From positions 124,001 through 188,000 of the forward strand of contig JAUIGE010000001.1 of assembly GCA_030430205.1 (NCBI GenBank): a DNA stretch of 64,000 bases. The letters run 5' to 3'. The notes under the pieces are model-generated. The model ran no database searches. It was not told where the DNA came from and was given only the letters and a program-made list of their open reading frames with translations. This DNA is from Bacteroidia bacterium (lineage in GTDB: Bacteria; Bacteroidota; Bacteroidia; J057). Below are positions 1 through 64,000 of this stretch, one piece after another (the first letter of the stretch is position 1; each line of letters begins with the position of its first letter). A program made the translations under genes and the position numbers.

Positions 1-266
1 CCATTGAGCAAGATGACATCTGCCGAGATGCTGCGCATCCAGTTTTCCAGACGGCGCATTTTGGGAGAATTCAGCAAACTGCTTGTGCGCAGCTTCATGG
101 CCTCAAAAGGCAGCTTTTCTCCCGCCAGCCTTTTTTCCAATTCTCCACCCGGATACACCAGCCAATGCACATCGTGACCGCCTTCGCGCAGGGCCTTTCC
201 CACGGTGAAAAACCATTTTTCGCCACCGCCCCAATTTTTGGATAGATTTACAAAGAGGAGATTCAT
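1..266 (-). CDS. Glycosyltransferase family 4, N-terminal part (runs off window)
   Basis: The reading frame starts with ATG at 264-266 and is open to the window edge (88 codons). The N-terminus (MNLLFVNLSKNWGGGEKW, then TVGKALREGGHDVHWLVYPG) has the look of the first Rossmann-type half of GT-B/GT4 glycosyltransferases: a short hydrophobic strand, a glycine-rich loop, and a helix of the 'GGxExxxxxLAxxLxxxGHxV' kind. Such enzymes transfer sugars from nucleotide donors, often in LPS or exopolysaccharide synthesis. It is divergent from gmhA with only 14 bp between the start codons, which supports a surface-sugar role. The C-terminal donor-binding half is outside the window, so the substrate cannot be guessed. 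Confidence 0.75.
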   Translation of the reverse strand, partial: MNLLFVNLSKNWGGGEKWFFTVGKALREGGHDVHWLVYPGGELEKRLAGEKLPFEAMKLRTSSLLNSPKMRRLENWMRSISADVILLN

Positions 267-280
267 TAATTTTACCTTTC

Positions 281-868
281 ATGCAAATAACACAAATGAA
301 CGAATTCATCCGCGAAGAAATCGCATCCCATATAGCGCTGGCGCAGGAAGTATTGGAAAAAATGCAGCCAGAGATCGCGCTGGCTTGCGAAATGGCCGTG
401 GCGACCCTTCACTCCGGCAACAAGATCCTCTTGTTTGGAAATGGCGGCAGCGCCGCCGATGCGCAGCATATAGCTGCGGAGCTTTCGGGCCGCTTTCGGC
501 GTGAGCGGCCTGCCCTGCCCGCGATAGCGCTGACGACAGACACCTCTGCGCTGACTGCCATCGGCAATGACTATGGCTTTGAACAGATTTTTTCCCGCCA
601 GGTAGAAGCCCTGGCCCGGCCCGGTGATCTCTGCATTGGCATCTCTACTTCGGGCAATAGCCCGAACATCCTGGCAGCCATGAAGAAAGCCGATGAAATC
701 GGCTGCAGCAGGCTTGGCCTGAGTGGCCAGGCCGGCGGCCAACTCAAAGCCCAAAGCGAGCTTTGCCTCCGTATCCCCTCTGACAATACCGCCCGCATTC
801 AGGAAATGCATATCATGATCGGGCACCTCATCTGCGAAGCTGTGGAGAGAGGAGAGAGGAGAGAGTAG
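281..868 (+). CDS. gmhA: D-sedoheptulose-7-phosphate isomerase (phosphoheptose isomerase)
   Basis: Converts sedoheptulose 7-phosphate to D-glycero-D-manno-heptose 7-phosphate, the first step to ADP-heptose for the LPS core; cytosolic tetramer in the known family. The 195-residue product has the SIS-domain loop GNGGSAADAQH (53-63), the phosphate loop STSGNS (122-127) and EMHIMIGH (175-182). H63, E67, Q174 and H182 match the zinc ligands of characterised GmhA by position. An ATG at 296 (MNEFIREE) is an alternative start. The last seven residues (ERGERRE) and the TAG stop are made by a purine heptad repeat that begins inside the gene, so the C-terminal tail is repeat-derived. Divergent from the glycosyltransferase upstream. 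Confidence 0.93.
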   Translation: MQITQMNEFIREEIASHIALAQEVLEKMQPEIALACEMAVATLHSGNKILLFGNGGSAADAQHIAAELSGRFRRERPALPAIALTTDTSALTAIGNDYGFEQIFSRQVEALARPGDLCIGISTSGNSPNILAAMKKADEIGCSRLGLSGQAGGQLKAQSELCLRIPSDNTARIQEMHIMIGHLICEAVERGERRE

Positions 869-917
869 AGAGGAGAGAACAGAGAGGAGAGAGAGGAGAG
901 AGAGGAGAGAGTAGAGA
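843..917 (+). repeat. Class B purine heptad repeat at the gmhA 3' end
   Basis: Tandem heptads of the type AGGAGAG with variants AGTAGAG and AACAGAG. The repeat begins within the last codons of gmhA and provides its GAG-TAG end. The canonical unit contains no stop codon in any of six frames; the AGAGTAG variant introduces the TAG. It lies between gmhA and the convergent dehydrogenase gene. No class A partner is present here. Confidence 0.85.
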
Positions 918-927
918 GATTGGGCTT

Positions 928-2331
928 TTATCTCGCGATGATTTTTCCCCGAAAGGATTTTTCGTTGGATTTGATTTCCAGCACATAGACGCCTGCGGCG
1001 AGTTCGTTTCTGTCGATCCGCATGTCACGGATGTGGGTTTCTTTTTGGGCAAAAAGCAGCTTGCCTGAGAGGTCCCAAAGTTGAACTTCTACCTGGCTTT
1101 GTGGGCTTTTAAATTGAATGCGGAAAAAATCGGAGAAAGGATTGGGGCTGATTTGGGCGATGTCGGACAGATTTCCGGCATCTATGCCTGTTCGTTTATC
1201 GAAGATTTGGAGAATTCTGCCATTGGCAAGATCTGCCACATATAGTTCGCCCCGATGGTCGCGCCCAAAGCTGCTGATACCTTTGTTAAAAACGCCCAGG
1301 CGTTGGATAGTGGTCGGAAAACCCATCAGGCTGTCAGCCAGTGTCAGCCAAAAATTGCCGGTTTCGTAATCGGCAAAAATGTAATAGCCATACATGCCCG
1401 GATGGTCCTGGCCACGATAGACAAATCCGCCTGTGACAGACTCGCCAAAATTGAGCGAATTGTCATATTCGAAAAGCGGGCTGGCATAATTGCCGAAAGA
1501 GCTGCACCCATTGGTTTGGAAAGGGTCGCTGCCTTCATAGCAGCGCCAGCCGTAGTTTTCGCCGCCCTGGCTACCGCCAGGCTGGCGGCTCAACTCTTCC
1601 GTGGCATCCTGCCCTACATCGGCGATCCATAGATCGCCATTCAGCGGATCAAAGCTAAAGCGCCAGGGATTGCGCAGGCCGAGAGCCCATATCTCATCCC
1701 GTGTTGCGGGATCGTTCACAAAGGGATTGTCGGCAGGGATGCCGTAGGGCAAAGCGCCATCGACCTCCAGGCGCAGCATTTTGCCGAGCAGGGAGAGGCG
1801 GTTTTGGGAATTGTTTTGCGGATCGCCGCCGCTGCCTCCATCTCCTGTGGAGATGTAGAGATAGCCGTCAGGGCCGAAGGCAAGCTGGCCGCCATTGTGA
1901 TTGGTAAAGGGCTGACTGATGTTCAGCATTTTGAGCTCGCTGTTGGGATCAGCGAGCTGGATATTTGTGCTGTCCCGCGTGAAACGCGAGACCTGGGTAG
2001 CTCCATTGTTGTCGGTATAATTGAGGTAAAAAAAGCCATTGCTGGCGTAATCAGGATGAAAAGCGATGCCAAGCAAGCCTTGCTCATTGCGGGTATCTTT
2101 TACAATCGTACGTATATCCAAAAATGGCGTACTGAGCAGTTGCCTGCTGCTGTCCAGAATCCGGATACGCCCTGCCTGTTCCAATACAAAAAGCCGTTCA
2201 TCTCCCGCATGCGTGATGTCTGTAGGCCGCGTCAGGCCCGAAGCCACCAGCCTAAAATCCAGAAGCGGAAGCTGCTGGGCCTGGAGTGTGACCAGGCTGA
2301 AGAAGAGAAGGGAAAAGAATGCTTTTTTCAT
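928..2331 (-). CDS. Secreted PQQ-dependent aldose sugar dehydrogenase-like protein with type IX sorting domain
   Basis: 467 residues. A signal peptide (1-18, ending LQA) is followed by the glucose/sorbosone dehydrogenase six-bladed propeller: LTRPTDITHAGDERLFVLEQ, GLLGIAFHPDY, YLYISTGDGGSGGDPQN, LGLRNPWRFSFDP and IADVGQD are the typical blade motifs of Asd/YliI and HHIP-like enzymes, which oxidise aldoses with PQQ in the periplasm or outside the cell. The last ~75 residues (starting near ISPNPFSDFF, with VQLWDLSGKLL and LAAGVYVLEI) form a type A type IX C-terminal sorting domain, so the protein should be exported by the T9SS encoded at 46-54 kb. It is the last gene of a three-gene minus-strand run (lipoprotein, OmpA-type protein, dehydrogenase; 10 bp from the OmpA gene). 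True enzyme activity versus a binding role cannot be told from sequence. Confidence 0.88.
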   Translation of the reverse strand: MKKAFFSLLFFSLVTLQAQQLPLLDFRLVASGLTRPTDITHAGDERLFVLEQAGRIRILDSSRQLLSTPFLDIRTIVKDTRNEQGLLGIAFHPDYASNGFFYLNYTDNNGATQVSRFTRDSTNIQLADPNSELKMLNISQPFTNHNGGQLAFGPDGYLYISTGDGGSGGDPQNNSQNRLSLLGKMLRLEVDGALPYGIPADNPFVNDPATRDEIWALGLRNPWRFSFDPLNGDLWIADVGQDATEELSRQPGGSQGGENYGWRCYEGSDPFQTNGCSSFGNYASPLFEYDNSLNFGESVTGGFVYRGQDHPGMYGYYIFADYETGNFWLTLADSLMGFPTTIQRLGVFNKGISSFGRDHRGELYVADLANGRILQIFDKRTGIDAGNLSDIAQISPNPFSDFFRIQFKSPQSQVEVQLWDLSGKLLFAQKETHIRDMRIDRNELAAGVYVLEIKSNEKSFRGKIIAR

Positions 2332-2341
2332 GATGCTTTTT

Positions 2342-3460
2342 TTACAAACTAACTATATAGACTTCCACCCGCCGATTGAGTTTTCTCGTCTCTTCGGTAT
2401 CATTGCTGGCCACAGGTCGGGTACCGCCATAGCCTTTGAGGTAAATCCGTTTGGGGGAAATTCCTTTTTTGACCAAAAAATTTCGCACAGCATAAACCCG
2501 TCTTACAGAAAGCCGGTTATTGGTATCATGGGTCATGAGACTTTCCGTGCGGCTGTCGGTATGGCCTTCCAGTCTCACCGTCATTTCAGGATGGTTTTCC
2601 ATCAGGTCGACCAATTTCTTCAGGTCTTTGGTACTGCCACTCATCATCTTGGAGCTGGATCTCTCAAAACGCAAATTGGTCAATCCAATGCGCATCCCTA
2701 CCGCCAATTGACTCTCATTCACTTTTTCAAAAGGAATGGCCCGTGCTTCCTCTTCCAGTATATCGTCGTATTCTTCCTCCGTAACCACCAGTGTATCCCG
2801 CTGCCTTTCGATACGCAGGCCATTGAGGTAGATCGTATCTACCCGCTGTACAATGGTTGTGCTGCCTTTGATATTTTCCACCCTAACCAAATCTCCCTCC
2901 AGGCAATCCGCTGCGGGAATATCCCCCGGCAGGCCAAAAACCCTGGCAGAGCCATCTTCATAGGACAATATCATTTTCACCCCCTCTTTGGTGCGGTACA
3001 ATGCACCACGCCCCGAGCGGTCATCCTGCCGCCCCATCAGCCAGGCCCCCGGCTCATCGAGCAGGATCAGCCCATCTTCATTCACGATCATCGTTCTGCG
3101 GTCAAAATGCAAGTCTTCGCCCGTCACCAGAAATTCGATCTTGGGATCGGTGTCAAATAGCTGCTGAGAGATCAGCAAGACTTCATAATAGGCCGTTTCA
3201 TTAAAAGGAGAATCGGGATAGCTGAAGGTGTGAAAGAGCGAATGATCCATGTGATAGAGATCAATCTCAAAGTTTTGCTTGTCGACATGCACATATTTGC
3301 AGCCGGACAACTCCAGCGGCGCAATGCTCATCTGGCTAAAAGCGGTTGACTCCTGGTTGGAGGCACCTTCATAGCTGTGTTCGAGCTCTATCTGGGCGAA
3401 AGAAGGTAGGGGGAAATGAAGTGCGCAAAAGAAAAAAAAGGTAAAAAACTGTCTTATCAT
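2342..3460 (-). CDS. OmpA-family outer membrane protein
   Basis: 372 residues from ATG at 3458-3460. I prefer this start over one 36 codons upstream because it opens a clean signal peptide (MIRQFFTFFFFCALHFPLPSFAQ) and overlaps the stop of the upstream lipoprotein gene as ATGA, indicating translational coupling. The C-terminal ~110 residues form an OmpA/MotB peptidoglycan-binding domain: LDLMENHPEMTVRLEGHTDS-type core, RLSVRRVYAVRNFLV, RIYLKGYGGTRPVASN, and LNRRVEVYI. The N-terminal ~240 residues are predicted beta-rich and are not recognised. Likely anchors the outer membrane to peptidoglycan. Note that the D and R residues expected for meso-DAP binding (HTDS, NRRVE) are present. Confidence 0.85.
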   Translation of the reverse strand: MIRQFFTFFFFCALHFPLPSFAQIELEHSYEGASNQESTAFSQMSIAPLELSGCKYVHVDKQNFEIDLYHMDHSLFHTFSYPDSPFNETAYYEVLLISQQLFDTDPKIEFLVTGEDLHFDRRTMIVNEDGLILLDEPGAWLMGRQDDRSGRGALYRTKEGVKMILSYEDGSARVFGLPGDIPAADCLEGDLVRVENIKGSTTIVQRVDTIYLNGLRIERQRDTLVVTEEEYDDILEEEARAIPFEKVNESQLAVGMRIGLTNLRFERSSSKMMSGSTKDLKKLVDLMENHPEMTVRLEGHTDSRTESLMTHDTNNRLSVRRVYAVRNFLVKKGISPKRIYLKGYGGTRPVASNDTEETRKLNRRVEVYIVSL

Positions 3461-4023
3461 GGTGTGGGTGTTGGTAGTGAAATAGCCTCCTGGAGGTAGT
3501 CGAAAAGCGAATCCGCTTTGGGGTGATTGGAGCGAAATTGTAGGTGAAAGCGATATACCAGCCCGCATTCGCGCTCAGATACGCGGGCCATGCTATCTAC
3601 TCTCTGCCAGCAAAAATGCTGGATATGACGATCAGTAAGCTGCCCATCGTCTCTCTGCAATACCTGCTCATAGGCCTGCCATATCTGCTCAAAGGCCTCC
3701 GGTGCGGCCTCATAGTCTGCCAGCTTTGCATGCAGGTAGTTGCCGTTTTCCTGAAAGTAGACACGCTCTACTTCCGAAAACTGCTCCTGAAAGGAGCCCG
3801 ATTTGGTATCCACAAAGGCAAAGCCTTTGAGCCTCGCAGGCAGCATCGCCTGGAGGGCGGAGTCAGAGAAGGGCGTCAGCCCTTGCTGGTTTTTGCGCTC
3901 ATGCAGGGCTGTCTTCAGCCGGGCAGCGTCGGTCGCAGGATCTACCTGCCGGGCAGATTCAGCTTCCGGCTGGCAAGCCATAAAAATGAAAAACAATGAC
4001 CCGATAAAACAGATTTTATGCAT
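3457..4023 (-). CDS. Hypothetical lipoprotein upstream of the OmpA-type protein
   Basis: 188 residues from ATG at 4021-4023 (MHKICFIGSLFFIFMACQ); the lipobox FMAC places the lipidated cysteine at residue 17. The mature part is acidic, mostly helical and ends in a proline-threonine stretch. I do not recognise a family. Its TGA stop overlaps the ATG of the OmpA-family gene (ATGA), so the two are probably co-translated and may act together at the outer membrane. It is divergent from the ABC-F gene with only 35 bp between the starts, leaving a very compact bidirectional promoter region. Confidence 0.72.
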   Translation of the reverse strand: MHKICFIGSLFFIFMACQPEAESARQVDPATDAARLKTALHERKNQQGLTPFSDSALQAMLPARLKGFAFVDTKSGSFQEQFSEVERVYFQENGNYLHAKLADYEAAPEAFEQIWQAYEQVLQRDDGQLTDRHIQHFCWQRVDSMARVSERECGLVYRFHLQFRSNHPKADSLFDYLQEAISLPTPTP

Positions 4024-4058
4024 AAACGAAAGGTACAAATTTTCCCTATCTTCGCAGC

Positions 4059-6002
4059 GTGCTAAATCTTGAAAACATAGGAATCGAATTCAGTGGACGA
4101 TGGCTCCTACAGGAAGCAAGCTATCAGTTTACGCCAGGAGAGCGCATCGGCCTCATTGGCCGCAACGGTACGGGCAAGTCTACTTTGCTCAAAGTAATCT
4201 CCGGACAGATGCTCCCGACCGAAGGTCGGGTGAACAAATCTTCAGATATGAAGATTGCTTTTTTCAACCAGGACTTGCTCTCTTTTGAGACAGATGACAT
4301 CATCTTTGAAGTGGTCAGGCAAGCTTTTTTACCCCTGCTCAAGCTAAATGAAGAGGTAGACACACTCTTGCACCGGGTAGAGGCAGGCGAGACAGATCCC
4401 GCCATCTGGGATGATCTGGCCCAAAAACAAGCTGCTTTTGAGACGCGTGGCGGCAATAGGATAGATGCCATGGTGGGCGAAATGCTTTCGGGCCTGGGCT
4501 TTTCCAAAGAAGAGCAACACCAACCCTACCAGACTTTTTCCGGTGGCTGGCGCATGCGCGTTTTGCTCGCCAAAATGCTCCTTGAGGAGCCTGGCGTTTT
4601 GCTCCTGGATGAGCCTACCAACCACCTCGACCTTCCCTCCATCCAATGGCTGGAAAATTACCTCAAGAACTTTCGCGGGATCACCATCATCGTTTCTCAC
4701 GACCGCTTTTTCATAGACCGCATCGCCGACAGGATACTGGAAATCAGCCTGAAACAGCTCAATGAGTATGCTGGCAATTACTCCTATTATCTGGAGGAAA
4801 AAGCCATTCGCTACGAGCAGCAGCAGCGTTCTTACGAAAATCAGCAGAAATACATCGAGCAGCAGGAGCGCTTTATTACCCGCTTTAAGGCGAAGGCTAC
4901 CAAGGCGAAGCAGGCGCAGTCCAAGATGAAGCAGCTCGAAAAAATAGATCGAATTGAAGCTCCTGAAGAAGAGGGCTTTAAATTCAATCTTCGCTTCCAA
5001 ATGTCCCAAAAATCGGGCAAAGAAGTCATTCGCCTGAGGCATGTAAACAAGGCCTACGGCAATAAGCATATCCTGGCGGATAGCGAAGGCACCATCATGC
5101 GAGGCGATAAAATCGCCCTCATCGGTGCCAACGGCCTGGGCAAGTCCACTTTGCTCCGCATCGTGGCAGGCACAGAACCCCATGAAGGCACTTGTGAAGA
5201 AGGCCACAATGTCATTCCCGCATTTTTTGCACAGCACCAGCTGGAGTCACTGGACCTCAAATCCAATATTCTCGAAGAAATGGCGACTTCTGGTTCTGGA
5301 CATACCGAGCAGGAGCTTCGGGGCATTTTGGGTTGTTTTATGTTTTCAGGGGAAGATGTAGATAAAAAAATACAGGTGCTCTCAGGTGGCGAGCGCTCTC
5401 GCGTAGCGATGGCCAAGACGCTCATTTCTCATGCAAACTTCCTCCTGCTCGATGAGCCTACCAACCACCTCGACATTCCCAGTATTCAGGTCCTTATTCA
5501 GGCGCTGAATGCCTATGAAGGCACCTATATCATCGTTTCTCACGACCGCTGGTTTTTGCAGCAGGTAGCCAATAAAATTTGGTTTATTGAAGATAAAAAG
5601 CTGAAGGAATATCCCGGGACTTATGAGGAGTTTGAACTTTGGATGGAGAAGAGAGAGGAGAGAAGCGAGAAGAGAGATGCGGGAAGCGAGAAGCGGGAGG
5701 TGACACCTGAAGCGCCGGAGGCGAAAAGCCAAAAGCCAGAGCTTGATTATAAAGAGCGAAAGCAGCTACAGAATAGGATCAAGAAGCTGAAGCGGGAAGT
5801 CGAGCAGTTTGAGGAAAAAATAGAAAAGCTGGAAGCGGAAAAAGAAGCCGCTATCATGGAGCTCGCCAAGCCAGAAGTGGCTTCCGATTATAGCAAGCTG
5901 AGCGAAGCTCAGCAAGTGCTGGAAAAACTGGATGAACAAATCCTGAATTTCACTGCCCAGTGGGAAGAAGCGCTGATGGCGCTGGAGGAAGAGGAGGTTT
6001 AA
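4059..6002 (+). CDS. ABC-F family ATPase (Uup/YdiF-like ribosome-associated)
   Basis: 647 residues from a GTG start. Two nucleotide-binding domains: Walker [10 protein letters not shown] and GANGLGKST, signatures FSGGW and LSGGERSR, Walker [12 protein letters not shown] in both halves, joined by a helical P-site tRNA-interaction linker (roughly residues 235-300, rich in Q/E/K), and a C-terminal coiled coil of the Uup type (last ~85 residues). No membrane segment. Family members act on translating ribosomes. Between NBD2 and the coiled coil is a stretch near residues 528-560 with the heptad peptide [18 protein letters not shown], encoded by class B repeat DNA. A -7-like TATCTTCG lies directly before the start, so the leader is short or absent. 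Confidence 0.93.
5643..5700 (+). repeat. Class B purine heptad repeat inside the ABC-F reading frame
   Basis: Purine heptads (GAGAGAAGCGAGAAG type) within the coding sequence. Three 7-bp units make 21 bp, so the translated product repeats every seven residues ([21 protein letters not shown]). The insertion falls exactly in the flexible joint between NBD2 and the C-terminal coiled coil, where extra length should be tolerated. Confidence 0.8.
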
Positions 6003-6012
6003 TGCCCCTGGA

Positions 6013-6168
6013 ACAGTATGCAGTTTAAAGTATGCAGTATGCAACAATCACACTGCCAACTGCCAACTGCTTACTGCCAACTGCTTACTACCAACTGCTT
6101 ACTACCAACTGCATACTGCCAACTGCATACTGCCAACTGCTTACTGCCAACTGCTTACTGCCAACTAA
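6013..6168 (+). repeat. Class C heptad repeat forming an inverted element between convergent genes
   Basis: Left arm made of AGTATGC/AGTTTAA heptads (6016-6045), right arm of some 15 heptads of the ACTGCCA/ACTGCTT/ACTGCAT type (6050-6165). The arms are complementary (AGTATGC with GCATACT), so the transcript can fold into a hairpin. It fills the whole gap between the stops of the ABC-F gene (6002) and yicC (6170) and may serve as a bidirectional terminator or 3' stabiliser (inference). Confidence 0.8.
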
Positions 6169-6169
6169 G

Positions 6170-7045
6170 CTAGACTATATTCAATACCTGCTCCTTTATC
6201 TTATCCAACTCATCTTTCATATTTACCACAAAGCGCTGCATTTCAGCATTTTGTGCTTTTGATCCGATGGTATTGATCTCCCGGCCCATCTCCTGGGCGA
6301 TGAAATTCAATTTTTTGCCATTGCTCTCTGGCTCATTTTTCATCTGCTCAAAATAGGTCAAATGCTGGCGCAAGCGCACTATTTCCTCATTGATGTCCAG
6401 TTTTTCTATATAAAAAACGAGTTCCTGCTCAAAGCGATTGGGGTCAAAGTCAAGCTTGCCTTTCAGGTCTGAAAGGGCGCTCATCAGGCGCTCGCGAACC
6501 TGCTCAATGCGCGCGGGCGCTTGCGACTCTACCTCTTCCAGGTTGCTGCTGATAGCTGCCAGACGCAGGTCGAAGTCTGCTGCGAGGGCTTCGCCCTCAT
6601 GTCTTCGGCTCTCTGTGAGCTTTTTCGCCGCCGCCAAAGCTGCTTGCTGAATCAGCTCCCACTCTTCAGGATCCGGCTCCGCCGACTCTATCGGAATGAT
6701 TTCCGGCAAGCCCATCAAAAAGGGAAGATCCACTTCCTGCTCGATATGGAGCCGCTCCCGTGCGGCATTCAATTCTTTCAAATATGCCTGTGCCAGTACC
6801 TGATTGATGTTCAGCGAACGTTTCTCAGGGTTCATCACTTCCGCATTCAAAAACAAACTGACCTTCCCCCGCTGCAATTCTTTGGAAAGCAGCTGGCGTA
6901 TCTTGTGCTCGTACTGCATATACAGCCGTGGTACACGAAGAGACAGCTCGAAAAACTTGCTGTTCAGGGATTTAAGTTCAATGGAAATTTTATAATTAGC
7001 GGATTCAGCCGAGGCTGCGCCATAGCCAGTCATGGAAAGAATCAT
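6170..7045 (-). CDS. yicC: YicC/YloC family endoribonuclease-like protein
   Basis: 291 residues. The N-terminal signature MTGYG (residues 5-9), the [17 protein letters not shown] segment, and a C-terminal DUF1732-type end ([20 protein letters not shown], then [15 protein letters not shown]) identify the family. Characterised members are involved in RNA turnover in stationary phase. In between are long charged helices. Cytosolic. The gene is convergent with the ABC-F gene across a class C repeat and divergent from the acetyltransferase gene at 7130 (84 bp gap). Confidence 0.9.
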
Positions 7046-7129
7046 AGATTTTGTTCTGTTTGTTAAGTGCGGTGCATAAGTTGCTGAATATTTCCCGATA
7101 ACGCAATTTCCACAAATAACTTTCTCCCT

Positions 7130-7576
7130 ATGAAAGCATCAGGATATACGATCTCTACTGACAAAGACAGGATGGACCTGGACTTGATTCATGCCTTTTT
7201 GAGCCAATCTTACTGGGCAAAAGGCATCCCCAAAGACACTGTCCGATCAGCCATGGAACATTCCCTGTGCTTTGGCATTTTCAAAGAAAATGAGCAAGTC
7301 GGTTTTGCCCGGGCGATCACCGATTACACCACTTTTGCCTATATGGCAGATGTTTTTGTTTTGGAAAAAGAAAGGGGCAAAGGCCTGGGAAAAATGCTTA
7401 TCAGCTATATGCTCTCATATCCGAGCCTACAGGGACTGCGGCGCTGGACTTTGGGCACCCGGGATGCGCATGGGCTGTATGCTCATTTTGGTTTTGAGCC
7501 CGCTGATTCTGGCAGAGAAATGGTAAAGCGCCTTTTCAGTTCGTATGAAAACCTTCCAAAAGCGTCTGAAAAGTAA
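7130..7576 (+). CDS. GNAT family N-acetyltransferase
   Basis: 148 residues. Acetyl-CoA-binding motif A is visible as ADVFVLEKERGKGLGKMLI (V-x-x-x-x-RGxGxG/A) near residues 83-101, followed by LGTRDAHGLYAHFGFEPA, the usual motif B end. FARAITDYTTFAYMADVFV provides the central strands. Substrate is unknown; the family acetylates small amines, antibiotics or protein termini. The gene ends just before a lipoprotein gene on the same strand (start 7652). Confidence 0.85.
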   Translation: MKASGYTISTDKDRMDLDLIHAFLSQSYWAKGIPKDTVRSAMEHSLCFGIFKENEQVGFARAITDYTTFAYMADVFVLEKERGKGLGKMLISYMLSYPSLQGLRRWTLGTRDAHGLYAHFGFEPADSGREMVKRLFSSYENLPKASEK

Positions 7577-7618
7577 AAGATCGTGTTGGCTGGCTCTGGC
7601 AGGCCGAAAGGTATTTGG

Positions 7619-7626
7619 CTATCTTT
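7619..7626 (+). promoter_or_regulatory. Possible Bacteroidota -7 element (TATCTTTG)
   Basis: Matches TAnnTTTG and lies 26 bases upstream of the lipoprotein ATG at 7652. A good -33 TTTG at the usual spacing is not seen, so the call is weak. Confidence 0.35.
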
Positions 7627-7651
7627 GTCTATTCTTTTAACCGCATATACC

Positions 7652-8221
7652 ATGAAGAATTCAACTTTTTTCCTTTTCCTCTTGAGCCTGCTTGCCTTCT
7701 CCGCCTGCGTTGACGATGGCCCGGATGTGGACCCTGAGTTCACCCTACTCCAGCACGATGACGCCAATCAGGATGCCCCTGAGCTACCGACAGGAACCTA
7801 TGAGGGCGGTGCCCGCTTCCTCGCCAGCCAGATGGCTGCCCTGAGTGGCGACAAACTCATCGAGGTACAATACTACCTCAAAGATCGTCCTTCCTCCGGA
7901 AGTATTCGCATCTACCAGGGCAGCGAAGGCGACAAGCCCAAAACCCTCGTTTACAACGAAAATGTAAGCATAGGCGAAGAGGAAAAATCCTGGAATACGC
8001 ATAGCCTGAAGACAGCACTTGTCCTGGATGGAAGTGATCTTTGGATCAATTACCGCTTTACTCAAGCCACCAACCAGCGGACGCTGGGCTGTGATATCGG
8101 CCCTGCCGTAGAGAATGGCGACTGGCTCTGGGACGCCAACGACGACCAGTGGCTTCCTTTGCGCCAACGCTCCACGATCAGCATCAACTGGAATGTCAGA
8201 GGTGTTGTAGAGCCTAAGTAG
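7652..8221 (+). CDS. Hypothetical lipoprotein
   Basis: 189 residues from ATG at 7652, chosen because it gives a lipoprotein signal peptide (MKNSTFFLFLLSLLAFSAC, Cys19) and because a TATCTTTG promoter-like -7 element lies at 7619-7626, 26 bases upstream. The mature part has ~165 residues with a beta-rich pattern (RFLASQMAALSGDKLIEVQYYL, GSIRIYQGSEGDKPKTLVY, ISINWNVRGVVEP) that looks like a jelly-roll or carbohydrate-binding-like fold; no family recognised with confidence. Downstream is a class A heptad repeat and a convergent gene. Confidence 0.7.
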   Translation: MKNSTFFLFLLSLLAFSACVDDGPDVDPEFTLLQHDDANQDAPELPTGTYEGGARFLASQMAALSGDKLIEVQYYLKDRPSSGSIRIYQGSEGDKPKTLVYNENVSIGEEEKSWNTHSLKTALVLDGSDLWINYRFTQATNQRTLGCDIGPAVENGDWLWDANDDQWLPLRQRSTISINWNVRGVVEPK

Positions 8222-8233
8222 GGGAGGAAGAAG

Positions 8234-8340
8234 TTTGGGGTTTTGGGTTTCGGGTTTCGGGTTTCGGGTTTCGGGTTTCGAGTTTTGGGTTTCGGGTTCC
8301 TATTCTTCAGTCTCGCTTCTCGCCTCTCCTCCCTACTCCC
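8234..8340 (-). repeat. Composite heptad element, class B then class A
   Basis: On the minus strand a class B purine stretch (8310-8340) begins at the stop of the minus-strand gene ending at 8333 (GAG-TAG), followed by a class A array of GAAACCC/CAAAACT heptads (8234-8300). Same gene-B-A order as at 15.4, 32.9, 35.0 and 63.1 kb. It also separates two convergent genes. Confidence 0.85.
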
Positions 8341-8992
8341 AATAATTCAAATTCTTATCCCGCTTTCGCTTGGCTTTTTCGGCTACATATTGCAGCAGCC
8401 GCATGGCTGCGATGGGGTCAATCGAGGCTGTTTGGATGAGTTGCCGGCTTTGGTAGTATTCATAATACATTTCTCGCCCGATGAGCAATCGTTCTTCCCC
8501 ATCTATGGGCAAGGTTTGGATAATGGCATCTATGACCTCAGGACTGAGGTTGGCACGTGCGATAGCCTCCGGGCTACCCTGGGCCTCCATATTGATGATG
8601 GCCGTACGCAATTCTTCGGGGGTATCGTATGGAAATATCATGACCTCTGGCAAGGTCAAAGTATCCTCCAACATATAGTGGATGGCATAAATATAGGTCG
8701 CATTCTCCCTGCGGTATTCGCGCAAATAATTTTCTACTATCAGCATAGAGCGATGGTAGCCTACATGGGTAAAGAAAATGGTGTCAAATCTGGTCACCGG
8801 GATGCTGTAAAAGCCCTCGTCATTGCCTATTGCTCCTCTCCGGCTGCTATTAATTTGTACAGTGACAAATGGAATAGGTTCCTGTCCATTTTCGCTAATC
8901 ACCAATCCGGATAGCTGATAGATTTTCTGCCCTTGTGCAAGTGCGGGAACCAGGAGCAGTATGCATATTGAGAGATAAAGCCATTTTTTCAT
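8333..8992 (-). CDS. Secreted protein with carboxypeptidase-regulatory-like (Ig-like) domain
   Basis: 219 residues from ATG at 8990-8992. Signal peptide MKKWLYLSICILLLVPALAQG (1-21), then a CarboxypepD_reg-like domain (residues ~25-90): LSGLVISENGQEPIPFVTVQ, GAIGNDEGFYSIPV, DTIFFTHVGYH, as in the N-terminus of SusC/TonB receptors and many Bacteroidota surface proteins. The rest is helical and unknown. The stop codon (GAG-TAG) is the first part of a class B repeat. A TTTG-N17-TATCTTTG promoter abuts the start, suggesting a leaderless mRNA. Confidence 0.8.
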   Translation of the reverse strand: MKKWLYLSICILLLVPALAQGQKIYQLSGLVISENGQEPIPFVTVQINSSRRGAIGNDEGFYSIPVTRFDTIFFTHVGYHRSMLIVENYLREYRRENATYIYAIHYMLEDTLTLPEVMIFPYDTPEELRTAIINMEAQGSPEAIARANLSPEVIDAIIQTLPIDGEERLLIGREMYYEYYQSRQLIQTASIDPIAAMRLLQYVAEKAKRKRDKNLNYWE

Positions 8993-8996
8993 AGTA

Positions 8997-9025
8997 CAAA
9001 GATAGCAGTTTTTGTTTGTTTCAAA
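8997..9025 (-). promoter_or_regulatory. Bacteroidota promoter abutting the start codon
   Basis: Minus strand: TTTG (9022-9025), 17-base spacer, TATCTTTG (8997-9004). The -7 element ends four bases before the ATG at 8990-8992, so the predicted transcription start is at or next to the start codon. Fits the TTTG/TAnnTTTG consensus of this phylum. Confidence 0.5.
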
Positions 9026-9077
9026 CTCCATAGAGGACGAGGATATTGTGTATTACGTTGCGCCCTGCACTAAATAC

Positions 9078-9116
9078 GAAAAGCGCCCGCTTCTGTCATG
9101 GAAGCGGACGCTTTTC
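9078..9116 (-). terminator. Rho-independent-type hairpin downstream of tonB copy 1
   Basis: Stem of 16 pairs with one mismatch (9078-9093 with 9101-9116) and a 7-base loop; A/T-rich on both sides of the GC-rich core (GCGCCCGC), so it can act in both directions. Closely related hairpins follow the other two tonB copies. Confidence 0.8.
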
Positions 9117-9131
9117 TTCTTCACAAATATA

Positions 9132-9950
9132 TCAATGCATCAGCTTGAATCGGAAAGGGATATTCACCCAAAATTTAATGGGTTTACCTCCTTGAATAGC
9201 AGGAGAAAATTTGAGCTTATGTATGTTATTCTCCACAGCCTCAGCAAGAATGGGGTGTATCTTTTTGACCATTTTATGCTTCCTGTAATTTCCATGCTCA
9301 TCTACCAGTACCCGAACCACGACCTGCCCTTCAATGTTGGCATCACGCGCAACATCTGGATAGCCAATCAGCAGTTGCACTTCGTCCATATTAAGCGGCT
9401 TTGGCTCTTCTGATACGAATACAAAATCATCTACATTGGGTTCTTCCTCTGCAATAACTGCCGGAGGACCATCACCATCGCCTTCGCTGGGAATAGAGTT
9501 GAAAATATCCGTTTCTTCTCCGTCTACTGATTTGGTAGAAATAATTGCTTTCACCGTATCGAGCATCCTGTTCTCTTCAATTTTTTCCTCTTCTACAATC
9601 TCATCCCTGGGTTTGGGTTCAGGAATCTTGAAAGCAATCTGCTTCAATTTGGGGGGCGGTGCTTTAGGTGGGGGGGGAGGGGGAGGGGCTTCGTTTTCAT
9701 CCACCGGAGGTGGAGGGGGTAAGTCGGCCAGGGTGATGCTTCCTGTTTCCTTGAGGTGATTTTGCTCCTCTCCTGCGCCACTCAGTGCGATTTGGGGTCC
9801 AAACATAACGGCCATCAGGAGGGCAATGGTTATCACTGTTGCAATCAACAAGTGTAACCCATACATCTTTCGCAATTGATAAGCTCCGTAGCTTCTCTCT
9901 CGATCCTCAAACACCATTTCCGTTAGGTCGGCTTTAATGATTTCTGACAT
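9132..9950 (-). CDS. tonB: Energy transducer TonB, copy 1
   Basis: 272 residues from ATG at 9948-9950 (MSEIIKADL). Cytoplasmic Bacteroidota-type extension FEDRERSYGAYQLRKMYG, one membrane segment (~33-55), a periplasmic proline-rich spacer (PPPPPVDENEAPPPPPPP) with EPKP repeats, and a C-terminal TonB domain: IGYPDVARDANIEGQVVVRV, VDEHGNYRKHKMVKKIHP, LKFSPAIQGGKPIKFWVNIP. TonB carries proton-motive energy from ExbB/ExbD to outer-membrane receptors. Third tandem paralogue after ExbB-ExbD-ExbD; each has its own hairpin terminator. Confidence 0.92.
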   Translation of the reverse strand: MSEIIKADLTEMVFEDRERSYGAYQLRKMYGLHLLIATVITIALLMAVMFGPQIALSGAGEEQNHLKETGSITLADLPPPPPVDENEAPPPPPPPKAPPPKLKQIAFKIPEPKPRDEIVEEEKIEENRMLDTVKAIISTKSVDGEETDIFNSIPSEGDGDGPPAVIAEEEPNVDDFVFVSEEPKPLNMDEVQLLIGYPDVARDANIEGQVVVRVLVDEHGNYRKHKMVKKIHPILAEAVENNIHKLKFSPAIQGGKPIKFWVNIPFRFKLMH

Positions 9951-10072
9951 AGTACTAAACAATTAGGTGGTTTATACTCCGGTCATGTTGCCTTTTTTTG
10001 ACCAAAGCTGTACGTATGTGAGAGGACAAAGACGAAATTCAGTAGAATTTATGCTTTTTTTTTACATAAACA

Positions 10073-10108
10073 AAAAGCACTCACTTCCTTGCAGAAGCGG
10101 GTGCTTTT
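10073..10108 (-). terminator. Hairpin terminator downstream of tonB copy 2
   Basis: Arms 10073-10087 and 10094-10108 (AAAAGCAC...GTGCTTTT) with six-base loop; on the minus strand it is followed by a T-rich run. The inner stem has a wobble and a mismatch, unlike the near-perfect copies at 9078 and 11031. Confidence 0.75.
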
Positions 10109-10121
10109 ATCTCTGAACATC

Positions 10122-10934
10122 TTATCGCATCAACTCGAATCTGAAAGGAATATTCACCCAAAATTTAATGGGTTTACTTCCTTGAATGGCAGGAGTAAAC
10201 TTGAGTTTATGCAAGTTTTTCTCCACAGCATCAGCCAGAATCGGGTGTATTTTTTTAATCATTTTATGCTTCCGGTAATTTCCTTGCTCATCTACAAGCA
10301 CGCGGACGACTACCATCCCTTCAATCCCTGCATCGCGGGCGATATCCGGATATCCTATGAGCTTCCGCACATCATCCATGTTCAGGGTTTTGGGTTCTTC
10401 GGAGACAAAGACAAAATCGTCAACTTTCGGATCCTCATCCTGAATTACAGCAGGAGGTCCGCTTCCTTCTCCGGGGATGGTGTTAAAAATATCTGTAGGG
10501 TCGCCTTCAACTGATTTGGTAGAAATAACCGCTTTTACCGTATCGAGCATATTGTTTTCTTCAATTCTTTCCTCTTTTTCTATCTCATCGACAGGCTTGG
10601 GATCAGGAATTTTGAAGGCAATCTCCTGCAACTGAATGGGGATTGGAGGTTTCGGTGGCGGCGGTGGCAGAGGCAGATCATCCTCCGTTAACGGAGGAGG
10701 CGGAAGATCAGCCAGGTCTATGATACCCGTATCCCGGATATTATCATGTTCATCGCCCTCGGAAGCGAAGGCGATTTGTGGTGCAAAGACAACGACCAGC
10801 AGAAGGGCAAGGGCCACAGTTGTTGCTATCAACAAGTGCAGGCTATACTTTTTCCGCAGGAAATAAGCTCCATAGCGACGCTCTCTGTCTTCAAACACCA
10901 TTTCGGTCAGGTCAGCTTTAATGAATTGAGCCAT
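10122..10934 (-). CDS. tonB: Energy transducer TonB, copy 2
   Basis: 270 residues (MAQFIKADLTEMVFEDRERR). Same architecture as its neighbours: cytoplasmic YGAYFLRKKY motif, one membrane segment, proline-rich spacer (shorter and with changed repeats, DLPPPPLTEDDLPLPPPPP), C-terminal TonB domain (IGYPDIARDAGIEGMVVVRV ... FWVNIPFRFELMR). It is the most divergent in the proline-rich part (PIPIQLQEIAFKIPDPKP instead of PPKLKQIAFKIPEPKP), suggesting some specialisation for span or receptor (inference). Flanks are also duplicated: both this gene and copy 1 have the upstream segment AATTAGGTGGTTTATAC. Confidence 0.92.
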   Translation of the reverse strand: MAQFIKADLTEMVFEDRERRYGAYFLRKKYSLHLLIATTVALALLLVVVFAPQIAFASEGDEHDNIRDTGIIDLADLPPPPLTEDDLPLPPPPPKPPIPIQLQEIAFKIPDPKPVDEIEKEERIEENNMLDTVKAVISTKSVEGDPTDIFNTIPGEGSGPPAVIQDEDPKVDDFVFVSEEPKTLNMDDVRKLIGYPDIARDAGIEGMVVVRVLVDEQGNYRKHKMIKKIHPILADAVEKNLHKLKFTPAIQGSKPIKFWVNIPFRFELMR

Positions 10935-11030
10935 TGGGTGAAAAAATTAGGTGGTTTATACCCATAAGAGAGTCAAAAAAGAATATTCCATAAATAAAAA
11001 ACTCTTTTTTCGCATAAATTTTATATAAAC

Positions 11031-11070
11031 GAAAAGCGCCCGCTTCCATAACAGAAGCGGGCGCTTTTTC
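11031..11070 (-). terminator. Hairpin terminator downstream of tonB copy 3
   Basis: Perfect stem of 16 pairs (11031-11046 with 11054-11069), loop CATAACA. Sequence nearly identical to the hairpin at 9078, showing that gene and terminator were duplicated as a unit. Confidence 0.82.
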
Positions 11071-11085
11071 CTGAGAACAAGTGTA

Positions 11086-11898
11086 TTAGTTCATAAGCTT
11101 GAAGCGGAAAGGTATGTTTACCCAAAATTTAATGGGCTTATTACCTTGGATAGCAGGAGAAAACTTGAGTTTATGTAAGTTTTTCTCCACCGCATCAGCG
11201 AGAATGGGGTGTACTTTTTTGATCATTTTGTGCTTCCGGTAATTCCCTTGTTCGTCCACCAATACCCGGACAACTACTTGTCCTTCGATACCAGCATCAC
11301 GGGCAATATCCGGATAACCGATGATCTTCCGTACATCATCCATATTCAGCGGTTGAGGCTCCTCAGAGACAAAAATAAAGTCGTCTACATTGGGTTCTTC
11401 TTCCGCAATAACTTCAGGAGGACCATCTCCTTCTCCAGGGATGGAGTTGAAAATATCCGTTAACTCCCCATCTACAGATTTTGTAGAGATGACCGCTTTC
11501 ACAGTATCGAGCATCTTGTTTTCTTCAATTTTTTCCTCTTCCTCAATCTCATCTTTGGGTTTCGGTTCAGGAATCTTGAAGGCAATCTGCTTCAATTTGG
11601 GGGGCGGTGGTTTGGGTGGTGGCGGAGGAGGTGGCGGTTCGTTTTCATCCACCGGAGGCGGTGGAGGCAAGTCAGCCAGGGTGATGGTACCAGTATCTTT
11701 GATCTTATCCTGGTCATCTCCTTCTCCACCCAGCGCGATTTGTGGTGCAAATACGACTACCATGAGAAGCGCCAGGGTAACGATTGTCCCTATCAAGAGG
11801 TGCAATCCATACTTTTTCCGGAGGAAATAAGCTCCATAGCGACGCTCGCGGTCTTCGAACACCATCTCGGTCAGGTCAGCTTTGATGATTTGAGCCAT
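11086..11898 (-). CDS. tonB: Energy transducer TonB, copy 3
   Basis: 270 residues from ATG at 11896-11898 (MAQIIKADL); an ATG four codons upstream is less likely because the other two copies start at the equivalent place. Same domains: YGAYFLRKKYG, membrane helix (~33-53), proline-rich spacer (PPPPPVDENEPPPPPPPP), TonB domain (IGYPDIARDAGIEGQVVVRV). It is first in transcription order, directly after exbD (103 bp gap), and probably the one most strongly coupled to the exb operon. Confidence 0.92.
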   Translation of the reverse strand: MAQIIKADLTEMVFEDRERRYGAYFLRKKYGLHLLIGTIVTLALLMVVVFAPQIALGGEGDDQDKIKDTGTITLADLPPPPPVDENEPPPPPPPPKPPPPKLKQIAFKIPEPKPKDEIEEEEKIEENKMLDTVKAVISTKSVDGELTDIFNSIPGEGDGPPEVIAEEEPNVDDFIFVSEEPQPLNMDDVRKIIGYPDIARDAGIEGQVVVRVLVDEQGNYRKHKMIKKVHPILADAVEKNLHKLKFSPAIQGNKPIKFWVNIPFRFKLMN

Positions 11899-12000
11899 AG
11901 CGTTAAACAATTAAACGAGAACTATACACAAAAAAACACAGGTCTATTTATTTTGATTTGCTGAGGTCGCAAGAATTCTTGCTTGCATCTGCAAATCCAT

Positions 12001-12609
12001 TTACTCTACCATTGGCGCACGGTTTTCAAAGTCCCATTTGCCAAGCAAAATCAGGCTGTCGCGGGAATTGAACACGTCAATAGCGTATTTTGGGGCACTC
12101 TGGATAGACATTTCATCCAGGCAATCTACCAGGTTTCTATATTTGGATTTCTTCTTGGCTTTGATCACAAAGATAGGATCCCAGCAACCTTCCGTTTCTT
12201 CCCCATATTTAGCTTTTTCATCATCACAACGTCTCGGATGACGATTCAAGTGCTCCCGAATAACTTCTGCCAATCCTGTTTCAGGATCAAAGGTTGTGTT
12301 CTTAACCTCAACATCTGTGATTCGGTGAAAATAATGAACGGTATCTTTTTCCCCGAGGACAATGGTGACTACTTTTTCTTCATCCACATCTGCCTTGAGG
12401 TCATCCTCTGTGAGTTGATCATCTTTAGGAGGCATGGTCAGTGCCATGACCGAAAAGTCCTGTATCACAGCAGTCAGTACGAAAAAGGTAAGAAGCAGAA
12501 AGGCAACGTCCACCATCGCTGTCATATCGATGCGGGTAGACTTCTTTTTGGTTTTACTACCGCCTTTTTTTCCGCGTCCTCCTCCTCCTCCAGAATCTAC
12601 ATCAGCCAT
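12001..12609 (-). CDS. exbD: Biopolymer transport protein ExbD/TolR, copy 2 in the operon
   Basis: 202 residues. A glycine/lysine-rich N-terminal tail (GGGGGRGKKGGSKTKKK) precedes the ExbD signature RIDMTAMVDVAFLLLTFF, with the proton-conducting aspartate in MVDVAF (about residue 33). The periplasmic part is ~145 residues and acidic. Works with ExbB as the stator that energises TonB. Two different ExbD genes follow one ExbB; hetero-assemblies are possible, as proposed for Bacteroidota ExbB/ExbD/ExbD sets. Confidence 0.93.
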   Translation of the reverse strand: MADVDSGGGGGRGKKGGSKTKKKSTRIDMTAMVDVAFLLLTFFVLTAVIQDFSVMALTMPPKDDQLTEDDLKADVDEEKVVTIVLGEKDTVHYFHRITDVEVKNTTFDPETGLAEVIREHLNRHPRRCDDEKAKYGEETEGCWDPIFVIKAKKKSKYRNLVDCLDEMSIQSAPKYAIDVFNSRDSLILLGKWDFENRAPMVE

Positions 12610-12690
12610 TTTGATTATTTTTTAACGAAAGTTTTACTTAAAGAGAGATAAAAAAGAAAATTCCATAAAAAGAATGAATACTTTTTACCC

Positions 12691-13329
12691 TTACATGCCA
12701 AGTCCCTCAGTAGGAGGCTCTTCCATGTTGGTAATCAAGCTCATCCGCAGGATTTTCAGTTCACGCAGGGTGTTTAGGACACTTTCTGCAGACTCATAGG
12801 GAGCCTTTCCATCACCTCTGATTGCAAATCGCATTTTGGGGTCGGCCAGACGTCCTTGAGTGATCCAGATTTTTAGCTCATTCCGACGTCCCAGAGAATC
12901 TGCACTCTGATGCGGGACCCCTTTCTGGGTAAAAATCTTTTTCTCTTCATCTTCCAGATTCAGGTAATACAGAAGTTCATTTAAAGGAACTCCAATATTC
13001 TCTATGGAAGTAAAGTAATTATAGGCTTCTTCTGTAAGGTCTCCCTTAAGATTTTCTGCCTCAATTAATTGACGCAAGACTTTACCACGGGTATCTATAT
13101 CTGTGAATCCCACATAGACATTGCCAGTATCAGAAACATAGATGATCATGTTTCCTTCATCAGCTGGCAATTCTTTGATAGAGGTAGAAGACGGAAGGTC
13201 AACCTCAAGATTCGCATCCTCGCGGAAGTTCGTTGTCGTCAAAATAAAGAAGGTCAAGAGGAGGAAGGCAACGTCCACCATTGCCGTCATATCTATCGCG
13301 GGGGATCCTCTTTTGGGTTTTTTTGACAT
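12691..13329 (-). CDS. exbD: Biopolymer transport protein ExbD/TolR, copy 1 in the operon
   Basis: 212 residues. Short cytoplasmic tail MSKKPKRGSP, then AIDMTAMVDVAFLLLTFFIL with the conserved Asp, then a periplasmic domain ending LRELKILRMSLITNMEEPP. Differs from the next exbD by lacking the Gly/Lys-rich tail. 147 bp downstream of exbB; that gap holds a weak stem (13403-13408 with 13428-13433) that could attenuate read-through, though its T-run is better on the opposite strand. Confidence 0.93.
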   Translation of the reverse strand: MSKKPKRGSPAIDMTAMVDVAFLLLTFFILTTTNFREDANLEVDLPSSTSIKELPADEGNMIIYVSDTGNVYVGFTDIDTRGKVLRQLIEAENLKGDLTEEAYNYFTSIENIGVPLNELLYYLNLEDEEKKIFTQKGVPHQSADSLGRRNELKIWITQGRLADPKMRFAIRGDGKAPYESAESVLNTLRELKILRMSLITNMEEPPTEGLGM

Positions 13330-13476
13330 GATGAATGAATTAAGATTGAATGAACAAATAAAAAGTGGCTTTACCTGATGTGCCTTTTAGGGAAGAGTAA
13401 AGGGGAGAACAGATTCCATAAAATTTATCTCCCTTTTTTATTTTTCCTCACGGCCATGGCAGGTAAAGGGTAAACC

Positions 13477-14403
13477 TTAATTCCTTACATCAAATGTTTG
13501 GACAATGCTGTAACCAGCCTCATCCATGCTATATGTCATGCCATCAATACGTGTAGTAAAGAAGTTGTAAGACAGGATAGCAAGTGCAGAAGTCGTGATA
13601 CCCATAGCTGTGTTTACAAGGGCCTCAGAAATACCGACTGAAAGTTCAGCAGCATTAGGAGCACCGCCAGCACCCAGAGCCGAGAAGGCACGGATCATAC
13701 CGAGTACAGTACCAATCAGACCAACGAGTGTACCCAAAGAGGCAACAGTAGCCAGAATAGAGAGGTTACGCTCCAGCATAGGCAGCTCCAACATGGTAGC
13801 TTCCTCGATTTCAGCCTGAATCGCTACTTTCTTGGCATCTTTTGCCATGCTTGGCTCAGCTACCATTTCTTTGTATTTGCGAAGGCCGGCTTTGATCACA
13901 TTACCGATAGAGCCTTTTTGCTTATCACACTCAGCGACAGCTCCGTCTACATCACCGCTGGAAAGCAGGCGACGTACTTTTTTGACAAAGACGTCTTTGT
14001 TTCCACGACCACCTGCGCGGACGATGGTGATAAAACGCTCAATGGTAAAGACCAAAAGGATTAAGAACAATGTCATTCCAATAGGAATCACAAAGCCCCC
14101 TTTACGAACGATACCGTAGGTACCTTCTACTCCTTCGGACACAGGGTGTCCATCTGTCCAGTGTGGTGGCTCCTCGCCATTTTCGCCACCAGCTACCCAT
14201 GCCTGGTAGGCATCATAAGCTTCTACACCGCCCTCAAAGTTTTCAGGAGCACTGAAACCGGAAGGAGAGTAAAACACCCACTCTGCGAAGATGAAACAGA
14301 CAATGATAGCAATAAGCGGAAACCAAGCTTTGAATGGATTAGCTGCTTTGATTTCGGAACCACTTGAGCTCTTAGCCTGGGGATTCTTATTCAGATCGGC
14401 CAT
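13477..14403 (-). CDS. exbB: MotA/TolQ/ExbB proton channel family protein
   Basis: 308 residues with three expected membrane segments: ~27-46 (FPLIAIIVCFIFAEWVFYS), ~110-130 (VIPIGMTLFLILLVFTIERF), and two C-terminal helices in the conserved MotA/TolQ/ExbB block (LSILATVASLGTLVGLIGTV, GMIRAFSALGAGGAP, ISEALVNTAMGITTSALAI). A ~60-residue extracytoplasmic insert between helix 1 and 2 (GGVEAYDAYQAWVAGGENGE) is typical for Bacteroidota. First gene of the exbB-exbD-exbD-tonB3 cluster, with a strong promoter upstream. Confidence 0.93.
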   Translation of the reverse strand: MADLNKNPQAKSSSGSEIKAANPFKAWFPLIAIIVCFIFAEWVFYSPSGFSAPENFEGGVEAYDAYQAWVAGGENGEEPPHWTDGHPVSEGVEGTYGIVRKGGFVIPIGMTLFLILLVFTIERFITIVRAGGRGNKDVFVKKVRRLLSSGDVDGAVAECDKQKGSIGNVIKAGLRKYKEMVAEPSMAKDAKKVAIQAEIEEATMLELPMLERNLSILATVASLGTLVGLIGTVLGMIRAFSALGAGGAPNAAELSVGISEALVNTAMGITTSALAILSYNFFTTRIDGMTYSMDEAGYSIVQTFDVRN

Positions 14404-14455
14404 GTTTGTTGAGTTAAGAATTTAGTTAGTGAATTTTGAATAAAAACAAGTCAGT

Positions 14456-14489
14456 CAAATCTATGTATTTGATTGATAAACGCAAAAAA
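14456..14489 (-). promoter_or_regulatory. Promoter of the exbB operon
   Basis: Minus strand: TTTTTTG (ends 14483), 19-base spacer, TAGATTTG (14456-14463). This is a full match to the Bacteroidota TTTG-N19-TAnnTTTG consensus. It leaves a leader of about 45 bases before the exbB ATG (14401-14403). Confidence 0.65.
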
Positions 14490-14630
14490 TGTATCCATAA
14501 AATTGACATCCCTGACCCGGTACTATGCAAGGAATTGCACTGCATAGGAACGAAAACGATTACATTAAGTCAGATTCATTTTTCGACTTCTATTACGTAA
14601 TGTGGCTTTAATAATGGCGTAATTTGGCTT
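14490..14630. other. Intergenic region between exbB promoter and rluB-type gene
   Basis: Between the exbB promoter and the 3' end of the pseudouridine synthase gene at 14631 I see no reading frame. There is a short imperfect direct repeat, GTAATGTGGCTTTA and GTAATTTGGCTTTTA, near 14597-14632, with no assigned function. Confidence 0.4.
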
Positions 14631-15560
14631 TTATATCATTTTGAGAAACTTCACTTCCTTATCTGTCAGAAGCCTCCATTTCCCTCTTGGAAGATGTTTT
14701 TTACTCAGATGAGCAATCATTACCCGATCCAAAGATAGTATTTTATATCCCAAAGCTTCAAACATTCGCCGTACAATTCTGTTTTTCCCGCTTTGGATTT
14801 GGATACCTACCTCATCGGTGGTTTTTCCTTCTACAAAATCTATTTTGTCTGCCTGGGCCAGTCCATCTTCCAATTCGACCCCTACCAGCAAGCGATTCAA
14901 ATCCTCTTCTGGCACAACTTTGTCAAGCCGCACATGATAGAGCTTTCTGATTTTGTTTGCTGGATTTGTGAGTTTTGCGGTTAATTCTCCATCATTTGTC
15001 AGCAATATGAGTCCGGTTGTATTGCGGTCGAGTCGCCCCACCGGAAAAACCCGTTCCTGGGTCGCTTCCTTGATGAGGTCCATGATGGTCTTCCTCTCCA
15101 ATGGATCGTCTGTAGTAGTGAGTGTATTCTTGGGTTTATTGAGTAAAATGTAGACAAACTGCTGAGATTGAAGGATTTTGCCCCCGTATTCTACCTTATC
15201 CTGGCCCACCGTGACCTGCCTGCCCATTTCGGTCACTACTTCTCCATTTATCCTGATTTTCCCTTTTTTGATCAGTTCATCGGCTTCTCTTCGGGAGCAT
15301 ACACCAGCCTGAGCGATGAAGCGATTCAAGCGAAGAGAGGAAGGAGGTTTCGGGTTTTGAGTTTCGGGTTTCGGGTTTTGAGTTTCGGGTTTCGGGTTTT
15401 GAGTCCTGTCCTGAGTCCTCGAAGGATCGGGTTTGCGCTTATCGCCCTTCTTCCCTCCCGAATCTCGCTTCTCGCCTCTCGCCTCTCGCTTCTTCTTCCC
15501 TCTCGCCTCCGGCTTCTCATTGGGATCCCAAAATTGATATGTTTTTTTCTTTTTACCCAT
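14631..15560 (-). CDS. rluB: 16S/23S rRNA pseudouridine synthase, RluB/RsuA family, with repeat-derived N-terminal extension
   Basis: 309 residues from ATG at 15558-15560. From about residue 76 it is an ordinary RsuA/RluB protein: S4 domain (LNRFIAQAGVCSRREADELI), and catalytic motif GRLDRNTTGLILLTNDGE with the active-site Asp; end RRMFEALGYKILSLDRV. Residues ~13-75 are low complexity: EKREARG-type heptads (class B DNA) followed by TQNPKPE heptads (class A DNA), in the order B then A. The extension is basic and disordered and might help RNA binding, but it most simply reflects repeat insertion. Last gene of the dapD-scpB-rluB run; RluB next to ScpB is a common arrangement. Confidence 0.9.
   Translation of the reverse strand: MGKKKKTYQFWDPNEKPEARGKKKREARGEKRDSGGKKGDKRKPDPSRTQDRTQNPKPETQNPKPETQNPKPPSSLRLNRFIAQAGVCSRREADELIKKGKIRINGEVVTEMGRQVTVGQDKVEYGGKILQSQQFVYILLNKPKNTLTTTDDPLERKTIMDLIKEATQERVFPVGRLDRNTTGLILLTNDGELTAKLTNPANKIRKLYHVRLDKVVPEEDLNRLLVGVELEDGLAQADKIDFVEGKTTDEVGIQIQSGKNRIVRRMFEALGYKILSLDRVMIAHLSKKHLPRGKWRLLTDKEVKFLKMI
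15345..15518 (-). repeat. Composite heptad element (B then A) inside the rluB reading frame
   Basis: Minus-strand order: class B purine heptads (15449-15518), a short non-repeat stretch, class A CGAAACC/CAAAACT heptads (15345-15403). Translated as 7-residue repeats. The copy number keeps the frame open, and the reverse strand is also open, which creates spurious overlapping frames. Confidence 0.85.
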
Positions 15561-15595
15561 GAATTCATTTGTTAGTAAAATTCCATTCTGAATTT

Positions 15596-16309
15596 TCAAC
15601 TTTCTACATTTTCCCCTTCTTCCCCTTCTTCTATCTCTTCCTCCTCTATCTCTTCCTCCCTCTCTTCTTCATTGCTGTCTTCTTCTTTCCGCTCTGTATT
15701 TAATTTAAACAGCTCAATATGATCTTCCATTAGCTCTTCAAACTCCTGGAGTTTGGGCAGGTCTTCGACGCCATTGATGCCGAAATATTGCATAAAAAAT
15801 ATGCTGGTGCCATACAGCAAGGGTTTGCCGATGGCATCGGCCCGGCCATTGATCTGAATCAGCTTCTTTTCGAGAAGCTTTTGCACCGCATAATCGCAGT
15901 TGACACCGCGAATAAACTCAATCTCAGCCTTGGTGACAGGCTGCCGATAAGCGATGATCGCAAGTGTTTCCAAGGTAGCGCGCGTTAAGCGCTTTTGGTT
16001 GCGGATAACAGTCGCTTTGCGCACATAGGGGTAAAAAGGCCTTTTGGTGAAAAATTGATAGCCCTTTGCTACTTTTTTCACCTCAAAAGGGTAAGTATCA
16101 GCAGCATACTTCCATATCAGCTTTTCCAGCGCTTCTTCCACTTCTTCTTTCGGAAAAAGGTCTTCCTTATTTTCCGAATCCTGCGAAGCATCTTCTTTAT
16201 CCGCCTCCTCTTCTTCCTGATTCAAAATTGAATACAGGGTGTCCAGGTCCACAGGTTGATCTGAGACGAAGATGATGGATTCAAGTATTTGATCTAAAGA
16301 AGGACTCAT
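15596..16309 (-). CDS. scpB: Segregation and condensation protein ScpB
   Basis: 237 residues. Two winged-helix domains: N-terminal part LDQILESIIFVSDQPVDLDT and VEEALEKLIWKY; second part TLETLAIIAYRQPVTKAEIE, IRGVNCDYAVQKLLEKKLIQ and GRADAIGKPLLYGTS, the ScpB hallmark. Residues ~30-50 and the last ~35 are very acidic (runs of E with D), the C-terminal tail being encoded by a pyrimidine-rich template strand of TCTTCC units. Partner of SMC-ScpA in chromosome condensation. No scpA is in the window. Lies between dapD and the rluB-type gene. Confidence 0.92.
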   Translation of the reverse strand: MSPSLDQILESIIFVSDQPVDLDTLYSILNQEEEEADKEDASQDSENKEDLFPKEEVEEALEKLIWKYAADTYPFEVKKVAKGYQFFTKRPFYPYVRKATVIRNQKRLTRATLETLAIIAYRQPVTKAEIEFIRGVNCDYAVQKLLEKKLIQINGRADAIGKPLLYGTSIFFMQYFGINGVEDLPKLQEFEELMEDHIELFKLNTERKEEDSNEEEREEEIEEEEIEEGEEGENVES

Positions 16310-16330
16310 GGGAGTTCATTTATTTTGTTT

Positions 16331-16397
16331 CTCATTTCTCTCATCTCTGCTCTCGCTTCTCTGCTCTCGCTTCTCTGTTCTCGCTTCCCGCCTCTCC
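16331..16397 (-). repeat. Class B heptad repeat at the dapD 3' end
   Basis: On the minus strand it starts directly after the dapD TGA stop (16398-16400) and consists of about nine heptads alternating AGCGAGA and GCAGAGA. Fills the space between dapD and scpB. Confidence 0.82.
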
Positions 16398-17204
16398 TCA
16401 CACACTCACACTATGCTCTCTCAATGCGTCATTGAGCGAAGTTTTCTTATTCGTTGAGGCTTTTCGCTTGCCGATGATGAGTGCGCAGGGGACATGATAG
16501 GTTCCTGCCGGAAATTTTTTGGGGTAGCTTCCGGGAATCACCACGCTTTGCGGGGGCACATAGCCCCGATGCGTCACAGGCTCATCGCCTGTCACATCTA
16601 TGATATGTGAGCTGGCGGTCAGCACCACATTGGCGCCGAGCACGGCTTCGCGTCCTACGCGAACGCCCTCCACGACGATACATCGGCTACCGATGAAGCA
16701 GTCATCTTCGATGATCACGGGCGCAGCCTGCACAGGCTCCAACACACCGCCGATCCCTACTCCTCCACTGAGGTGGACGTTTTTGCCGATCTGGGCACAG
16801 GAGCCTACGGTCGCCCAGGTGTCTACCATGCTGCCGCTGTCTACATAAGCGCCGATGTTTACATAGGATGGCATCATGATGACGCCGGAGGCCAAAAAGG
16901 CGCCGTAGCGCGCAGTAGCGGGTGGGACCACCCGCACCCCCTGACCGACGTAGTCGGTTTTGAGAGCCATTTTGTCATGATATTCAAAAGGAGACAACTC
17001 AATGGTCTCCATTTTCTGGATAGGAAAATACAGGATGACAGCTTTTTTCACCCAATCATTTACCTGCCAACCTTCATCTGTCGGCTCTGCACAGCGCAGC
17101 TGCCCCTTGTCCAATTGTTCGATCACAGCGCGAATCGCGTCCAGGGTTTCTGCTTTTTCCAAAAGGGAACGATCTTCCCAGGCTGCTTCTATGATGTTTT
17201 TCAT
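16398..17204 (-). CDS. dapD: 2,3,4,5-tetrahydropyridine-2,6-dicarboxylate N-succinyltransferase
   Basis: 268 residues. Succinyl-CoA-dependent step of the lysine/diaminopimelate pathway. N-terminal helical domain (IIEAAWEDRSLLEKAETLDA), then a left-handed beta helix of hexapeptides (GVIMMPSYVNIGAYVDSGSM, VGSCAQIGKNVHLSGGVGIG, IEDDCFIGSRCIVVEGVRVG), ending CALIIGKRKASTNKKTSLND. Matches DapD length and motifs. lysA, the last step of the same pathway, is at 42.8 kb. The region just before the start is a class A heptad array, so its promoter must lie within or beyond that array; the 3' end runs into class B repeats. Confidence 0.95.
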   Translation of the reverse strand: MKNIIEAAWEDRSLLEKAETLDAIRAVIEQLDKGQLRCAEPTDEGWQVNDWVKKAVILYFPIQKMETIELSPFEYHDKMALKTDYVGQGVRVVPPATARYGAFLASGVIMMPSYVNIGAYVDSGSMVDTWATVGSCAQIGKNVHLSGGVGIGGVLEPVQAAPVIIEDDCFIGSRCIVVEGVRVGREAVLGANVVLTASSHIIDVTGDEPVTHRGYVPPQSVVIPGSYPKKFPAGTYHVPCALIIGKRKASTNKKTSLNDALREHSVSV

Positions 17205-17209
17205 TTTAG

Positions 17210-17350
17210 TTTCGAGTTTTGGGTTTCGGGTTTCGAGTTTTGGGTTTCGGGTTTCGAGTTTTGGGTTTCGGGTTTCGGGTTTCGGGTTTCGGGTTTCGGG
17301 TTTCGGGTAGGAGTTCTTGGAACATGAAACTCAAAACCCGAAACTTCCTC
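17210..17350 (+). repeat. Class A heptad array with short inverted arm between divergent genes
   Basis: About 14 heptads (GGGTTTC with interspersed AGTTTTG) at 17210-17309, then a short spacer and an opposite-strand copy (GAAACTCAAAACCCGAAAC, 17326-17344). The two arms can pair. Unlike the others, this element sits between two 5' ends (dapD minus, histidine kinase plus). Confidence 0.85.
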
Positions 17351-17437
17351 CTTCAGCCTGCAAGTTTAGCAAAAATTTGTAGCTTTCGAGCTACCTCAGA
17401 TGCAAACACCCTAACCATTGAGTGCGCGAACTTCCCC

Positions 17438-18646
17438 ATGAAATCTTTCAATCTACGTTCTATCCTTCGCCCCAGCATGTACATAGCTGCTGCGGCCATT
17501 ATTTTGGGTTCCTTGCTGTATTCCAATTACCTGGCTAACCAACTGGAGGAAAAAGAAAGACAAACCATCGAGCTAAAAGCTCAGGCAATCGACCTGCAGA
17601 ATGCAGAGATCAATTATGAAAACCAGTCTCCTTTTGAAAAAGAGGCCCAAAATTTCATGGGGATCATCATGGGAGGCGATGACCAGGTGCCCTGGATTTT
17701 GACGGATGAAGACTTCAACTACATCAGTGGGATCAACATCGGGATTCCCGATACGCTGTCATTTGAGGCCCAGCAGGCTCTGGGGACTCCTTTTGTCAGG
17801 CGTTTTAAATCAGCAAATGAGCCGATCCGCATAGAGGTAGGCGGTATCGTCAACTATGTGCTCTATGGCGAGTCACGCCTCCTTACCCAGCTACGCTGGT
17901 TTCCCGTGGCCCAACTGATCATTGCAGCCGCTTTTATCGGCTTTGTCCTGCTGGCCTTTGCCATCGCCAAGCGCAATGAGCAAAACAAAGTTTGGGTAGG
18001 TCTGGCCAAAGAAACAGCGCACCAATTGGGCACGCCCGTCTCCAGCCTCATGGCCTGGGTAGAGCTGCTCAAGCTGAACCTGGAGGACAAGCCCGAGGAC
18101 CAGCAATATGTGCTGGAGATGGAGCAGGACGTAAAACGCCTGGAGGACATCACTGAGCGCTTTTCCAAAATCGGTTCTGAACCAGAGCTGATCGAGATCA
18201 GCGTACATGAGGTCCTGGAACAATCATCCAACTACCTCAGCAAACGCATGACTCGCAAGGGAAATATCGTCCTGGAAGTAAGCAACGAGCTTTCACCTGA
18301 AAGCAAACTCCAGATCAACCCCCAGCTCATCAATTGGGTGATAGAAAACCTGCTCAAAAATGCGCTGGACGCTATTCAGAATAAAAAAGGCAAAATCACC
18401 CTCCATGCAGAAGAGACCTCTAGTAGCTATACCATAGATATAAGTGATTCGGGTAAAGGTATTCCCAAGAGTAATTTTAAGAAAGTATTCCAGCCGGGCT
18501 TTACTACCAAAAAGCGCGGTTGGGGTCTTGGACTGAGTTTAAGCAAGCGGATCATCGAAAATTATCACAAGGGGAAGATTTTTGTAAAATCTTCAGAAAT
18601 AGGAAAGGGGACGACTTTTAGGATAATTTTGCCAAAGCAAAAATAA
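17438..18646 (+). CDS. Orphan two-component sensor histidine kinase
   Basis: 402 residues from ATG at 17438 (MKSFNLRSILRPSMY). A longer frame open from 17219 is only the translated class A repeat (GFGFRV units) and is not credible as protein. Two membrane helices (~13-30 and ~156-178) frame a ~125-residue sensor domain of unknown fold. Cytoplasmic kinase core: H-box KETAHQLGTPVSSLMAW with phospho-accepting His195, N-box NLLKNALDAIQ, G1 DSGKGIP, G2 RGWGLGLSLSKRIIENYHKG, end GTTFRIILPK. No response regulator lies nearby. ruvX follows after 4 bp, so the two are probably co-transcribed. Confidence 0.9.
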   Translation: MKSFNLRSILRPSMYIAAAAIILGSLLYSNYLANQLEEKERQTIELKAQAIDLQNAEINYENQSPFEKEAQNFMGIIMGGDDQVPWILTDEDFNYISGINIGIPDTLSFEAQQALGTPFVRRFKSANEPIRIEVGGIVNYVLYGESRLLTQLRWFPVAQLIIAAAFIGFVLLAFAIAKRNEQNKVWVGLAKETAHQLGTPVSSLMAWVELLKLNLEDKPEDQQYVLEMEQDVKRLEDITERFSKIGSEPELIEISVHEVLEQSSNYLSKRMTRKGNIVLEVSNELSPESKLQINPQLINWVIENLLKNALDAIQNKKGKITLHAEETSSSYTIDISDSGKGIPKSNFKKVFQPGFTTKKRGWGLGLSLSKRIIENYHKGKIFVKSSEIGKGTTFRIILPKQK

Positions 18647-18650
18647 CTAC

Positions 18651-19064
18651 ATGCCTCGAATACTCGCCATAGACTACGGTGCCAAACGCACCGGCCTTGC
18701 CTGGACAGATCCCTTGCAGATCATCGCAACGGGCATCGGTAGCTTCGCTACCTCCGACATCGAAGCGAAGCTTCGCGAACTCATCGCCGCCGAGGCGGTC
18801 GAGCTGATCGTGCTGGGATATCCCAGCCGGGCCGATGGCTCCGATACACATGCCACTCCCCTCGTCCGCACATTCAAACAATCACTTGAAAAGTGGTTCT
18901 CCGCCATTCCCGTAGAATATTGGGATGAAAGAGGCAGCTCCCGGGATGCCATGCAAGGCATGATACATGCCGGCCTACCCAGGAAAAAACGCGCAGACAA
19001 ACACCTCATCAACCAGGTCGCTGCGACAATCATCCTTCAGGATTATATGGAGAGTAGAGAGTAG
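18651..19064 (+). CDS. ruvX: RuvX/YqgF family Holliday junction resolvase-like / pre-16S rRNA nuclease
   Basis: 137 residues. RNase H-like fold motifs: AIDYGAKRTGLAWTD (first catalytic Asp), VELIVLGYPSRADG, VEYWDERGSSRDAM, and RADKHLINQVAATIILQDYM with the last acidic residue. Family members process pre-16S rRNA 5' ends. The final residues MESRE and the GAG-TAG stop are made from class B repeat DNA. Four bases downstream of the histidine kinase gene. Confidence 0.92.
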   Translation: MPRILAIDYGAKRTGLAWTDPLQIIATGIGSFATSDIEAKLRELIAAEAVELIVLGYPSRADGSDTHATPLVRTFKQSLEKWFSAIPVEYWDERGSSRDAMQGMIHAGLPRKKRADKHLINQVAATIILQDYMESRE

Positions 19065-19240
19065 AGAGTAGAGATCAGAGATCAGAGAGTAGAGATAAGA
19101 GAGTAGAGAAGCGAGAATAGAGCTGTGATTCACCTCACTTCTCTGCTCTCTACTCTCGCTTCTCTGATCTCTACTCTCGCTTCTCTGATCTCTACTCTCA
19201 CTTCTCTGATCTCTACTCTCGCTTCTCTGATCTCATTTCT
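19047..19240 (+). repeat. Long class B inverted repeat downstream of ruvX
   Basis: Purine arm 19047-19113 (AGAGAGT/AGAGATC/AGAGAAG heptads), loop around 19114-19134, pyrimidine arm 19135-19240 (TCTCTGA/TCTCTAC/TCTCGCT heptads). The transcript can form a long heptad-registered hairpin. It begins inside ruvX and ends 12 bases before the promoter-like element of def, so it insulates the two genes. Spacing rules out a CRISPR array: the unit is 7 bp with no spacers. Confidence 0.85.
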
Positions 19241-19251
19241 AAACTCTTCCG

Positions 19252-19259
19252 TATATTTG
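19252..19259 (+). promoter_or_regulatory. Possible -7 element (TATATTTG) of def
   Basis: Matches TAnnTTTG, 26 bases before the def ATG. A -33 TTTG is not seen at the usual spacing; the upstream region is class B repeat. Confidence 0.4.
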
Positions 19260-19285
19260 CTGCCTCAAAAAAATAAATCAACTTT

Positions 19286-19849
19286 ATGATCTTAAAAATA
19301 GTAGGCTTCGGACATCCTGCCCTCCGAAAGGAAAACAAAGAAATCACTCCTGATTTTCCCAACCTACAGGAATTGATAGACAATATGTTTGAGACCATGT
19401 ACAACGCCAATGGCGTGGGGCTGGCGGGTCCGCAGGTCGATGTCAACTACCGCATTTTTGTTATAGATGGAGAGCCCATGGAGGATATACTCGATAATGG
19501 CGAGAACATGGAAGGCTTTAAAAAAGTATTCATCAATGCCCAAATGGTGGATGAAAAGGGGAAAGAATGGTCTTTCGAAGAGGGCTGCCTCAGCATCCCT
19601 GATGTGAGGGAAAATGTTTCCCGCAATGATACCATCACCCTTCGCTACCAGGACGAAAAGCTCGAAGAGCATACCGAAAGCTTTTCGGGCATGAAGGCGC
19701 GTATCATTCAGCATGAATATGACCACATTGAAGGCGTCTTGTTTACCGATTATCTTTCAGGTTTGCGGAAAAAGGTATTGAAAGGCAGATTGAATAAAAT
19801 TTCAAAAGGAGACATCAAAGTGAGTTATCCGATGAAGTTTAAGAATTAA
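19286..19849 (+). CDS. def: Peptide deformylase
   Basis: 187 residues. Removes the formyl group from nascent protein N-termini. All three family motifs are present: GVGLAGPQ (motif 1), EGCLSIP (motif 2, zinc Cys) and QHEYDHIEG (motif 3, HExxH with zinc histidines). N-terminal PALRKENKEI is typical. A hairpin terminator follows. Confidence 0.96.
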   Translation: MILKIVGFGHPALRKENKEITPDFPNLQELIDNMFETMYNANGVGLAGPQVDVNYRIFVIDGEPMEDILDNGENMEGFKKVFINAQMVDEKGKEWSFEEGCLSIPDVRENVSRNDTITLRYQDEKLEEHTESFSGMKARIIQHEYDHIEGVLFTDYLSGLRKKVLKGRLNKISKGDIKVSYPMKFKN

Positions 19850-19892
19850 GAGGCCGTTCCCTTTGTATCTTTTTTCCAAAAACGCATTATAT

Positions 19893-19920
19893 AAAAAAGC
19901 AGCCTAAAGCTGCTTTTTAT
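19893..19920 (+). terminator. Rho-independent terminator after def
   Basis: Stem AAAAAGCAGC (19894-19903) with GCTGCTTTTT (19909-19918), loop CTAAA, closing with a T run. Lies 45 bases after def and 14 bases before the next gene. Confidence 0.8.
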
Positions 19921-19933
19921 TAGAACAGTAAAT

Positions 19934-22900
19934 ATGGATTTTAAGCGATTGCCTTTTTTGCCTTTGCACTTCTTCTACTTTGAGTTTGGGCATGATGTAA
20001 AGCGCTGGTTTTGGGTGGCTATCATAGCGGTGGTGCTTGCTGCAGGTTTTGGCTTTTTTGCAGTAGAAAACCCTACTTTTTGGTCACTGGAGGTGCAGGA
20101 AATCGGTGATTTCCAGGAAGAAAGCGTCAAACTTTCTACCATAGAAAATGTGTACCGAAGCTATGAGCTTACGGCCCATGCTTATAAGCAACATGTGAGT
20201 TTCAGTGCCGGGCCCATGCTGGCGGCAGAAGTGCCGACCGCTATTTTTTGGCTATTGCAGCTGCTGGGCTGGGCTTTTGTGCTGACAGCAACCAGCCTGA
20301 TACGCTCCCGCTGGAGCTTTCTCTTTTATTTTATTTTTATCCTTTTCATCCATTTTTCCGGTTTGGGAGGGATGCTGATCCCTGCGCTGAGCGAAGGTGC
20401 GATGCACTATATTGCCGATTTTATCGTGATTTTGCCTTTTCTGGCATTGGCTTATGCCTTCCAGGTCAACGCCCTCAAATGGGCGTTTTCAGGCCGCTTC
20501 GCGGTCTTTTTTCTGTTACTCGGCGGCGGCTTTGCCGCCGTATGGTTCCAGCATGGCTGGGTAGCTTTGCATGAATTGGCCACCGAAAGTTATTTCGCTG
20601 AAGTATTCCTCGCCATTGCCTTTTTCTTTTTCATCGCCAAAGAACCCACCAACCTTTTCATGGCCCTGGCCAACAACCGCCAAAATCCCAAAAATCGCCT
20701 CGGCCTGGGGCCCATCATCGCTATCTATGTGGTATGGACCATGGCTACCCTCATCATGGCCAATGAGTATATCGGCATACCCTTTTTGCCAAAAGGATTC
20801 AGTTGGGGATTGAAAGCGATTCATGTCATGATCATAGCAGGTCTCATCAGTGTCTTCACTTCGCAAAACCATTTTCACTTTGTCAAAACAGCCTTTACCA
20901 GCAATACCGTCTATAGCTTTTTGGTGATGGGGGGAAGCATCCTGACCATCAGCCACCTCGGGCTTATGGCTAGTCAGGGCGACCTGGCCTTTATTGACAG
21001 CTGGGATCGCCTGGCAGCGATTTTTCTGTTTTTTGTAGGCCTTGGCCATACGGCATATATTTTTGCCAACCACAGCCCTTTGATTCGAAAAAAAATAAAC
21101 CTCTATTATCTGCTTACACTTAGCACCAACTATCGTTTTGTCATCGTTTGGATCTTTGCGCTCATAGGCGTGATTGTGATGGAAGGACGCTCTTCCTGGA
21201 GCATGGAGCATCGGATTAAACATAGTTTTTCCACCCAACATGGAGACCTCGCACATCTAAAGCTGATGCATGGTGCAGATTTGACTTTGGAGGAAAAACA
21301 AGCCTTGGAAACGAAAAGGAAAAACGCCTACATATACGCTTCAAACGAGACCGTCTACAGTGCCAAAGCTTTTCACAACCTGGGCTACTTTAGCCTGACC
21401 TCTGTCGAGCAGTTGGATGAAAGTATCCAGCTGTACCTACAGACCAAGAACTTTCCCTATTCGGTCTTGAATGCCGCCAATTTGTACGTCGTAGGCCAAC
21501 GGCCTGAGTTAGCCCGCGAATTGCTGAAGGGAGAATGGAAAAAAAGCCAGCATCCATTGATCGCAAATAACCTCGGCAATCTCTACTTCAAGGCTGAGCA
21601 GCCTGATTCGGCGATTCATTACCTCCGGCAAGCGCTGCTTGCCGACCTCAACTTCTCGGCTGCCTATGCCAACCTGGCACTTGTCTATGAGCGATACGAT
21701 CGCCCCGAAGAAGCCCGGCAGTTTCTCCAATCTGCCGTCAACTCAAAAGAACCCAGCGACGCTGCATTGACCAATGCCATCGCTTATCAGCTTACAAGTG
21801 GGCAAACTTTGTCCATGCCTGAGATTGCATGGGAAAAAGCTTCCTACAATCTGAAATTCAATTACCTGCTCCAATTACTTGCTTCTGACCAGAAACAAGC
21901 AGCAAAAGAGCTGGTAAAAAGCTTTCCAGAGGAAGAAAATAACGCCGATGCGATGATCCTCAACGCCTTCATGATGTTTCAACAGGACAGCATAGAGAAT
22001 GCGATCAGCCGATTTGAATATGTAGATCAGGTGTTTGTAGGAAAACAGGCAAATAGCTATTACGCTTTGGCACTCGCCTATCTGGAGCAGGGCGTCACGG
22101 AGATGGCAAAGCTGTATTTTCGGAAAGCAGGGGATGAAGGAATGGCTATAGCCGAGCTGTATGAAGCCCAAATGGAAATGACCATGGGCCATCTGGATAC
22201 AGCTTATGCAAAGCTCAGCAGGGTTCGGGTAGACCACGAGGAGCTGTGGGAAGCCGCCAGCAAAGAAATCGCTATCCTTTTCCTGATTGTCAGCTACGAC
22301 AATCCTCTCTATGCCATGACAGAGTTTGATGTCAGCAAACTGACGCAGGAGGACTATCTCCGGATAGGAACGCTGGCAGATAGCACAGACAGCTATATCC
22401 CTGCACTTGAGAATTTTCGCAAAGCGATCGCTATGGACTCCTCGGACCACCGTCCCTATCTCGAAATGTCCCGCATCTACAATCGCTACAGCGATCCGCT
22501 TGCCATCGTGAACCTGGGCTATGGCCTGAAAGTGGCTCCCGAGGAGCCGGACTTATTGCTCGAACTGAGCAGGGCTTACCTGCTTCAGGGGAAAATGGAT
22601 TCTTTGAATCTAAGCCTGAACCGCATCCCTCAGGAATATTTTCCACACGAAAAAAACAAAATCATCGCTCAAAGAGATCTTATACAGGGAGATACTGCAT
22701 CTGCGCTGCGCATATTGGAACTTGAATGGAAGCAACATCCCCTGGATCAGGAAGTCATTTCGACCCTTGCGGCCATCTATACGGCCCAGGCAAATTATGA
22801 CGCTGGCAACTACCTCATAGCCAGTTCCCTCGCACTCAACAGAGAAAACCCGAATATTTGGTACTATTACGCGGTATTCTCCCGCGCATGGGGACAGGCC

Positions 22901-23011
22901 CGCGATGCGGGATTTGGTGCGCTTCGCGCCATCGAGCTCTCACAGAGTGAAGCACGCAAGCGCGCGCTACAGCAGGAATTTCAGGATGAAATCCTGGAGG
23001 TGATAGAATAG
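19934..23011 (+). CDS. Large polytopic membrane protein with C-terminal TPR domain
   Basis: 1025 residues. The N-terminal ~430 residues hold about ten hydrophobic helices (for example WFWVAIIAVVLAAGFGFFAV, FVIVWIFALIGVIVM) with one sizable loop after helix 1. The C-terminal ~560 residues are TPR repeats (ANNLGNLYFKAEQPDSAIHY, AAYANLALVYERYDRPEEAR, YYALALAYLEQGVTEMAKLY). I recognise no enzyme motif and cannot name a family. The layout resembles membrane-anchored TPR scaffolds of Bacteroidota. The start is the first ATG after the def terminator. Convergent with folD (18 bp). Confidence 0.8.
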   Translation: MDFKRLPFLPLHFFYFEFGHDVKRWFWVAIIAVVLAAGFGFFAVENPTFWSLEVQEIGDFQEESVKLSTIENVYRSYELTAHAYKQHVSFSAGPMLAAEVPTAIFWLLQLLGWAFVLTATSLIRSRWSFLFYFIFILFIHFSGLGGMLIPALSEGAMHYIADFIVILPFLALAYAFQVNALKWAFSGRFAVFFLLLGGGFAAVWFQHGWVALHELATESYFAEVFLAIAFFFFIAKEPTNLFMALANNRQNPKNRLGLGPIIAIYVVWTMATLIMANEYIGIPFLPKGFSWGLKAIHVMIIAGLISVFTSQNHFHFVKTAFTSNTVYSFLVMGGSILTISHLGLMASQGDLAFIDSWDRLAAIFLFFVGLGHTAYIFANHSPLIRKKINLYYLLTLSTNYRFVIVWIFALIGVIVMEGRSSWSMEHRIKHSFSTQHGDLAHLKLMHGADLTLEEKQALETKRKNAYIYASNETVYSAKAFHNLGYFSLTSVEQLDESIQLYLQTKNFPYSVLNAANLYVVGQRPELARELLKGEWKKSQHPLIANNLGNLYFKAEQPDSAIHYLRQALLADLNFSAAYANLALVYERYDRPEEARQFLQSAVNSKEPSDAALTNAIAYQLTSGQTLSMPEIAWEKASYNLKFNYLLQLLASDQKQAAKELVKSFPEEENNADAMILNAFMMFQQDSIENAISRFEYVDQVFVGKQANSYYALALAYLEQGVTEMAKLYFRKAGDEGMAIAELYEAQMEMTMGHLDTAYAKLSRVRVDHEELWEAASKEIAILFLIVSYDNPLYAMTEFDVSKLTQEDYLRIGTLADSTDSYIPALENFRKAIAMDSSDHRPYLEMSRIYNRYSDPLAIVNLGYGLKVAPEEPDLLLELSRAYLLQGKMDSLNLSLNRIPQEYFPHEKNKIIAQRDLIQGDTASALRILELEWKQHPLDQEVISTLAAIYTAQANYDAGNYLIASSLALNRENPNIWYYYAVFSRAWGQARDAGFGALRAIELSQSEARKRALQQEFQDEILEVIE

Positions 23012-23029
23012 GATTGAAAATCCTTCTCC

Positions 23030-23917
23030 TTAAATCTTCCTCCGATACGCTTCCAGCGTATTCTTAATCAGAATCGTAACCGTCATCGGTCCTACTCCGC
23101 CGGGAACCGGCGTGATGTAGCTGGCCTTAGGGGCCACTGATTCAAAGTGCACATCGCCGACGAGTCGCCAGCCACGTTTGCGGTCGGGCGCATCTACCCG
23201 CGTCGTGCCCACATCTATGATGACGACACCTTCCCTGACCATGTCACCGGTCAAAAATTCAGGTTTGCCCAGGGCAACCACGATGATATCTGCCTCCCGG
23301 CAGTACTTGATGATGTCTTCTTTGGGGGTGCGGCTATGGCAGACCGTAACGGTGGCGTTGCCAGGATTTCCTTTGCCTGAAAGCATAACAGAGATCGGAC
23401 GGCCGACGATATTGGAGCGGCCCAGCACAACGCATTTTTTGCCGGAAGTCTCGATATTGTATCGCCCGAGGATTTCCATGATGCCCGCCGGCGTAGCCGG
23501 CAAATAGGCCGGCAGGCCCAGCACCATGCTGCCAATGTTGATGGGCGTAAAGCCATCTACGTCTTTTTCAGGGCTGATAGCGTGGATGACTGTATCCGCA
23601 TCAATATGCTTCGGGAGCGGAAGTTGAACGATAAAGCCATCCAATTCAGCATCATTGTTGCATTTTTTGACCAGGGCGATCAGCTCCTCCTGGCTGATGG
23701 AAGCGTCTCGGCGAAATAAAGTGGAGCGAAAACCCACATACTCACAAGCTTTCATCTTGTGGTTGACATAGGTCTGCGAGGCGCCATCCTCGCCTACAAG
23801 AATGGCCGCAAGATGCGGCTGCCGGCCGCCGTAGGCGGTGAGTTCGGCCACTTCGGCCTTGATTTCGTCTTTCAGAACCTGGGAAAGTTCCTTTCCGTTG
23901 AGTAATTGGTGTGGCAT
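23030..23917 (-). CDS. folD: Bifunctional methylenetetrahydrofolate dehydrogenase / methenyl-THF cyclohydrolase
   Basis: 295 residues. One-carbon metabolism, NADP-dependent. Motifs: SQTYVNHKMKACEYVGF with catalytic Tyr and Lys, QLPLPKHIDADTVIHAI, PEKDVDGFTPINIG, GRSNIVGRPISVML for the dinucleotide site, and PVPGGVGPMTVTILIKNTLE. Full family length. Same strand as, and 12 bp downstream of, the RluA-type gene. Confidence 0.96.
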   Translation of the reverse strand: MPHQLLNGKELSQVLKDEIKAEVAELTAYGGRQPHLAAILVGEDGASQTYVNHKMKACEYVGFRSTLFRRDASISQEELIALVKKCNNDAELDGFIVQLPLPKHIDADTVIHAISPEKDVDGFTPINIGSMVLGLPAYLPATPAGIMEILGRYNIETSGKKCVVLGRSNIVGRPISVMLSGKGNPGNATVTVCHSRTPKEDIIKYCREADIIVVALGKPEFLTGDMVREGVVIIDVGTTRVDAPDRKRGWRLVGDVHFESVAPKASYITPVPGGVGPMTVTILIKNTLEAYRRKI

Positions 23918-23929
23918 AGCTATAGATTT

Positions 23930-24670
23930 TTATTCATCGTATTTTTCCAACATCTTCAATACTACCGCAAAATTTTTCGGAAAGTCCGCTTCAAATTCTA
24001 CCTCCTCTTCCGTAGCAGGGTGCGTAAAACGCAGTTTTTGAGCGTGGAGCAGGTAGCCATGGTTCAATGGCCTTTCCTCCTCCTTTCTCCCCGAAAGTTT
24101 GTATTTTCTTTTGATGGTAGAAAGCATGAGGTTTTCCCCTTTGTAAAGCTCATCTCCGACGATAGGGCAGCCCAGTGCCAGCAGATGCACACGGATCTGG
24201 TGCATACGTCCCGTATGGGGTTCGCAGCGCAACAGGCTGTAATTGCGGAAGGTTTTCTCCGTAGTTACGACTGTGAGGGCTTTTTTGCCATCATTTTTGT
24301 GGGTGCTCACCCGTTTGTTGGTCGTGATCAAAAGCGGAATATCTACTTCTCTCTCTTCAAAATGATGCACCCCACGAACCAAAGCCATATAGGTCTTTTG
24401 CACTTTGCGGTGTTGAAACTGCAAAGCCATTTTGCGGTAGTTTTCCGGCCCTTTAGCCATCAATAATATGCCCGAAGTCATCTTATCCAGGCGGTGGCAC
24501 AGCTGCAATTCCGGATGGTATATTTTGGCTAAATGATTGAGGTTGCGGTTACTCTTGTCATCCAGACTGGAGACATTGACGGGCTTGTTTACCAGCAGAA
24601 TATCATCGTCCTCGTGAATGATCAAATCGTTGAAGTTGATGAATTTCGTTTTTATAGTCGGTTCTGACAT
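23930..24670 (-). CDS. RluA-family pseudouridine synthase
   Basis: 246 residues. The catalytic motif LCHRLDKMTSGILLMAKG (HRLDxxTSG) is present near residue 60, as are QKTYMALVRG and LLRCEPHTGRMHQIRVHLLA and CPIVGDELYKG. No N-terminal S4 domain. Targets in rRNA/tRNA uridine cannot be assigned from sequence (RluA/RluC/TruC-like). Followed by folD. Confidence 0.9.
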   Translation of the reverse strand: MSEPTIKTKFINFNDLIIHEDDDILLVNKPVNVSSLDDKSNRNLNHLAKIYHPELQLCHRLDKMTSGILLMAKGPENYRKMALQFQHRKVQKTYMALVRGVHHFEEREVDIPLLITTNKRVSTHKNDGKKALTVVTTEKTFRNYSLLRCEPHTGRMHQIRVHLLALGCPIVGDELYKGENLMLSTIKRKYKLSGRKEEERPLNHGYLLHAQKLRFTHPATEEEVEFEADFPKNFAVVLKMLEKYDE

Positions 24671-24812
24671 CTTGTATTCTTCCTAATTTTGTCACAAATT
24701 CTCGCTTTCCCTTTACATATCAAAGTCCAAGTTGAGAAGCCTTCTCCATATTTGCAGAATCAAGCCTACTTCCGTTCATTTGCACTTCCGCTCATATGCG
24801 CATTCACCCATC

Positions 24813-25448
24813 ATGAAAACTTCATCATCAACAGATAGAATTGAAAAATGGCTGGTCGTTTTTTTGATTGGCACAGCAGCTGCACGCCTGAGTTCGCTGG
24901 CGATTTTTGATACCTTATTTGTGGTAGCAGGTTTTTCGATGATCCTGTTTTACAGCCTGCGGATTTTCATCTCCCTACGGCATTGGAATAGCGATCGGAT
25001 GGAGACGATTAGCAGCATTTTGCTGTTTATTTTTGCGCTCCTGGGCATGGCTTCCCTTACGGCCTTACATGCTTTTTTGCCTGCGGCAGAGAGTTTATGG
25101 AAGCTTTCTCTGGGCTTTGCATTGCTGGTTGCCGTTGTGACCTCTCTTGTTTTTTGGCTAAATAACAAAGAAAACAGCATGAGATGGAGAGCCTGGGCAA
25201 AAAGTGCTTTCCTGAGGTTTTTCCTTATCCTGTTTTGCTTGCTGATTTCACTTGGGATTGGCTGGGATATGTTATTTAAAACCTACTTCCCCGAGCGCTA
25301 TATGAAGCAGGAAAGCTATGTGGATTATTATCCGGAAAATGGCGCCAAGAAGTCCGAAGGCTACCTGCTCAATGGAAAAGCAGATAGCCTCTGGATATTT
25401 TATTCTCCCAATGGCGACACCCTGGGAAAAGAAATGATTGGCGAATAA
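24813..25448 (+). CDS. Membrane protein with short C-terminal MORN-like segment
   Basis: 211 residues from ATG at 24813, preferred over one 27 codons upstream whose extension is not membrane-like. Four to five hydrophobic helices (WLVVFLIGTAAARLSSLAIF; TLFVVAGFSMILFYSLRIF; ISSILLFIFALLGMASL; LSLGFALLVAVVTSLVFWL; FFLILFCLLISLGIGW). The end, YYPENGAKKSEGYLLNGKAD and WIFYSPNGDTLGKE, looks like one or two MORN_2/YwqK-like units, which are usually extracellular. Function unknown. Stops 1 bp from the convergent gene. Confidence 0.65.
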   Translation: MKTSSSTDRIEKWLVVFLIGTAAARLSSLAIFDTLFVVAGFSMILFYSLRIFISLRHWNSDRMETISSILLFIFALLGMASLTALHAFLPAAESLWKLSLGFALLVAVVTSLVFWLNNKENSMRWRAWAKSAFLRFFLILFCLLISLGIGWDMLFKTYFPERYMKQESYVDYYPENGAKKSEGYLLNGKADSLWIFYSPNGDTLGKEMIGE

Positions 25449-25449
25449 A

Positions 25450-26211
25450 TCAGTTAAAATAAAACTTAGGTGGCGCTTTTTGATAAATCAACCATACCCA
25501 ACTGACCGTAAATCCGCTCAGCAAATCCAGCCGATTGCTGGTATCTTTCATACCGCTGTCCCAATTGAGGCTTCTCCTGTTTTGGGTGAAATTTTGGCTA
25601 AAGTCAAACCCAATGGAAATATTGAGATTTCCGCTATTGCTGAAGTATTTGTAGCCGATGGCTTCACGGATTCCGATGCCATTGGTGAGGCGATCATAGC
25701 CTTTTTTATTGGTAGCGCTTAGCGCAGCGATCGGGCCATCAAATGGCTGGAAATTGATTTTATGCTGTATAAACTGAGCGCCCAGCTCTACAAAAAAGCC
25801 TGAATTGGGGTTGTGATTGGGCGAAACAGAAAACACTTTCCCCACAGAAACCGGCACCATAAAACCCGTCTGCATCATTCTTACCTCTGTAGGCAGCCCT
25901 GTATCATTGATGATAAATCCCCCTGTGGTCTTCAATTTATCGAGCACACTGTCCTCCTTGACTGTGCCGCCAACCAGGAAAAATACGCCCAGCTGGCCAT
26001 AAAAATTGGAAGCGCGCTTATGCCCCACTTCAAACCCTAAAGAGGGAGTCATACCGAAACGATTGGCCATGTCTGCACCTGGTGTCTGGATTTTCGCGGA
26101 CACATGGAGCAGGGTGATCTTGATAGCAGAATCCCGGATACTGACTTGCGAATAGACATTCGAAAACAAAATATGGAGCCCTACAATGAGAAAACAGGAT
26201 AAAACACGCAT
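25450..26211 (-). CDS. Probable outer-membrane beta-barrel protein
   Basis: 253 residues with signal peptide (MRVLSCFLIVGLHILFSNVYSQ, cleaved near 22). The body alternates short amphipathic strands (SLGFEVGHKRASNFYGQLGV, GFFVELGAQFIQHKINF, ISIGFDFSQNFTQN) and ends in an aromatic strand with a terminal FYFN, as in small porin-like or PorT-family barrels of Bacteroidota. Not assignable further. Divergent from the methyltransferase gene at 26300. Confidence 0.65.
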   Translation of the reverse strand: MRVLSCFLIVGLHILFSNVYSQVSIRDSAIKITLLHVSAKIQTPGADMANRFGMTPSLGFEVGHKRASNFYGQLGVFFLVGGTVKEDSVLDKLKTTGGFIINDTGLPTEVRMMQTGFMVPVSVGKVFSVSPNHNPNSGFFVELGAQFIQHKINFQPFDGPIAALSATNKKGYDRLTNGIGIREAIGYKYFSNSGNLNISIGFDFSQNFTQNRRSLNWDSGMKDTSNRLDLLSGFTVSWVWLIYQKAPPKFYFN

Positions 26212-26299
26212 GCTTATTATGAATAATTAATGTACTAGAACGCAAAAATAATTCCTAACTTATACTTTTCTATACTCCAAACACCAAACAACCTGTTTT

Positions 26300-27289
26300 A
26301 TGTCTGATTCAATTGAAAAAGTCCTTCCTCCCACCACAGATACCGCCAAAAGTCAAGGCGTAAAATCTGTTACCACCAAGGCGGAGGAGATGGACTATTG
26401 TTATTCTGTTCCTGACAAGATTTTCCAGGAGAGCCTCGGCCGCAACGCCCATTTCAGCAATGCGCGCTATATGGGGGATTACTCCATGACACTGGAAGAA
26501 GCCCAAACAGCCAAATGCAAATATGTCGCGGAGATGCTCCACCTGGGACCCGGGAAGCGGGTCATGGACCTGGGCTGTGGCTGGGGAGGCTGGCTGCGCT
26601 ATGTAAAAGACGTAGTTGGAGCTGATGGCGTAGGGGTCACCTTGTCCCAGGGACAGGCCAAACACAACCAGGATACAGGACTGGACGTCCACCTGATGGA
26701 CATGCGCACGGTCACCCCAGAGACATTTGGAGGTACCTTTGATGCAGTAACCGCATTTGGAAGCTTTGAGCATCTTTGCTCTTACGAAGAATATGTCGAA
26801 GGCAAGCAGATGGACATTTACCGCACTTTTTTCAAACAGGTAAAAGAACTCATCCCTATAGGCGGTCGCTTCTATATGCAGACGATGACCTTCGGCACCA
26901 AAATCAAAGATGTGCCGCGTGAAAACTGGGACATCAATGCCGATAAAGATTCGGACGAATATACCATGGCGCTCATGGTCAAGCAGTTTCCGCTGTCATG
27001 GGTTCCCTATATGGAAAAACCCGCCATCGAAGCTGCCGAGCCCTACTTCAAGCTGATTGACATGAGTAGCGGTCGCCTAGACTACGTCAAAACCAATGAA
27101 GAGTGGATCAAACGCTATAAAAAGTTAACCCTCCGAAAATTGGGATACTACCTCAAGTTGGTGCCCAAATACATCAAAGATCCTGAATTCAGGCATATGC
27201 TCGCGATGCTGCGATATTCGCCCAACAAGCGGACTTTCGAGCGCTCGCTCTTTGATCATTTCAGGTATGTGTTTGAGCGGGTAGAGTAG
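26300..27289 (+). CDS. CFA synthase-like SAM-dependent methyltransferase
   Basis: 329 residues. AdoMet motif I VMDLGCGWGG, preceded by NARYMGDYSMTLEEAQTAK as in mycolic acid cyclopropane synthases, and followed by GVGVTLSQGQAKHNQ and AFGSFEHLCSYEEY (the catalytic Glu-His pair region of the family). The canonical CFA N-terminal domain is absent and the C-terminus is diverged, so lipid cyclopropanation or methylation is only likely. It ends 1 bp from the convergent ATPase gene of the Ter operon. Confidence 0.82.
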   Translation: MSDSIEKVLPPTTDTAKSQGVKSVTTKAEEMDYCYSVPDKIFQESLGRNAHFSNARYMGDYSMTLEEAQTAKCKYVAEMLHLGPGKRVMDLGCGWGGWLRYVKDVVGADGVGVTLSQGQAKHNQDTGLDVHLMDMRTVTPETFGGTFDAVTAFGSFEHLCSYEEYVEGKQMDIYRTFFKQVKELIPIGGRFYMQTMTFGTKIKDVPRENWDINADKDSDEYTMALMVKQFPLSWVPYMEKPAIEAAEPYFKLIDMSSGRLDYVKTNEEWIKRYKKLTLRKLGYYLKLVPKYIKDPEFRHMLAMLRYSPNKRTFERSLFDHFRYVFERVE

Positions 27290-27290
27290 G

Positions 27291-28904
27291 TTAATATTTT
27301 TGAATGCGCTTCAAAATCTGCCTCGCAGGTTCGCGTACTTCCGCAGCGATGCTTTCCAAATAAGCATCGCTGTCTTTTTTTAGCATGGCTTTGATGGCTT
27401 CATAGTAGGGACGAATGATGGTGTCGTGACCTGTTTCCTTTAAGATGTGGAGGACTTCCTCGCCGTAGTTTAGGCGGAGAGCGATTGCAGCGAATCGTTG
27501 CCAATCATCTTGGGTTGTACTTGATATTTTCCCATCTGTTGCCAAGAGTGCTTGTTTTAAGGATGTTACTGCCGCCTCTATATCCGGACTCTTTTGCTCA
27601 AAGGCATTCGCCATGGCTAAGTGAACACTGGCCTGATCCTGGTTTCGAGCTGCCTGCTGCAGAGCGCCTTGCCCCATCTGTGGCAGTTCATCTCCATACA
27701 TGGTAGCCAGGAAGCGTGTCAAACAAAGCAGTTCCCGTTTTTGTCGCCTGCTGCTGCGGCGCATCAGGTACCAGATATTGAAGAAGCGCTCATTGATCTC
27801 AAAGGCTGCGCCTTTCTTCTGGTATGCCTTGAGCTTCAGCAGCCAGCCCGTTTCGACAAGTCGTTTGAGTTGGGGAGAGAGCTGGTTATTGGCGAGATGG
27901 GTTTTTTCCCGCAGTCCTTCCAGGGCGATAGGGTCCCAGTTCAACGCTACCGCATCGAGGATCACCTGCATCTGCTGGGGAACTTCTTCAAAGCGGGCTT
28001 TGTATAGCGGCGTCACCATATCGAGCAGGGCTTCGAGATCGGTATTGACATCGGGTGAAAATCCATTTTGGATAAGGGGAAAGAGCAATACCAGTGTCCT
28101 TGGCGTGCCGCCAGTCAACTCATAAAGCGTGCGCAGACGAGCTCGATGATTAATAAATTCAATGGCTAATTCAGGCCTACCTGTGATGATAGCCAGGTTG
28201 TTGAGCACCTCCATGGCTTCTTCGAAGCTTAGTTTTTTAAGGGTATGGACCTGAAATGCATCATAAAAAGGCGCCTCATATTGCAGGATTTCATCAAATG
28301 AATTCGAGCTCGCACCGACCAGAAGAGGGGCACTTCTTTTCATCAAAACGGCTCTCAGCTTATGCTGATCTTCCTTTGCCAAATGCCCCAAAATCAGGTT
28401 GAGGTTATCTACTAGCAAAACGACTCTCCGGCCGATTTTCTCACACCATGCCAAAAAAGTAGCATAAATCTCTTCCGAAGGAATGTCTTGTGCTGTCTTT
28501 TCTAGCAGTCGGATTTGCTGATCCAATACAGGTAATTCCTGGGTTTTATCTTCCCGCTCCAGAGCATCCGCCAGGGCATCAAGGCAATTGAGCCAAAATT
28601 TAGAAAGGCGATCTACATTGTATTGCTCTTCAGAAAAAGTCAGGGGAATAAAGTCTTCTTTATAAGGCGGCCTGCGAAGTTCGGCAGCGATACGGTGGAG
28701 TAAGGTAGATTTCCCCATCCCTCTCTGGCCAATAATCAGATGATGTTGTGGAATGCCTTCTGCTGCTTCGTCCGCAATTTTTTTCATCATATAATCAAAA
28801 AAGAGGTGGCGAGCCACAAAGATTTGTTCCAACTCATGATCGCTTAGACGACCAGGATTAAAGATGCCGAGCTGGGTATTTTTGAGGAAAGGATTCCGTG
28901 TCAT
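27291..28904 (-). CDS. P-loop ATPase (STAND/archaeal-ATPase type), last gene of the Ter-type operon
   Basis: 537 residues. Walker A GQRGMGKST (~59-67), Walker B RRVVLLVDNLN (~157-167), a sensor-2 like TGGTPRTLVLL, a winged-helix part (LREKTHLANNQLSPQLKRL) and a long helical C-terminus without clear TPRs. The family includes AAA/STAND regulators used in signalling and defence. Its ATG overlaps the ancestral TGA of the upstream ATPase gene (ATGA at 28901-28904), evidence that the two were translated together. Role in the Ter system is inferred from position only. Confidence 0.78.
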   Translation of the reverse strand: MTRNPFLKNTQLGIFNPGRLSDHELEQIFVARHLFFDYMMKKIADEAAEGIPQHHLIIGQRGMGKSTLLHRIAAELRRPPYKEDFIPLTFSEEQYNVDRLSKFWLNCLDALADALEREDKTQELPVLDQQIRLLEKTAQDIPSEEIYATFLAWCEKIGRRVVLLVDNLNLILGHLAKEDQHKLRAVLMKRSAPLLVGASSNSFDEILQYEAPFYDAFQVHTLKKLSFEEAMEVLNNLAIITGRPELAIEFINHRARLRTLYELTGGTPRTLVLLFPLIQNGFSPDVNTDLEALLDMVTPLYKARFEEVPQQMQVILDAVALNWDPIALEGLREKTHLANNQLSPQLKRLVETGWLLKLKAYQKKGAAFEINERFFNIWYLMRRSSRRQKRELLCLTRFLATMYGDELPQMGQGALQQAARNQDQASVHLAMANAFEQKSPDIEAAVTSLKQALLATDGKISSTTQDDWQRFAAIALRLNYGEEVLHILKETGHDTIIRPYYEAIKAMLKKDSDAYLESIAAEVREPARQILKRIQKY

Positions 28905-29062
28905 TTTACATATCGATTAAACCAAAAATCACGCAAAAGGGGGGACCTGAAATAGTACTTCCCTGCTTCATCAATCAGGTAGCCATCATTTCGGAGCATA
29001 TACAATAAGGTAGTCAAAGTCTCTTCGGCTTGATGATGATCCTGGATTTGATTACCAAGTTG
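28901..29062 (-). pseudogene. Detached C-terminal part of the second ATPase (after in-frame TAG)
   Basis: In the same frame after the TAG at 29063-29065 there are 53 sense codons, then TGA at 28901-28903. The peptide reads QLGNQIQDHHQAEETLTTLL ... NDGYLIDEAGKYYFRSPLLR ... DFWFNRYVK. This is the winged-helix end normally present in such ATPases (xDGYLxxxxxxYxFxSPLLRxFW). Its stop overlaps the start of the next gene, so the amber codon is most simply a recent nonsense mutation, a sequencing error, or a read-through site. Confidence 0.8.
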
Positions 29063-30073
29063 CTATAGTAGATGATTTCGGTTGAGGCCATCTTTTCGCT
29101 GGCAAAGCAGTTTTAAGAGAAAAAAAGCATGTGCCTGTTGCTTTTCATATTGCTGATAGAGCCTTTCTGTCCAGGTATTCAGGTAGCTTTCTTCTATGAC
29201 CGTTTGATAGGCTTTATCTACCAATTGTTCATTGATTTCCATGTTTTCGGTCTCATGAAGGCTTGCTATTTTTTCAAAGACAATTTGAATAAAATAAGGG
29301 AGCAAATAGGCAATCTTGTTTAGGATTTTCTCTCGCAAAAGAGGCGGCAAGCTAATGCCTGCATCCTGTTCCAGGGCTATGATGAGCCCTGTTGCTGTAG
29401 GCTTATCAAAGGATTTAAGGCGATAGGAGGGAATATCATTGGTCGTCTTGCTTAGGCGATGGAAAAAGGTGAAATTCTCAATTCCCACAGAGCTACAAAA
29501 AATCCAGCGGATTTTTGACCCAGAAACCTGCCTCACACTCCGCAGCCAATGGAGAAAATGTGCTACTGTCTCCGCCCCATTTTCCTCACGGATAAGGGCA
29601 TCCAACAATACGGTCAATTCATCAAAAAAAATAAGCGTCGGCTTATCATGATCTAGCAGTTTATCCAATTGTTGATACACATCAGATTTTTGACCTGACC
29701 ATTCAAGCTCAAATTCTGCCGGGCCCATTTTTACTTTAGGCTTAATGGATTTGAGGATTTTGAGCAGGTTTTCTCCTTTGTCTTTCATTTTTTCCCAAAA
29801 AGAAAATTGCTTTAAGCCTTCCACAAATAATTTAACAAAGTCCATTTCTGTATGAGAGGCTTCCAGGTTAATCTCAAGGGTATCCCATCCCGCTGTTTTT
29901 GCTTTTTCAAGCATTTTTTTGGCAAATGACGTTTTGCCTACACGCCGGGGTGCTGGGAGCATGACGTTATTTCCCTTATTTATCTGTTTCCAGACATAAG
30001 CGATTTCTTTTTCCCGGCCATAAAAATCATTCCCTTCAACAGGCGGACCTGTGCGGTTTCTCAGCTTATTCAT
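29063..30073 (-). CDS. P-loop ATPase (AAA_16/ATPase_2 type), truncated by amber codon
   Basis: 336 residues to the TAG; 390 codons would be restored by reading through it. N-terminal TGPPVEGNDFYGREKEI, Walker A PAPRRVGKTSFA (~40-50), Walker B LIFFDELTVLLD with catalytic Glu, and GSKIRWIFCSSVG as sensor 1. Typical of the archaeal ATPase / STAND-like group. It lacks only its last ~54 residues, found in frame downstream. A palindrome with promoter-like ends lies 38 bases upstream. Last but one gene of the operon, after the kinase. Confidence 0.8.
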   Translation of the reverse strand: MNKLRNRTGPPVEGNDFYGREKEIAYVWKQINKGNNVMLPAPRRVGKTSFAKKMLEKAKTAGWDTLEINLEASHTEMDFVKLFVEGLKQFSFWEKMKDKGENLLKILKSIKPKVKMGPAEFELEWSGQKSDVYQQLDKLLDHDKPTLIFFDELTVLLDALIREENGAETVAHFLHWLRSVRQVSGSKIRWIFCSSVGIENFTFFHRLSKTTNDIPSYRLKSFDKPTATGLIIALEQDAGISLPPLLREKILNKIAYLLPYFIQIVFEKIASLHETENMEINEQLVDKAYQTVIEESYLNTWTERLYQQYEKQQAHAFFLLKLLCQRKDGLNRNHLL

Positions 30074-30110
30074 CTCTTTGATATTTAGAGGAAAAGTACG
30101 ATTTTTATTT

Positions 30111-30134
30111 CAAATATACAATTTTGTATATTTG
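30111..30134. promoter_or_regulatory. 24-bp palindrome before the ATPase pair
   Basis: CAAATATACAA, TT, TTGTATATTTG: 11-bp perfect arms. Each arm ends in TATATTTG when read outward, matching the TAnnTTTG -7 element on both strands. It lies between the kinase stop and the ATPase start and could be an operator or an internal promoter for the ATPase pair. No -33 element is clear. Confidence 0.5.
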
Positions 30135-30163
30135 GAAATTTCCGTGCTTTATTTCCCTCACTA

Positions 30164-31672
30164 TCAACCTACCATCTGCACCACCACTACTCTGCCGCCA
30201 TCCTCTTTTGAAAAGAGAATCTTCTGCCCATCCTTGATCTCCAGCATTTTCCCTAAAGGAATCGCCTCATGATTAGCTGGATCAGCATCTGTGATGTCTT
30301 TGAGGTCGGGGATGTTTTGGTTGACTAAAACCCAACGATTGCCGTGAAAGACAAAGTAGCCGACAGGCTTACGGAGCTCTTCCGGCAATTTTTCATTGGG
30401 GAAAATGCTGCGATTGAGGTGCCAGGGATAGATGTACTGGTTGGAGTACACCATGATGCGGTGGTTGTCCGGGCGGTAGTTGGTATCTCCTCGTGAGGAG
30501 TAGAGGTTCAATATCGGTAAAGGCTGGTTATAAGGGGTATTGCAAAAAGGGCAAACGGGTCGCGTACTGTTGTCGAAGACATACCATTTCTGCTCACAGC
30601 GTGGATTCACGCAGGGCTGGACCAGGTCAATGGTCTTGACGAGTGCCTGCTCCCATTCATTGGCCGATGGCCGTTTGATGGGTTGATGCAATCCTTCTAT
30701 AAATGCCTTTTCGAACAAAGGCGCGAGGTAAGGGCCGCAGACCTTATAGGAAATCTTATTGACATCTCCCCAGGGGAGAGAGGCGGGTTTCAGACCTGCT
30801 ACTTTAGGCCTATTGCTGGCATCCGTAGGATGCTCGATGAAGAGGGCTTTTGAGCCCATCCCCAGTTCGCTGTCTTTTTGCGGATCGCTGCTGTGCACTT
30901 TTCCTCCCTCCAGCGGATGGCGGTACAGCAGATACATATAGATCAAGACCGCCAGTGCGTGGTTGTCGGTCAGGCGGCTGGGCAAAGCCCGCTGGGGGTC
31001 GCTTTTGTCGAGATGCTTGCTCGCCATGACTTCCGGGGCGATAAAACCGGGGGTACCGATCACATCAGGTGGATATTTTTGAGGAACCACCAGCCCGTCT
31101 ATGTCCACGATGATGGCTTCTCCCTTGATGGGATTCACCAAAATATTGTTACAACTCAGGTCCGAATGTGCTAGGCCTGCCGCATGCATGCGGCGCGTGG
31201 CCCGGCTGATCTGTATCCCCAGACGCAGGTATGAGCGCCAGTCACCCAGCTCTCTGGGATCCAGAAATTTGGAGCGGTGGGAAGCTGTGGTAAACCATTT
31301 GCCATTTTTCTCCTGCCCTTTGATCCCCAGCATGTCGTTGTTTTTGGATCCATACTGGAAAAAGAATTGAGACAGATAGGCAGGCGCGACGATGCCTGTC
31401 CTGCCTTTATGCTGAACGATGGCATCAGGCCAGCAGAAAAGGTTTTTCCAATATTCTCCCCCTTCCTTTCCAAAAATATTGGCCCGGTAAGGGCCTACGA
31501 TATTGGCCAGGCGGTCAAGGGAGTTCTCATCTTGTTTTTCCCGAAAAAAAGCGACGACATAGGATTTGTCAGGGCTGAAGTAGACATCTTTCATGGCGCC
31601 TGCGCCGATGATTTTATCTACATATTCGATGGCTCGGCCGTCCAGGGTATGTAAGCGAATGATGTTGTCCAT
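30164..31672 (-). CDS. Protein kinase of the TerY-P triad with C-terminal zinc ribbon
   Basis: 502 residues. Kinase core: glycine loop GAGAMKDVYF (23-32), catalytic HSDLSCNNIL (169-178, HxD...N), a DIDG metal motif (190-193) in place of DFG, and an APE-like TPGFIAPEV (207-215). After residue ~345 there is a zinc ribbon CVNPRCEQKW...CPFCNTPY (four Cys) and a ~125-residue C-terminal beta-rich region. Known Ter literature describes a conserved triad of vWA protein TerY, PP2C phosphatase and a kinase; all three are adjacent here. Likely phosphorylates a partner in the Ter complex (inference). Confidence 0.85.
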   Translation of the reverse strand: MDNIIRLHTLDGRAIEYVDKIIGAGAMKDVYFSPDKSYVVAFFREKQDENSLDRLANIVGPYRANIFGKEGGEYWKNLFCWPDAIVQHKGRTGIVAPAYLSQFFFQYGSKNNDMLGIKGQEKNGKWFTTASHRSKFLDPRELGDWRSYLRLGIQISRATRRMHAAGLAHSDLSCNNILVNPIKGEAIIVDIDGLVVPQKYPPDVIGTPGFIAPEVMASKHLDKSDPQRALPSRLTDNHALAVLIYMYLLYRHPLEGGKVHSSDPQKDSELGMGSKALFIEHPTDASNRPKVAGLKPASLPWGDVNKISYKVCGPYLAPLFEKAFIEGLHQPIKRPSANEWEQALVKTIDLVQPCVNPRCEQKWYVFDNSTRPVCPFCNTPYNQPLPILNLYSSRGDTNYRPDNHRIMVYSNQYIYPWHLNRSIFPNEKLPEELRKPVGYFVFHGNRWVLVNQNIPDLKDITDADPANHEAIPLGKMLEIKDGQKILFSKEDGGRVVVVQMVG

Positions 31673-31681
31673 AAATAGCTC

Positions 31682-33184
31682 TTACTTACGCAAGATAGCA
31701 ATACTTCGATCGTCATGATGGCCTACGGCCCAAAAATCCAACCACTGGAGGAGCGCTTCCGGCGCACCTTCACCCGATTTTACCGCTTCGGGAAGTTCGT
31801 CCCAAAGGCTGTCCCAGTTTTCCTGCTTCAATAAGCCGGCATCCGTTTCAAAACGGGGATCGCTGACGCCATCTGTCATGAGGATGCAGGCGGTGAAGTC
31901 TTTCACCAGATGGAAATAGACGCGATCTGCGATCGCGCCATCCTGCCAGACTTCTCTGGAAGTCAGAAAGCGGGTTTGCCCGGCAAACTCGCCGCCATCG
32001 GGCGTGCCCATGATCAGAGGAGCTTCTGCTCCTGCTGTATAAATGCCTACGGCTCCATCGCCTACCCAAAAAGAGGCGAAGAAATAAGCTGCCTTTACTT
32101 TTTTACAAATCGTCAAAAGCAGGGTGGTAGAAAAATCGCGGGTTTCGGCTTCGATTTTTTCCGCTTCTGCCTTGATGGCTTCTACTGCGGCCCAGGCCGC
32201 ATTTTCTACCAGGGCTGTATAGCAGGCAGCGCGCAGACTTGTATTTTCGGCTATATCCTCTTCTCCTATCTCGCTCAGGACTTCGTCCAGACTGCCCGCA
32301 GCCAAATGTGCCTTCAATCCCTCCAGCGCATGCACGCATGCAAGCTCGGAACCCCTACGGGCGTATGGGGCAGAGCCAGCACCATCCGCCACTGCCAGAA
32401 TGGCCCAGCCGCTTTCAGCAAGAAAATCAAGTGCAATCGCATCATCTCTAAAGCCACCCGCATGCGCGTGAGATCGCCCCCGGCGGCTGGCGGCCTGCAG
32501 GCGAAAACCACCCTGTTCCAGGTAGAGATGATCCGTATGGGAAATAGGATAAAGTGAATCAGGGTCGGGCTCGTTATTTTGCCAAAGAGATTTGGGGTCG
32601 GGATTGATGATCAGGGAAATTTCCTTAAACTTTTCCTCTCCTTCCTCTTCTGTCCGGTAATAGAGGCCCAGCAATTGGTTGCCGGCGGCATCAGATGGCG
32701 GCGTACCCGCCAGTATGCCCGTCTCCAGGTCAAATTGAAGTCCATATTTTTCGTAGCCCGCCAGGCGAAGAGAATAAAGCTCGTAGGACTCTTTCAGGCT
32801 TGCCAAATCCAACTGGTAGTGGTAATCAACTCCCACCATGGCATTTTTTTTCAATCGGATTTTTTGCGTTTCAAAGGGATGTTCTTCCATTTCTTCTTCC
32901 TCAAAGGGTTCCGGGTTTGGAGTTTCGGGTTCCGGGTTTGGTCTCTCTTCTCGCTTCTCGCCTCTCGCCTCTCCCTCTCCCTCTCTATCGGTATAGTCGA
33001 TGAAGTGGGTAATGACATGCTGCATGTCTGTACTGATCTGGCTCAGTAGCCTGATATTATCCGGCGAATCCTGCAGAAAAGCCTTTAGCTGCTGTTCAAT
33101 TACTTCCTCTTGTACCTTTTTCGGTGCCCTGAGCTTGAGTATATCCTTTAAGGTGCGAATTTCTTCTTGTAGAGATTGATCCAT
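31682..33184 (-). CDS. PP2C-family Ser/Thr phosphatase of the Ter triad with N-terminal Ig-like domain
   Basis: 500 residues. N-terminal helical part (1-65), a repeat-derived segment (~68-98: [20 protein letters not shown] type, then acidic), a putative-Ig-like domain (LETGILAGTPPSDAAGN resembles the He_PIG pattern), then PP2C: AVADGAGSAPYARRGSELA (metal Asp), TDGVSDPRF, and HHDDRSIAIL. It should reverse the phosphorylation made by the kinase 9 bp downstream. 6 bp after TerY copy 3. The repeat segment again has the order B then A. Confidence 0.87.
   Translation of the reverse strand: MDQSLQEEIRTLKDILKLRAPKKVQEEVIEQQLKAFLQDSPDNIRLLSQISTDMQHVITHFIDYTDREGEGEARGEKREERPNPEPETPNPEPFEEEEMEEHPFETQKIRLKKNAMVGVDYHYQLDLASLKESYELYSLRLAGYEKYGLQFDLETGILAGTPPSDAAGNQLLGLYYRTEEEGEEKFKEISLIINPDPKSLWQNNEPDPDSLYPISHTDHLYLEQGGFRLQAASRRGRSHAHAGGFRDDAIALDFLAESGWAILAVADGAGSAPYARRGSELACVHALEGLKAHLAAGSLDEVLSEIGEEDIAENTSLRAACYTALVENAAWAAVEAIKAEAEKIEAETRDFSTTLLLTICKKVKAAYFFASFWVGDGAVGIYTAGAEAPLIMGTPDGGEFAGQTRFLTSREVWQDGAIADRVYFHLVKDFTACILMTDGVSDPRFETDAGLLKQENWDSLWDELPEAVKSGEGAPEALLQWLDFWAVGHHDDRSIAILRK
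32905..32987 (-). repeat. Composite heptad element (B then A) inside the PP2C gene
   Basis: Minus strand: purine heptads (32942-32987) then GGGTTTC-complement heptads (32905-32941). Translates to [19 protein letters not shown]. Located in the linker between the helical N-terminus and the Ig-like domain. Confidence 0.82.
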
Positions 33185-33190
33185 GCGCGC

Positions 33191-34234
33191 TTATCCTTTG
33201 GTACGTCTTACATCCATGCCTCCTTCTCCAAAGCCATAAAAAGCAGTGGTATCACACCAGGAGCAGCTGTGCTCTCCCGGGCCTCCCAGGCAAAACAAGC
33301 CTGAGCATGCGCCACATACAGCAAAGCTGAACTGATTGCCGCAACAAGGGCAGGAAGGTGCACCGACGAGTTCTTCTGTATTGATGCTTTGGTTGGAAAC
33401 CGCGCCTCCAGCGGCAAGTTCGAAATATTCATTATCGACTTTGAAGCCACCGACCAGGTTGTAACTTCTTCGGGAGAAGCCTATTACTTCTGAAGGAGCA
33501 ATCGTTTTTTTGTATTTAATCAGGTAGGGGAGTTTCGTATTCGCGCACCTCCCCAATAAAACGACGAAGTTATCATCGACACGTTGTGGATGTTTTTCCA
33601 AATCAACCCGGCTAACCACATTGTCATCAATCCTATCCAATGCCAGGGCATCAGAGCCATGGCTTACACTTTGGCTCTGTGATCGAATGGAAGCCGTGAT
33701 CCATTTGAAAAAATTCCGGTAGGCTTCCTCATTGCTATTATTAAAGGCCAATACATCATCCGTCAATTGATGCAAGAGGCTGGTATCCGTTCCATCGCCA
33801 ATGGAAATGGCGACCAGATTAGCCATTCGCTTATATTTTTCTTTCCACCTTTCAATCGCACTTTGGGGATTGTCAGTAGGAACGCCATCTGTAAAAAGGA
33901 AAATCAGGGGTTTCCAATCCCCTTTTTGATCGCTGGTGGTGCGCACTACATGCTTGTCAATCTCATACATGAGGTGGTTGAGGCCTATGCCCAGAGAGGT
34001 TCCTCCACCAATGGGTAATTTGGGAGGGTAATATGAAATGATCTCTGTCAGGGGAATGAGTGTTTTTGCCTTTCCGGCAAAAGCGATGACAGACAGATGT
34101 GCTGTCTCCAGGGCGTAAGGGTCTCTTTTCAATGATTGAATGACCGTTCGGAGTCCTTCTTCGACAAGGTGAATGGGTTGTCCCACCATGGATTCGGAGA
34201 CATCGAGCAGGAAAAATATAGGAAGTCTTCTCAT
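33191..34234 (-). CDS. terY: vWA-domain protein TerY, copy 3, with C-terminal zinc-binding domain
   Basis: 347 residues. vWA MIDAS residues: DVSES (~10-14), GGGTSLGIGL (Thr), LFTDGVPTDN (Asp). After ~residue 215 follows the TerY-C region, with cysteines CPCCGNQF, CGACSGLFC and CSWCD able to bind zinc. Unlike its two paralogues, which stop after the vWA domain, this copy has the full TerY-C extension. Known TerY proteins scaffold the kinase/phosphatase pair. Directly precedes the phosphatase gene. Confidence 0.87.
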   Translation of the reverse strand: MRRLPIFFLLDVSESMVGQPIHLVEEGLRTVIQSLKRDPYALETAHLSVIAFAGKAKTLIPLTEIISYYPPKLPIGGGTSLGIGLNHLMYEIDKHVVRTTSDQKGDWKPLIFLFTDGVPTDNPQSAIERWKEKYKRMANLVAISIGDGTDTSLLHQLTDDVLAFNNSNEEAYRNFFKWITASIRSQSQSVSHGSDALALDRIDDNVVSRVDLEKHPQRVDDNFVVLLGRCANTKLPYLIKYKKTIAPSEVIGFSRRSYNLVGGFKVDNEYFELAAGGAVSNQSINTEELVGAPSCPCCGNQFSFAVCGACSGLFCLGGPGEHSCSWCDTTAFYGFGEGGMDVRRTKG

Positions 34235-34264
34235 GATCGTGTGATATTAAGAATGAGAAAAAGG

Positions 34265-34900
34265 CTATATAACAATGGTAATTTCAGGCGGCGGCGGCGG
34301 AAGCGCCAGGTCATCATTGGACCCCATGCTCCGGTTGCCTACGCTTACCGAGGCAGACACCCATTTAAAAAATCCCTGAAAGCTGGAGCTATCCATCGTA
34401 CCGATGCTGACGACATGATCGGCCAACTCTTCCAGATAACTTTTATCTGCTTTGGGGCCTGCGGCACAGGCGATGATATTCGCAAAGTTGCGTTTCTTCA
34501 CTTCGGGGATCATTTGTGCATACAACTGCCGGTCTGATGGCTTGCCATCCGTCATGATAAAAAGCAAAGGCATCCAATCTCCTTTGGTCTCCCCATCGCT
34601 TTTTTGCACTTCCTTATCCACAACCTTGCATAGCATTTCCAAAGCCTGCCCCAGATGTGTGGGACCGGAGTCCGGTGTGGTGATTTCTGGCAGGTTTACC
34701 TGCTCCAACTCTGTCAATGGCAGGATTTGATTCACCTCTCTATCAAAAGTAATGAGGCTCATAAAAACCGATTCCAATGCAAAAGGGTCCTGTCGAAGCG
34801 ACAGCAACATGGCGTCTAATCCGACATTCACCGCCTGGATAGGCTCGCCTCTCATGGAGCCGGAGGTGTCGATCAGGAGGTATACGGGGAGTCTTCTCAT
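34265..34900 (-). CDS. terY: vWA-domain protein TerY, copy 2
   Basis: 211 residues, vWA domain only. MIDAS motif DTSGSM (~11-16), GPTHLGQAL, FIMTDGKPSD. MIDAS site intact. Ends with ALPPPPPEITIVI, a proline-rich tail. Paralogue of the flanking terY genes; likely binds a metal-dependent partner. 30 bp before copy 3. Confidence 0.87.
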   Translation of the reverse strand: MRRLPVYLLIDTSGSMRGEPIQAVNVGLDAMLLSLRQDPFALESVFMSLITFDREVNQILPLTELEQVNLPEITTPDSGPTHLGQALEMLCKVVDKEVQKSDGETKGDWMPLLFIMTDGKPSDRQLYAQMIPEVKKRNFANIIACAAGPKADKSYLEELADHVVSIGTMDSSSFQGFFKWVSASVSVGNRSMGSNDDLALPPPPPEITIVI

Positions 34901-34915
34901 GGGGGGATGTTTTGT

Positions 34916-35046
34916 GTTTCGGGTTTCGGGTTTCGAGTTTTGGGTTTCGGGTTTCGAGTTTTGGGTTTCGGGTTTCTATCTCTACTCTCTCGTCTCTACT
35001 CTCTCATCTCTACTCTCTCGTCTCTACTCTCTCGTCTCTACCTTCT
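34916..35046 (-). repeat. Composite heptad element (B then A) at the 3' end of TerY copy 1
   Basis: Minus strand: class B purine heptads (34977-35046; AGAGACG/AGAGAGT) that include the last codons and the GAG-TAG stop of the gene at 35010, then class A heptads (34916-34976). Lies between two paralogous terY genes. Confidence 0.85.
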
Positions 35047-35705
35047 ACTCTACCCAATTCCGAGGGTATCTTGGGCAATGCATCTAAATCATTTACAGCT
35101 TCTTCGATCTGTACACTTGCACTAATGGAAGTGGAGACCCATTTGAAAAATGCCTGAAACTGTTTGGCTTCGGGCAAAAATATTTCAATCACATGGGGGG
35201 TGATCTTCTTCAAGCTGCGCTTGCTGGCCTGTAGGCCGATGGCACAGCCTACGATCAGGCCCCAATCTCTTTTTTGGAATGCTTCCAGCCCTTTCTGAAA
35301 GTACATATCGGCAAAGCCTCTTTTCTCTTCGGGATCCCAAAGGTCGTTGGGGCCTCCATCTGTCATGATGAAGACGAGCGGCTTCCAGTCACCCTTTTGG
35401 GTGCTGCTGCTCTTGCTCACTTCCCTGTCGGCGCTCAGCGCCGTAAGCTCCAGGGCTTTGCCCATCGCAGTCTGACCAGAGGCCCGAAACTCGGGCATCT
35501 GGAAACTGACAAGGTCTGTTAAAGGAACGATCTGCCTGGCTTCGGAGGCAAATGTGATGATACTGAGCCACACGGTCTCCAGGGCATAAGGATCTCTGCG
35601 AAGCGTGCTTACCAGTACTTCAACTCCTTCCTGCAAAGAAGCGATAGGCTCTCCTGACATGGAGCCAGAAGTATCCAATACCAGGTATATGGGCAGCTTT
35701 CGCAT
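35010..35705 (-). CDS. terY: vWA-domain protein TerY, copy 1
   Basis: 231 residues. MIDAS motif DTSGSMSGEPI, GQTAMGKAL, FIMTDGGPND. Ends with a repeat-made tail (GRVEGRDERVETRE) and GAG-TAG stop from class B DNA. First of three terY genes; follows the last terD by 6 bp. Confidence 0.86.
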   Translation of the reverse strand: MRKLPIYLVLDTSGSMSGEPIASLQEGVEVLVSTLRRDPYALETVWLSIITFASEARQIVPLTDLVSFQMPEFRASGQTAMGKALELTALSADREVSKSSSTQKGDWKPLVFIMTDGGPNDLWDPEEKRGFADMYFQKGLEAFQKRDWGLIVGCAIGLQASKRSLKKITPHVIEIFLPEAKQFQAFFKWVSTSISASVQIEEAVNDLDALPKIPSELGRVEGRDERVETRE

Positions 35706-35711
35706 GCATTT

Positions 35712-36374
35712 TTAGGTATTTTGATAGACGTAGTCTTTGAGTATGTCACCAAAGCTATCGCTAGGGTGGGCATTACCCAAAGCTCTGAACTTCCAGCCGT
35801 CTCCACGGCGGTATACTTCTCCAAATACAACCGTGCGCATCAGGTTGTATTCCGGATCATTGGAGAGGTTGAATCTGGCCATTTCTTTGCCATTGGCATC
35901 AACGGCGCGGATGTAGGCATTGTCTACCAGACCAAAATGCTGGCTGCGTGCTGTACCCTGATAGATGCAGGCCATGAAAATAATTCTGTGGTAGCGAGCA
36001 GGCATTTGATTTAACATCACCACAATCTGCTCATCATCGCCGTCGCCATCGCCTGTCAGGTTGTCACCTGTATGGAAAGCTACGCCTTCCGGATGGCGGA
36101 GGTTATTAAAGAAAATAACATCGCTATTGACAAGGACCACTTGTCTTCCGCGATGATTGGCCACCTGGCCGAGGTTGGCGACTTTGCCATTTTCATCCAG
36201 CATAAAAGCAATGGCGTCCAGGTCAAAATCCGGCTCATTACTTCCCAATAAACCTCCCAGAAATCCTTTTTTCTTTTGACGAACATCCCAGCCCAGGCCA
36301 AGCGTTACTTTAGAAAGATTGTAAGTATCCTTACTGAGGTCAATGGTTTGTCCTTTTTTAAGATTAATAGCCAT
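35712..36374 (-). CDS. terD: TerD-family Ca2+-binding stress protein, copy 3
   Basis: 220 residues. Signature pieces: MAINLKKGQTIDLSK, LGLGWDV, DFDLDAIAFMLDENGK, and the metal site GDNLTGDGDGDDE. Longer than its neighbours because of an insert after GWD (RQKKKGFLGGLLGSNEP). TerD proteins bind calcium and are linked with tellurite resistance and cell envelope stress. Confidence 0.93.
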   Translation of the reverse strand: MAINLKKGQTIDLSKDTYNLSKVTLGLGWDVRQKKKGFLGGLLGSNEPDFDLDAIAFMLDENGKVANLGQVANHRGRQVVLVNSDVIFFNNLRHPEGVAFHTGDNLTGDGDGDDEQIVVMLNQMPARYHRIIFMACIYQGTARSQHFGLVDNAYIRAVDANGKEMARFNLSNDPEYNLMRTVVFGEVYRRGDGWKFRALGNAHPSDSFGDILKDYVYQNT

Positions 36375-36403
36375 AATGTTATAGTTGAGGGTTAATGGGA
36401 AAT

Positions 36404-36973
36404 TTAGGAGTAGTCGTTCAGGTAAGCTTGTAAGCCTCCCGTTTTACCTACGCCAGAGGCTTCAAAACGCCATTCGTTTTGCTTTTTGTACAATCGCCCA
36501 AAGGTGATCGCTGTTTCAATGGAGAAGTCTTCATCCAGCTCATACATGAGGATTTCTTCATCATTCACCTGATTGAAGATACGGATGAAAGAATTGCGGA
36601 CTTGTCCAAAATTTTGCTTGCGCTCATCCGCATCATGGATGGTCACCACAAAAAGCAACTCTGCAACCCCTGCATCAACTTTTGACAAGTCTATATTGAC
36701 GAGCTCGTCATCTCCATCTCCTTCGCCGGTGAGGTTGTCACCTGTATGGTGTACCGCGCCATCAGGAGAGTCTGTATTATTGTAAAAAATAAAGTGGTGG
36801 TCAGAAAGGATTTTGCCGTTGCTGCCCAACATAAAGACAGAGGCATCCAGATCAAAGTCATGCCCACCGGGACTTTCGTTGGTGTCCCATCCCAATCCAA
36901 CGCCAATTTTTTGCAGGCCGGGATTGTCTTTCCCCAACTGCACACGCTGACCTTTTACCAGGCTGATTGCCAT
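36404..36973 (-). CDS. terD: TerD-family Ca2+-binding stress protein, copy 2
   Basis: 189 residues, the standard TerD length. Motifs: LVKGQRVQLGKDNP, GVGLGWDTN, DFDLDASVFMLGSNGK, GDNLTGEGDGDDE, EFNFGQVRN-like and ELDEDFSIETAI. Acidic residues in both loops fit two Ca2+ sites. 29 bp upstream of copy 3. Confidence 0.94.
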   Translation of the reverse strand: MAISLVKGQRVQLGKDNPGLQKIGVGLGWDTNESPGGHDFDLDASVFMLGSNGKILSDHHFIFYNNTDSPDGAVHHTGDNLTGEGDGDDELVNIDLSKVDAGVAELLFVVTIHDADERKQNFGQVRNSFIRIFNQVNDEEILMYELDEDFSIETAITFGRLYKKQNEWRFEASGVGKTGGLQAYLNDYS

Positions 36974-36984
36974 AATTAATTGAT

Positions 36985-37542
36985 TTACTGATATTTACCT
37001 ACAAAAAATCCCAGGTCTTCGTTGTAGCCTTTTCCGAGTGCTTCAAACTTCCACTCGCCGCCCCGGCGGTACAGGCGCCCAAATTCTACACTTGTCTCGA
37101 TCGAGAAATCCTCATCAAGCTCATATTTGGCGATCTCTTCATTGCTGTTCGCATCATAAATACGCATATAGGAATTGCGGACCTGTCCGAAATTCTGTTT
37201 GCGCGCTTCTGATTCGTGGATAGTGACAAGAAAGACGATTTCTTCTATTTCTTTGCTGACCTTATTGAGGTCTACTGTGATGGTTTCATCATCCCCTCCG
37301 TCGGAATTTCCGCCGGTGAGGTCGTCTTCTGCTCCTTCTACGGAGCCATCTGCCGACAACATATTGTTGTAAAAAACGAAGTATTCGTCTTTTGGCAATT
37401 TGCCATTGCTGTTGAGCATGAAAGCAGAGGCGTCTAAGTCAAAATCATGTCCTGATGAGTCATTAGGATCCCAACCAAGTCCAACACAGACTTTACTTAG
37501 GCCAATGCCTACCCGTTGTCCTTTTTGGAGATTGATAGCCAT
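36985..37542 (-). CDS. terD: TerD-family Ca2+-binding stress protein, copy 1
   Basis: 185 residues. MAINLQKGQRVGIGLSKVCV, GLGWDPNDSSGHDFDLDASA, EDDLTGGNSDGGDDETI (the metal loop differs: NSDGGDDE instead of GDGDDE), ELDEDFSIETSVEFGRLYRR. First of the terD trio, 36 bp after the CaCA exchanger. Confidence 0.93.
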   Translation of the reverse strand: MAINLQKGQRVGIGLSKVCVGLGWDPNDSSGHDFDLDASAFMLNSNGKLPKDEYFVFYNNMLSADGSVEGAEDDLTGGNSDGGDDETITVDLNKVSKEIEEIVFLVTIHESEARKQNFGQVRNSYMRIYDANSNEEIAKYELDEDFSIETSVEFGRLYRRGGEWKFEALGKGYNEDLGFFVGKYQ

Positions 37543-37578
37543 AGGTTACTGATATTTTTATGTTTGGTTAAAAAAAAA

Positions 37579-38724
37579 TTACAATTTAAGAGAAACTGTG
37601 TGCACAAAATCCTGCAACCAGTTACTGATTCCTTCTAAAGATTCCCATCCATTGGCTCTTCCAATCACATATATCAGGAAAATGATATAAATGCTAAAAA
37701 GCAGCACAGATTTGATAATGCCCATTTTTCTGCGGATCAGGAAGATTCCAAAAGCGCCAATTGTGGAGAATAGCAGAAAGGCCCGTAACTCGCTTGTATT
37801 GGCGATGGTCTCAGGAGACATCGTGATGGGTTCATAGATAATGGTATAGAGGAAAAGCGGAAGCCCCAGGGCAAAACAAATATCAAAGATATTGCTTCCT
37901 AATGCATTGGAGATGGCGTCATCATAATTGCCTTTCATACCATCCCGGATGGAGATAAAGGTATCAGGCACACTGGTCGCTGCCGCTGCCAGGATGACCG
38001 CCACAAAATAAACAGGGATGCCAAAAGCTTCTCCCAGGCCTTCACAGGCTTCTACCAGGAAGTAACAGGACACACCCAAAATCGCGGTAGCGACCAGGAG
38101 CAGTGTCCAGCCTATCTTGCCATTTAATTGTCTTCCACGGACAAATAAGCCCGCTAAATTCAGGGTAAGCAAAGATTTCAGAAAAGGGGCATTTTCCTCC
38201 TCCTCCTCTTCGTCATCCTCTTCTTCCTCTTCTGCTCCCTCCTCCTTTTTCTTCATGCTGCTAAACATATAGACAATGTAGATTACATACATGAGCATAA
38301 GAACCATACCATGCCACCAGTAGAGGGTATCCCCACTTATCAGCATGATAAGCACAAACTCACACAGAATCAGCGCAATGCCGTCCCGGAGAATTACCTT
38401 CCGCGAAGGTTGTATAGATTTGGCAATCCCAAACCCTATGACGATCAACGCCACCAAACTGGGAATGATAACACCATTAAAAACGGCGCTACCTGCGGTG
38501 GTGCCTATACCACCCGCAAAGCCATCAGTATCTTTGACTGCAAAAAGGAAAAAGAAGGTGGTCAGCAATTCCGGAACCGAACTGCCAATCGCATTGATAG
38601 TTGCTCCACGGACCCCTTCAGAAAGGTTTCTGCCCAGATATTCCGATGCAGTTTCGAATCCATCACTGGCTCTCCAAATCACAATACAGCAAAGGGCGAT
38701 GATGGTAAGGTAAATAAGGGCCAT
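37579..38724 (-). CDS. Sodium/calcium exchanger (CaCA/YrbG family)
   Basis: 381 residues, about ten membrane helices in two inverted halves. The alpha-1 motif INAIGSSVPELLTTFFF and alpha-2 motif AATSVPDTFISIRDGMKGN ... SNALGSNIFDI are complete. A cytosolic loop after residue ~155 is extremely acidic (EEEEEDDEEEEEEN). Exports Ca2+ against Na+ or H+. First gene of the run that continues into terD; coupling with Ca2+-binding TerD proteins is a sensible inference. Confidence 0.92.
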   Translation of the reverse strand: MALIYLTIIALCCIVIWRASDGFETASEYLGRNLSEGVRGATINAIGSSVPELLTTFFFLFAVKDTDGFAGGIGTTAGSAVFNGVIIPSLVALIVIGFGIAKSIQPSRKVILRDGIALILCEFVLIMLISGDTLYWWHGMVLMLMYVIYIVYMFSSMKKKEEGAEEEEEDDEEEEEENAPFLKSLLTLNLAGLFVRGRQLNGKIGWTLLLVATAILGVSCYFLVEACEGLGEAFGIPVYFVAVILAAAATSVPDTFISIRDGMKGNYDDAISNALGSNIFDICFALGLPLFLYTIIYEPITMSPETIANTSELRAFLLFSTIGAFGIFLIRRKMGIIKSVLLFSIYIIFLIYVIGRANGWESLEGISNWLQDFVHTVSLKL

Positions 38725-38802
38725 TAAATTATCTTAATTGAGGGTTTTGTACCTTATGTAAAAGTAGTAATTATCTTGGGTTTTGAAAGGTTTTTTTAGG
38801 AA

Positions 38803-41658
38803 TCACAAATAGCCTTCCAGCTTTTTTTGCGCTTCTTTCCCTATCAATGGCTCTTCCAAAAGCCGCTTTACCAGCGCTTCTGTTTTGCTGCGTTTGTTCT
38901 TTTCCTTGTACAATGTCAACAAGGCAAAAGCCGCCTTCAACTGCAGAGCGTCTAATTCCAAGGCTAATTCATAAGCAGCTATAGCCTGCTTGTTTTTGCC
39001 TTTTTCCTGCCACAGATAGCCTTCCAAAAAGGCTTTTTGGGCCTTTTCCCGTATACTTCCGGGCTGCCACGCCAGCAGCTCTTCATTTGCCTGATTCCAT
39101 TGTCCCAGCAGGATAAAAAGCTCATGGCGCAGGGCTGGCTCATCCAATCTTCCCCGGCCACGGCCTTCGTTTACCAGGCTGAAAGCATTGGACATATCGC
39201 CTTCTTTCGCATAATTATAGGCCAGGTAGATGGCCATGTTGCGGTTAGCGCTTCCCGCTGACCTCAGCAGCTCATAGGCTGGCTGGAGGATGTCTATCGC
39301 TTCGCGATGCCTGCCTGCGCGCCCCAGCGCGCTGACATATTGCAGGCGCAAGCCATAATCCTGCGGGCGCTGCGCGCTTTGCTCGGCAAAGAATGCCAGG
39401 GCATCTTCCTCATCGCCCAAACTGGCGCGTATGTCAAAAGCAAAAGCTTTTGCTTCGCGCTGCCGGTCACGCAGGTAAGTCGAAAAAGTGGGGACTTCTT
39501 CCGCATACTTTTCCGCCAATTCAATAGCCTCCTTATATTTCGCCTGACTGAGGTAAAACTCACGCAAACTGCGCTGTATGTCCGCTTTTTCGGAGAAATC
39601 ACTTTCCAGCTCATAGGCTTTTTTCAGCCAGGCTTCTTTTTCCGCACCCTCTGACATATCGGCCATCACGCCATAGATAGGCGCATAGTTGGGGTTGATA
39701 TTTTGGGCAAGCGCCAGTTTTTCCTTTGCCAATTCTGCTTCCCCCTTACGCAGATGTGCACGAGCCAAAGCCAGATAGGCTGGCAAATATTTTTCATCCC
39801 ACTGCAATGCTGTATCGAGCTGAGCAAAGGTTTTTTCCGAAGCAAAACCCATACGCAAACCCGACTCCGCCAGGCTGGTGTAGACAGCGGCCCAATTGCT
39901 CGCCATGGCGCTTTTATCACCCGAAAGATAGCTTTTCTGCCTGTCCACGAGGCTATCGAGAAAGCCAAAAAGCGCTCTGTCTTTGAGCAGAAGATCGTTG
40001 CGGGTATTGACCGATTTGTGGTTGAGGGGGTGCACTTTTACAGGGGCGAAATATGCCGTATAGGTCTGGGCCAGGTATTCGTGCTCGTTATTGGCGGAAT
40101 AATAATCAAGCGTCAGGTCATTTTCCATGGCATGTGCATAGAGCTGGCGCACACGGCGCTTTTCCTGATCGGTAAATACGGTCATGTGAAAGAGGTGCAC
40201 ATACTCGTGCAGGGTGACATTGCGCTCGAGGTGAGCGCCTCGCTCTACATACTCGATGCCAGTGGCTCCGCTGCCTACGCCCCGTATGTCCATCCATTGA
40301 CGATTGTCGAAAGTTGTATTTCCACGGAAATAGGGGTTTTTCATGGCCAGAGCCAGGTCAATATGCAGCGGTGGGATCACAAATTTTCTTCCCAGTTTAT
40401 TCAAAAAAGGAAAATAAACCTTGCTGGCATGCAGTTGGTTCCAAATCATTTTTTGCACCCGATCTCCGGGATAATAGGCCATATCCGGAAACAATTCCTG
40501 GAAAGCCTTCATCTCATCCTCCCGGATTTCAGTCTGAGCGATTTTCGCCTCCAGCTCATCAATATTCACCAGGTAAGCGATGCGCTTTTGCTTGATGGTA
40601 GCTGCCAGGGCATTGTGCGCGGGTCCGTAGTTGGTTTTTTTGTTTAAAATTTCCTTAAAAACCTTCTCCGCATCATCCAATCTTTCCTTTCCACGCCCAT
40701 AATCCATATACATGGCTGAGCCGATAAACATGGCCGGGATGACAGAATGAGGGTAATCTTCCTGAATCCGGGTGGCCAGCCGGATGGCTTCTGCTATCTT
40801 ATTCTGAGAAATCAATTTCTCGGCATCTTGTAGTTTTTCGCGTATCGCGTCTTCATTTTCATCGACATACTCATTGTAGGTGAGCTGGGTGTGGCCATTG
40901 CCCCAGTGCCAATGGGTCAGGAAGTGAAGCGGATTGACCTCCAGCGCAATCTTCCAATGCTCGGCCATGGCCGGCAGCTGAGTGGCGTCGACCCGACGCC
41001 AGATGGCGTATCCGTAGTAAAAGCGGGCATCCGCATTGAAGGGTTCATAGTAGAGAGCCCCTCTGAGGGCTTCCTCCGCTGCGGGCATGTCCCGCAACCA
41101 GAAATGAGCTTCTCCTTCCAGCAAATGCATCAGGCTGTACTCCGAATGTATCTTCTTCATTTCCAGGGCCAGGTCCAGAGCATCCTTATACCGCTTTTGG
41201 TACAAAAGCACCTTGCCGATCCAATATACTGCCTCGGGCTCTTCCGAGGCGCAGCTTTCAAGCAGACTGACTGCTTTGGATAATTCCCATGACTCAATAT
41301 ACAGCCTGCCGCGCAGCACTTTGGCGCGCTTGTTTTGGGGCGATCGCCTCTGCACGCTGTCTATGATGGTTTGCGCCTGCGCAAATTCATTGATGTGAAT
41401 CAGGTAATCGGCCTTGGCGATAGCCGCATCATCGGAAGCAGGCATACCGGCCGGCAGGATGTCGGGGATCTGATCCCAAAGCCCCCAGCTGAGCAGCTGG
41501 TATATATTGGCAGAACCATGGTTCTGACGGATAAGCTGGCGTGAGAACTCCAGTTCAACCAGCGCTTCTTCCGTCTCGTCAGCGGTCATGCCTTCCTGGG
41601 CTATTCCCTGGACAAAATAAAATAGTAAGCCTATGAACAGCAGCAGTGGGTATTTCAT
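38803..41658 (-). CDS. Secreted TPR protein with gluzincin-like metalloprotease motif
   Basis: 951 residues. Signal peptide (1-20, ending QGIAQ). Residues ~80-300 and ~620-940 are TPR repeats (LARAHLRKGEAELAKEKLAL, AIAAYELALELDALQLKAAF). In the middle, TLHEYVHLFH (484-488 is HEYVH) is an HExxH zinc motif, and SANNEHEYLA (E525/E527) ~38 residues later could supply the third ligand, as in gluzincins. Probably periplasmic or surface protease or protease-like scaffold. No type IX sorting domain seen. Confidence 0.78.
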   Translation of the reverse strand: MKYPLLLFIGLLFYFVQGIAQEGMTADETEEALVELEFSRQLIRQNHGSANIYQLLSWGLWDQIPDILPAGMPASDDAAIAKADYLIHINEFAQAQTIIDSVQRRSPQNKRAKVLRGRLYIESWELSKAVSLLESCASEEPEAVYWIGKVLLYQKRYKDALDLALEMKKIHSEYSLMHLLEGEAHFWLRDMPAAEEALRGALYYEPFNADARFYYGYAIWRRVDATQLPAMAEHWKIALEVNPLHFLTHWHWGNGHTQLTYNEYVDENEDAIREKLQDAEKLISQNKIAEAIRLATRIQEDYPHSVIPAMFIGSAMYMDYGRGKERLDDAEKVFKEILNKKTNYGPAHNALAATIKQKRIAYLVNIDELEAKIAQTEIREDEMKAFQELFPDMAYYPGDRVQKMIWNQLHASKVYFPFLNKLGRKFVIPPLHIDLALAMKNPYFRGNTTFDNRQWMDIRGVGSGATGIEYVERGAHLERNVTLHEYVHLFHMTVFTDQEKRRVRQLYAHAMENDLTLDYYSANNEHEYLAQTYTAYFAPVKVHPLNHKSVNTRNDLLLKDRALFGFLDSLVDRQKSYLSGDKSAMASNWAAVYTSLAESGLRMGFASEKTFAQLDTALQWDEKYLPAYLALARAHLRKGEAELAKEKLALAQNINPNYAPIYGVMADMSEGAEKEAWLKKAYELESDFSEKADIQRSLREFYLSQAKYKEAIELAEKYAEEVPTFSTYLRDRQREAKAFAFDIRASLGDEEDALAFFAEQSAQRPQDYGLRLQYVSALGRAGRHREAIDILQPAYELLRSAGSANRNMAIYLAYNYAKEGDMSNAFSLVNEGRGRGRLDEPALRHELFILLGQWNQANEELLAWQPGSIREKAQKAFLEGYLWQEKGKNKQAIAAYELALELDALQLKAAFALLTLYKEKNKRSKTEALVKRLLEEPLIGKEAQKKLEGYL

Positions 41659-41660
41659 AA

Positions 41661-41681
41661 AAATTTCCTTTGGGGAAATTT
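41661..41681. repeat. Small inverted repeat upstream of the TPR metalloprotease
   Basis: AAATTTCC and GGAAATTT (8 bp each, 5-base loop) lie two bases upstream of the ATG of the TPR gene (41656-41658) and 29 bases after the PPK2 stop. It could occlude the start in the mRNA or be an operator; too AT-rich for a strong terminator. Confidence 0.4.
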
Positions 41682-41710
41682 AGGAAGAAAAATGCAGAGT
41701 TATTTTCTGC

Positions 41711-42670
41711 TTAATCCAAACTATGGCTGGACCGATGGTACCTCAGCACGACTTCGGGGTCGGGAGAAAGAGAGGTACAGGGATTTTCTTTTCCCTCATA
41801 GGATAAAATGGATAGTACATATCGCATGCTTTCGAGCCGCGCCTTTTTCTTGTCATTGGCTTTGACGATGATCCAGGGGCTATAGGAGGTGTGGGTTTTG
41901 CTAAACATTTCCTCCTTGAATTTGGAGTATTTCTCCCAGTTTTCCTGCGCTTTTTCGTCCACGGGGCTGATTTTCCACTGCTTGAGCGGGTCTGTGCGCC
42001 GCGCATCAAAACGCTCTGCCTGCGTTTCTTTTGAAATAGAGAACCAGAATTTTATGACCTCTACCCCATCTTCGTAGAGCATGTGTTCAAACTCGGGAAC
42101 CTGCTGCATGAATATTTCATATTGGCGATCGGTGCAAAAACCCATCACAGGCTCAACGACAGCCCGGTTATACCAGCTTCTGTCAAAGAAGACGATCTCG
42201 CCCGGATTGGGCAGAGCCTGGGAATAACGCTGAAAGTACCATTGTCCTTTCTCTATCTCTGTGGGTTTGGACAGGGCGACCACCCGCGCGGTGCGCGGAT
42301 TCAGGTGCTCGATAAATCGACGGATAGAGCCGCCTTTCCCTGCCGCATCACGGCCTTCAAATATAATGGCGATGCGCCTTCCTTTCAATTGTACAGAGCG
42401 CTGAAGCTTGACCAGCTCAATCTGTAATTTCTCAAGTTCCTGCTCATATTTGAGCTTATAGAGCGTCTTGCTGATGTCGATGTTTTTCGACAACAACAAC
42501 TCGCGCAGCGCTTTTTTGGTGTTGATTTGAGTCAGTTCTTCCTCAGTCAGTTTTACCTGTTTTTTCAGCGTTTTGCCTACCAGTTTTTCTTCCTGTGAAA
42601 GGCCTTTGCTCCTTCCATTTGACTTGATTTTCGCTTTTGTCTCCTGATTGAGGGTGTCCTGCTTTGCCAT
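41711..42670 (-). CDS. ppk2: Polyphosphate kinase 2 family protein
   Basis: 319 residues. Walker A FEGRDAAGKGGSIRRF, Walker B GEIVFFDRSWYNRAVVEPVM, lid region KFWFSISKETQAERFDAR and a C-terminal motif SPWIIVKANDKKKARLESMR. Uses polyphosphate to phosphorylate nucleotides (or the reverse). The N-terminal ~75 residues are basic and helical. Class (I, II or III) not decided here; the length fits class I/III. Downstream of lysA. Confidence 0.93.
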   Translation of the reverse strand: MAKQDTLNQETKAKIKSNGRSKGLSQEEKLVGKTLKKQVKLTEEELTQINTKKALRELLLSKNIDISKTLYKLKYEQELEKLQIELVKLQRSVQLKGRRIAIIFEGRDAAGKGGSIRRFIEHLNPRTARVVALSKPTEIEKGQWYFQRYSQALPNPGEIVFFDRSWYNRAVVEPVMGFCTDRQYEIFMQQVPEFEHMLYEDGVEVIKFWFSISKETQAERFDARRTDPLKQWKISPVDEKAQENWEKYSKFKEEMFSKTHTSYSPWIIVKANDKKKARLESMRYVLSILSYEGKENPCTSLSPDPEVVLRYHRSSHSLD

Positions 42671-42778
42671 AGAGATACTTTCGGTTTAGGTTTTGATTCA
42701 AAAAAATCAATTTCCACCGATTCTCTTTCAATAGAAAAAGCAAAAGTCAGGAGAGCAAATGATTTAGGCCAATGGGCC

Positions 42779-44038
42779 TCACAGCTCTACATCAATCTGG
42801 GTCCGCAGCAAGTCATCAAAATTTTCACGCCTGCGGATCAGGTGATCCTTTCCTTCATACAGCAAGACTTCCGCAGGGCGGTAGCGCGAGTTGTAATTGG
42901 AGCTCATGGCGTAGCCATAGGCGCCGGCATTGTGTATGGCGAGGATGTCCCCCTCGCGTACTTCGCTCAGTTTGCGGTCTGAACCAAATGTGTCTGTTTC
43001 ACAGATGTAGCCTACAACCGTGTAGATGCGCTTGGTGCCTTCAGGATTGGAAAGGTTGGTGATCTCATGATGCGCATTGTAGAGCATCGGGCGGATCAAA
43101 TGATTCAATCCACTATCTACCCCTACAAAAACCGTGGCCGGGGTAGGCTTGATCACATTGACTTTCGCGAGAAAATAGCCGGCCTCACTCGTCAGATATT
43201 TCCCCGGCTCAAACCAGAGTTCCACTTCTCTGCCGTATTCTTCACAAAATTGGCGATAGGATTTTTCCAAAATCGCACCGATAGCCATCACATCTGTGGA
43301 CATGCCATCTGGCTTGTAGGGAACTTTGAAACCGCTGCCAAAATCAATGAATTCCAGGTTTTCAAACTGATGCGCCAGTTCAAACAGGATATTGGCGGTC
43401 TGCACATAAGAGGCAGGATTCAAAATATCAGAACCCGTATGGGCATGCAGGCCCACTACATTCATCTTATTGGCTTTGATAATGCGGTGTACGTGGCGAA
43501 GTTGGTAGACAGAAATACCAAATTTGGAGTCAATATGGCCGACCTGTATGTTGGCATTGCCACCGGCAGTGATGTGCGGATTGAGGCGAATACATACCGG
43601 CACACTGCCTTCATACTCATGCCCAAACTGCTCCAGGATGGATATATTGTCAATGTTGATCATCACGCCGAGTTCTACAGCGGCCTGTATTTCTTCAAAA
43701 GAAACGCAGTTGGGCGTATAGATGATGTCTTTGGGTTCGAATCCTGCAAGGATGCCCATTTTCACTTCCTGAAAGGAAACTGTATCCAGGCCTGAGCCCA
43801 AATTCTTGAGCAATTTGAGGATATTGATATTTGTCAGGGACTTGGCAGCGTATTTTATCTTCCCATTCAGCTTGCTAAATGCGGTATGCATTTGCTGGTA
43901 CTGATGGCGGATGCGGTTGCCATCATAGAGGTAAAGCGGTGTGCCATATTTTTCGCACATCGCCAGGACTTGCTGTCCCTGGAGCTCGTATTGCCCATCT
44001 TGCAGTTGCAATTCCGAAGCTAACGTCATGGTTTCCAT
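42779..44038 (-). CDS. lysA: Diaminopimelate decarboxylase
   Basis: 419 residues from ATG at 44036-44038; an ATG at 44027-44029 is also possible, and neither has a ribosome binding site. PLP enzyme of the fold III decarboxylases, last step of lysine synthesis. KYAAKSLTNINILKLL carries the PLP lysine (YAAKS); further GLHAHTGSDI, FIDFGSGFKVPY, EPGKYLTSEAGY, and CETDTFGSDRKL with the active-site Cys, and AGAYGYAMSSNYNSR. dapD is at 16.4 kb. Confidence 0.94.
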   Translation of the reverse strand: METMTLASELQLQDGQYELQGQQVLAMCEKYGTPLYLYDGNRIRHQYQQMHTAFSKLNGKIKYAAKSLTNINILKLLKNLGSGLDTVSFQEVKMGILAGFEPKDIIYTPNCVSFEEIQAAVELGVMINIDNISILEQFGHEYEGSVPVCIRLNPHITAGGNANIQVGHIDSKFGISVYQLRHVHRIIKANKMNVVGLHAHTGSDILNPASYVQTANILFELAHQFENLEFIDFGSGFKVPYKPDGMSTDVMAIGAILEKSYRQFCEEYGREVELWFEPGKYLTSEAGYFLAKVNVIKPTPATVFVGVDSGLNHLIRPMLYNAHHEITNLSNPEGTKRIYTVVGYICETDTFGSDRKLSEVREGDILAIHNAGAYGYAMSSNYNSRYRPAEVLLYEGKDHLIRRRENFDDLLRTQIDVEL

Positions 44039-44109
44039 TTGATTGAGATTATAAAATACAAAATTGCCACGAAAGCATAATGCTTTCATCGCGTGCTATA
44101 AGGGAAAGA

Positions 44110-44193
44110 AATTTTTAGTTTTTAGTTTTCAGTTAGCAGTTGACAGTGTTGTCTTTCACTTCCTGCCCACTGCCTACTGCCTACTGCCCACTA
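44110..44193 (-). repeat. Class C heptad inverted repeat after purS
   Basis: On the minus strand, starting three bases after the purS stop: heptads GGGCAGT/AGGCAGT, a spacer, then ACTGTCA/ACTGCTA/ACTGAAA/ACTAAAA heptads. The halves are complementary and form a hairpin between purS and lysA. Confidence 0.78.
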
Positions 44194-44195
44194 CC

Positions 44196-44441
44196 TCAGT
44201 TGAGTTCGAACTCAAACTTTTCGATGATGGTATTGGCGAGCAGTTTGGTACAAGCTTCCTTTACCTTGTCCTCGGCTGCCTGTTTATCCTTGGCTTCCAC
44301 TTCAACTTCTATGCGTTTGCCAATGCGCACCTGCCCGATATCATCGAGTCCCAGGTTGTGCAGGCCTAATAGGGTCGCTTTTCCTTGTGGGTCAAGGATT
44401 TCGTCCCGTGGCATGATATGGATGGTAGCCTTGTACTTCAT
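44196..44441 (-). CDS. purS: Phosphoribosylformylglycinamidine synthase subunit PurS
   Basis: 81 residues. MPRDEILDPQGKATLLGLHN and QVRIGKRIEVEVEA are PurS signatures; small dimeric subunit that bridges PurL and PurQ in purine synthesis. purL and purQ are not in the window. Small but typical in length. Followed by a class C hairpin and lysA. Confidence 0.93.
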   Translation of the reverse strand: MKYKATIHIMPRDEILDPQGKATLLGLHNLGLDDIGQVRIGKRIEVEVEAKDKQAAEDKVKEACTKLLANTIIEKFEFELN

Positions 44442-44459
44442 GGGCGCAAAAATAGGGTA

Positions 44460-45194
44460 TTAGCTTTTCTTGTCCAACATATTTTGTACAAGAGAAAGGA
44501 TAAAATACAGTAAAATGATAATTGGAATGGAAATATGCTGAAAAACAGCAAACAATATCAATGACGCCAGGATCAGGATATATCGAAATTCATTGCCTTT
44601 CCATGCAAATGATTTGAATTTCAGGGCAATCAATTTTATTTCCGAGACGAGTAAAAAGGATGAAAGCAGCGTCAATCCGATCAAAATCCATGGGTTTTGC
44701 AGGATTTCCGTCCCGATACTTTCCGGACTGAAAGCTGTAATCATCCAGAAAGAAGCGATCAACAAGGTGTTGGCGGGCGTAGGCAGGCCGAAAAAACTAT
44801 CGCTCTGGCGTTCGTCCAGGTTAAATTTTGCCAGCCGCAAAGCAGAAAAAACCGGGATCAGGAAAGCGATCAGAAAAAAGGGCGTTTCCGCAAAAAGGTC
44901 AAAAGGGCTCTCAGGTAAAAAAGGCTCGCCCTGGGCCTCCATTATCAGGCGCGCCATGATAAAACCCGGAACCACCCCAAAGCTGACCATGTCAGCCAAA
45001 GAGTCTAATTCCTTTCCCATAGGAGAACTCACGCCCAATGCCCTGGCAGCAAATCCATCAAAAAAATCAAAAAACAAACCCAATCCCAATAACGATAAAA
45101 CAGGTTCTATTTGCCCCAGACCAATATAAATCAATGCCAATGTTCCACAAAAGAGATTGGCACTTGTCATTGCATTGGGAATATGTCTTTTCAT
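44460..45194 (-). CDS. pssA: CDP-diacylglycerol--serine O-phosphatidyltransferase
   Basis: 244 residues from ATG at 45192-45194 (MKRHIPNAMTSANLFCG). The CDP-alcohol phosphotransferase motif D-G-x2-A-R-x8-G-x3-D-x3-D is complete: FFDGFAARALGVSSPMGKEL followed by DSLAD. About eight hydrophobic helices. Makes phosphatidylserine, precursor of phosphatidylethanolamine, from CDP-DAG (cdsA is at 62.2 kb). 18 bp upstream of purS. Confidence 0.93.
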   Translation of the reverse strand: MKRHIPNAMTSANLFCGTLALIYIGLGQIEPVLSLLGLGLFFDFFDGFAARALGVSSPMGKELDSLADMVSFGVVPGFIMARLIMEAQGEPFLPESPFDLFAETPFFLIAFLIPVFSALRLAKFNLDERQSDSFFGLPTPANTLLIASFWMITAFSPESIGTEILQNPWILIGLTLLSSFLLVSEIKLIALKFKSFAWKGNEFRYILILASLILFAVFQHISIPIIILLYFILSLVQNMLDKKS

Positions 45195-45208
45195 GTGATG
45201 TTTTTTTT

Positions 45209-45289
45209 GACACAGATTTACACTGGTTTTACTGATCCACACTCCTATTTAAACATGTATCATCAGTTAAATCAGCGAAAATCAGCGTC
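45209..45289 (-). repeat. Class D hairpin (10-bp period) after nadD
   Basis: Imperfect inverted repeat, arms 45209-45236 and 45262-45289, 22 of 28 positions pairing. Each arm is built from decamers such as CGCTGATTTT / ACACTGGTTT, so the period is 10 rather than 7. It starts right after the nadD stop on the minus strand and lies before pssA. Confidence 0.75.
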
Positions 45290-45297
45290 TATTCTTT

Positions 45298-45876
45298 TTA
45301 GTCCAGATAAGCTCGACTTGCCTCCAGATAATCAAGCACAGCATCCGGGACCAAATAGCGCACAGAGTATCCTTCCCGTATCGTCTCCCGAATATAAGTA
45401 GCAGATATATCTAAAAATGGCGCTTCAAACAACTCCACATTCGGATGATCCAGAAAGGGTAATTTATCTATTTCCTTTGTCCGGGGATACACATAGATGT
45501 GGTAATACTCCAGAATCGCCTCGTAGTTTTTCCATTTGTGAAAATGCTCCAGGTTGTCAGAGCCCATGATGAGGGCAAATTCATAATCAGGGTATTTTTC
45601 CTTGAGGTGAGTGAGGGTATCTATGGTAAAGGAAGGTTTGGGCAAATGAAATTCAATCGAAGATGCCTGTAGGTGCACAGAATCCCCAATCCCCAGTTCG
45701 ACCATCCGCAGGCGGTTGTATTCAGAAAGGAGGTTTTTCTTTTGCTTGAAAGGGTTTTGAGGCGAAACGACCATCCAGACCCGATCGAGCGCTGTCTGGC
45801 TTTGTGCCGTCTCGGCAATGATGAGGTGCCCGATATGAATCGGGTTGAAGGAGCCGAAAAATAAGCCGATTTTCAT
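45298..45876 (-). CDS. nadD: Nicotinate-nucleotide adenylyltransferase
   Basis: 192 residues from ATG at 45874-45876. Nucleotidyltransferase motif GLFFGSFNPIHIGHLIIAE (GxFxPxHxGH) and the second motif SATYIRETIREG (SxTxIR). NAD biosynthesis: adenylates nicotinate mononucleotide. A class D element follows. The start chosen puts the GSFNP motif at the usual distance; a longer frame from 45906 adds only ten residues without sense. Confidence 0.94.
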   Translation of the reverse strand: MKIGLFFGSFNPIHIGHLIIAETAQSQTALDRVWMVVSPQNPFKQKKNLLSEYNRLRMVELGIGDSVHLQASSIEFHLPKPSFTIDTLTHLKEKYPDYEFALIMGSDNLEHFHKWKNYEAILEYYHIYVYPRTKEIDKLPFLDHPNVELFEAPFLDISATYIRETIREGYSVRYLVPDAVLDYLEASRAYLD

Positions 45877-46044
45877 GGAAAAAGTCTTTGGGACGAATAT
45901 AGCCAAAGGCAGAGGAAAAAAATTTTGAAAAAAGTTTTTTTTCTGCCGATCTGGTTACTATACACTTTCTGCTGACATAAAAAGGAAAGAAAGAAGCAAT
46001 AAAGAGGCTTTTGTAAATACCTGAACAAAAAAGAAACACAAATA

Positions 46045-46129
46045 GTCTATTTTAGAATACATATCTATATTAATTTTTGTATATAAAAATATACATTTTT
46101 ACTCCTAAAATTTGCATATTAAAATAGAC
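46045..46129. promoter_or_regulatory. Nested inverted repeats upstream of a small secreted-protein gene
   Basis: Outer arms GTCTATTTTA (46045-46054) and TAAAATAGAC (46120-46129), perfect 10 bp, enclose a central palindrome TGTATAT-AAAA-ATATACA (46078-46095). Both share almost the same centre (46086.5-46087). The surrounding ~200 bp is unusually AT-rich and has no reading frame. The arrangement suggests a regulator site or a cruciform-prone region. Confidence 0.5.
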
Positions 46130-46173
46130 AATCATACATTTGGATCATCAAACAGCTATTGAAATACAACGCC

Positions 46174-46392
46174 ATGAAAAAGATCGCCTTATTAGCTTCA
46201 TCATTGATCCTCTTAGCCACCTTTATCTCTATGCTGGCACAAAGCCCTTCCATGCAGCAGAAAGTAGCAGATGAAGTGAAAGAACTACAGTCACTCTCCA
46301 TCCAGTTGAAAGCCCTCAACAACACACACGAGATAGCCCAAACGCAAGCGGATGTAGCCCTGATAGATGTTAAAATTGCAAGTGCAGAATAA
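46174..46392 (+). CDS. Small secreted protein of unknown function
   Basis: 72 residues from ATG at 46174 (MKKIALLASSLILLATFISM). Signal peptide of ~26 residues, cleavage likely after SMLA, leaving ~45 residues with one acidic amphipathic helix (QKVADEVKELQSLSIQLKAL). No family recognised. Only plus-strand gene in a long minus-strand run, with its own terminator and a structured AT-rich upstream region. Confidence 0.6.
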   Translation: MKKIALLASSLILLATFISMLAQSPSMQQKVADEVKELQSLSIQLKALNNTHEIAQTQADVALIDVKIASAE

Positions 46393-46431
46393 AAAGAGGT
46401 AATCTCCAATTACCCAATTAGTCAAACGATG

Positions 46432-46460
46432 AAAAGCAGCCCGATGGGGGCTGCTTTTTT
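46432..46460. terminator. Bidirectional hairpin terminator
   Basis: AAAAGCAGCCC (46432-46442) pairs with GGGCTGCTTTT (46448-46458) and is followed by a T run on the plus strand. Sits between the small secreted-protein gene and the convergent gldM-like gene. Confidence 0.82.
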
Positions 46461-46475
46461 TATTTTGGGATCTGT

Positions 46476-48164
46476 TTACTCTTTCACAAAGGACAGCGTC
46501 CTTTCTATCTCCTCTATTCTGGTATCTTCAATCAGCTGGTTTCGGTAGTTTTTCCGATACACTTCTTTGATGCGGATATAAACGAGGGAACCCGGCCTTG
46601 CCTGACTGACTTCTACAGGCATGCGTATCCGTTGAAAGGATCGGTTTGCATCATTTCCCCGGAAATTCATTCTTTTCACTATGCGGGCTGGCCCCAGGCC
46701 ATCCTTAAGCAGGATTTCGACCTCTCCAATTTGGTAATTGGCATCTTCCGGCATAGCCGCTACAAATTCAGGATCTGCTTTTAGTCCCAAATCAATTGAC
46801 ATGCCCGAGCGTATCCCCATACCGGGTCGGTAGGCATTTTTACTTATCCCTGCCTGAATTCCGGGCTTTGGGGGCTCCACTACTCTGTAGTTTACTTTGC
46901 CGATTTCTACCAATTGTCCATTGGTGCGGGACTTGACAGTCACAGAAGTGGTTGTTCCTTCAGGTACAATCCTGAATCGCTGTTTGCTGCTCTGGCTTTG
47001 CTGAATATCAGCCTGGGTAGCTGTTATTACGGGATCGTAATATTCTCCAAGGGCGGGAACCTCGATATTGACAGCATTGCTGCATTTGCGATACAGAATC
47101 TGCACTGCTGCAGAAGTGATCTGAATTTCGGGTCTGCGGACTGTAAAACTTTCCTGCACGGCCAGGCGTTTTTTGCTTCCATCTGTCATCGGTACTTCGA
47201 CATAGGCGGTATAGTTTTGAGTGGCTTCACTCTGCCCGGCAGGAATCAATCCGCCATTGGCCATGACTTGCAGCCAGGCGGAGTTTCCGCCATTTTCGAG
47301 GGAAATATTCCCTGAGCCACTGGAAAACTCTGGCAGGATGGTGCTGGACACCAGGCCAACGGATAATTGGGTACGAAATGGCAGCCCTGCCGTGATGATC
47401 CGTGATAGCGGGGAGCTAATGGCGACTACGCTATCAGCGACGATCTGATTGTCATTGCTAAATCTTTCCTGGTAGAGATCCAGCAACTGCTGTTGCCGCT
47501 GCAGGACGTCTATCTTCAGTGCCTCTAGCGTCGCCATATTACCAATCACAGGGCCATCAAAAGTAAATCTTTCCCAGCTTTTCTTTTTGGAAGAGGCATC
47601 TATGCCATAGCTGGGTTCTTCTACCAGTATGTTTTTCATTTGGGTCGCTCCGCCCCTCACCTCTGTATTGTACAGATCGGCAATGAGGCCGCCGAAACTA
47701 TCCAGCCGGTTATGCAGTTCAAAGGCCTCGCCATTTCCCCTTCCGCTGTTTGCTTCCTCATCATCTCCCATCCAGTATTTAAAATTTTCTTCCATCTCAT
47801 CCATCCTTCTGTAGCGTTGTTTTTCCTGATCAAAAACAGCGATTCCATCCATCGCAGAGATATGCCGATCTATCGCCATAACGATATCCCGGGATGCTGT
47901 CTGGACCTGGTTCAAGGTGTCTAAAAGCCCCTGGTTTTTCGTTTTTCCTTCTTTTTCCAGTTCATTTATGATGAGTTGGCGGATGCTACCAAAAGCCTGC
48001 ATCCCATCTTCCTGGGCATTGAGTGCCGAACTTTGCAGTCTGATTCTCAGGTTGTTAATAGCAGGGAGAATCTCCACGCTTACATTGAGTGCCAACAATG
48101 CCAATAGGACAAGATACATCATGTTGATCATGCGTTGGCGGTTTGATACTTTTTTAGCTGCCAT
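46476..48164 (-). CDS. gldM: GldM/PorM-family protein, second copy
   Basis: 562 residues from ATG at 48162-48164 (MAAKKVSNRQRMINMMYLVL). Single N-terminal membrane helix (~12-30, LVLLALLALNVS) and long periplasmic part with the GldM domain series: helical D1, then beta domains (SRIITAGLPFRTQLSVGLVS, VEVPALGEYYDPVITATQAD), ending IEEIERTLSFVKE, nearly the same as GldM. Periplasmic shaft of the type IX motor. Separated from gldN by a terminator, so probably transcribed apart from the core operon. The true GldM is at 49.2 kb. Function as an alternate or mixed subunit is inferred. Confidence 0.9.
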   Translation of the reverse strand: MAAKKVSNRQRMINMMYLVLLALLALNVSVEILPAINNLRIRLQSSALNAQEDGMQAFGSIRQLIINELEKEGKTKNQGLLDTLNQVQTASRDIVMAIDRHISAMDGIAVFDQEKQRYRRMDEMEENFKYWMGDDEEANSGRGNGEAFELHNRLDSFGGLIADLYNTEVRGGATQMKNILVEEPSYGIDASSKKKSWERFTFDGPVIGNMATLEALKIDVLQRQQQLLDLYQERFSNDNQIVADSVVAISSPLSRIITAGLPFRTQLSVGLVSSTILPEFSSGSGNISLENGGNSAWLQVMANGGLIPAGQSEATQNYTAYVEVPMTDGSKKRLAVQESFTVRRPEIQITSAAVQILYRKCSNAVNIEVPALGEYYDPVITATQADIQQSQSSKQRFRIVPEGTTTSVTVKSRTNGQLVEIGKVNYRVVEPPKPGIQAGISKNAYRPGMGIRSGMSIDLGLKADPEFVAAMPEDANYQIGEVEILLKDGLGPARIVKRMNFRGNDANRSFQRIRMPVEVSQARPGSLVYIRIKEVYRKNYRNQLIEDTRIEEIERTLSFVKE

Positions 48165-48220
48165 AAGATTTTCGTTTGTAGTGCTTTTGGAAGTATAATG
48201 CCCAGACGAAAAAAAGATAC

Positions 48221-48254
48221 AAACAAAAAAAACCGGAGGCCTAAGCCTCCGGTT
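48221..48254 (-). terminator. Rho-independent terminator after gldN
   Basis: Minus strand: ACCGGAGGC, loop TTAG, GCCTCCGGT, then TTTTTTTTGTTT. A strong stem of 9-10 GC-rich pairs with a T run, so the por/gld core operon likely ends here. Confidence 0.88.
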
Positions 48255-48312
48255 CATATATCAATTGATATTGTTTTTACTATTTACTGCCAGCTCATTA
48301 CTGCCGACTGTA

Positions 48313-49188
48313 TTAATAACTCCACAAATGGTGCTCAAACTCAACGATTTGCTGACGTCTTAACTCAGCCTCATCCAGGGTTCTTACCCCTACACCTGAA
48401 ACATCAGTGATAAAGCTGTGGAAAAGACGAAGTTCAAATACCTCACGCAGGGTGCGGTACTGAGCGTCGTTGAAACGGTTCTTCCACTGACTCTGCTCCA
48501 ATGTCTCCATCACGTCTTTGTAACGGAAAGTACACAGGCGCTTTTCAGGTAAGGTTTCACCCGGATCAGTCCAGATTATCTCAATAAACTCGATGTCATA
48601 GACCATATCAGAGCGGTTTTTATCGAAAATGCGATTCTCAACAAAGTGAATAACATTCTCGAACGGCCCTGGATCAAAGTCGCCAGAGAAACCTCCCATG
48701 GCTCCACCCAGGTCATCTTCTCCACCCAGATCTAAATCATCACCGAATTCACCCCAGTCATCTCCGTCATCAACGAAATCGTCACCAAAATCATCTCCTT
48801 CAAAGTCGTCAAAACCCCCTGAATCTCCCATACCTGCATCGAAGTCACCGCCACCACTCAAACTTCCTTCAAATGTCTGGATGCGCTGCAGGATATTGTC
48901 GTAGCTAAGTGCTACATTAAGGCTATCAGGATGATAAGCAACAAACTTCCCCTTCTTAAGCCCGGTAAATAGCGCCATTACAAGACCTTCTTTCTCCGTA
49001 TAGGTAGAATTATCGGTATAATACTGGCTTTCTCTCTTGATCAATGGAGCATTGATCTTCTCATTGAGGTCAATACGATTGACGACTTTACGGCGCCAAA
49101 AGTGATCATCCTGCCGAGGAGGGAATTGGGCGAAGGCCTGTAAGCCAAAGGCTAAGAACAAAAAGCTGAAAAGAATGAGTCTTTGCAT
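48313..49188 (-). CDS. gldN: Gliding motility / type IX secretion protein GldN with Asp-Gly-rich insertion
   Basis: 291 residues. Signal peptide (1-20), then the GldN core: DDHFWRRKVVNRIDLNEKIN, FIEIIWTDPGETLPEKRLC, TFRYKDVMETLE. With GldK it forms the periplasmic ring under the outer membrane. Unusual is residues ~109-175 (GDFDAGMGDSGGFDDF, DDFGDDFVDDGDDWGE), a glycine/aspartate-rich stretch absent from the GldN sequences I know. Confidence 0.92.
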   Translation of the reverse strand: MQRLILFSFLFLAFGLQAFAQFPPRQDDHFWRRKVVNRIDLNEKINAPLIKRESQYYTDNSTYTEKEGLVMALFTGLKKGKFVAYHPDSLNVALSYDNILQRIQTFEGSLSGGGDFDAGMGDSGGFDDFEGDDFGDDFVDDGDDWGEFGDDLDLGGEDDLGGAMGGFSGDFDPGPFENVIHFVENRIFDKNRSDMVYDIEFIEIIWTDPGETLPEKRLCTFRYKDVMETLEQSQWKNRFNDAQYRTLREVFELRLFHSFITDVSGVGVRTLDEAELRRQQIVEFEHHLWSY

Positions 49189-49213
49189 GATCTGTTAGTT
49201 ATTTATGCTGCGA

Positions 49214-50962
49214 TTATTGGGTCACAAACGACAGCGTACGCTCAAGTTCTGAAATTCGCTGATCTTCGATTTTTTGACCCTTGTAATTTATTCGATAGAC
49301 TTTGTCTATACGTACATAGACTTTGGTACCTCTACTAGCCTGACGAACACGTGTTCCTAAACTAACGGGTACACCCTCTTCCATATTGCTGCTACCCCTT
49401 GCGGCTTCCACTCTTGTGGGTGGTCCGAGAGACAGGCCGGCAAGTACTTCGATCTGGTCAACTGAATAACGGGCATCACGAGGCAAAGCAGCTCTAAATT
49501 CAGGGTCTGCTTTCACATACACCTGGATCCGGCTGGTAGCTGGAATAGGAGATGTACCATTGTAAAGGCGGCCATTCACTACCATTTGAATAGAAGGTTT
49601 AGGAGGCTCAATGACATTATACTTAACATCATCAATCTTAACCGTCTGCCCATTAGTTAACGAAGCTACATTCAAAATAGCTTGTCTTCCGGTAGGTACA
49701 ACCAAAAATTTCTTTTTGCTTTCCTGGCTTTGAGTTACATCTCCTCCACCGGAAATACCAATTTTGGGATTATAGTAATCTCCCAAAGCAGGCACATCAA
49801 TATTAATGGCGTTGCCACAGTTGCGGTATAAGTTCTGCACACTGGCAGAAGTAATCACAACTTCGGGTTTACGAACTGTAAACTCACCCTGAACAGGCAA
49901 GACTTCGAATCCCCCCGTAGCTTTCGGTACCTGAATAGAAGCCGAGTAGCGCTGCTTACCTTCACTTTTCCCACTAGGAATATTAGAGCCATTAGCGCTA
50001 ATAGTCAGGGTAGCAGAGTTGCCGCCTTCCATCCTCTCAATTTTTCCTGAACCGGAAGAAAATTGAGGGGTAATCTGGCTGGAAGACATCGCCACATACA
50101 GACGAGTCTGAAATGGCAGACCCGCAGGTACGATAGTAGACATCGGTGCGTCAATAGGTACTACCTTATCTACTTTAAAAGTAGCAACCCCCAAACGCTC
50201 ATTAAGCAGGTTAAGAAGCTCTTTTTCACGCGAATATACTTTACTCTTCAACGCTTGAAGGAAAGCAATATTTGCAACAACCGGTCCTTTGAAATTATGC
50301 ATTTCCCAGGTCTGGTTGTACTTTGAATTGGGGTCAAATTCACCATCAGCATTCTTATGCGGATGATCTAGAAGTAAATAATCCTCAATGTTTAATTTTG
50401 CACTATTTTCTCCGCGGGCATTATGATTATAAAGCCCTACTATCTCCCGAGAGTAATTATCGATCAGATTTCGAAGCATATAGCCTTTTCCAGAACCTCT
50501 GGGGCCAAAATTACCCTCAGCGGTTTCCAGTTTATTTTCAAGCTGCCGGTCCCCATCGGGCCCCATCCAATACTTGAAGTTTTTATCCAGCTCATCCTTC
50601 TTGGTTATTTCTCCGGTTACACTATCCTGAAGGCCCAGCACATACATTGCCTCAATATGTTTATCGATCGTATCAATGATGGCTTTCGTATTATTCCGAA
50701 TTCTTGGAAGTGTGTCTAATAGCAAACCTTCGTTTGCTTTTTTTCCTTCGTTTGCTATCTCTCCTCTAATCTCTTCCATCATGCCATCAACAAAAGCTTT
50801 GTTGGATTCATTGGCATTATTCGCAGAGTAGGAGAGTTCTGCACTTAACACATCAAATGCGTCAAGTACTTCTTTACTGATGTTCATCGCCAAAAGCGCC
50901 AGCAACACGAGATACATCATGTTGATCATCTTTTGACGAGGACTTATTTTACCACCTGCCAT
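49214..50962 (-). CDS. gldM: Gliding motility / type IX secretion protein GldM
   Basis: 582 residues. N-terminus MAGGKISPRQKMINMMYLVL with one membrane helix (~11-29), then a four-domain periplasmic region; VNIDVPALGDYYNPKIGISG-like and VIEPPKPSIQMVVNG segments belong to the GldM C-terminal domains. Dimer forms the motor shaft together with GldL. Located between gldL and gldN, 25 bp from gldN. Confidence 0.94.
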   Translation of the reverse strand: MAGGKISPRQKMINMMYLVLLALLAMNISKEVLDAFDVLSAELSYSANNANESNKAFVDGMMEEIRGEIANEGKKANEGLLLDTLPRIRNNTKAIIDTIDKHIEAMYVLGLQDSVTGEITKKDELDKNFKYWMGPDGDRQLENKLETAEGNFGPRGSGKGYMLRNLIDNYSREIVGLYNHNARGENSAKLNIEDYLLLDHPHKNADGEFDPNSKYNQTWEMHNFKGPVVANIAFLQALKSKVYSREKELLNLLNERLGVATFKVDKVVPIDAPMSTIVPAGLPFQTRLYVAMSSSQITPQFSSGSGKIERMEGGNSATLTISANGSNIPSGKSEGKQRYSASIQVPKATGGFEVLPVQGEFTVRKPEVVITSASVQNLYRNCGNAINIDVPALGDYYNPKIGISGGGDVTQSQESKKKFLVVPTGRQAILNVASLTNGQTVKIDDVKYNVIEPPKPSIQMVVNGRLYNGTSPIPATSRIQVYVKADPEFRAALPRDARYSVDQIEVLAGLSLGPPTRVEAARGSSNMEEGVPVSLGTRVRQASRGTKVYVRIDKVYRINYKGQKIEDQRISELERTLSFVTQ

Positions 50963-51018
50963 AAGTCATTTTCTTTTTAAGGTTATAATGAAAATACATA
51001 ACAAAGCATCGTGGTCAA

Positions 51019-51798
51019 TTAGCTTACGCCACCTGACATTGCAGAAAGCATATTGCCATATACAGTATTCAAACGATCTAGATTTTTGGTAAGATCAGCC
51101 ATGCCTTTTTTGTAAGACTCAGCATCGCGACTTGCTTCAGACATGCTTGACATAGCTTCAGACATGCTACCGTAGAATTGGTTCAAGGATTTCAAGTGTG
51201 TTTTGGCGTCCTGAAGTTCCAACTCATATATAGAGTTAAGAGACTGAAGATTTTTAGTGATTTGCTGTACCTGCTCGTGGTATGCACGAGCATCTGTAGC
51301 AGCATTTGCAAACTCGCCCATGGTATTAGCGGCAACTGCATAACTTTGGTTGAGGCTATCAATTTTACCTGTAGCTTCTCTGATTTTACTGGTGTAATCA
51401 TTGGTCGCTCCAGCTGCATCAGCAACACCGGAAAGCTTGTCTACATTGGTATTCAATCCTGCTAATGTATTGGATAAATCACTGAATACATCACTATCAA
51501 TTTGCTTCATCGCATCTTTCCAGCCAAGGTTGAGCAAATCGTCTTCTTCTCCTTTGACTTCAGCATCTGGATCAGCCAAAACAGGATATACTCGCTCCCA
51601 TTCATAGTCAGACTTCGGGAAGTCAAATGCAGATACAGCAAATACTGCTGCTTCTACACCCATACCTATAATGAGCATTTGAGATGCTCCTTCCCAGTGC
51701 TCCAGTTTGAAAAGAGCTCCAAGGATTACAACCGCAGCGCCCAAACCATAAATAATGTTCATGATATTGGCTCTGGCTTTTGATTTTTTACTTGCCAT
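51019..51798 (-). CDS. gldL: Gliding motility / type IX secretion motor protein GldL
   Basis: 259 residues. Two membrane helices (~12-32, ~38-58): GLGAAVVILGALFKLEHW and MLIIGMGVEAAVFAVSAF. Glu49 sits in the second helix, matching in position the intramembrane Glu49 that is functionally critical in Flavobacterium johnsoniae GldL. The remainder is a long cytoplasmic coiled-coil-like region (LNQSYAVAANTMGEFANAA, LTKNLDRLNTVYGNM). Uses proton flow to turn GldM. Confidence 0.94.
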   Translation of the reverse strand: MASKKSKARANIMNIIYGLGAAVVILGALFKLEHWEGASQMLIIGMGVEAAVFAVSAFDFPKSDYEWERVYPVLADPDAEVKGEEDDLLNLGWKDAMKQIDSDVFSDLSNTLAGLNTNVDKLSGVADAAGATNDYTSKIREATGKIDSLNQSYAVAANTMGEFANAATDARAYHEQVQQITKNLQSLNSIYELELQDAKTHLKSLNQFYGSMSEAMSSMSEASRDAESYKKGMADLTKNLDRLNTVYGNMLSAMSGGVS

Positions 51799-51946
51799 GT
51801 TAATTCTCCTTAATTAATGGTTTTAATTTAGCCTAGATAAAAAATTATAAAAATAGAATAAATAAATAAATAATCTGGAAAAAGAGGGCATTCTGTCGAA
51901 TGACCCTCATAAATTTATTTTCAAAAGAAAGAATTACCGTCGTTGA

Positions 51947-53038
51947 TTAAAGTCCTCCACTTGCTGCTCCGGAACGACCGATAACAGTTACTACTGAACG
52001 GAAACCAATAAATGATTTGGCAGTGTCTGCATATTCATAGGTCCGTGTACCACAAGAGAGGAAGTATCCTATATCTTTCCATGATCCGCCGCGGATAACC
52101 TTTTGGATTTTTGCTCCACCAGGAATACGAACAGACTCAGGAACGCTTTTATCATAATAAACAGGGTTCAGGTCATGGGCATATACATAGCCAGAACTTG
52201 CAAAGTCATCTTCACACCATTCGGCTACATTGCCAGGCATGTTAAACAAGCCGTAATCATTTGGGAAGTATGCATCTATAGGAGCGGTATACTCGTAGTT
52301 GTCCGCGATATAATCGCCACGTCCAGGCTTGAAATTCGCAAGGAAACATCCTTTGGAATTTCTCAAATAAGGTCCTTCCCATGGAAATAGCTTATGCTCA
52401 TAGCCACCGCGTGCGGCATATTCCCACTCCGACTCTGTCGGCAGGCGGAATCTTGGCATCGCAGGAAGCTCATTTTCTTCCCGGTAAAGATTCAACCAGG
52501 AAGTACGCCATTTGCAAAACTCCATGGCTGCATACCAGCTAACTCCTACTACAGGATACTGATCAAATGCAGGGTGCCAAAAATAGTTTTCCAACAAAGG
52601 CTCATTATAAGAATAAGCAAAGTCGCGAACCCATACGGTTGTGTCAGGAATCACAATATCCGCTAAAACCGGATCCAGTGTATCTAACAAAGGGGTGTAG
52701 GTTGCATCACGTGAGCGGTCGCGTTCTCTTTGGGTAGGACCAAAAAGAAATTGGCGATATTCATTATTGCTAATTTCTGTTTCGTCCATAAAGAAGGCCG
52801 AAATCGTGACCTGCTTTTGGTGGGCAATCTGAGAGTAGGGTACGTCCTGGTCATTTTGTCCCATGTGGTAACTGCCAGGTGGAATGTAAACCATTCCCAT
52901 AGGTTGATACTGATCCCATTCAGGGCGGTCCATGATAGAGGTCAGTTCCCCATGGTGTCCGGTGCCTCTTCCTCCAAATAATCCGCAGCCATACATAAGT
53001 GTGGACAGAGCGAGAAGAACCAAAAATCCATTTTTCAT
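51947..53038 (-). CDS. gldK: Gliding motility / type IX secretion lipoprotein GldK
   Basis: 363 residues. Lipoprotein signal (MKNGFLVLLALSTLMYGCG, Cys18). FGE-sulfatase/SUMF1 domain: MVYIPPGSYHMGQND, ISAFFMDETEISNNEYRQFL, YPVVGVSWYAAMEFCKWR, FRLPTESEWEYAARGG, ADNYEYTAPIDAYFPNDYG, MPGNVAEWCED, KVIRGGSWKD. Catalytic Cys of true formylglycine enzymes is not needed; GldK is a structural ring protein with GldN. Upstream of gldL. Confidence 0.94.
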   Translation of the reverse strand: MKNGFLVLLALSTLMYGCGLFGGRGTGHHGELTSIMDRPEWDQYQPMGMVYIPPGSYHMGQNDQDVPYSQIAHQKQVTISAFFMDETEISNNEYRQFLFGPTQRERDRSRDATYTPLLDTLDPVLADIVIPDTTVWVRDFAYSYNEPLLENYFWHPAFDQYPVVGVSWYAAMEFCKWRTSWLNLYREENELPAMPRFRLPTESEWEYAARGGYEHKLFPWEGPYLRNSKGCFLANFKPGRGDYIADNYEYTAPIDAYFPNDYGLFNMPGNVAEWCEDDFASSGYVYAHDLNPVYYDKSVPESVRIPGGAKIQKVIRGGSWKDIGYFLSCGTRTYEYADTAKSFIGFRSVVTVIGRSGAASGGL

Positions 53039-53210
53039 ATCTGCGCTAGTTTCAAAAAGTGTAAATCTCTGTTTAGAAAAAAAGCCAAAAAATCAGCAAA
53101 ATTGTATCGAAAGGATGCCGTCGGTTGACATCTGATATTAATTACGCTATTTTAAAGATAATATTGAATTCGAAGGGTGATTTGAAAAGATTTTTTTGGC
53201 CAAAGCCATT

Positions 53211-54209
53211 TTATTCGTTTGTACCCTTACGTGTACGGCCATCCAGAATGTCCGTAATTTTCCCAGGAGACCTATTTCCTGATTGTAATATATAGGTAAG
53301 AACCAATTCATGAGACGCTCCCTGGCCATTGCCACCAAGAGCTGAGATCGTATAATCATAGCTATATCCCGCAAAGAGGCGGTCTGAGAGTTCGAATCCT
53401 ACGATACCTGAAAAGGAGTCCTTATGGCGGTAGCCCAACCCAAAAGTCATCACCTTATAGTGCCAATATAAACTGGCATCTATCTGAGGTGCAGTAACCT
53501 GAGAGAAATCGGTCCTCACCAACAAAGTGGGCTGGAGGTAGTTTCGCTCATTGGGATCGAGGTCAATTCTATAACCTCCCATCAGATAAAAAGAACGAGG
53601 CACCCGACTAAGGGATGCCGCACCTGCGTCAAGCAATAAGCCCTCTATGCTCGGTTCTAACAGGTTGTGACCTGCTATCCCTACATAAAAACGGCTAAAC
53701 TCGCTGGCTCCATAATGATTGTACATCACGCCAAAACTTACGTCTGGAGTGAGTATAGCTTCATTATAAACTCCATTTGCAGGTCCGATCAATGGATCAA
53801 TCATGCCTTTATATTCCCAGACAGCATTGAGTGACTTTTGCAGGATTCCGCCCATCACACCAATATTCAGTGTTCCAAAATCAAATTCGGTATGGAAAGC
53901 GTAGGCAAGGTTTATGCCAGTCGTGGACAAGGGGCCAAGTTCATCACGCATGATATGCACCCCGACACCTCCAGCGAGGACTTCGGATGGTGCATCTATG
54001 GAGAAGCTGGCAAGGTTTGGTGCACCAGGTATGTCAACCCATTGTAGCCTTGCAACAGAATTCAGGCGTATCCCAGGAGCATCTCCTACGGCAGCCGGAT
54101 TGTACAAAAAGCGGCTAAAATTATACTGGGTATTCTGGACATATATCTGCCCAATAGCAGAAAAGGAACACACAAACAGGGGGAGCAACAACAAAAAAAT
54201 CTTCCTCAT
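53211..54209 (-). CDS. PorP/SprF family type IX secretion membrane protein
   Basis: 332 residues. Signal peptide (1-20). FSRFLYNPAAVGDAPGIRLN (YNPA motif), LAYAFHTEFDFGTLNIGVMG and YLMGGYRIDLD, FGLGYRHKDSFSGIVGFELS are the beta-barrel repeats of PorP/SprF proteins, which dock cargo to the secretion apparatus at the outer membrane. First gene of the sprF/porP-gldK-gldL-gldM-gldN run. Confidence 0.92.
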   Translation of the reverse strand: MRKIFLLLLPLFVCSFSAIGQIYVQNTQYNFSRFLYNPAAVGDAPGIRLNSVARLQWVDIPGAPNLASFSIDAPSEVLAGGVGVHIMRDELGPLSTTGINLAYAFHTEFDFGTLNIGVMGGILQKSLNAVWEYKGMIDPLIGPANGVYNEAILTPDVSFGVMYNHYGASEFSRFYVGIAGHNLLEPSIEGLLLDAGAASLSRVPRSFYLMGGYRIDLDPNERNYLQPTLLVRTDFSQVTAPQIDASLYWHYKVMTFGLGYRHKDSFSGIVGFELSDRLFAGYSYDYTISALGGNGQGASHELVLTYILQSGNRSPGKITDILDGRTRKGTNE

Positions 54210-54278
54210 TACGAAACAGGTAAATTGTAGCGATGAATATGATTATTTTATCTCAATATACCAAATAGCCTGTTTCCA

Positions 54279-54286
54279 CAAAGATA
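54279..54286 (-). promoter_or_regulatory. Possible -7 element (TATCTTTG) for the por/gld operon
   Basis: Minus-strand TAnnTTTG match, 70 bases upstream of the PorP/SprF-like start. No -33 element at the expected distance, so only a candidate. Confidence 0.3.
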
Positions 54287-54384
54287 TGATCTAAAACTAT
54301 ATAAAATCTAGTTTTACCAATTTTTTCCGACTAGCTACAAACTATCGGCATCTAAGGGTGGCAGTTGGGGCAATCAGGTCGTTT

Positions 54385-55167
54385 TCAGGATGCCTTCTCT
54401 ATTTCTCGCAAATAATGCTCAATAGCAGAAGTCATGGATGGCGTATTTGGCTTCGGAGCCTCGATATCTAAGGAAAGACCATTTGTTTTTGCTTCTGCGG
54501 CTGTTGCAGAGCCAAAAACGGCAATTTTGGTTTTTCCCTGCTCAAATTTAGGGAAGTTTTCGAATAACGACTTAATTCCTGAAGGAGAAAAGAAACAAAT
54601 CATGTCAAAGTTTGCCCGATCTACTCCTGTGAGGTCACTAGAGACTGTTTGGTAGATAGGCGCTTCCGTAACATTCATCTTTTTTTCCTGCATCATGCCA
54701 GGCAACTCCCGCCGGTGCACATTGCTACAGGGGAAAAGGAAAGACTCTTTGCTGTGTTTTTCCAAATACGGCCATAAGTCCAAAGCCTTTCGCTCTCCGA
54801 CGAATAATTTTCGCTTGCGAATTGTGATGTACTTTTGAAGGTACTTGGATGTTGATTCTCCAACACAAAAATACTTCGTATCAGCAGGCATCTCTACTCT
54901 CATTTCGTTGACCAACCGAAAAAAGTGATCGACTGCTACTTTGCTGGTAAAAATTACCGCTGAAAAATCCAGTGGTTTCACTCCCAGCTTTCTAAATTCA
55001 TTTAGGCTAATGCCTTCAATTTGAATGAATTTTTTGAAGTGCAGGTCTAAATCCCATTTTTTGGCCAGTCGAAAATACGGAGAAGCAGGATCCTTGGGTT
55101 CTGGTTGAGAAATCAGTATTTTCTTTAAGGCAGTGCGCTTCACGGATAAATTATTGTTTACGCTCAT
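54385..55167 (-). CDS. hemD: Uroporphyrinogen-III synthase family protein
   Basis: 260 residues. Two-lobed HemD layout: ILISQPEPKDPASPYFRLAK at the N-terminus, SAVIFTSKVAVDHFFRLV, TKYFCVGESTSKYLQKY, YQTVSSDLTGVDRANFDMIC, FFSPSGIKSLFENFP, IAVFGSATAAEAKTNGL. Closes the tetrapyrrole ring in heme synthesis. Bacteroidota HemD diverges strongly, so activity is likely but not certain. Followed on the genome by the DUF4271 gene, its usual partner. Confidence 0.86.
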   Translation of the reverse strand: MSVNNNLSVKRTALKKILISQPEPKDPASPYFRLAKKWDLDLHFKKFIQIEGISLNEFRKLGVKPLDFSAVIFTSKVAVDHFFRLVNEMRVEMPADTKYFCVGESTSKYLQKYITIRKRKLFVGERKALDLWPYLEKHSKESFLFPCSNVHRRELPGMMQEKKMNVTEAPIYQTVSSDLTGVDRANFDMICFFSPSGIKSLFENFPKFEQGKTKIAVFGSATAAEAKTNGLSLDIEAPKPNTPSMTSAIEHYLREIEKAS

Positions 55168-55204
55168 ACAGACCCAGCTTGATTAATGGTTGTAAGTTAA
55201 AAAG

Positions 55205-56707
55205 CTAAAACCAGATAATGTATGGTAAAATATTGAGGGCGCAAATATACAAAATTTTTATTGGTGGAGAAAAAGCAAAAAAATTCCCTAGTGCAATATA
55301 GCTAAGATAGATTCTTCTGAAGAAATGTATGAGCATCATACATATCCCCAGGTACACAAAAAACGGTGCATAAGCACCCTCCACCAACAATGCAAAGGCC
55401 CATGGCAGGGTCAAAACCCAAAGACCAGGATAACTCCCAATAAGACCAATACGGATCACCCCGGAGGTAAATTGAGGGATGCGGAAAAGCGTATTCCCAA
55501 TCCAACCCATCAATTGGTCCAGCCCAATCAGGAAAAGCACTATCAATAAACTTCTCAAAAAAATGCTTTCCAATCGTGGGTGACCGTAATATATTTGGCT
55601 TAAGAGACTCCAGTCTTTAAACCAATTAAGCAACTCCCAACGATTCATCTGGTTTATAAAAAAGAACAACATACTCAGCAGGCAACTTGCAGTCAGAACA
55701 CGCAGGAGTTGTAACACGACCAGCATGCCAGAATTAGTAGAAAGTAATTCTAAAAATGCAGTAACCCATATATTCGGTTTTTGTCGCCAATTTTTGGCAA
55801 GCTCAAATAGGGCTGGGTTTAATAGTTTTAGCATCAGAAAACTCAGCCAGGGAAAAACAATTATCAATATCAGCAGCGGAGAAATATTCCTATTCACTGG
55901 AAAAGGTGAGGGTTTTTCAATCTCTATGAAACTCCCAAATCGGGGCGTCCTCTTTAATTCTTCATTCAACCAAAATGGCAAAGGGTATAAAAGCGTATAG
56001 GGTTCATAAGGATATGAATTGATCCAGGCTAGTTTTGTATTTTTGCTGAGTTGTTTAACCTCAACTAAGCCTATTTGGGCACACATCTCCAGCATTTTGC
56101 GATCCGGCCGATAGGGGAAAAACACATGTTTCAGCCCTGCTCTTTTCACCTGAGCCAGTACAAAAGCAGCTTCAAAGGCACCATATTCATAGCCTTTTTC
56201 CCCATAGTAGGGAGCAATGGCAGCAGCCATAGCGGCATCCGAACCGGTAGGGAGGATTCTCTCCGAAAGTTTTGCAATGCCTGCACGATCACTTATGTAT
56301 GCAGGCCGAAAAATTCCTACAAATTGTTTCGGATAATAGGCTTTTCCCTCTCCTATGGAGAGCCTTAGTTGAAGACGATTAGAGCCGGGCTTGCACCATA
56401 TAGCTGCTAGTGGTATGAGCCAGGGCTCAAAAGGATCCTGATGGACGCCCAGAAAAACATCATTTAACACCAGGGAAGTGTTCCAACCAATCCCTTCGAA
56501 ATACAGATACAAGCTATCATCCGGCAAGCTATCCAGGTAAAACGTATTTTCAAGATGGAGTTCTCCCTGAGCATCTGTGGTAAATGGAACATTAAATACG
56601 GCATCCCTGCCCTGCCAACTGGCAGGCAAAGGAATCTGCGCCATGCTCATAAGGCTTGACACGAGCAAATATCCAAGAAGTATCCATGAAAAATTTCTGG
56701 CTGCCAT
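55205..56707 (-). CDS. Fusion of degenerate GH2-like region with DUF4271 membrane domain
   Basis: 500 residues. Signal peptide/TM (1-23), then ~residues 30-140 resemble the sugar-binding sandwich of glycoside hydrolase family 2 (LVLNDVFLGVHQDPFEPWLI; KPGSNRLQLRLS), and 140-250 a shortened TIM-barrel segment (RAGLKHVFFPYRPDRKMLEM, CAQIGLVEVKQL). Catalytic glutamates are not seen. From ~residue 285 there are eight membrane helices of the DUF4271 type (LRSLLIVLFLIGLDQLMGW, IYLSYIALGNFFAFS). DUF4271 usually lies next to hemD, as here. Promoter-like TAATTTTG lies 9 bases before the ATG. Confidence 0.78.
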   Translation of the reverse strand: MAARNFSWILLGYLLVSSLMSMAQIPLPASWQGRDAVFNVPFTTDAQGELHLENTFYLDSLPDDSLYLYFEGIGWNTSLVLNDVFLGVHQDPFEPWLIPLAAIWCKPGSNRLQLRLSIGEGKAYYPKQFVGIFRPAYISDRAGIAKLSERILPTGSDAAMAAAIAPYYGEKGYEYGAFEAAFVLAQVKRAGLKHVFFPYRPDRKMLEMCAQIGLVEVKQLSKNTKLAWINSYPYEPYTLLYPLPFWLNEELKRTPRFGSFIEIEKPSPFPVNRNISPLLILIIVFPWLSFLMLKLLNPALFELAKNWRQKPNIWVTAFLELLSTNSGMLVVLQLLRVLTASCLLSMLFFFINQMNRWELLNWFKDWSLLSQIYYGHPRLESIFLRSLLIVLFLIGLDQLMGWIGNTLFRIPQFTSGVIRIGLIGSYPGLWVLTLPWAFALLVEGAYAPFFVYLGICMMLIHFFRRIYLSYIALGNFFAFSPPIKILYICALNILPYIIWF

Positions 56708-56852
56708 CTGGCGGGCAAAATTACATACTCATCCATTCAAATACTAAGCTCAAGGATGCTTAGGGGTATATTTATGAAAAAAATTAATGCTTCCATTTTG
56801 AAGTGTATTTTTGCGATACCCATTTTCTACAAGCTAATTAGCATAGCGTTTT

Positions 56853-57560
56853 ATGAACCTGTTTTTTCTTCAAAAAGATTCCCATGGTCAGTTTTTTTTA
56901 GACGAGACCGAATCCCGACATTGTATCAAAGTCCTCAGGCATCAACTCCACGATAAGCTGGAAGGGATAGATGGTCTGGGCAACAAATACAGCTGCCGAA
57001 TTACAGCCATAAACTCTAAAAAGGTTCTATTGGAAATCCAGGAAACCGTTCCTGGATGGGGCGAGAAGCCGCAGGAGATTTGCCTGGCAGTATCTCCCTT
57101 GCGGCAACGGGATCGTTTTGAATGGGCTATAGAAAAAGCTGTTGAGCTTGGGGTCACCCGCATACAGCCATTGCTGTGTAAGCGCACAATCAAGACAGGC
57201 TTTAAACTTCAACGGATGGAATCCATCGCGCTTTCAGCACTGAAACAGTGCAAAAGATCGCGCATGCCCGATATACTTGAGCCCATGCTCATCGCCGATT
57301 ACCTGGATACTTCTCCTAAAGGGATGAAATTGATCGGTTGGTGTGAAAGCAGCCAGCCTATTCAAGGCTATCATGATCGTATCAAATCGGCCAGGGCTGT
57401 GCATCTGTTGATTGGTCCGGAAGGGGATTTTTCAGAGGAAGAGGTAAATATGGCAAAGGAGAGTGGTTTTTTACCCCTGAGTCTGGGAGAAAACAGGCTC
57501 CGGACAGAAACTGCCGCTATTCACTTGCTCGGTATTATCAAATATATCCAGGCCTGGTAA
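56853..57560 (+). CDS. rsmE: 16S rRNA (uracil(1498)-N(3))-methyltransferase
   Basis: 235 residues. SPOUT methylase: N-terminal PUA-like part (SRHCIKVLRHQLHDKLEGID), KAVELGVTRIQPLLCKRTI, ALKQCKRSRMPDILEP and the knot motifs HLLIGPEGDFSEEEV and LPLSLGENRLRTETAAIHLLG, all typical of RsmE. A TATTTTTG -7-like element lies at 56806-56813. Convergent with the type IX cargo gene (3 bp gap). Confidence 0.94.
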   Translation: MNLFFLQKDSHGQFFLDETESRHCIKVLRHQLHDKLEGIDGLGNKYSCRITAINSKKVLLEIQETVPGWGEKPQEICLAVSPLRQRDRFEWAIEKAVELGVTRIQPLLCKRTIKTGFKLQRMESIALSALKQCKRSRMPDILEPMLIADYLDTSPKGMKLIGWCESSQPIQGYHDRIKSARAVHLLIGPEGDFSEEEVNMAKESGFLPLSLGENRLRTETAAIHLLGIIKYIQAW

Positions 57561-57563
57561 AGG

Positions 57564-60563
57564 CTAGCGCTTTAGAAGAAGTTTTTGTCGAAGTCGCCCC
57601 TTATGGGTAGACACTTCGACCAGATAGTAGCCATTGGCCAGATTTTCGGGGATGTTAACCCGGCGGGAGGTGGTTTGGAAAACAGACTGTAAGTCTTGCA
57701 TCAGGCAAAGCTTGCCGCTCAGGTCATATACATTCATTTTCACATCTTCCAGGTAAGTATTTTGAAAATGAATATAAAAATAGCTTTCGGTTACAGGATT
57801 AGGCCCTATTCTGATGACAGATTCCAGTTCTGGATTGTCATTTTTCACTGCATTCACCAGGATTTCTATTACAAAAGTGTCTCTCCCACAACTATTTTCA
57901 GCCACCAGTTTTACCTTATATAGCCCATTTTCTGCATAGGTATATTGGGGATTGGTCCCTTCTACAGGCTCTGAACCATCACCAAAGGAGTAGGTTTGGT
58001 AAACGGTATTGGTTGAAGAATCAATGATAACAACGGTACCTCCAGATATTCTGTAGCTAAAATGGGCTTTGGGAAGGGTGTCTTCCGTAGCTACACTAAA
58101 ATTTTCGGAAAAAGTAGAACAGCCGTAGATATCTGAAATCAATACAGAATAATTGCCATCCAAAATCCGGGTTAAATCTTCACTTTGGTTTCCATTTGAC
58201 CAAAAATAAGAATAGGGCGGCTGGCCACCTTTAACCGATATATCTATCAATCCACTGGAATCCATCGGGCAACCTGAATGGTGGATGCTCCCCAGAATAA
58301 TTTCAAGGCTATCATTTTGTTTTATCTCAATAGAGTCTCTGAGGCGGCAACCATATTGGTCTGTTACTAAAAAAGGATAAAAATTCGCAGGCAAACCAGT
58401 TCTGCGCAACAAAGTGCCACCATCATCCCAGGAAAAGTCATAAGGAGGGACACTTCCGAAAACGTGGAGGTCCAGGATTCCGGTAGAATCACCATAGCAC
58501 CTCACGGGCTCCATAAAGTTTACCCTAACCTGCGGCTGGGGGAGCAAATCCAGCAGCATGCTGTCAGAGCCCGGGCATCCATTTTGATCTATCACTTTGA
58601 GTGAATGGAACCCCCTTTTACCAGTCAATATCGCATGGCCATGTGAACCATCACTCCAAAGGAAACTATCAGCCTCTGGCGCAAAGGCTTTTATTTTCAC
58701 CAGGTCACCTTTGCAAATAACCGTATCCGGGCTCAGCCTCACATCTGCCCATGGGAAATTGGAGGTGCTTCTATTCAGGGAGTTGTCTTGAGGCAAGCCA
58801 TCGGTCACAAGCAAAGCTGTGACTGTAATAAAGTGTTTGCCCAAAACAGAAAGATCCGCAGTTTTCTGAAAAGTAAAGGTGGTGGAATCACCGGGTGCCA
58901 AAGTCCCAGGAATGGTTTCAGGCGTGATAAAGCCTGCACTTCCTGATAAATAGTAACTTATTTTGAGGTTGGGAAGGCCAAAATAGCCTTTGTTTCGCAC
59001 CCTTACCCTGACGGGTTCCTGCTTTCCCCAAAATCCACCACAGGTGTCATAAGGGGTTTCGATGGCTGTCACAGCCACATCATAGGGGAGCATGATCCGC
59101 ACCCGATCCACGCCTATTCCCTCCTGACGGATACTTCCGTCAGAAAACATCACAAAGCGAAAGCGCACGCTTTCACCAGCGAGCCCATCCAGCCGCACAG
59201 CGGCTGTCTGCCAGTTGCCAGATCCAGCGGGAGCGTTGCCGCTCCAAACTTGATGCAAGGGGAAATTGTACCAATTGGCAAGTGGGCTAAAGGCCTGTTT
59301 CATTTTTAGCCAATTCGCTCCCCCATCCACGCTATACTCTAACCAACTGGAATCCAGTAGCCTTTCCAACTGATAAGTATGATCAAAGACAAGTATAGGA
59401 TCAACTGTAAAAGCAGTAAAATCAAAACAGGGAGAAGTCAAAAAAGAAAACTCTTTGTTGTTATACGTTCCCTGAGAATTTGCCGTAAACCATGCTTTTT
59501 TCCCATGAGAAGCATTTTTTATCCAATTGCCTGTAGGCACCCCCCACTGCCAGGAGGCATAGTCTCCACTCAATTCCCAGCGTCCCTTATCGTGTTCAAA
59601 GCTTTCTTCATAGGGAAATTTATCAATTTTCGGGATCGTTTCGACAAATATCGAAAGGGTATCATTAGCATGATTGGGGTCCTGCTGCAGGCGATGCAAA
59701 GCAACTGTAATCCGGTGGTTACCGGGAGCCGACAAGTCTGCAGTCTGCACAAAAGTAAAAATATCCGTAGCGCAGCTTGCTAAATTAGCAGAAATTGTCT
59801 CTGGACTTGAAAAAGGGCCATTGTCAATGGCAAATGAAGCTTGCAGAGCAGGCAAGCTAGATGCTCCAAAATTTGCATAAACAAAAGAGATGGTCTCCAG
59901 GCTACCCAGACCGCAGCCATTTTTCAAAACTTTGGTTATGGCTGGATCATGCACATGGGCATCATATACTTTAAAAGCATCTATTGCCATATCAGAAGTT
60001 TCTGACCTGCCTGTTATGCCCCTAATTCGAAAACGAACATCCGCTTTATCCACCAACCATGGGATGCAATACTGGGCCAATTGCCATCTGTTTTCATTTG
60101 AATAAATAGGGGGGAATACATCTTCCTCCCAAACCCCGCTGCTATCTATGTCTATATGCAAACTGCCTTGCCCCAGGCCATGCATGTGGTAAGCAAAGCT
60201 GAGGGTAGGAAGGCTGGTTCCCAAAAAATCAAATGCAGGAGAAATCAAATGTGCTTGTGCCTGGCTTTCACAGCCATTGGAAGCTTCAAGGTAGAGGTAT
60301 TTTCCCCAGGAAGTGCCGGGCTGAAAATCCTGCGCAGGACCTGTATTTGGGGTGCTGGTCCTCCCCAGCCATACAGACCAGTCTGTGTCATCTCCAGTGC
60401 CATTTTGCCACTGTTCTGAGAGACTACACTGGAACCTACAATCGGCAATACAAGCAGAAAAGTTTTCGAAGTCCTGGGCATATGGAAGGCTGCCTGTCTG
60501 AGCTGACAAGTAGTTTGGTGCCAAAACACCAAAAAGCATGCAGTATTTCCACAGCTTCCTCAT
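57564..60563 (-). CDS. Secreted multidomain adhesin-like protein with type IX sorting domain
   Basis: 999 residues from ATG at 60561-60563. Signal peptide (1-21). Domains in order: MAM-like (LPYAQDFENF ... ASNGCESQAQAHLISPAFDF), an Ig-like CARDB type region, a second MAM-like segment (YEESFEHDKGRWELS), another CARDB, two SprB-like repeats near 690-840 (GGQPPYSYFWSNGNQ and VPPYDFSWDDGG), a PKD domain (YQTYSFGDGSEPVEGTNP), and a type A sorting domain (IGPNPVTESYFYIHF ... GYYLVEVSTHKGRLRQKLLL). Exported by the T9SS; probably adhesive or matrix. Ligand unknown. Confidence 0.88.
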   Translation of the reverse strand: MRKLWKYCMLFGVLAPNYLSAQTGSLPYAQDFENFSACIADCRFQCSLSEQWQNGTGDDTDWSVWLGRTSTPNTGPAQDFQPGTSWGKYLYLEASNGCESQAQAHLISPAFDFLGTSLPTLSFAYHMHGLGQGSLHIDIDSSGVWEEDVFPPIYSNENRWQLAQYCIPWLVDKADVRFRIRGITGRSETSDMAIDAFKVYDAHVHDPAITKVLKNGCGLGSLETISFVYANFGASSLPALQASFAIDNGPFSSPETISANLASCATDIFTFVQTADLSAPGNHRITVALHRLQQDPNHANDTLSIFVETIPKIDKFPYEESFEHDKGRWELSGDYASWQWGVPTGNWIKNASHGKKAWFTANSQGTYNNKEFSFLTSPCFDFTAFTVDPILVFDHTYQLERLLDSSWLEYSVDGGANWLKMKQAFSPLANWYNFPLHQVWSGNAPAGSGNWQTAAVRLDGLAGESVRFRFVMFSDGSIRQEGIGVDRVRIMLPYDVAVTAIETPYDTCGGFWGKQEPVRVRVRNKGYFGLPNLKISYYLSGSAGFITPETIPGTLAPGDSTTFTFQKTADLSVLGKHFITVTALLVTDGLPQDNSLNRSTSNFPWADVRLSPDTVICKGDLVKIKAFAPEADSFLWSDGSHGHAILTGKRGFHSLKVIDQNGCPGSDSMLLDLLPQPQVRVNFMEPVRCYGDSTGILDLHVFGSVPPYDFSWDDGGTLLRRTGLPANFYPFLVTDQYGCRLRDSIEIKQNDSLEIILGSIHHSGCPMDSSGLIDISVKGGQPPYSYFWSNGNQSEDLTRILDGNYSVLISDIYGCSTFSENFSVATEDTLPKAHFSYRISGGTVVIIDSSTNTVYQTYSFGDGSEPVEGTNPQYTYAENGLYKVKLVAENSCGRDTFVIEILVNAVKNDNPELESVIRIGPNPVTESYFYIHFQNTYLEDVKMNVYDLSGKLCLMQDLQSVFQTTSRRVNIPENLANGYYLVEVSTHKGRLRQKLLLKR

Positions 60564-60690
60564 GACATGATACAACACCTAAGTTAGTCGCCTGTTGATG
60601 AAAAAATTAGTTTAGGCGATCGAAGTTTCCGGTCAATATATCAATAATACAATTCAATTTCAAATCTCTGTCATTCCTTTTAAAAAACAC

Positions 60691-60722
60691 AAAAAAAAAT
60701 CCCTGCCAGAAGCAGGGATTAT
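60691..60722 (-). terminator. Hairpin terminator after gdhA
   Basis: Minus strand: ATCCCTGC, loop TTCTG, GCAGGGAT followed by eight Ts. Lies 28 bases after the gdhA stop at 60748 and upstream of the adhesin gene (start 60563). Confidence 0.85.
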
Positions 60723-60747
60723 ATATAGTGATAAATACTTTTCAAGT

Positions 60748-62028
60748 TTAGAAATTTCCTTCCAGATCAATCCCGGTTGCGAGTCGCTCAATAGCAACTA
60801 CATAGGCCGCCAGGCGCATGGTGCAATTGTATTTTTGGCGGGTCTGCCATACATTTTCAAACGCTTCATATAGAATGGGGTAGGTTTTTTCCCCGATCTC
60901 TTCTTCAGAGTAATAGTGTCCGCGACGGTTTTGAACCCACTCAAAATAGGAAACCGTTACCCCACCTGCATTCGCCAAAATATCAGGAACGATCAGGATT
61001 TCTTTGCTTTCCAGTATCGCATCCGCACCCGCTGAGATGGGGCCGTTGGCTCCTTCAACGATCAGCCTGGCTTTGATATCACCGGCATTTTTTTCCGTGA
61101 TCACGTTTTCAATGGCCGCTGGAATCAGGACGTCTACTTTGAGTGTAAGGAGATCATCATTCGATATTTTGGTAGCTCCCTCGTAGCCACTCAGGGTGCC
61201 ATTTACCCTCACATAACTGACTGCGTCGGAGATATTTAGCCCTTTCTCATTGTAATAACCGCCTGTATGGTCACTTACTGCCACAATTTTAAGGCCTTCG
61301 TCTTTGAGAAATTTAGCTGTCCAGGTACCCACATTACCAAAACCCTGCACGGCGCAGGTGATTTTTTTGGGATCCATCCCAAGTTTTTCGATGGCTTGCA
61401 TGGTAGAGCGCATAACGCCCCAGCCGGTCGCTTGTACGCGGCCTTTAGAACCTCCCAGATGGGTAGGTTTGCCTGTAACCACGCCAGGTGTATAGCCATA
61501 AATACGCGAATACTCATGGAAAATCCATGCCATCTCACGGGAGCTTGTTCCCATATCTGGTGCCGGAATATCTGAATCTTCGCCAAAAACTTCTTTCAGC
61601 GCACGTGTATAAGCACGGGTGATACGCTCAAGCTCATCCTGGCTGCGTACCTTGGGATTCAAAGCGATCCCTCCTTTGGCACCACCGTAGGGAAGTCCTA
61701 CCAATGCTGTTTTAAAAGACATCCAGCCAGCCAGCGCCTTGACCTCATCGAGATCGACAAATGGCGCAAAGCGAATACCGCCCTTGGAAGGTCCGAGTAC
61801 AGTAGAATGTACTACCCGATATCCCTGAAAAACCCGCGTAGTACCATCATCTAATTTGACAGGTAAATTAACCAGAATGGTGCGCTCAGGCACACTCAGG
61901 ATATCGCGGAAGCGCTGATCCAATCCAATAATGTCGGCTGCCTGATTGAATCGGGCCAACATAGAATCATATGGACTCTGTTTGTGATTTTGCTGGAGTT
62001 TCTTCTCTTGCGTTGTAGTATCTGACAT
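60748..62028 (-). CDS. gdhA: Glu/Leu/Phe/Val family dehydrogenase (NAD(P)-glutamate dehydrogenase)
   Basis: 426 residues. SKGGIRFAPFVDLDEVKALA, catalytic GLPYGGAKGGIALNP (Lys), GTSSREMAWIFHEYSRI, nucleotide loop VQGFGNVGTWTAKFL, LIVEGANGPIS and NAGGVTVSYFEWVQNRRGHY. Interconverts glutamate and 2-oxoglutarate plus ammonia. Substrate among Glu/Leu/Phe/Val follows from family; glutamate most likely. Followed by a strong terminator. Confidence 0.94.
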   Translation of the reverse strand: MSDTTTQEKKLQQNHKQSPYDSMLARFNQAADIIGLDQRFRDILSVPERTILVNLPVKLDDGTTRVFQGYRVVHSTVLGPSKGGIRFAPFVDLDEVKALAGWMSFKTALVGLPYGGAKGGIALNPKVRSQDELERITRAYTRALKEVFGEDSDIPAPDMGTSSREMAWIFHEYSRIYGYTPGVVTGKPTHLGGSKGRVQATGWGVMRSTMQAIEKLGMDPKKITCAVQGFGNVGTWTAKFLKDEGLKIVAVSDHTGGYYNEKGLNISDAVSYVRVNGTLSGYEGATKISNDDLLTLKVDVLIPAAIENVITEKNAGDIKARLIVEGANGPISAGADAILESKEILIVPDILANAGGVTVSYFEWVQNRRGHYYSEEEIGEKTYPILYEAFENVWQTRQKYNCTMRLAAYVVAIERLATGIDLEGNF

Positions 62029-62230
62029 AATTCTATGATATAGATAATGCTAATTTTCGCGCCAAAGATCGGGCATTTAAATTGGATTTCATATCTATTG
62101 AAAAACATTCACCCACAAGGCATTGAAACTGATTGATTGCTAGATTTACTTCCTTGAATAGGAAGAAATTCTAACTAAACAGCTGTCATTCCTTAACAAT
62201 TATTAGCTGCCGTTTTTTTGTCGGGAAGTT
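62029..62230. other. Intergenic region, no feature seen
   Basis: About 200 bases between gdhA (minus, start 62028) and the 3' end of cdsA (62231). AT-rich; I see no reading frame, hairpin or repeat of note. It should hold the gdhA promoter, but I find no clear TAnnTTTG match. Confidence 0.5.
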
Positions 62231-63055
62231 TTACCCTATCAATGACAAATAGAAATAGATAAAAGGGAGAGAAATATAGGTCCCATCAAAGCGATCAAGT
62301 ATGCCGCCATGCCCCGGCAAAATAGAGCCTGAGTCTTTCAACGCAAGACTTCTTTTAAACATAGACTCTACCAGGTCCCCCAGTTGGCTAAATACAGCGA
62401 TAATGCCCCCCACAATGATCCAATTGAAGGCTATGCCTTCACTGGCAAAATCTGTGAACTCAAAAGCCAAAGCCAGACCGATGCAGAGCAAGGCACCACC
62501 GATGCTCCCTTCCCAGGTTTTCTTGGGACTGATACGGGGATAAAGTGGATGTTTGCCTATCGCTTTTCCCACAAAATAAGCACCCACATCCAGGCCCCAG
62601 GTAAGTAGCAGGATTCCCAAAGGAATCCGGTAGTCATAGCTTTCTTCAGGAAAACTAAGGGAAAAAAGCAGCAAAAGAGGCAAGTAGCAATACAACAATC
62701 CGGTGACCATCGTCCCAATGCTTCGAAGGGGTTGTTTTTCTTTTACATGAAACAAAACTATGATGCTGAGCAAAGGCAGGACAAGTAAAAGGGATTTCCA
62801 TATTAACAACTCTTTTCCCGCAGAATATTCTGTCAAATAAATCCCAAGATATGCAGCCCAAAGCAGGCCTGTCATAAGCAAAAGGCTTCTGCTGTATATT
62901 TTTTCCACTTCGTTTAAGCGGAAAAACTCAACCAGCCCCAACAAAGACACCAACGCACAAAAGAGCATGAGGCCATAAGGTGAATACACAATGGCTGCTA
63001 TGGCTGCTGTGCCGGCTATGACGCCTGTTAATATTCTTTGTAAAAGGTTGTTCAT
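62231..63055 (-). CDS. cdsA: Phosphatidate cytidylyltransferase
   Basis: 274 residues, about eight membrane helices. The CdsA signature is complete at the C-terminus: SMFKRSLALKDSGSILPGHG followed by GILDRFDGTY. It makes CDP-diacylglycerol, used by PssA (encoded at 44.5 kb). Upstream, between it and the CPBP protease gene, is a heptad element. Confidence 0.95.
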   Translation of the reverse strand: MNNLLQRILTGVIAGTAAIAAIVYSPYGLMLFCALVSLLGLVEFFRLNEVEKIYSRSLLLMTGLLWAAYLGIYLTEYSAGKELLIWKSLLLVLPLLSIIVLFHVKEKQPLRSIGTMVTGLLYCYLPLLLLFSLSFPEESYDYRIPLGILLLTWGLDVGAYFVGKAIGKHPLYPRISPKKTWEGSIGGALLCIGLALAFEFTDFASEGIAFNWIIVGGIIAVFSQLGDLVESMFKRSLALKDSGSILPGHGGILDRFDGTYISLPFIYFYLSLIG

Positions 63056-63060
63056 TTTTT

Positions 63061-63165
63061 GTTTCGGGTTTCGGGTTTCGGGTTTCGGGTTCTCCCCTAT
63101 CTCTCATCTTTGGTCTCGCTTCCCGCTTCTCGCTTCTCGACTCCCGCCTCTCGCTTCCCACCTCT
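63061..63165 (-). repeat. Composite heptad element (B then A) at the 3' end of the CPBP gene
   Basis: Minus strand: class B purine heptads (63092-63165) covering the last ~24 codons of the protease gene and its AGA-TAG end, then class A heptads (63061-63091) up to the cdsA start. Confidence 0.85.
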
Positions 63166-64000
63166 CCCATAAAACACATAAAAAAGGCCAGCAAAAATGA
63201 CAAGCGCGGGTAGCCATAGCGTCCAGGGTATATGTGGCGTGCCCTTCAGGACTTCTTGGTCAGCCCATCCATATTTGAATGCCCCCCAGGCAAAAACTAC
63301 ATTAAATAGGTTGTAGGTGAAATGAGCAATGATGCTGGGCCAGAGGCTGCCAGATCGGTACAGCAGGTAGCCTAATAAGGCTCCCAAAAACAGCCTGCCA
63401 AAGAAGCCATAAAACTGCAAATGCATCAGGCTAAATATCGCTGCGGAAATCCAGATGGCAGCATGCTGCCCTGTCACTTTCCCCAGCTTTTGCTGGAGAA
63501 ATCCCCGGAAAAACAATTCTTCACAGACAGCAGGAATGATGGCAAAAACAGCAATATTTCCCAATAACACCCCCCAGGAGGTATCTCCCAACAATTTCAT
63601 TAACACCAGGGTGGCACGCGCTTCCAGGGATTCGAGGGTGCTTTCCAGCCCGGACATAAATGAAGGCAACTCAAAGCTTGCGGTGTCAAAAGTGATCACT
63701 TGCACAAGGGGCAGGCTAACCAGGATGAGCAGGGCTCCCATCAAAACTGAAAAGCCATCGGCTTTTTTTTCCAGGCTGAGTTCGCGGCGGGGAGCGCCTA
63801 AAAAAGCTGCCATCATAAGGGCAGGAAGGCCCCAACTGAGGATATTATTGCCCGCATTCACCCACCGAAGGGCATTGGCAGCACCGGGTAAGTCCAGCTG
63901 TTTGCCTCCCACCAAATCCATGATGGCATCGAATCCCAATCCGCTCGTAAGACCCACTATAGATATAAAAAGGGGCAATAGCGTTAATTGAGAAACAAAA
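63097..64000 (-). CDS. CPBP (CAAX-type) intramembrane metalloprotease, 5' end beyond window
   Basis: The frame stays open to the window edge: codons before the TTG at 63978 read FVSQLTLLPLF, so the true start lies outside. Motifs of the CPBP family: EELFFRGFLQQKLG (EExxxR), IFSLMHLQFYGFFGR (FxxxH), and HFTYNLFN (HxxxN). About eight membrane helices. Bacteroidota members act in various membrane-proteolysis roles; substrate unknown. The last ~24 residues (GKREAGVEKREAGSETKDER) are heptad repeat product. Confidence 0.88.
   Translation of the reverse strand, partial: FVSQLTLLPLFISIVGLTSGLGFDAIMDLVGGKQLDLPGAANALRWVNAGNNILSWGLPALMMAAFLGAPRRELSLEKKADGFSVLMGALLILVSLPLVQVITFDTASFELPSFMSGLESTLESLEARATLVLMKLLGDTSWGVLLGNIAVFAIIPAVCEELFFRGFLQQKLGKVTGQHAAIWISAAIFSLMHLQFYGFFGRLFLGALLGYLLYRSGSLWPSIIAHFTYNLFNVVFAWGAFKYGWADQEVLKGTPHIPWTLWLPALVIFAGLFYVFYGRGGKREAGVEKREAGSETKDER

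What the first reader, a model, noticed from the sequence alone, without database searches (positions are those of the whole stretch)
5643..5700. Heptads invade coding regions as 7-residue repeats
Because three heptads make seven codons, the ABC-F, RluB-type and PP2C proteins contain peptides with a 7-residue period (EKREERS; TQNPKPE; GEKREER). The canonical units GGGTTTC, AGGAGAG, AGCGAGA and ACTGCCA have no stop in any of the six frames, so an array can be inserted in any frame if the copy number is right. All three insertions fall in linkers or termini. This looks like a sequence selected, or filtered, for harmlessness when inserted in genes.
Basis: partly seen in the sequence, partly recalled or inferred. 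Interest (0 to 1): 0.65.

Follow-up and report, generated by a model that had tools for sequence, protein, structure and literature searches.

The report
Seven-base repeats hanging off genes
Stretches of seven-base repeats in this bacterium's genome, a few of them inside genes, mostly point the same way out from the neighbouring gene, as if copied onto broken DNA ends that were then rejoined; the peptides they add to proteins look like a tolerated side effect.

Summary
The arrays are real. The ABC-F, RluB-like and PP2C genes carry heptad DNA of the same vocabulary as arrays elsewhere in the genome, giving 7-residue peptide periods in linkers or termini. "Selected for harmlessness" is not supported: half of all heptamers are stop-free in six frames, while only 30 of 162 arms outside genes are (13 of 20 inside). 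None of the 20 in-gene arms is a multiple of 21 bp long.

The larger finding is polarity. All 47 close two-arm islands (two species; 11 mix word families) read G-rich arm, then C-rich arm. G-rich strands tend to run 5'->3' away from the flanking gene. Family-A arms mostly begin at one unit phase and end at many; variation sits at fixed unit positions; arms co-occur across a gap about five times more than expected. Six of six close pairs from four other Bacteroidota genera agree, and published Xanthomonas arrays show the same layout. Best model: templated addition of heptads to 3' ends of broken DNA, then joining. This is inferred; no enzyme was found.

The parts
5643..5700 (+). Purine-family (B) heptad arm inside the ABC-F gene 4059-6002, residues 529-546, in a linker before the ABC_tran_CTD stretch (576-637); peptide [19 protein letters not shown]
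15447..15517 (-). B arm in the N-terminal extension of the RluB/RluF-like pseudouridine synthase (14631-15560, -); first arm in the sense strand
15345..15409 (-). C-rich arm of family A (sense AAACCCG), RTQNPKPETQNPKPETQNPKP, second arm of the same in-gene island; convergent order as in the other close pairs
32900..32978 (-). Two-arm island inside the PP2C gene (31682-33184, -): B arm then C-rich A arm in the sense strand; [25 protein letters not shown]. The arm caller found the B arm only; the second was read by eye and tested
838..920 (+). B arm overlapping the 3' end of the gene 281-868 (SIS/GmhA-like by eye, ...VERGERRE stop)
6048..6169 (-). Family C arm (ACTGCCA on top strand), between ABC-F and gene 6170-7045 (-; YicC-like by eye), abutting the latter
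8229..8340 (.). Family A arm 7 bp after the stop of gene 7652-8221, then a reversed purine arm: a two-arm island
16329..16396 (-). B arm in the gap 16310-16397; the syntenic gap in G001 is 102 bp without an array, 88 bp here with one
17204..17315 (+). Family A arm, 13 recognised units, abutting the start of gene 16398-17204 (-; DapD-like by eye)
19044..19240 (.). B arm (19044-19111) then, by TRF only, its reverse (19134-19240; not called by my arm caller), between a gene ending at 19064 and one from 19286 (RuvX-like and deformylase-like by eye)
34905..35047 (.). Two-arm island A then reversed B; overlaps the 3' end of gene 35010-35705 (-; TerY-like VWA protein by eye)
44107..44198 (.). Two-arm island of the family C type
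63051..63154 (.). A arm then reversed B arm; the second arm encodes the C-terminus of gene 63097-63921 (-)

Best explanation
The coding heptads are a minority of a genome-wide population of heptad arms. Shown: each arm has an end where its G-rich strand starts, usually within a few bases of a start or stop codon, and from there that strand usually runs away from the gene; two arms close together always converge in the sample; the 5' end of family-A arms mostly has one unit phase and the 3' end does not; variation sits at fixed unit positions. Inferred: a break between (sometimes inside) genes loses some sequence, a telomerase-like or otherwise templated activity adds heptads to the 3' end of one or both sides, and the ends are joined. 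Repeated rounds would erode spacer DNA until the next coding base matters, which would place arms at gene ends. Inside genes only breaks in dispensable linkers or termini that leave an open frame survive; they replace and sometimes lengthen the linker. Later slippage adjusts copy number.
For: Polarity: arms at most 120 bp apart are '+-' in 41 of 41 pairs (G000, 1.657 Mb) and 6 of 6 (G001, 596 kb), none '-+', '++' or '--'; beyond 300 bp no such rule in G000 (3 v 3 at 301-1000 bp, 4 v 8 at 1001-3000 bp); 11 pairs mix families A and B, so hairpin formation cannot be the reason for those. The caller is symmetric: reversed sequence gives 41 '-+'. Single arms: 86 of 112 have the 5' side nearer a gene, median 2 bp against 47 bp, p=1.1e-8. 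Two-arm gaps 34, length-stratified expectation 7.3, maximum of 2000 permutations 15. Start phase of 82 family-A arms: 55 at unit position 3 (GTT), 15 at position 1, 12 elsewhere; end phases 8-18 per informative position. Fixed-position variation in 460 A units (units within 2 mismatches of canonical words): position 3 100%, position 5 99.8%, position 1 98.7% constant, against 72% at position 2 and 68% at position 7. Lead-in between start codon and A arm is 45% G (28 cases), control 22%. Other genera: 6 of 6 close pairs '+-', from four genera, among 24 loci displayed. In Xanthomonas 70 and 75 convergent pairs, arrays nearer the 5' neighbouring ORF, and a unit with one free position, GGGNATC (PMC4692102: abstract, section 13, passages). 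In-gene islands in RluB and PP2C keep the order although no start or stop codon lies there.
Against: No enzyme or template RNA was identified. Reverse transcriptases are not specific to the array-bearing genus: 8 of 13 family genomes have one over the cut-off. The two of G000 over the cut-off match a retron type XIII RT and an RT weakly like group II and generic RT models; DRT10 is not among the 25 best rows printed, and whether the library holds it was not checked. 26 of 112 single arms do not have the 5' side nearer, and 29 of 63 3' edges next to stop codons are also within 20 bp. Arms sit too close to gene ends for random breaks without an added erosion ratchet. Family-A variants recur at lags of 2 and 3 units (z 2.1 and 2.9), so slippage or unequal exchange contributes. 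If arms were scattered over all non-coding bases about 30 close pairs would be expected anyway, so the number of pairs is weaker evidence than their order. Start codons come from my own gene caller. Some G001 stretches were chosen because they held heptad matches. In Nostoc few pairs were found, and 83% of Xcc arrays recur in the same context in Xac (PMC4692102, passages), so formation may be old and rare. 13 TAACTGA sets of BOGUAY overlap an upstream stop codon in 'forward' orientation (PMC4679880), which fits only if they hang from the downstream start.
Confidence: 0.42

Rival explanations
1. Ordinary heptanucleotide simple-sequence repeats: chance short duplications near gene ends expand by polymerase slippage or unequal crossing-over; selection removes those that harm genes.
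For: Higher-order 14- and 21-bp units inside arrays; recurrence of variants at lags 2 and 3 (z 2.1, 2.9); heptamer abundance was linked to polymerase slippage in work cited by both papers read.
Against: Predicts no convergence rule (47 of 47), no shared vocabulary with fixed-position variation across dozens of loci, and no fixed phase at one end only.
Confidence: 0.22
2. Functional elements under selection, for example G-quadruplexes, terminators or translation-control leaders, kept in one orientation relative to genes.
For: Orientation is mostly C-rich sense before starts and G-rich sense after stops; MacGregor suggested translational control for TAACTGA and Rehm reported G4 formation in vitro (abstracts).
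Against: Four word families share the rule; mixed pairs cannot form hairpins; two-arm islands inside ORFs (RluB, PP2C) keep it too; words differ between the two species of the genus (GGGTTTC against AGGTTCT and GGGTTTT). Rehm et al. could not identify a role in gene regulation (section 16).
Confidence: 0.17
3. A mobile or recombining repeat: arrays are copied to new gene ends as DNA by gene conversion or transposition from existing arrays.
For: Shared vocabulary across loci and the same words in distant families of the phylum (GGGTTTC x3 in 8 of 395 genomes, TTATCCA x3 in 14 of 395, own included).
Against: No shared flanking element was noticed by eye in the 82 junctions printed; target duplications and shared variant strings were not tested. 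In the 37 close pairs with both families assigned, A and B mix (11, expected 11.1) while C and D never pair with A or B (about 12 expected), which does not look like copying of whole islands.
Confidence: 0.1
4. One reading: a unit selected or filtered to be harmless when inserted in genes.
For: Canonical units are stop-free; in-gene arms are more often open in six frames (13 of 20) than the rest (30 of 162).
Against: Stop-free units are expected for half of all heptamers; most arms outside genes carry stops; the enrichment inside genes is what purifying selection gives.
Confidence: 0.05

Closest known systems
GGGAATC / GGGGA(C/T)T heptameric arrays of Xanthomonas and Nostoc (Rehm et al. 2015, PMC4692102; abstract, sections 13 and 16 and passages read)
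   Same: Heptad unit with one free position (GGGNATC), mostly intergenic, dispersed, close to the 5' neighbouring ORF on the G-rich strand, convergent pairs in Xanthomonas, rare inside ORFs, variable copy number
   Different: Other words; here several word families coexist and mix within pairs; I saw no start-phase analysis or break-healing model in the parts read
TAACTGA direct repeats of Beggiatoaceae, Cyanobacteria and some Bacteroidetes (MacGregor 2015, PMC4679880; abstract, sections 12 and 15 and passages read)
   Different: One word, interpreted as a possible translational control site
Tandem repeats of Borg elements (PMC9879509; abstract start and passages read)
   Same: Tandem repeats inside ORFs making often disordered peptide repeats
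   Different: Borg in-ORF units are divisible by three; here the unit is 7 and only the array as a whole keeps frame
Telomerase and DRT10 (PMC12632851, preprint; abstract and discussion read)
   Same: What the model would work like: templated tandem-repeat addition. Convergent telomere-fusion sequences and position-specific misincorporation by Paramecium telomerase are recalled, not looked up
   Different: DRT10 primes from its own protein; no such enzyme was recognised here

Membership tests
Bacterial heptanucleotide repeat arrays (Xanthomonas/Nostoc type) | 7-nt unit in tandem, dispersed, mainly outside genes | tested here: met
   20% of array bases overlap called genes
Bacterial heptanucleotide repeat arrays (Xanthomonas/Nostoc type) | Convergent pairs (Xanthomonas) and G-rich strand starting at the nearer ORF | tested here: met
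   published counterpart
Bacterial heptanucleotide repeat arrays (Xanthomonas/Nostoc type) | Unit GGGNATC or GGGGAYT | tested here: not met
   words GGGTTTC, GAGAGNA, NNGCAGT, ATGGANA
Telomerase-made repeats | G-rich strand extends 5'->3' toward the end or junction | tested here: met
   (defining feature recalled)
Telomerase-made repeats | A telomerase-like RT and template RNA | tested here: inconclusive
   RTs present, none recognised as that kind; no RNA template was sought
Borg-type in-ORF tandem repeats | Unit length divisible by three | tested here: not met
   period 7
Phase-variation simple sequence repeats | Copy number varies between strains and switches a gene | not testable with these tools
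   no strain of the same species was at hand; the same-genus genome is 66% identical in ABC-F

The most novel reading that the evidence does not exclude
These bacteria possess an RNA- or protein-templated 3'-end repeat-adding activity that caps broken chromosome ends with heptads before rejoining. Hundreds of gene ends would then carry scars like internal telomere fusions, and linkers of conserved proteins such as IspG are built partly from that scar DNA. The words drift between species as telomere repeats do.
Probability: 0.27. Interest if true: 0.92.

Novelty: new variant of a known kind. Interest (0 to 1): 0.6.

Why it matters
Heptad arrays have been noted in cyanobacteria, Xanthomonas, Beggiatoaceae and Bacteroidetes, and the papers read leave their role and origin open. 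A strict strand rule that holds across word families and several genera turns the question from 'what do they regulate' into 'what writes them from a 3' end', which can be tested. It also gives a source of new linker sequence in conserved proteins.

Tried and rejected
Selection for harmless units: rejected by the stop statistics. Multiples of 21 bp: none of 20 in-gene arms. Pure insertion: rejected for ABC-F, kept in part for IspG, the acyl-CoA dehydrogenase and PP2C. Hairpin or terminator selection: fails on the 11 mixed-family pairs. Genus-specific reverse transcriptase: not found. Gradient of variants along family-A arms: none obvious. Empty-site test with G001: 31 syntenic neighbour pairs, 4 with an island, gap minus G001 gap -14, +13, +100 and +362 bp; too few to separate insertion from replacement. 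The single genome-contig scan gave no named close relative (best 58% identity). Literature: no break-healing model turned up in searches, which cover only the open library.

Full report
What is there. The window lies in an unnamed 7.24-Mb genome (G000), Bacteroidota judging by its relatives. Gene names below without a call number are by eye. Lag analysis finds period 7 and its multiples and little else: 71 lag-7 runs per Mb in 857 kb of G000, 56 in 196 kb of the same-genus G001, none in 200 kb of three other genera of the family. A stricter caller gives 72 arrays in the 857 kb, 18 in the 196 kb, none in the 200 kb and none in a shuffled 393 kb. The coding arrays share the genome's heptad vocabulary and exceed all 5000 synonymous recodings and all 5000 codon permutations on that measure in ABC-F, both RluB arms and PP2C taken whole. 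Taken singly, the PP2C B arm was matched by 1 recoding and 8 permutations, the PP2C A arm by 1 recoding; on lag-7 identity, 12 recodings matched RluB arm a and 114 the PP2C A arm.

Inside genes. In the 1.657-Mb sample 20 arms lie inside called genes by the looser margin and 19 by the stricter one. Some near the N-terminus are probably start-codon miscalls. Convincing internal cases are ABC-F, RluB-like, PP2C, IspG, an acyl-CoA dehydrogenase-SCP2 fusion, a glycosyltransferase, a T9SS-tailed protein, a 1047-aa protein without Pfam hit, and a C-terminal one in a pyridine-nucleotide oxidoreductase. In IspG the arm (297-324) starts at the end of the main GcpE stretch (23-301); in the fusion protein it (401-415) falls between the dehydrogenase domain (to 377) and SCP2 (from 424); in ABC-F (529-546) before the C-terminal domain (576-637); in RluB before S4 (77-120); in PP2C before the phosphatase domain (235-483). 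In RluB the arms follow an N-terminal FW motif that 6 of 7 comparable orthologue extensions share, so they are probably inside the true reading frame.

Insertion or replacement. RluB: extension 77 aa against 57 in G001 and 53-106 in seven comparable orthologues; four others have truncated or quite different N-termini. IspG: own span longer by 10-18 aa in 11 of 11 full-length orthologues, arm 27 aa (G011 partial, left out). Acyl-CoA dehydrogenase: longer by 11-17 aa in 4 of 5 full-length matches, by 1 in the fifth, arm 14 aa. PP2C: about +30 aa by eye against one alignable orthologue at 35% identity. The pattern is replacement with variable net gain.

Harmlessness. 50.4% of all heptamers are stop-free in six frames. 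Among arms outside genes 30 of 162 are six-frame open, inside 13 of 20. The filter is on place, not on word.

Polarity. Labelling arms by G-C skew only, without reference to word, close pairs (up to 120 bp) are G-rich then C-rich in 41 of 41 cases in G000 and 6 of 6 in G001; G001 stretches were partly chosen for heptad matches. By family in G000: 18 AA, 6 AB, 5 BA, 4 CC, 2 BB, 2 DD; 4 G000 pairs and all 6 G001 pairs had an arm of unassigned family. At 301-1000 and 1001-3000 bp the rule is gone in G000. Reversed sequence gives 41 of the opposite kind. Single arms have their 5' (G-strand) side nearer the gene in 86 of 112; within 20 bp of a stop lie 59 of 64 5' edges and 29 of 63 3' edges, of a start 30 of 50 and 9 of 50. 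Gaps with both arms: 34, expectation 7.3, maximum 15 in 2000 permutations; the smaller number than 41 reflects assignment to gaps by arm midpoint. A cruder estimate, treating arms as scattered over all non-coding bases, expected about 30 close pairs of any orientation, so the number of pairs alone is weaker evidence than their order.

Phase and spelling. Of 82 family-A arms 55 start at unit position 3 and 15 at position 1, while end phases are spread. Families B and C also show preferred starts, but their ends are not uniform either, so this argument rests on family A. In 460 A units positions 1, 3, 4 and 5 are at least 98.7% constant; positions 2 and 7 vary in 28% and 32%, position 6 in 8%. 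The lead-in between a start codon and an A arm is 45% G (28 cases) against 22% in controls, after stops 37% against 21% (17 cases). In G001 the dominant words are AGGTTCT and GGGTTTT rather than GGGTTTC, with the same GTT core and start (read by eye).

Elsewhere. GGGTTTC x3 occurs in 8 of 395 phylum genomes: this one and seven others in five families. TTATCCA x3 occurs in 14 of 395: this one and 13 others, all of one family, f42. Of 24 loci from those genomes that I displayed, six hold a close pair, all G-rich first, from four genera. Rehm et al. report convergent pairs and nearness to the 5' ORF in Xanthomonas, few pairs in Nostoc. MacGregor reports, in Flexibacter litoralis, 12 of 14 TAACTGA sets 'forward' before a start and one after a stop in reverse, which fits if AGTTATC is taken as the outward strand; the 13 BOGUAY sets that overlap an upstream stop in forward orientation fit only if they hang from the downstream start. 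That reading is mine.

Mechanism. Convergent arms with G-rich strands pointing inward are what 3'-end addition on both sides of a break followed by joining would leave, as in telomere fusions (recalled). Direction is supported by fixed start and spread end phases, templating by fixed-position variation, a paired event by co-occurrence. What is missing is the enzyme, the template and any observed event. The clustering at gene ends needs an extra assumption, repeated erosion up to coding sequence. I therefore hold the layout as shown and the mechanism as the leading of several explanations.

Noticed in passing
G000:C8:125267-127300 (L200:5267-7300): The ispG gene (one match in this genome) carries an 81-bp heptad arm (NVEREAGGGRREQRGESREQRAESKGAR) just after the main GcpE stretch.
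   Followed up: partly
G000 two-arm islands, 1.657 Mb sample: Families A and B pair with each other as often as expected (11 against 11.1), while C and D were found paired only with themselves or with unassigned arms, as if made by separate sources.
   Followed up: partly
G001 (L154-L163, L214-L233): The sister species uses shifted words (AGGTTCT, GGGTTTT, ATGGTCA) with a similar core, start and polarity.
   Followed up: partly
L277 (G403), about 30-1914: Several C-rich heptad arms are followed by a recurring stretch with gcagggatgg and ggtagcgcg, like a larger composite repeat.
   Followed up: no
window 9132-14403: Three tandem TonB-like paralogues beside two ExbD-like genes and an ExbB/MotA-like gene (named by eye).
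   Followed up: no
window 31682-38724: A PP2C phosphatase gene near a TerY-like VWA gene, recalling tellurite/phosphorylation-type clusters (by eye, apart from the PP2C match).
   Followed up: no
G000:C60:187999-188544 (L262) and G001:C35 (L259): A reverse transcriptase shared by the two species (61% identity) sits beside proteins that look FGE-sulfatase-like by eye, as in a diversity-generating retroelement; G000:C13 has an RT matching the retron type XIII model.
   Followed up: partly
window 15630-15659: A perfect 15-bp duplication in the acidic C-terminal tail of the ScpB-like gene, not a heptad.
   Followed up: no
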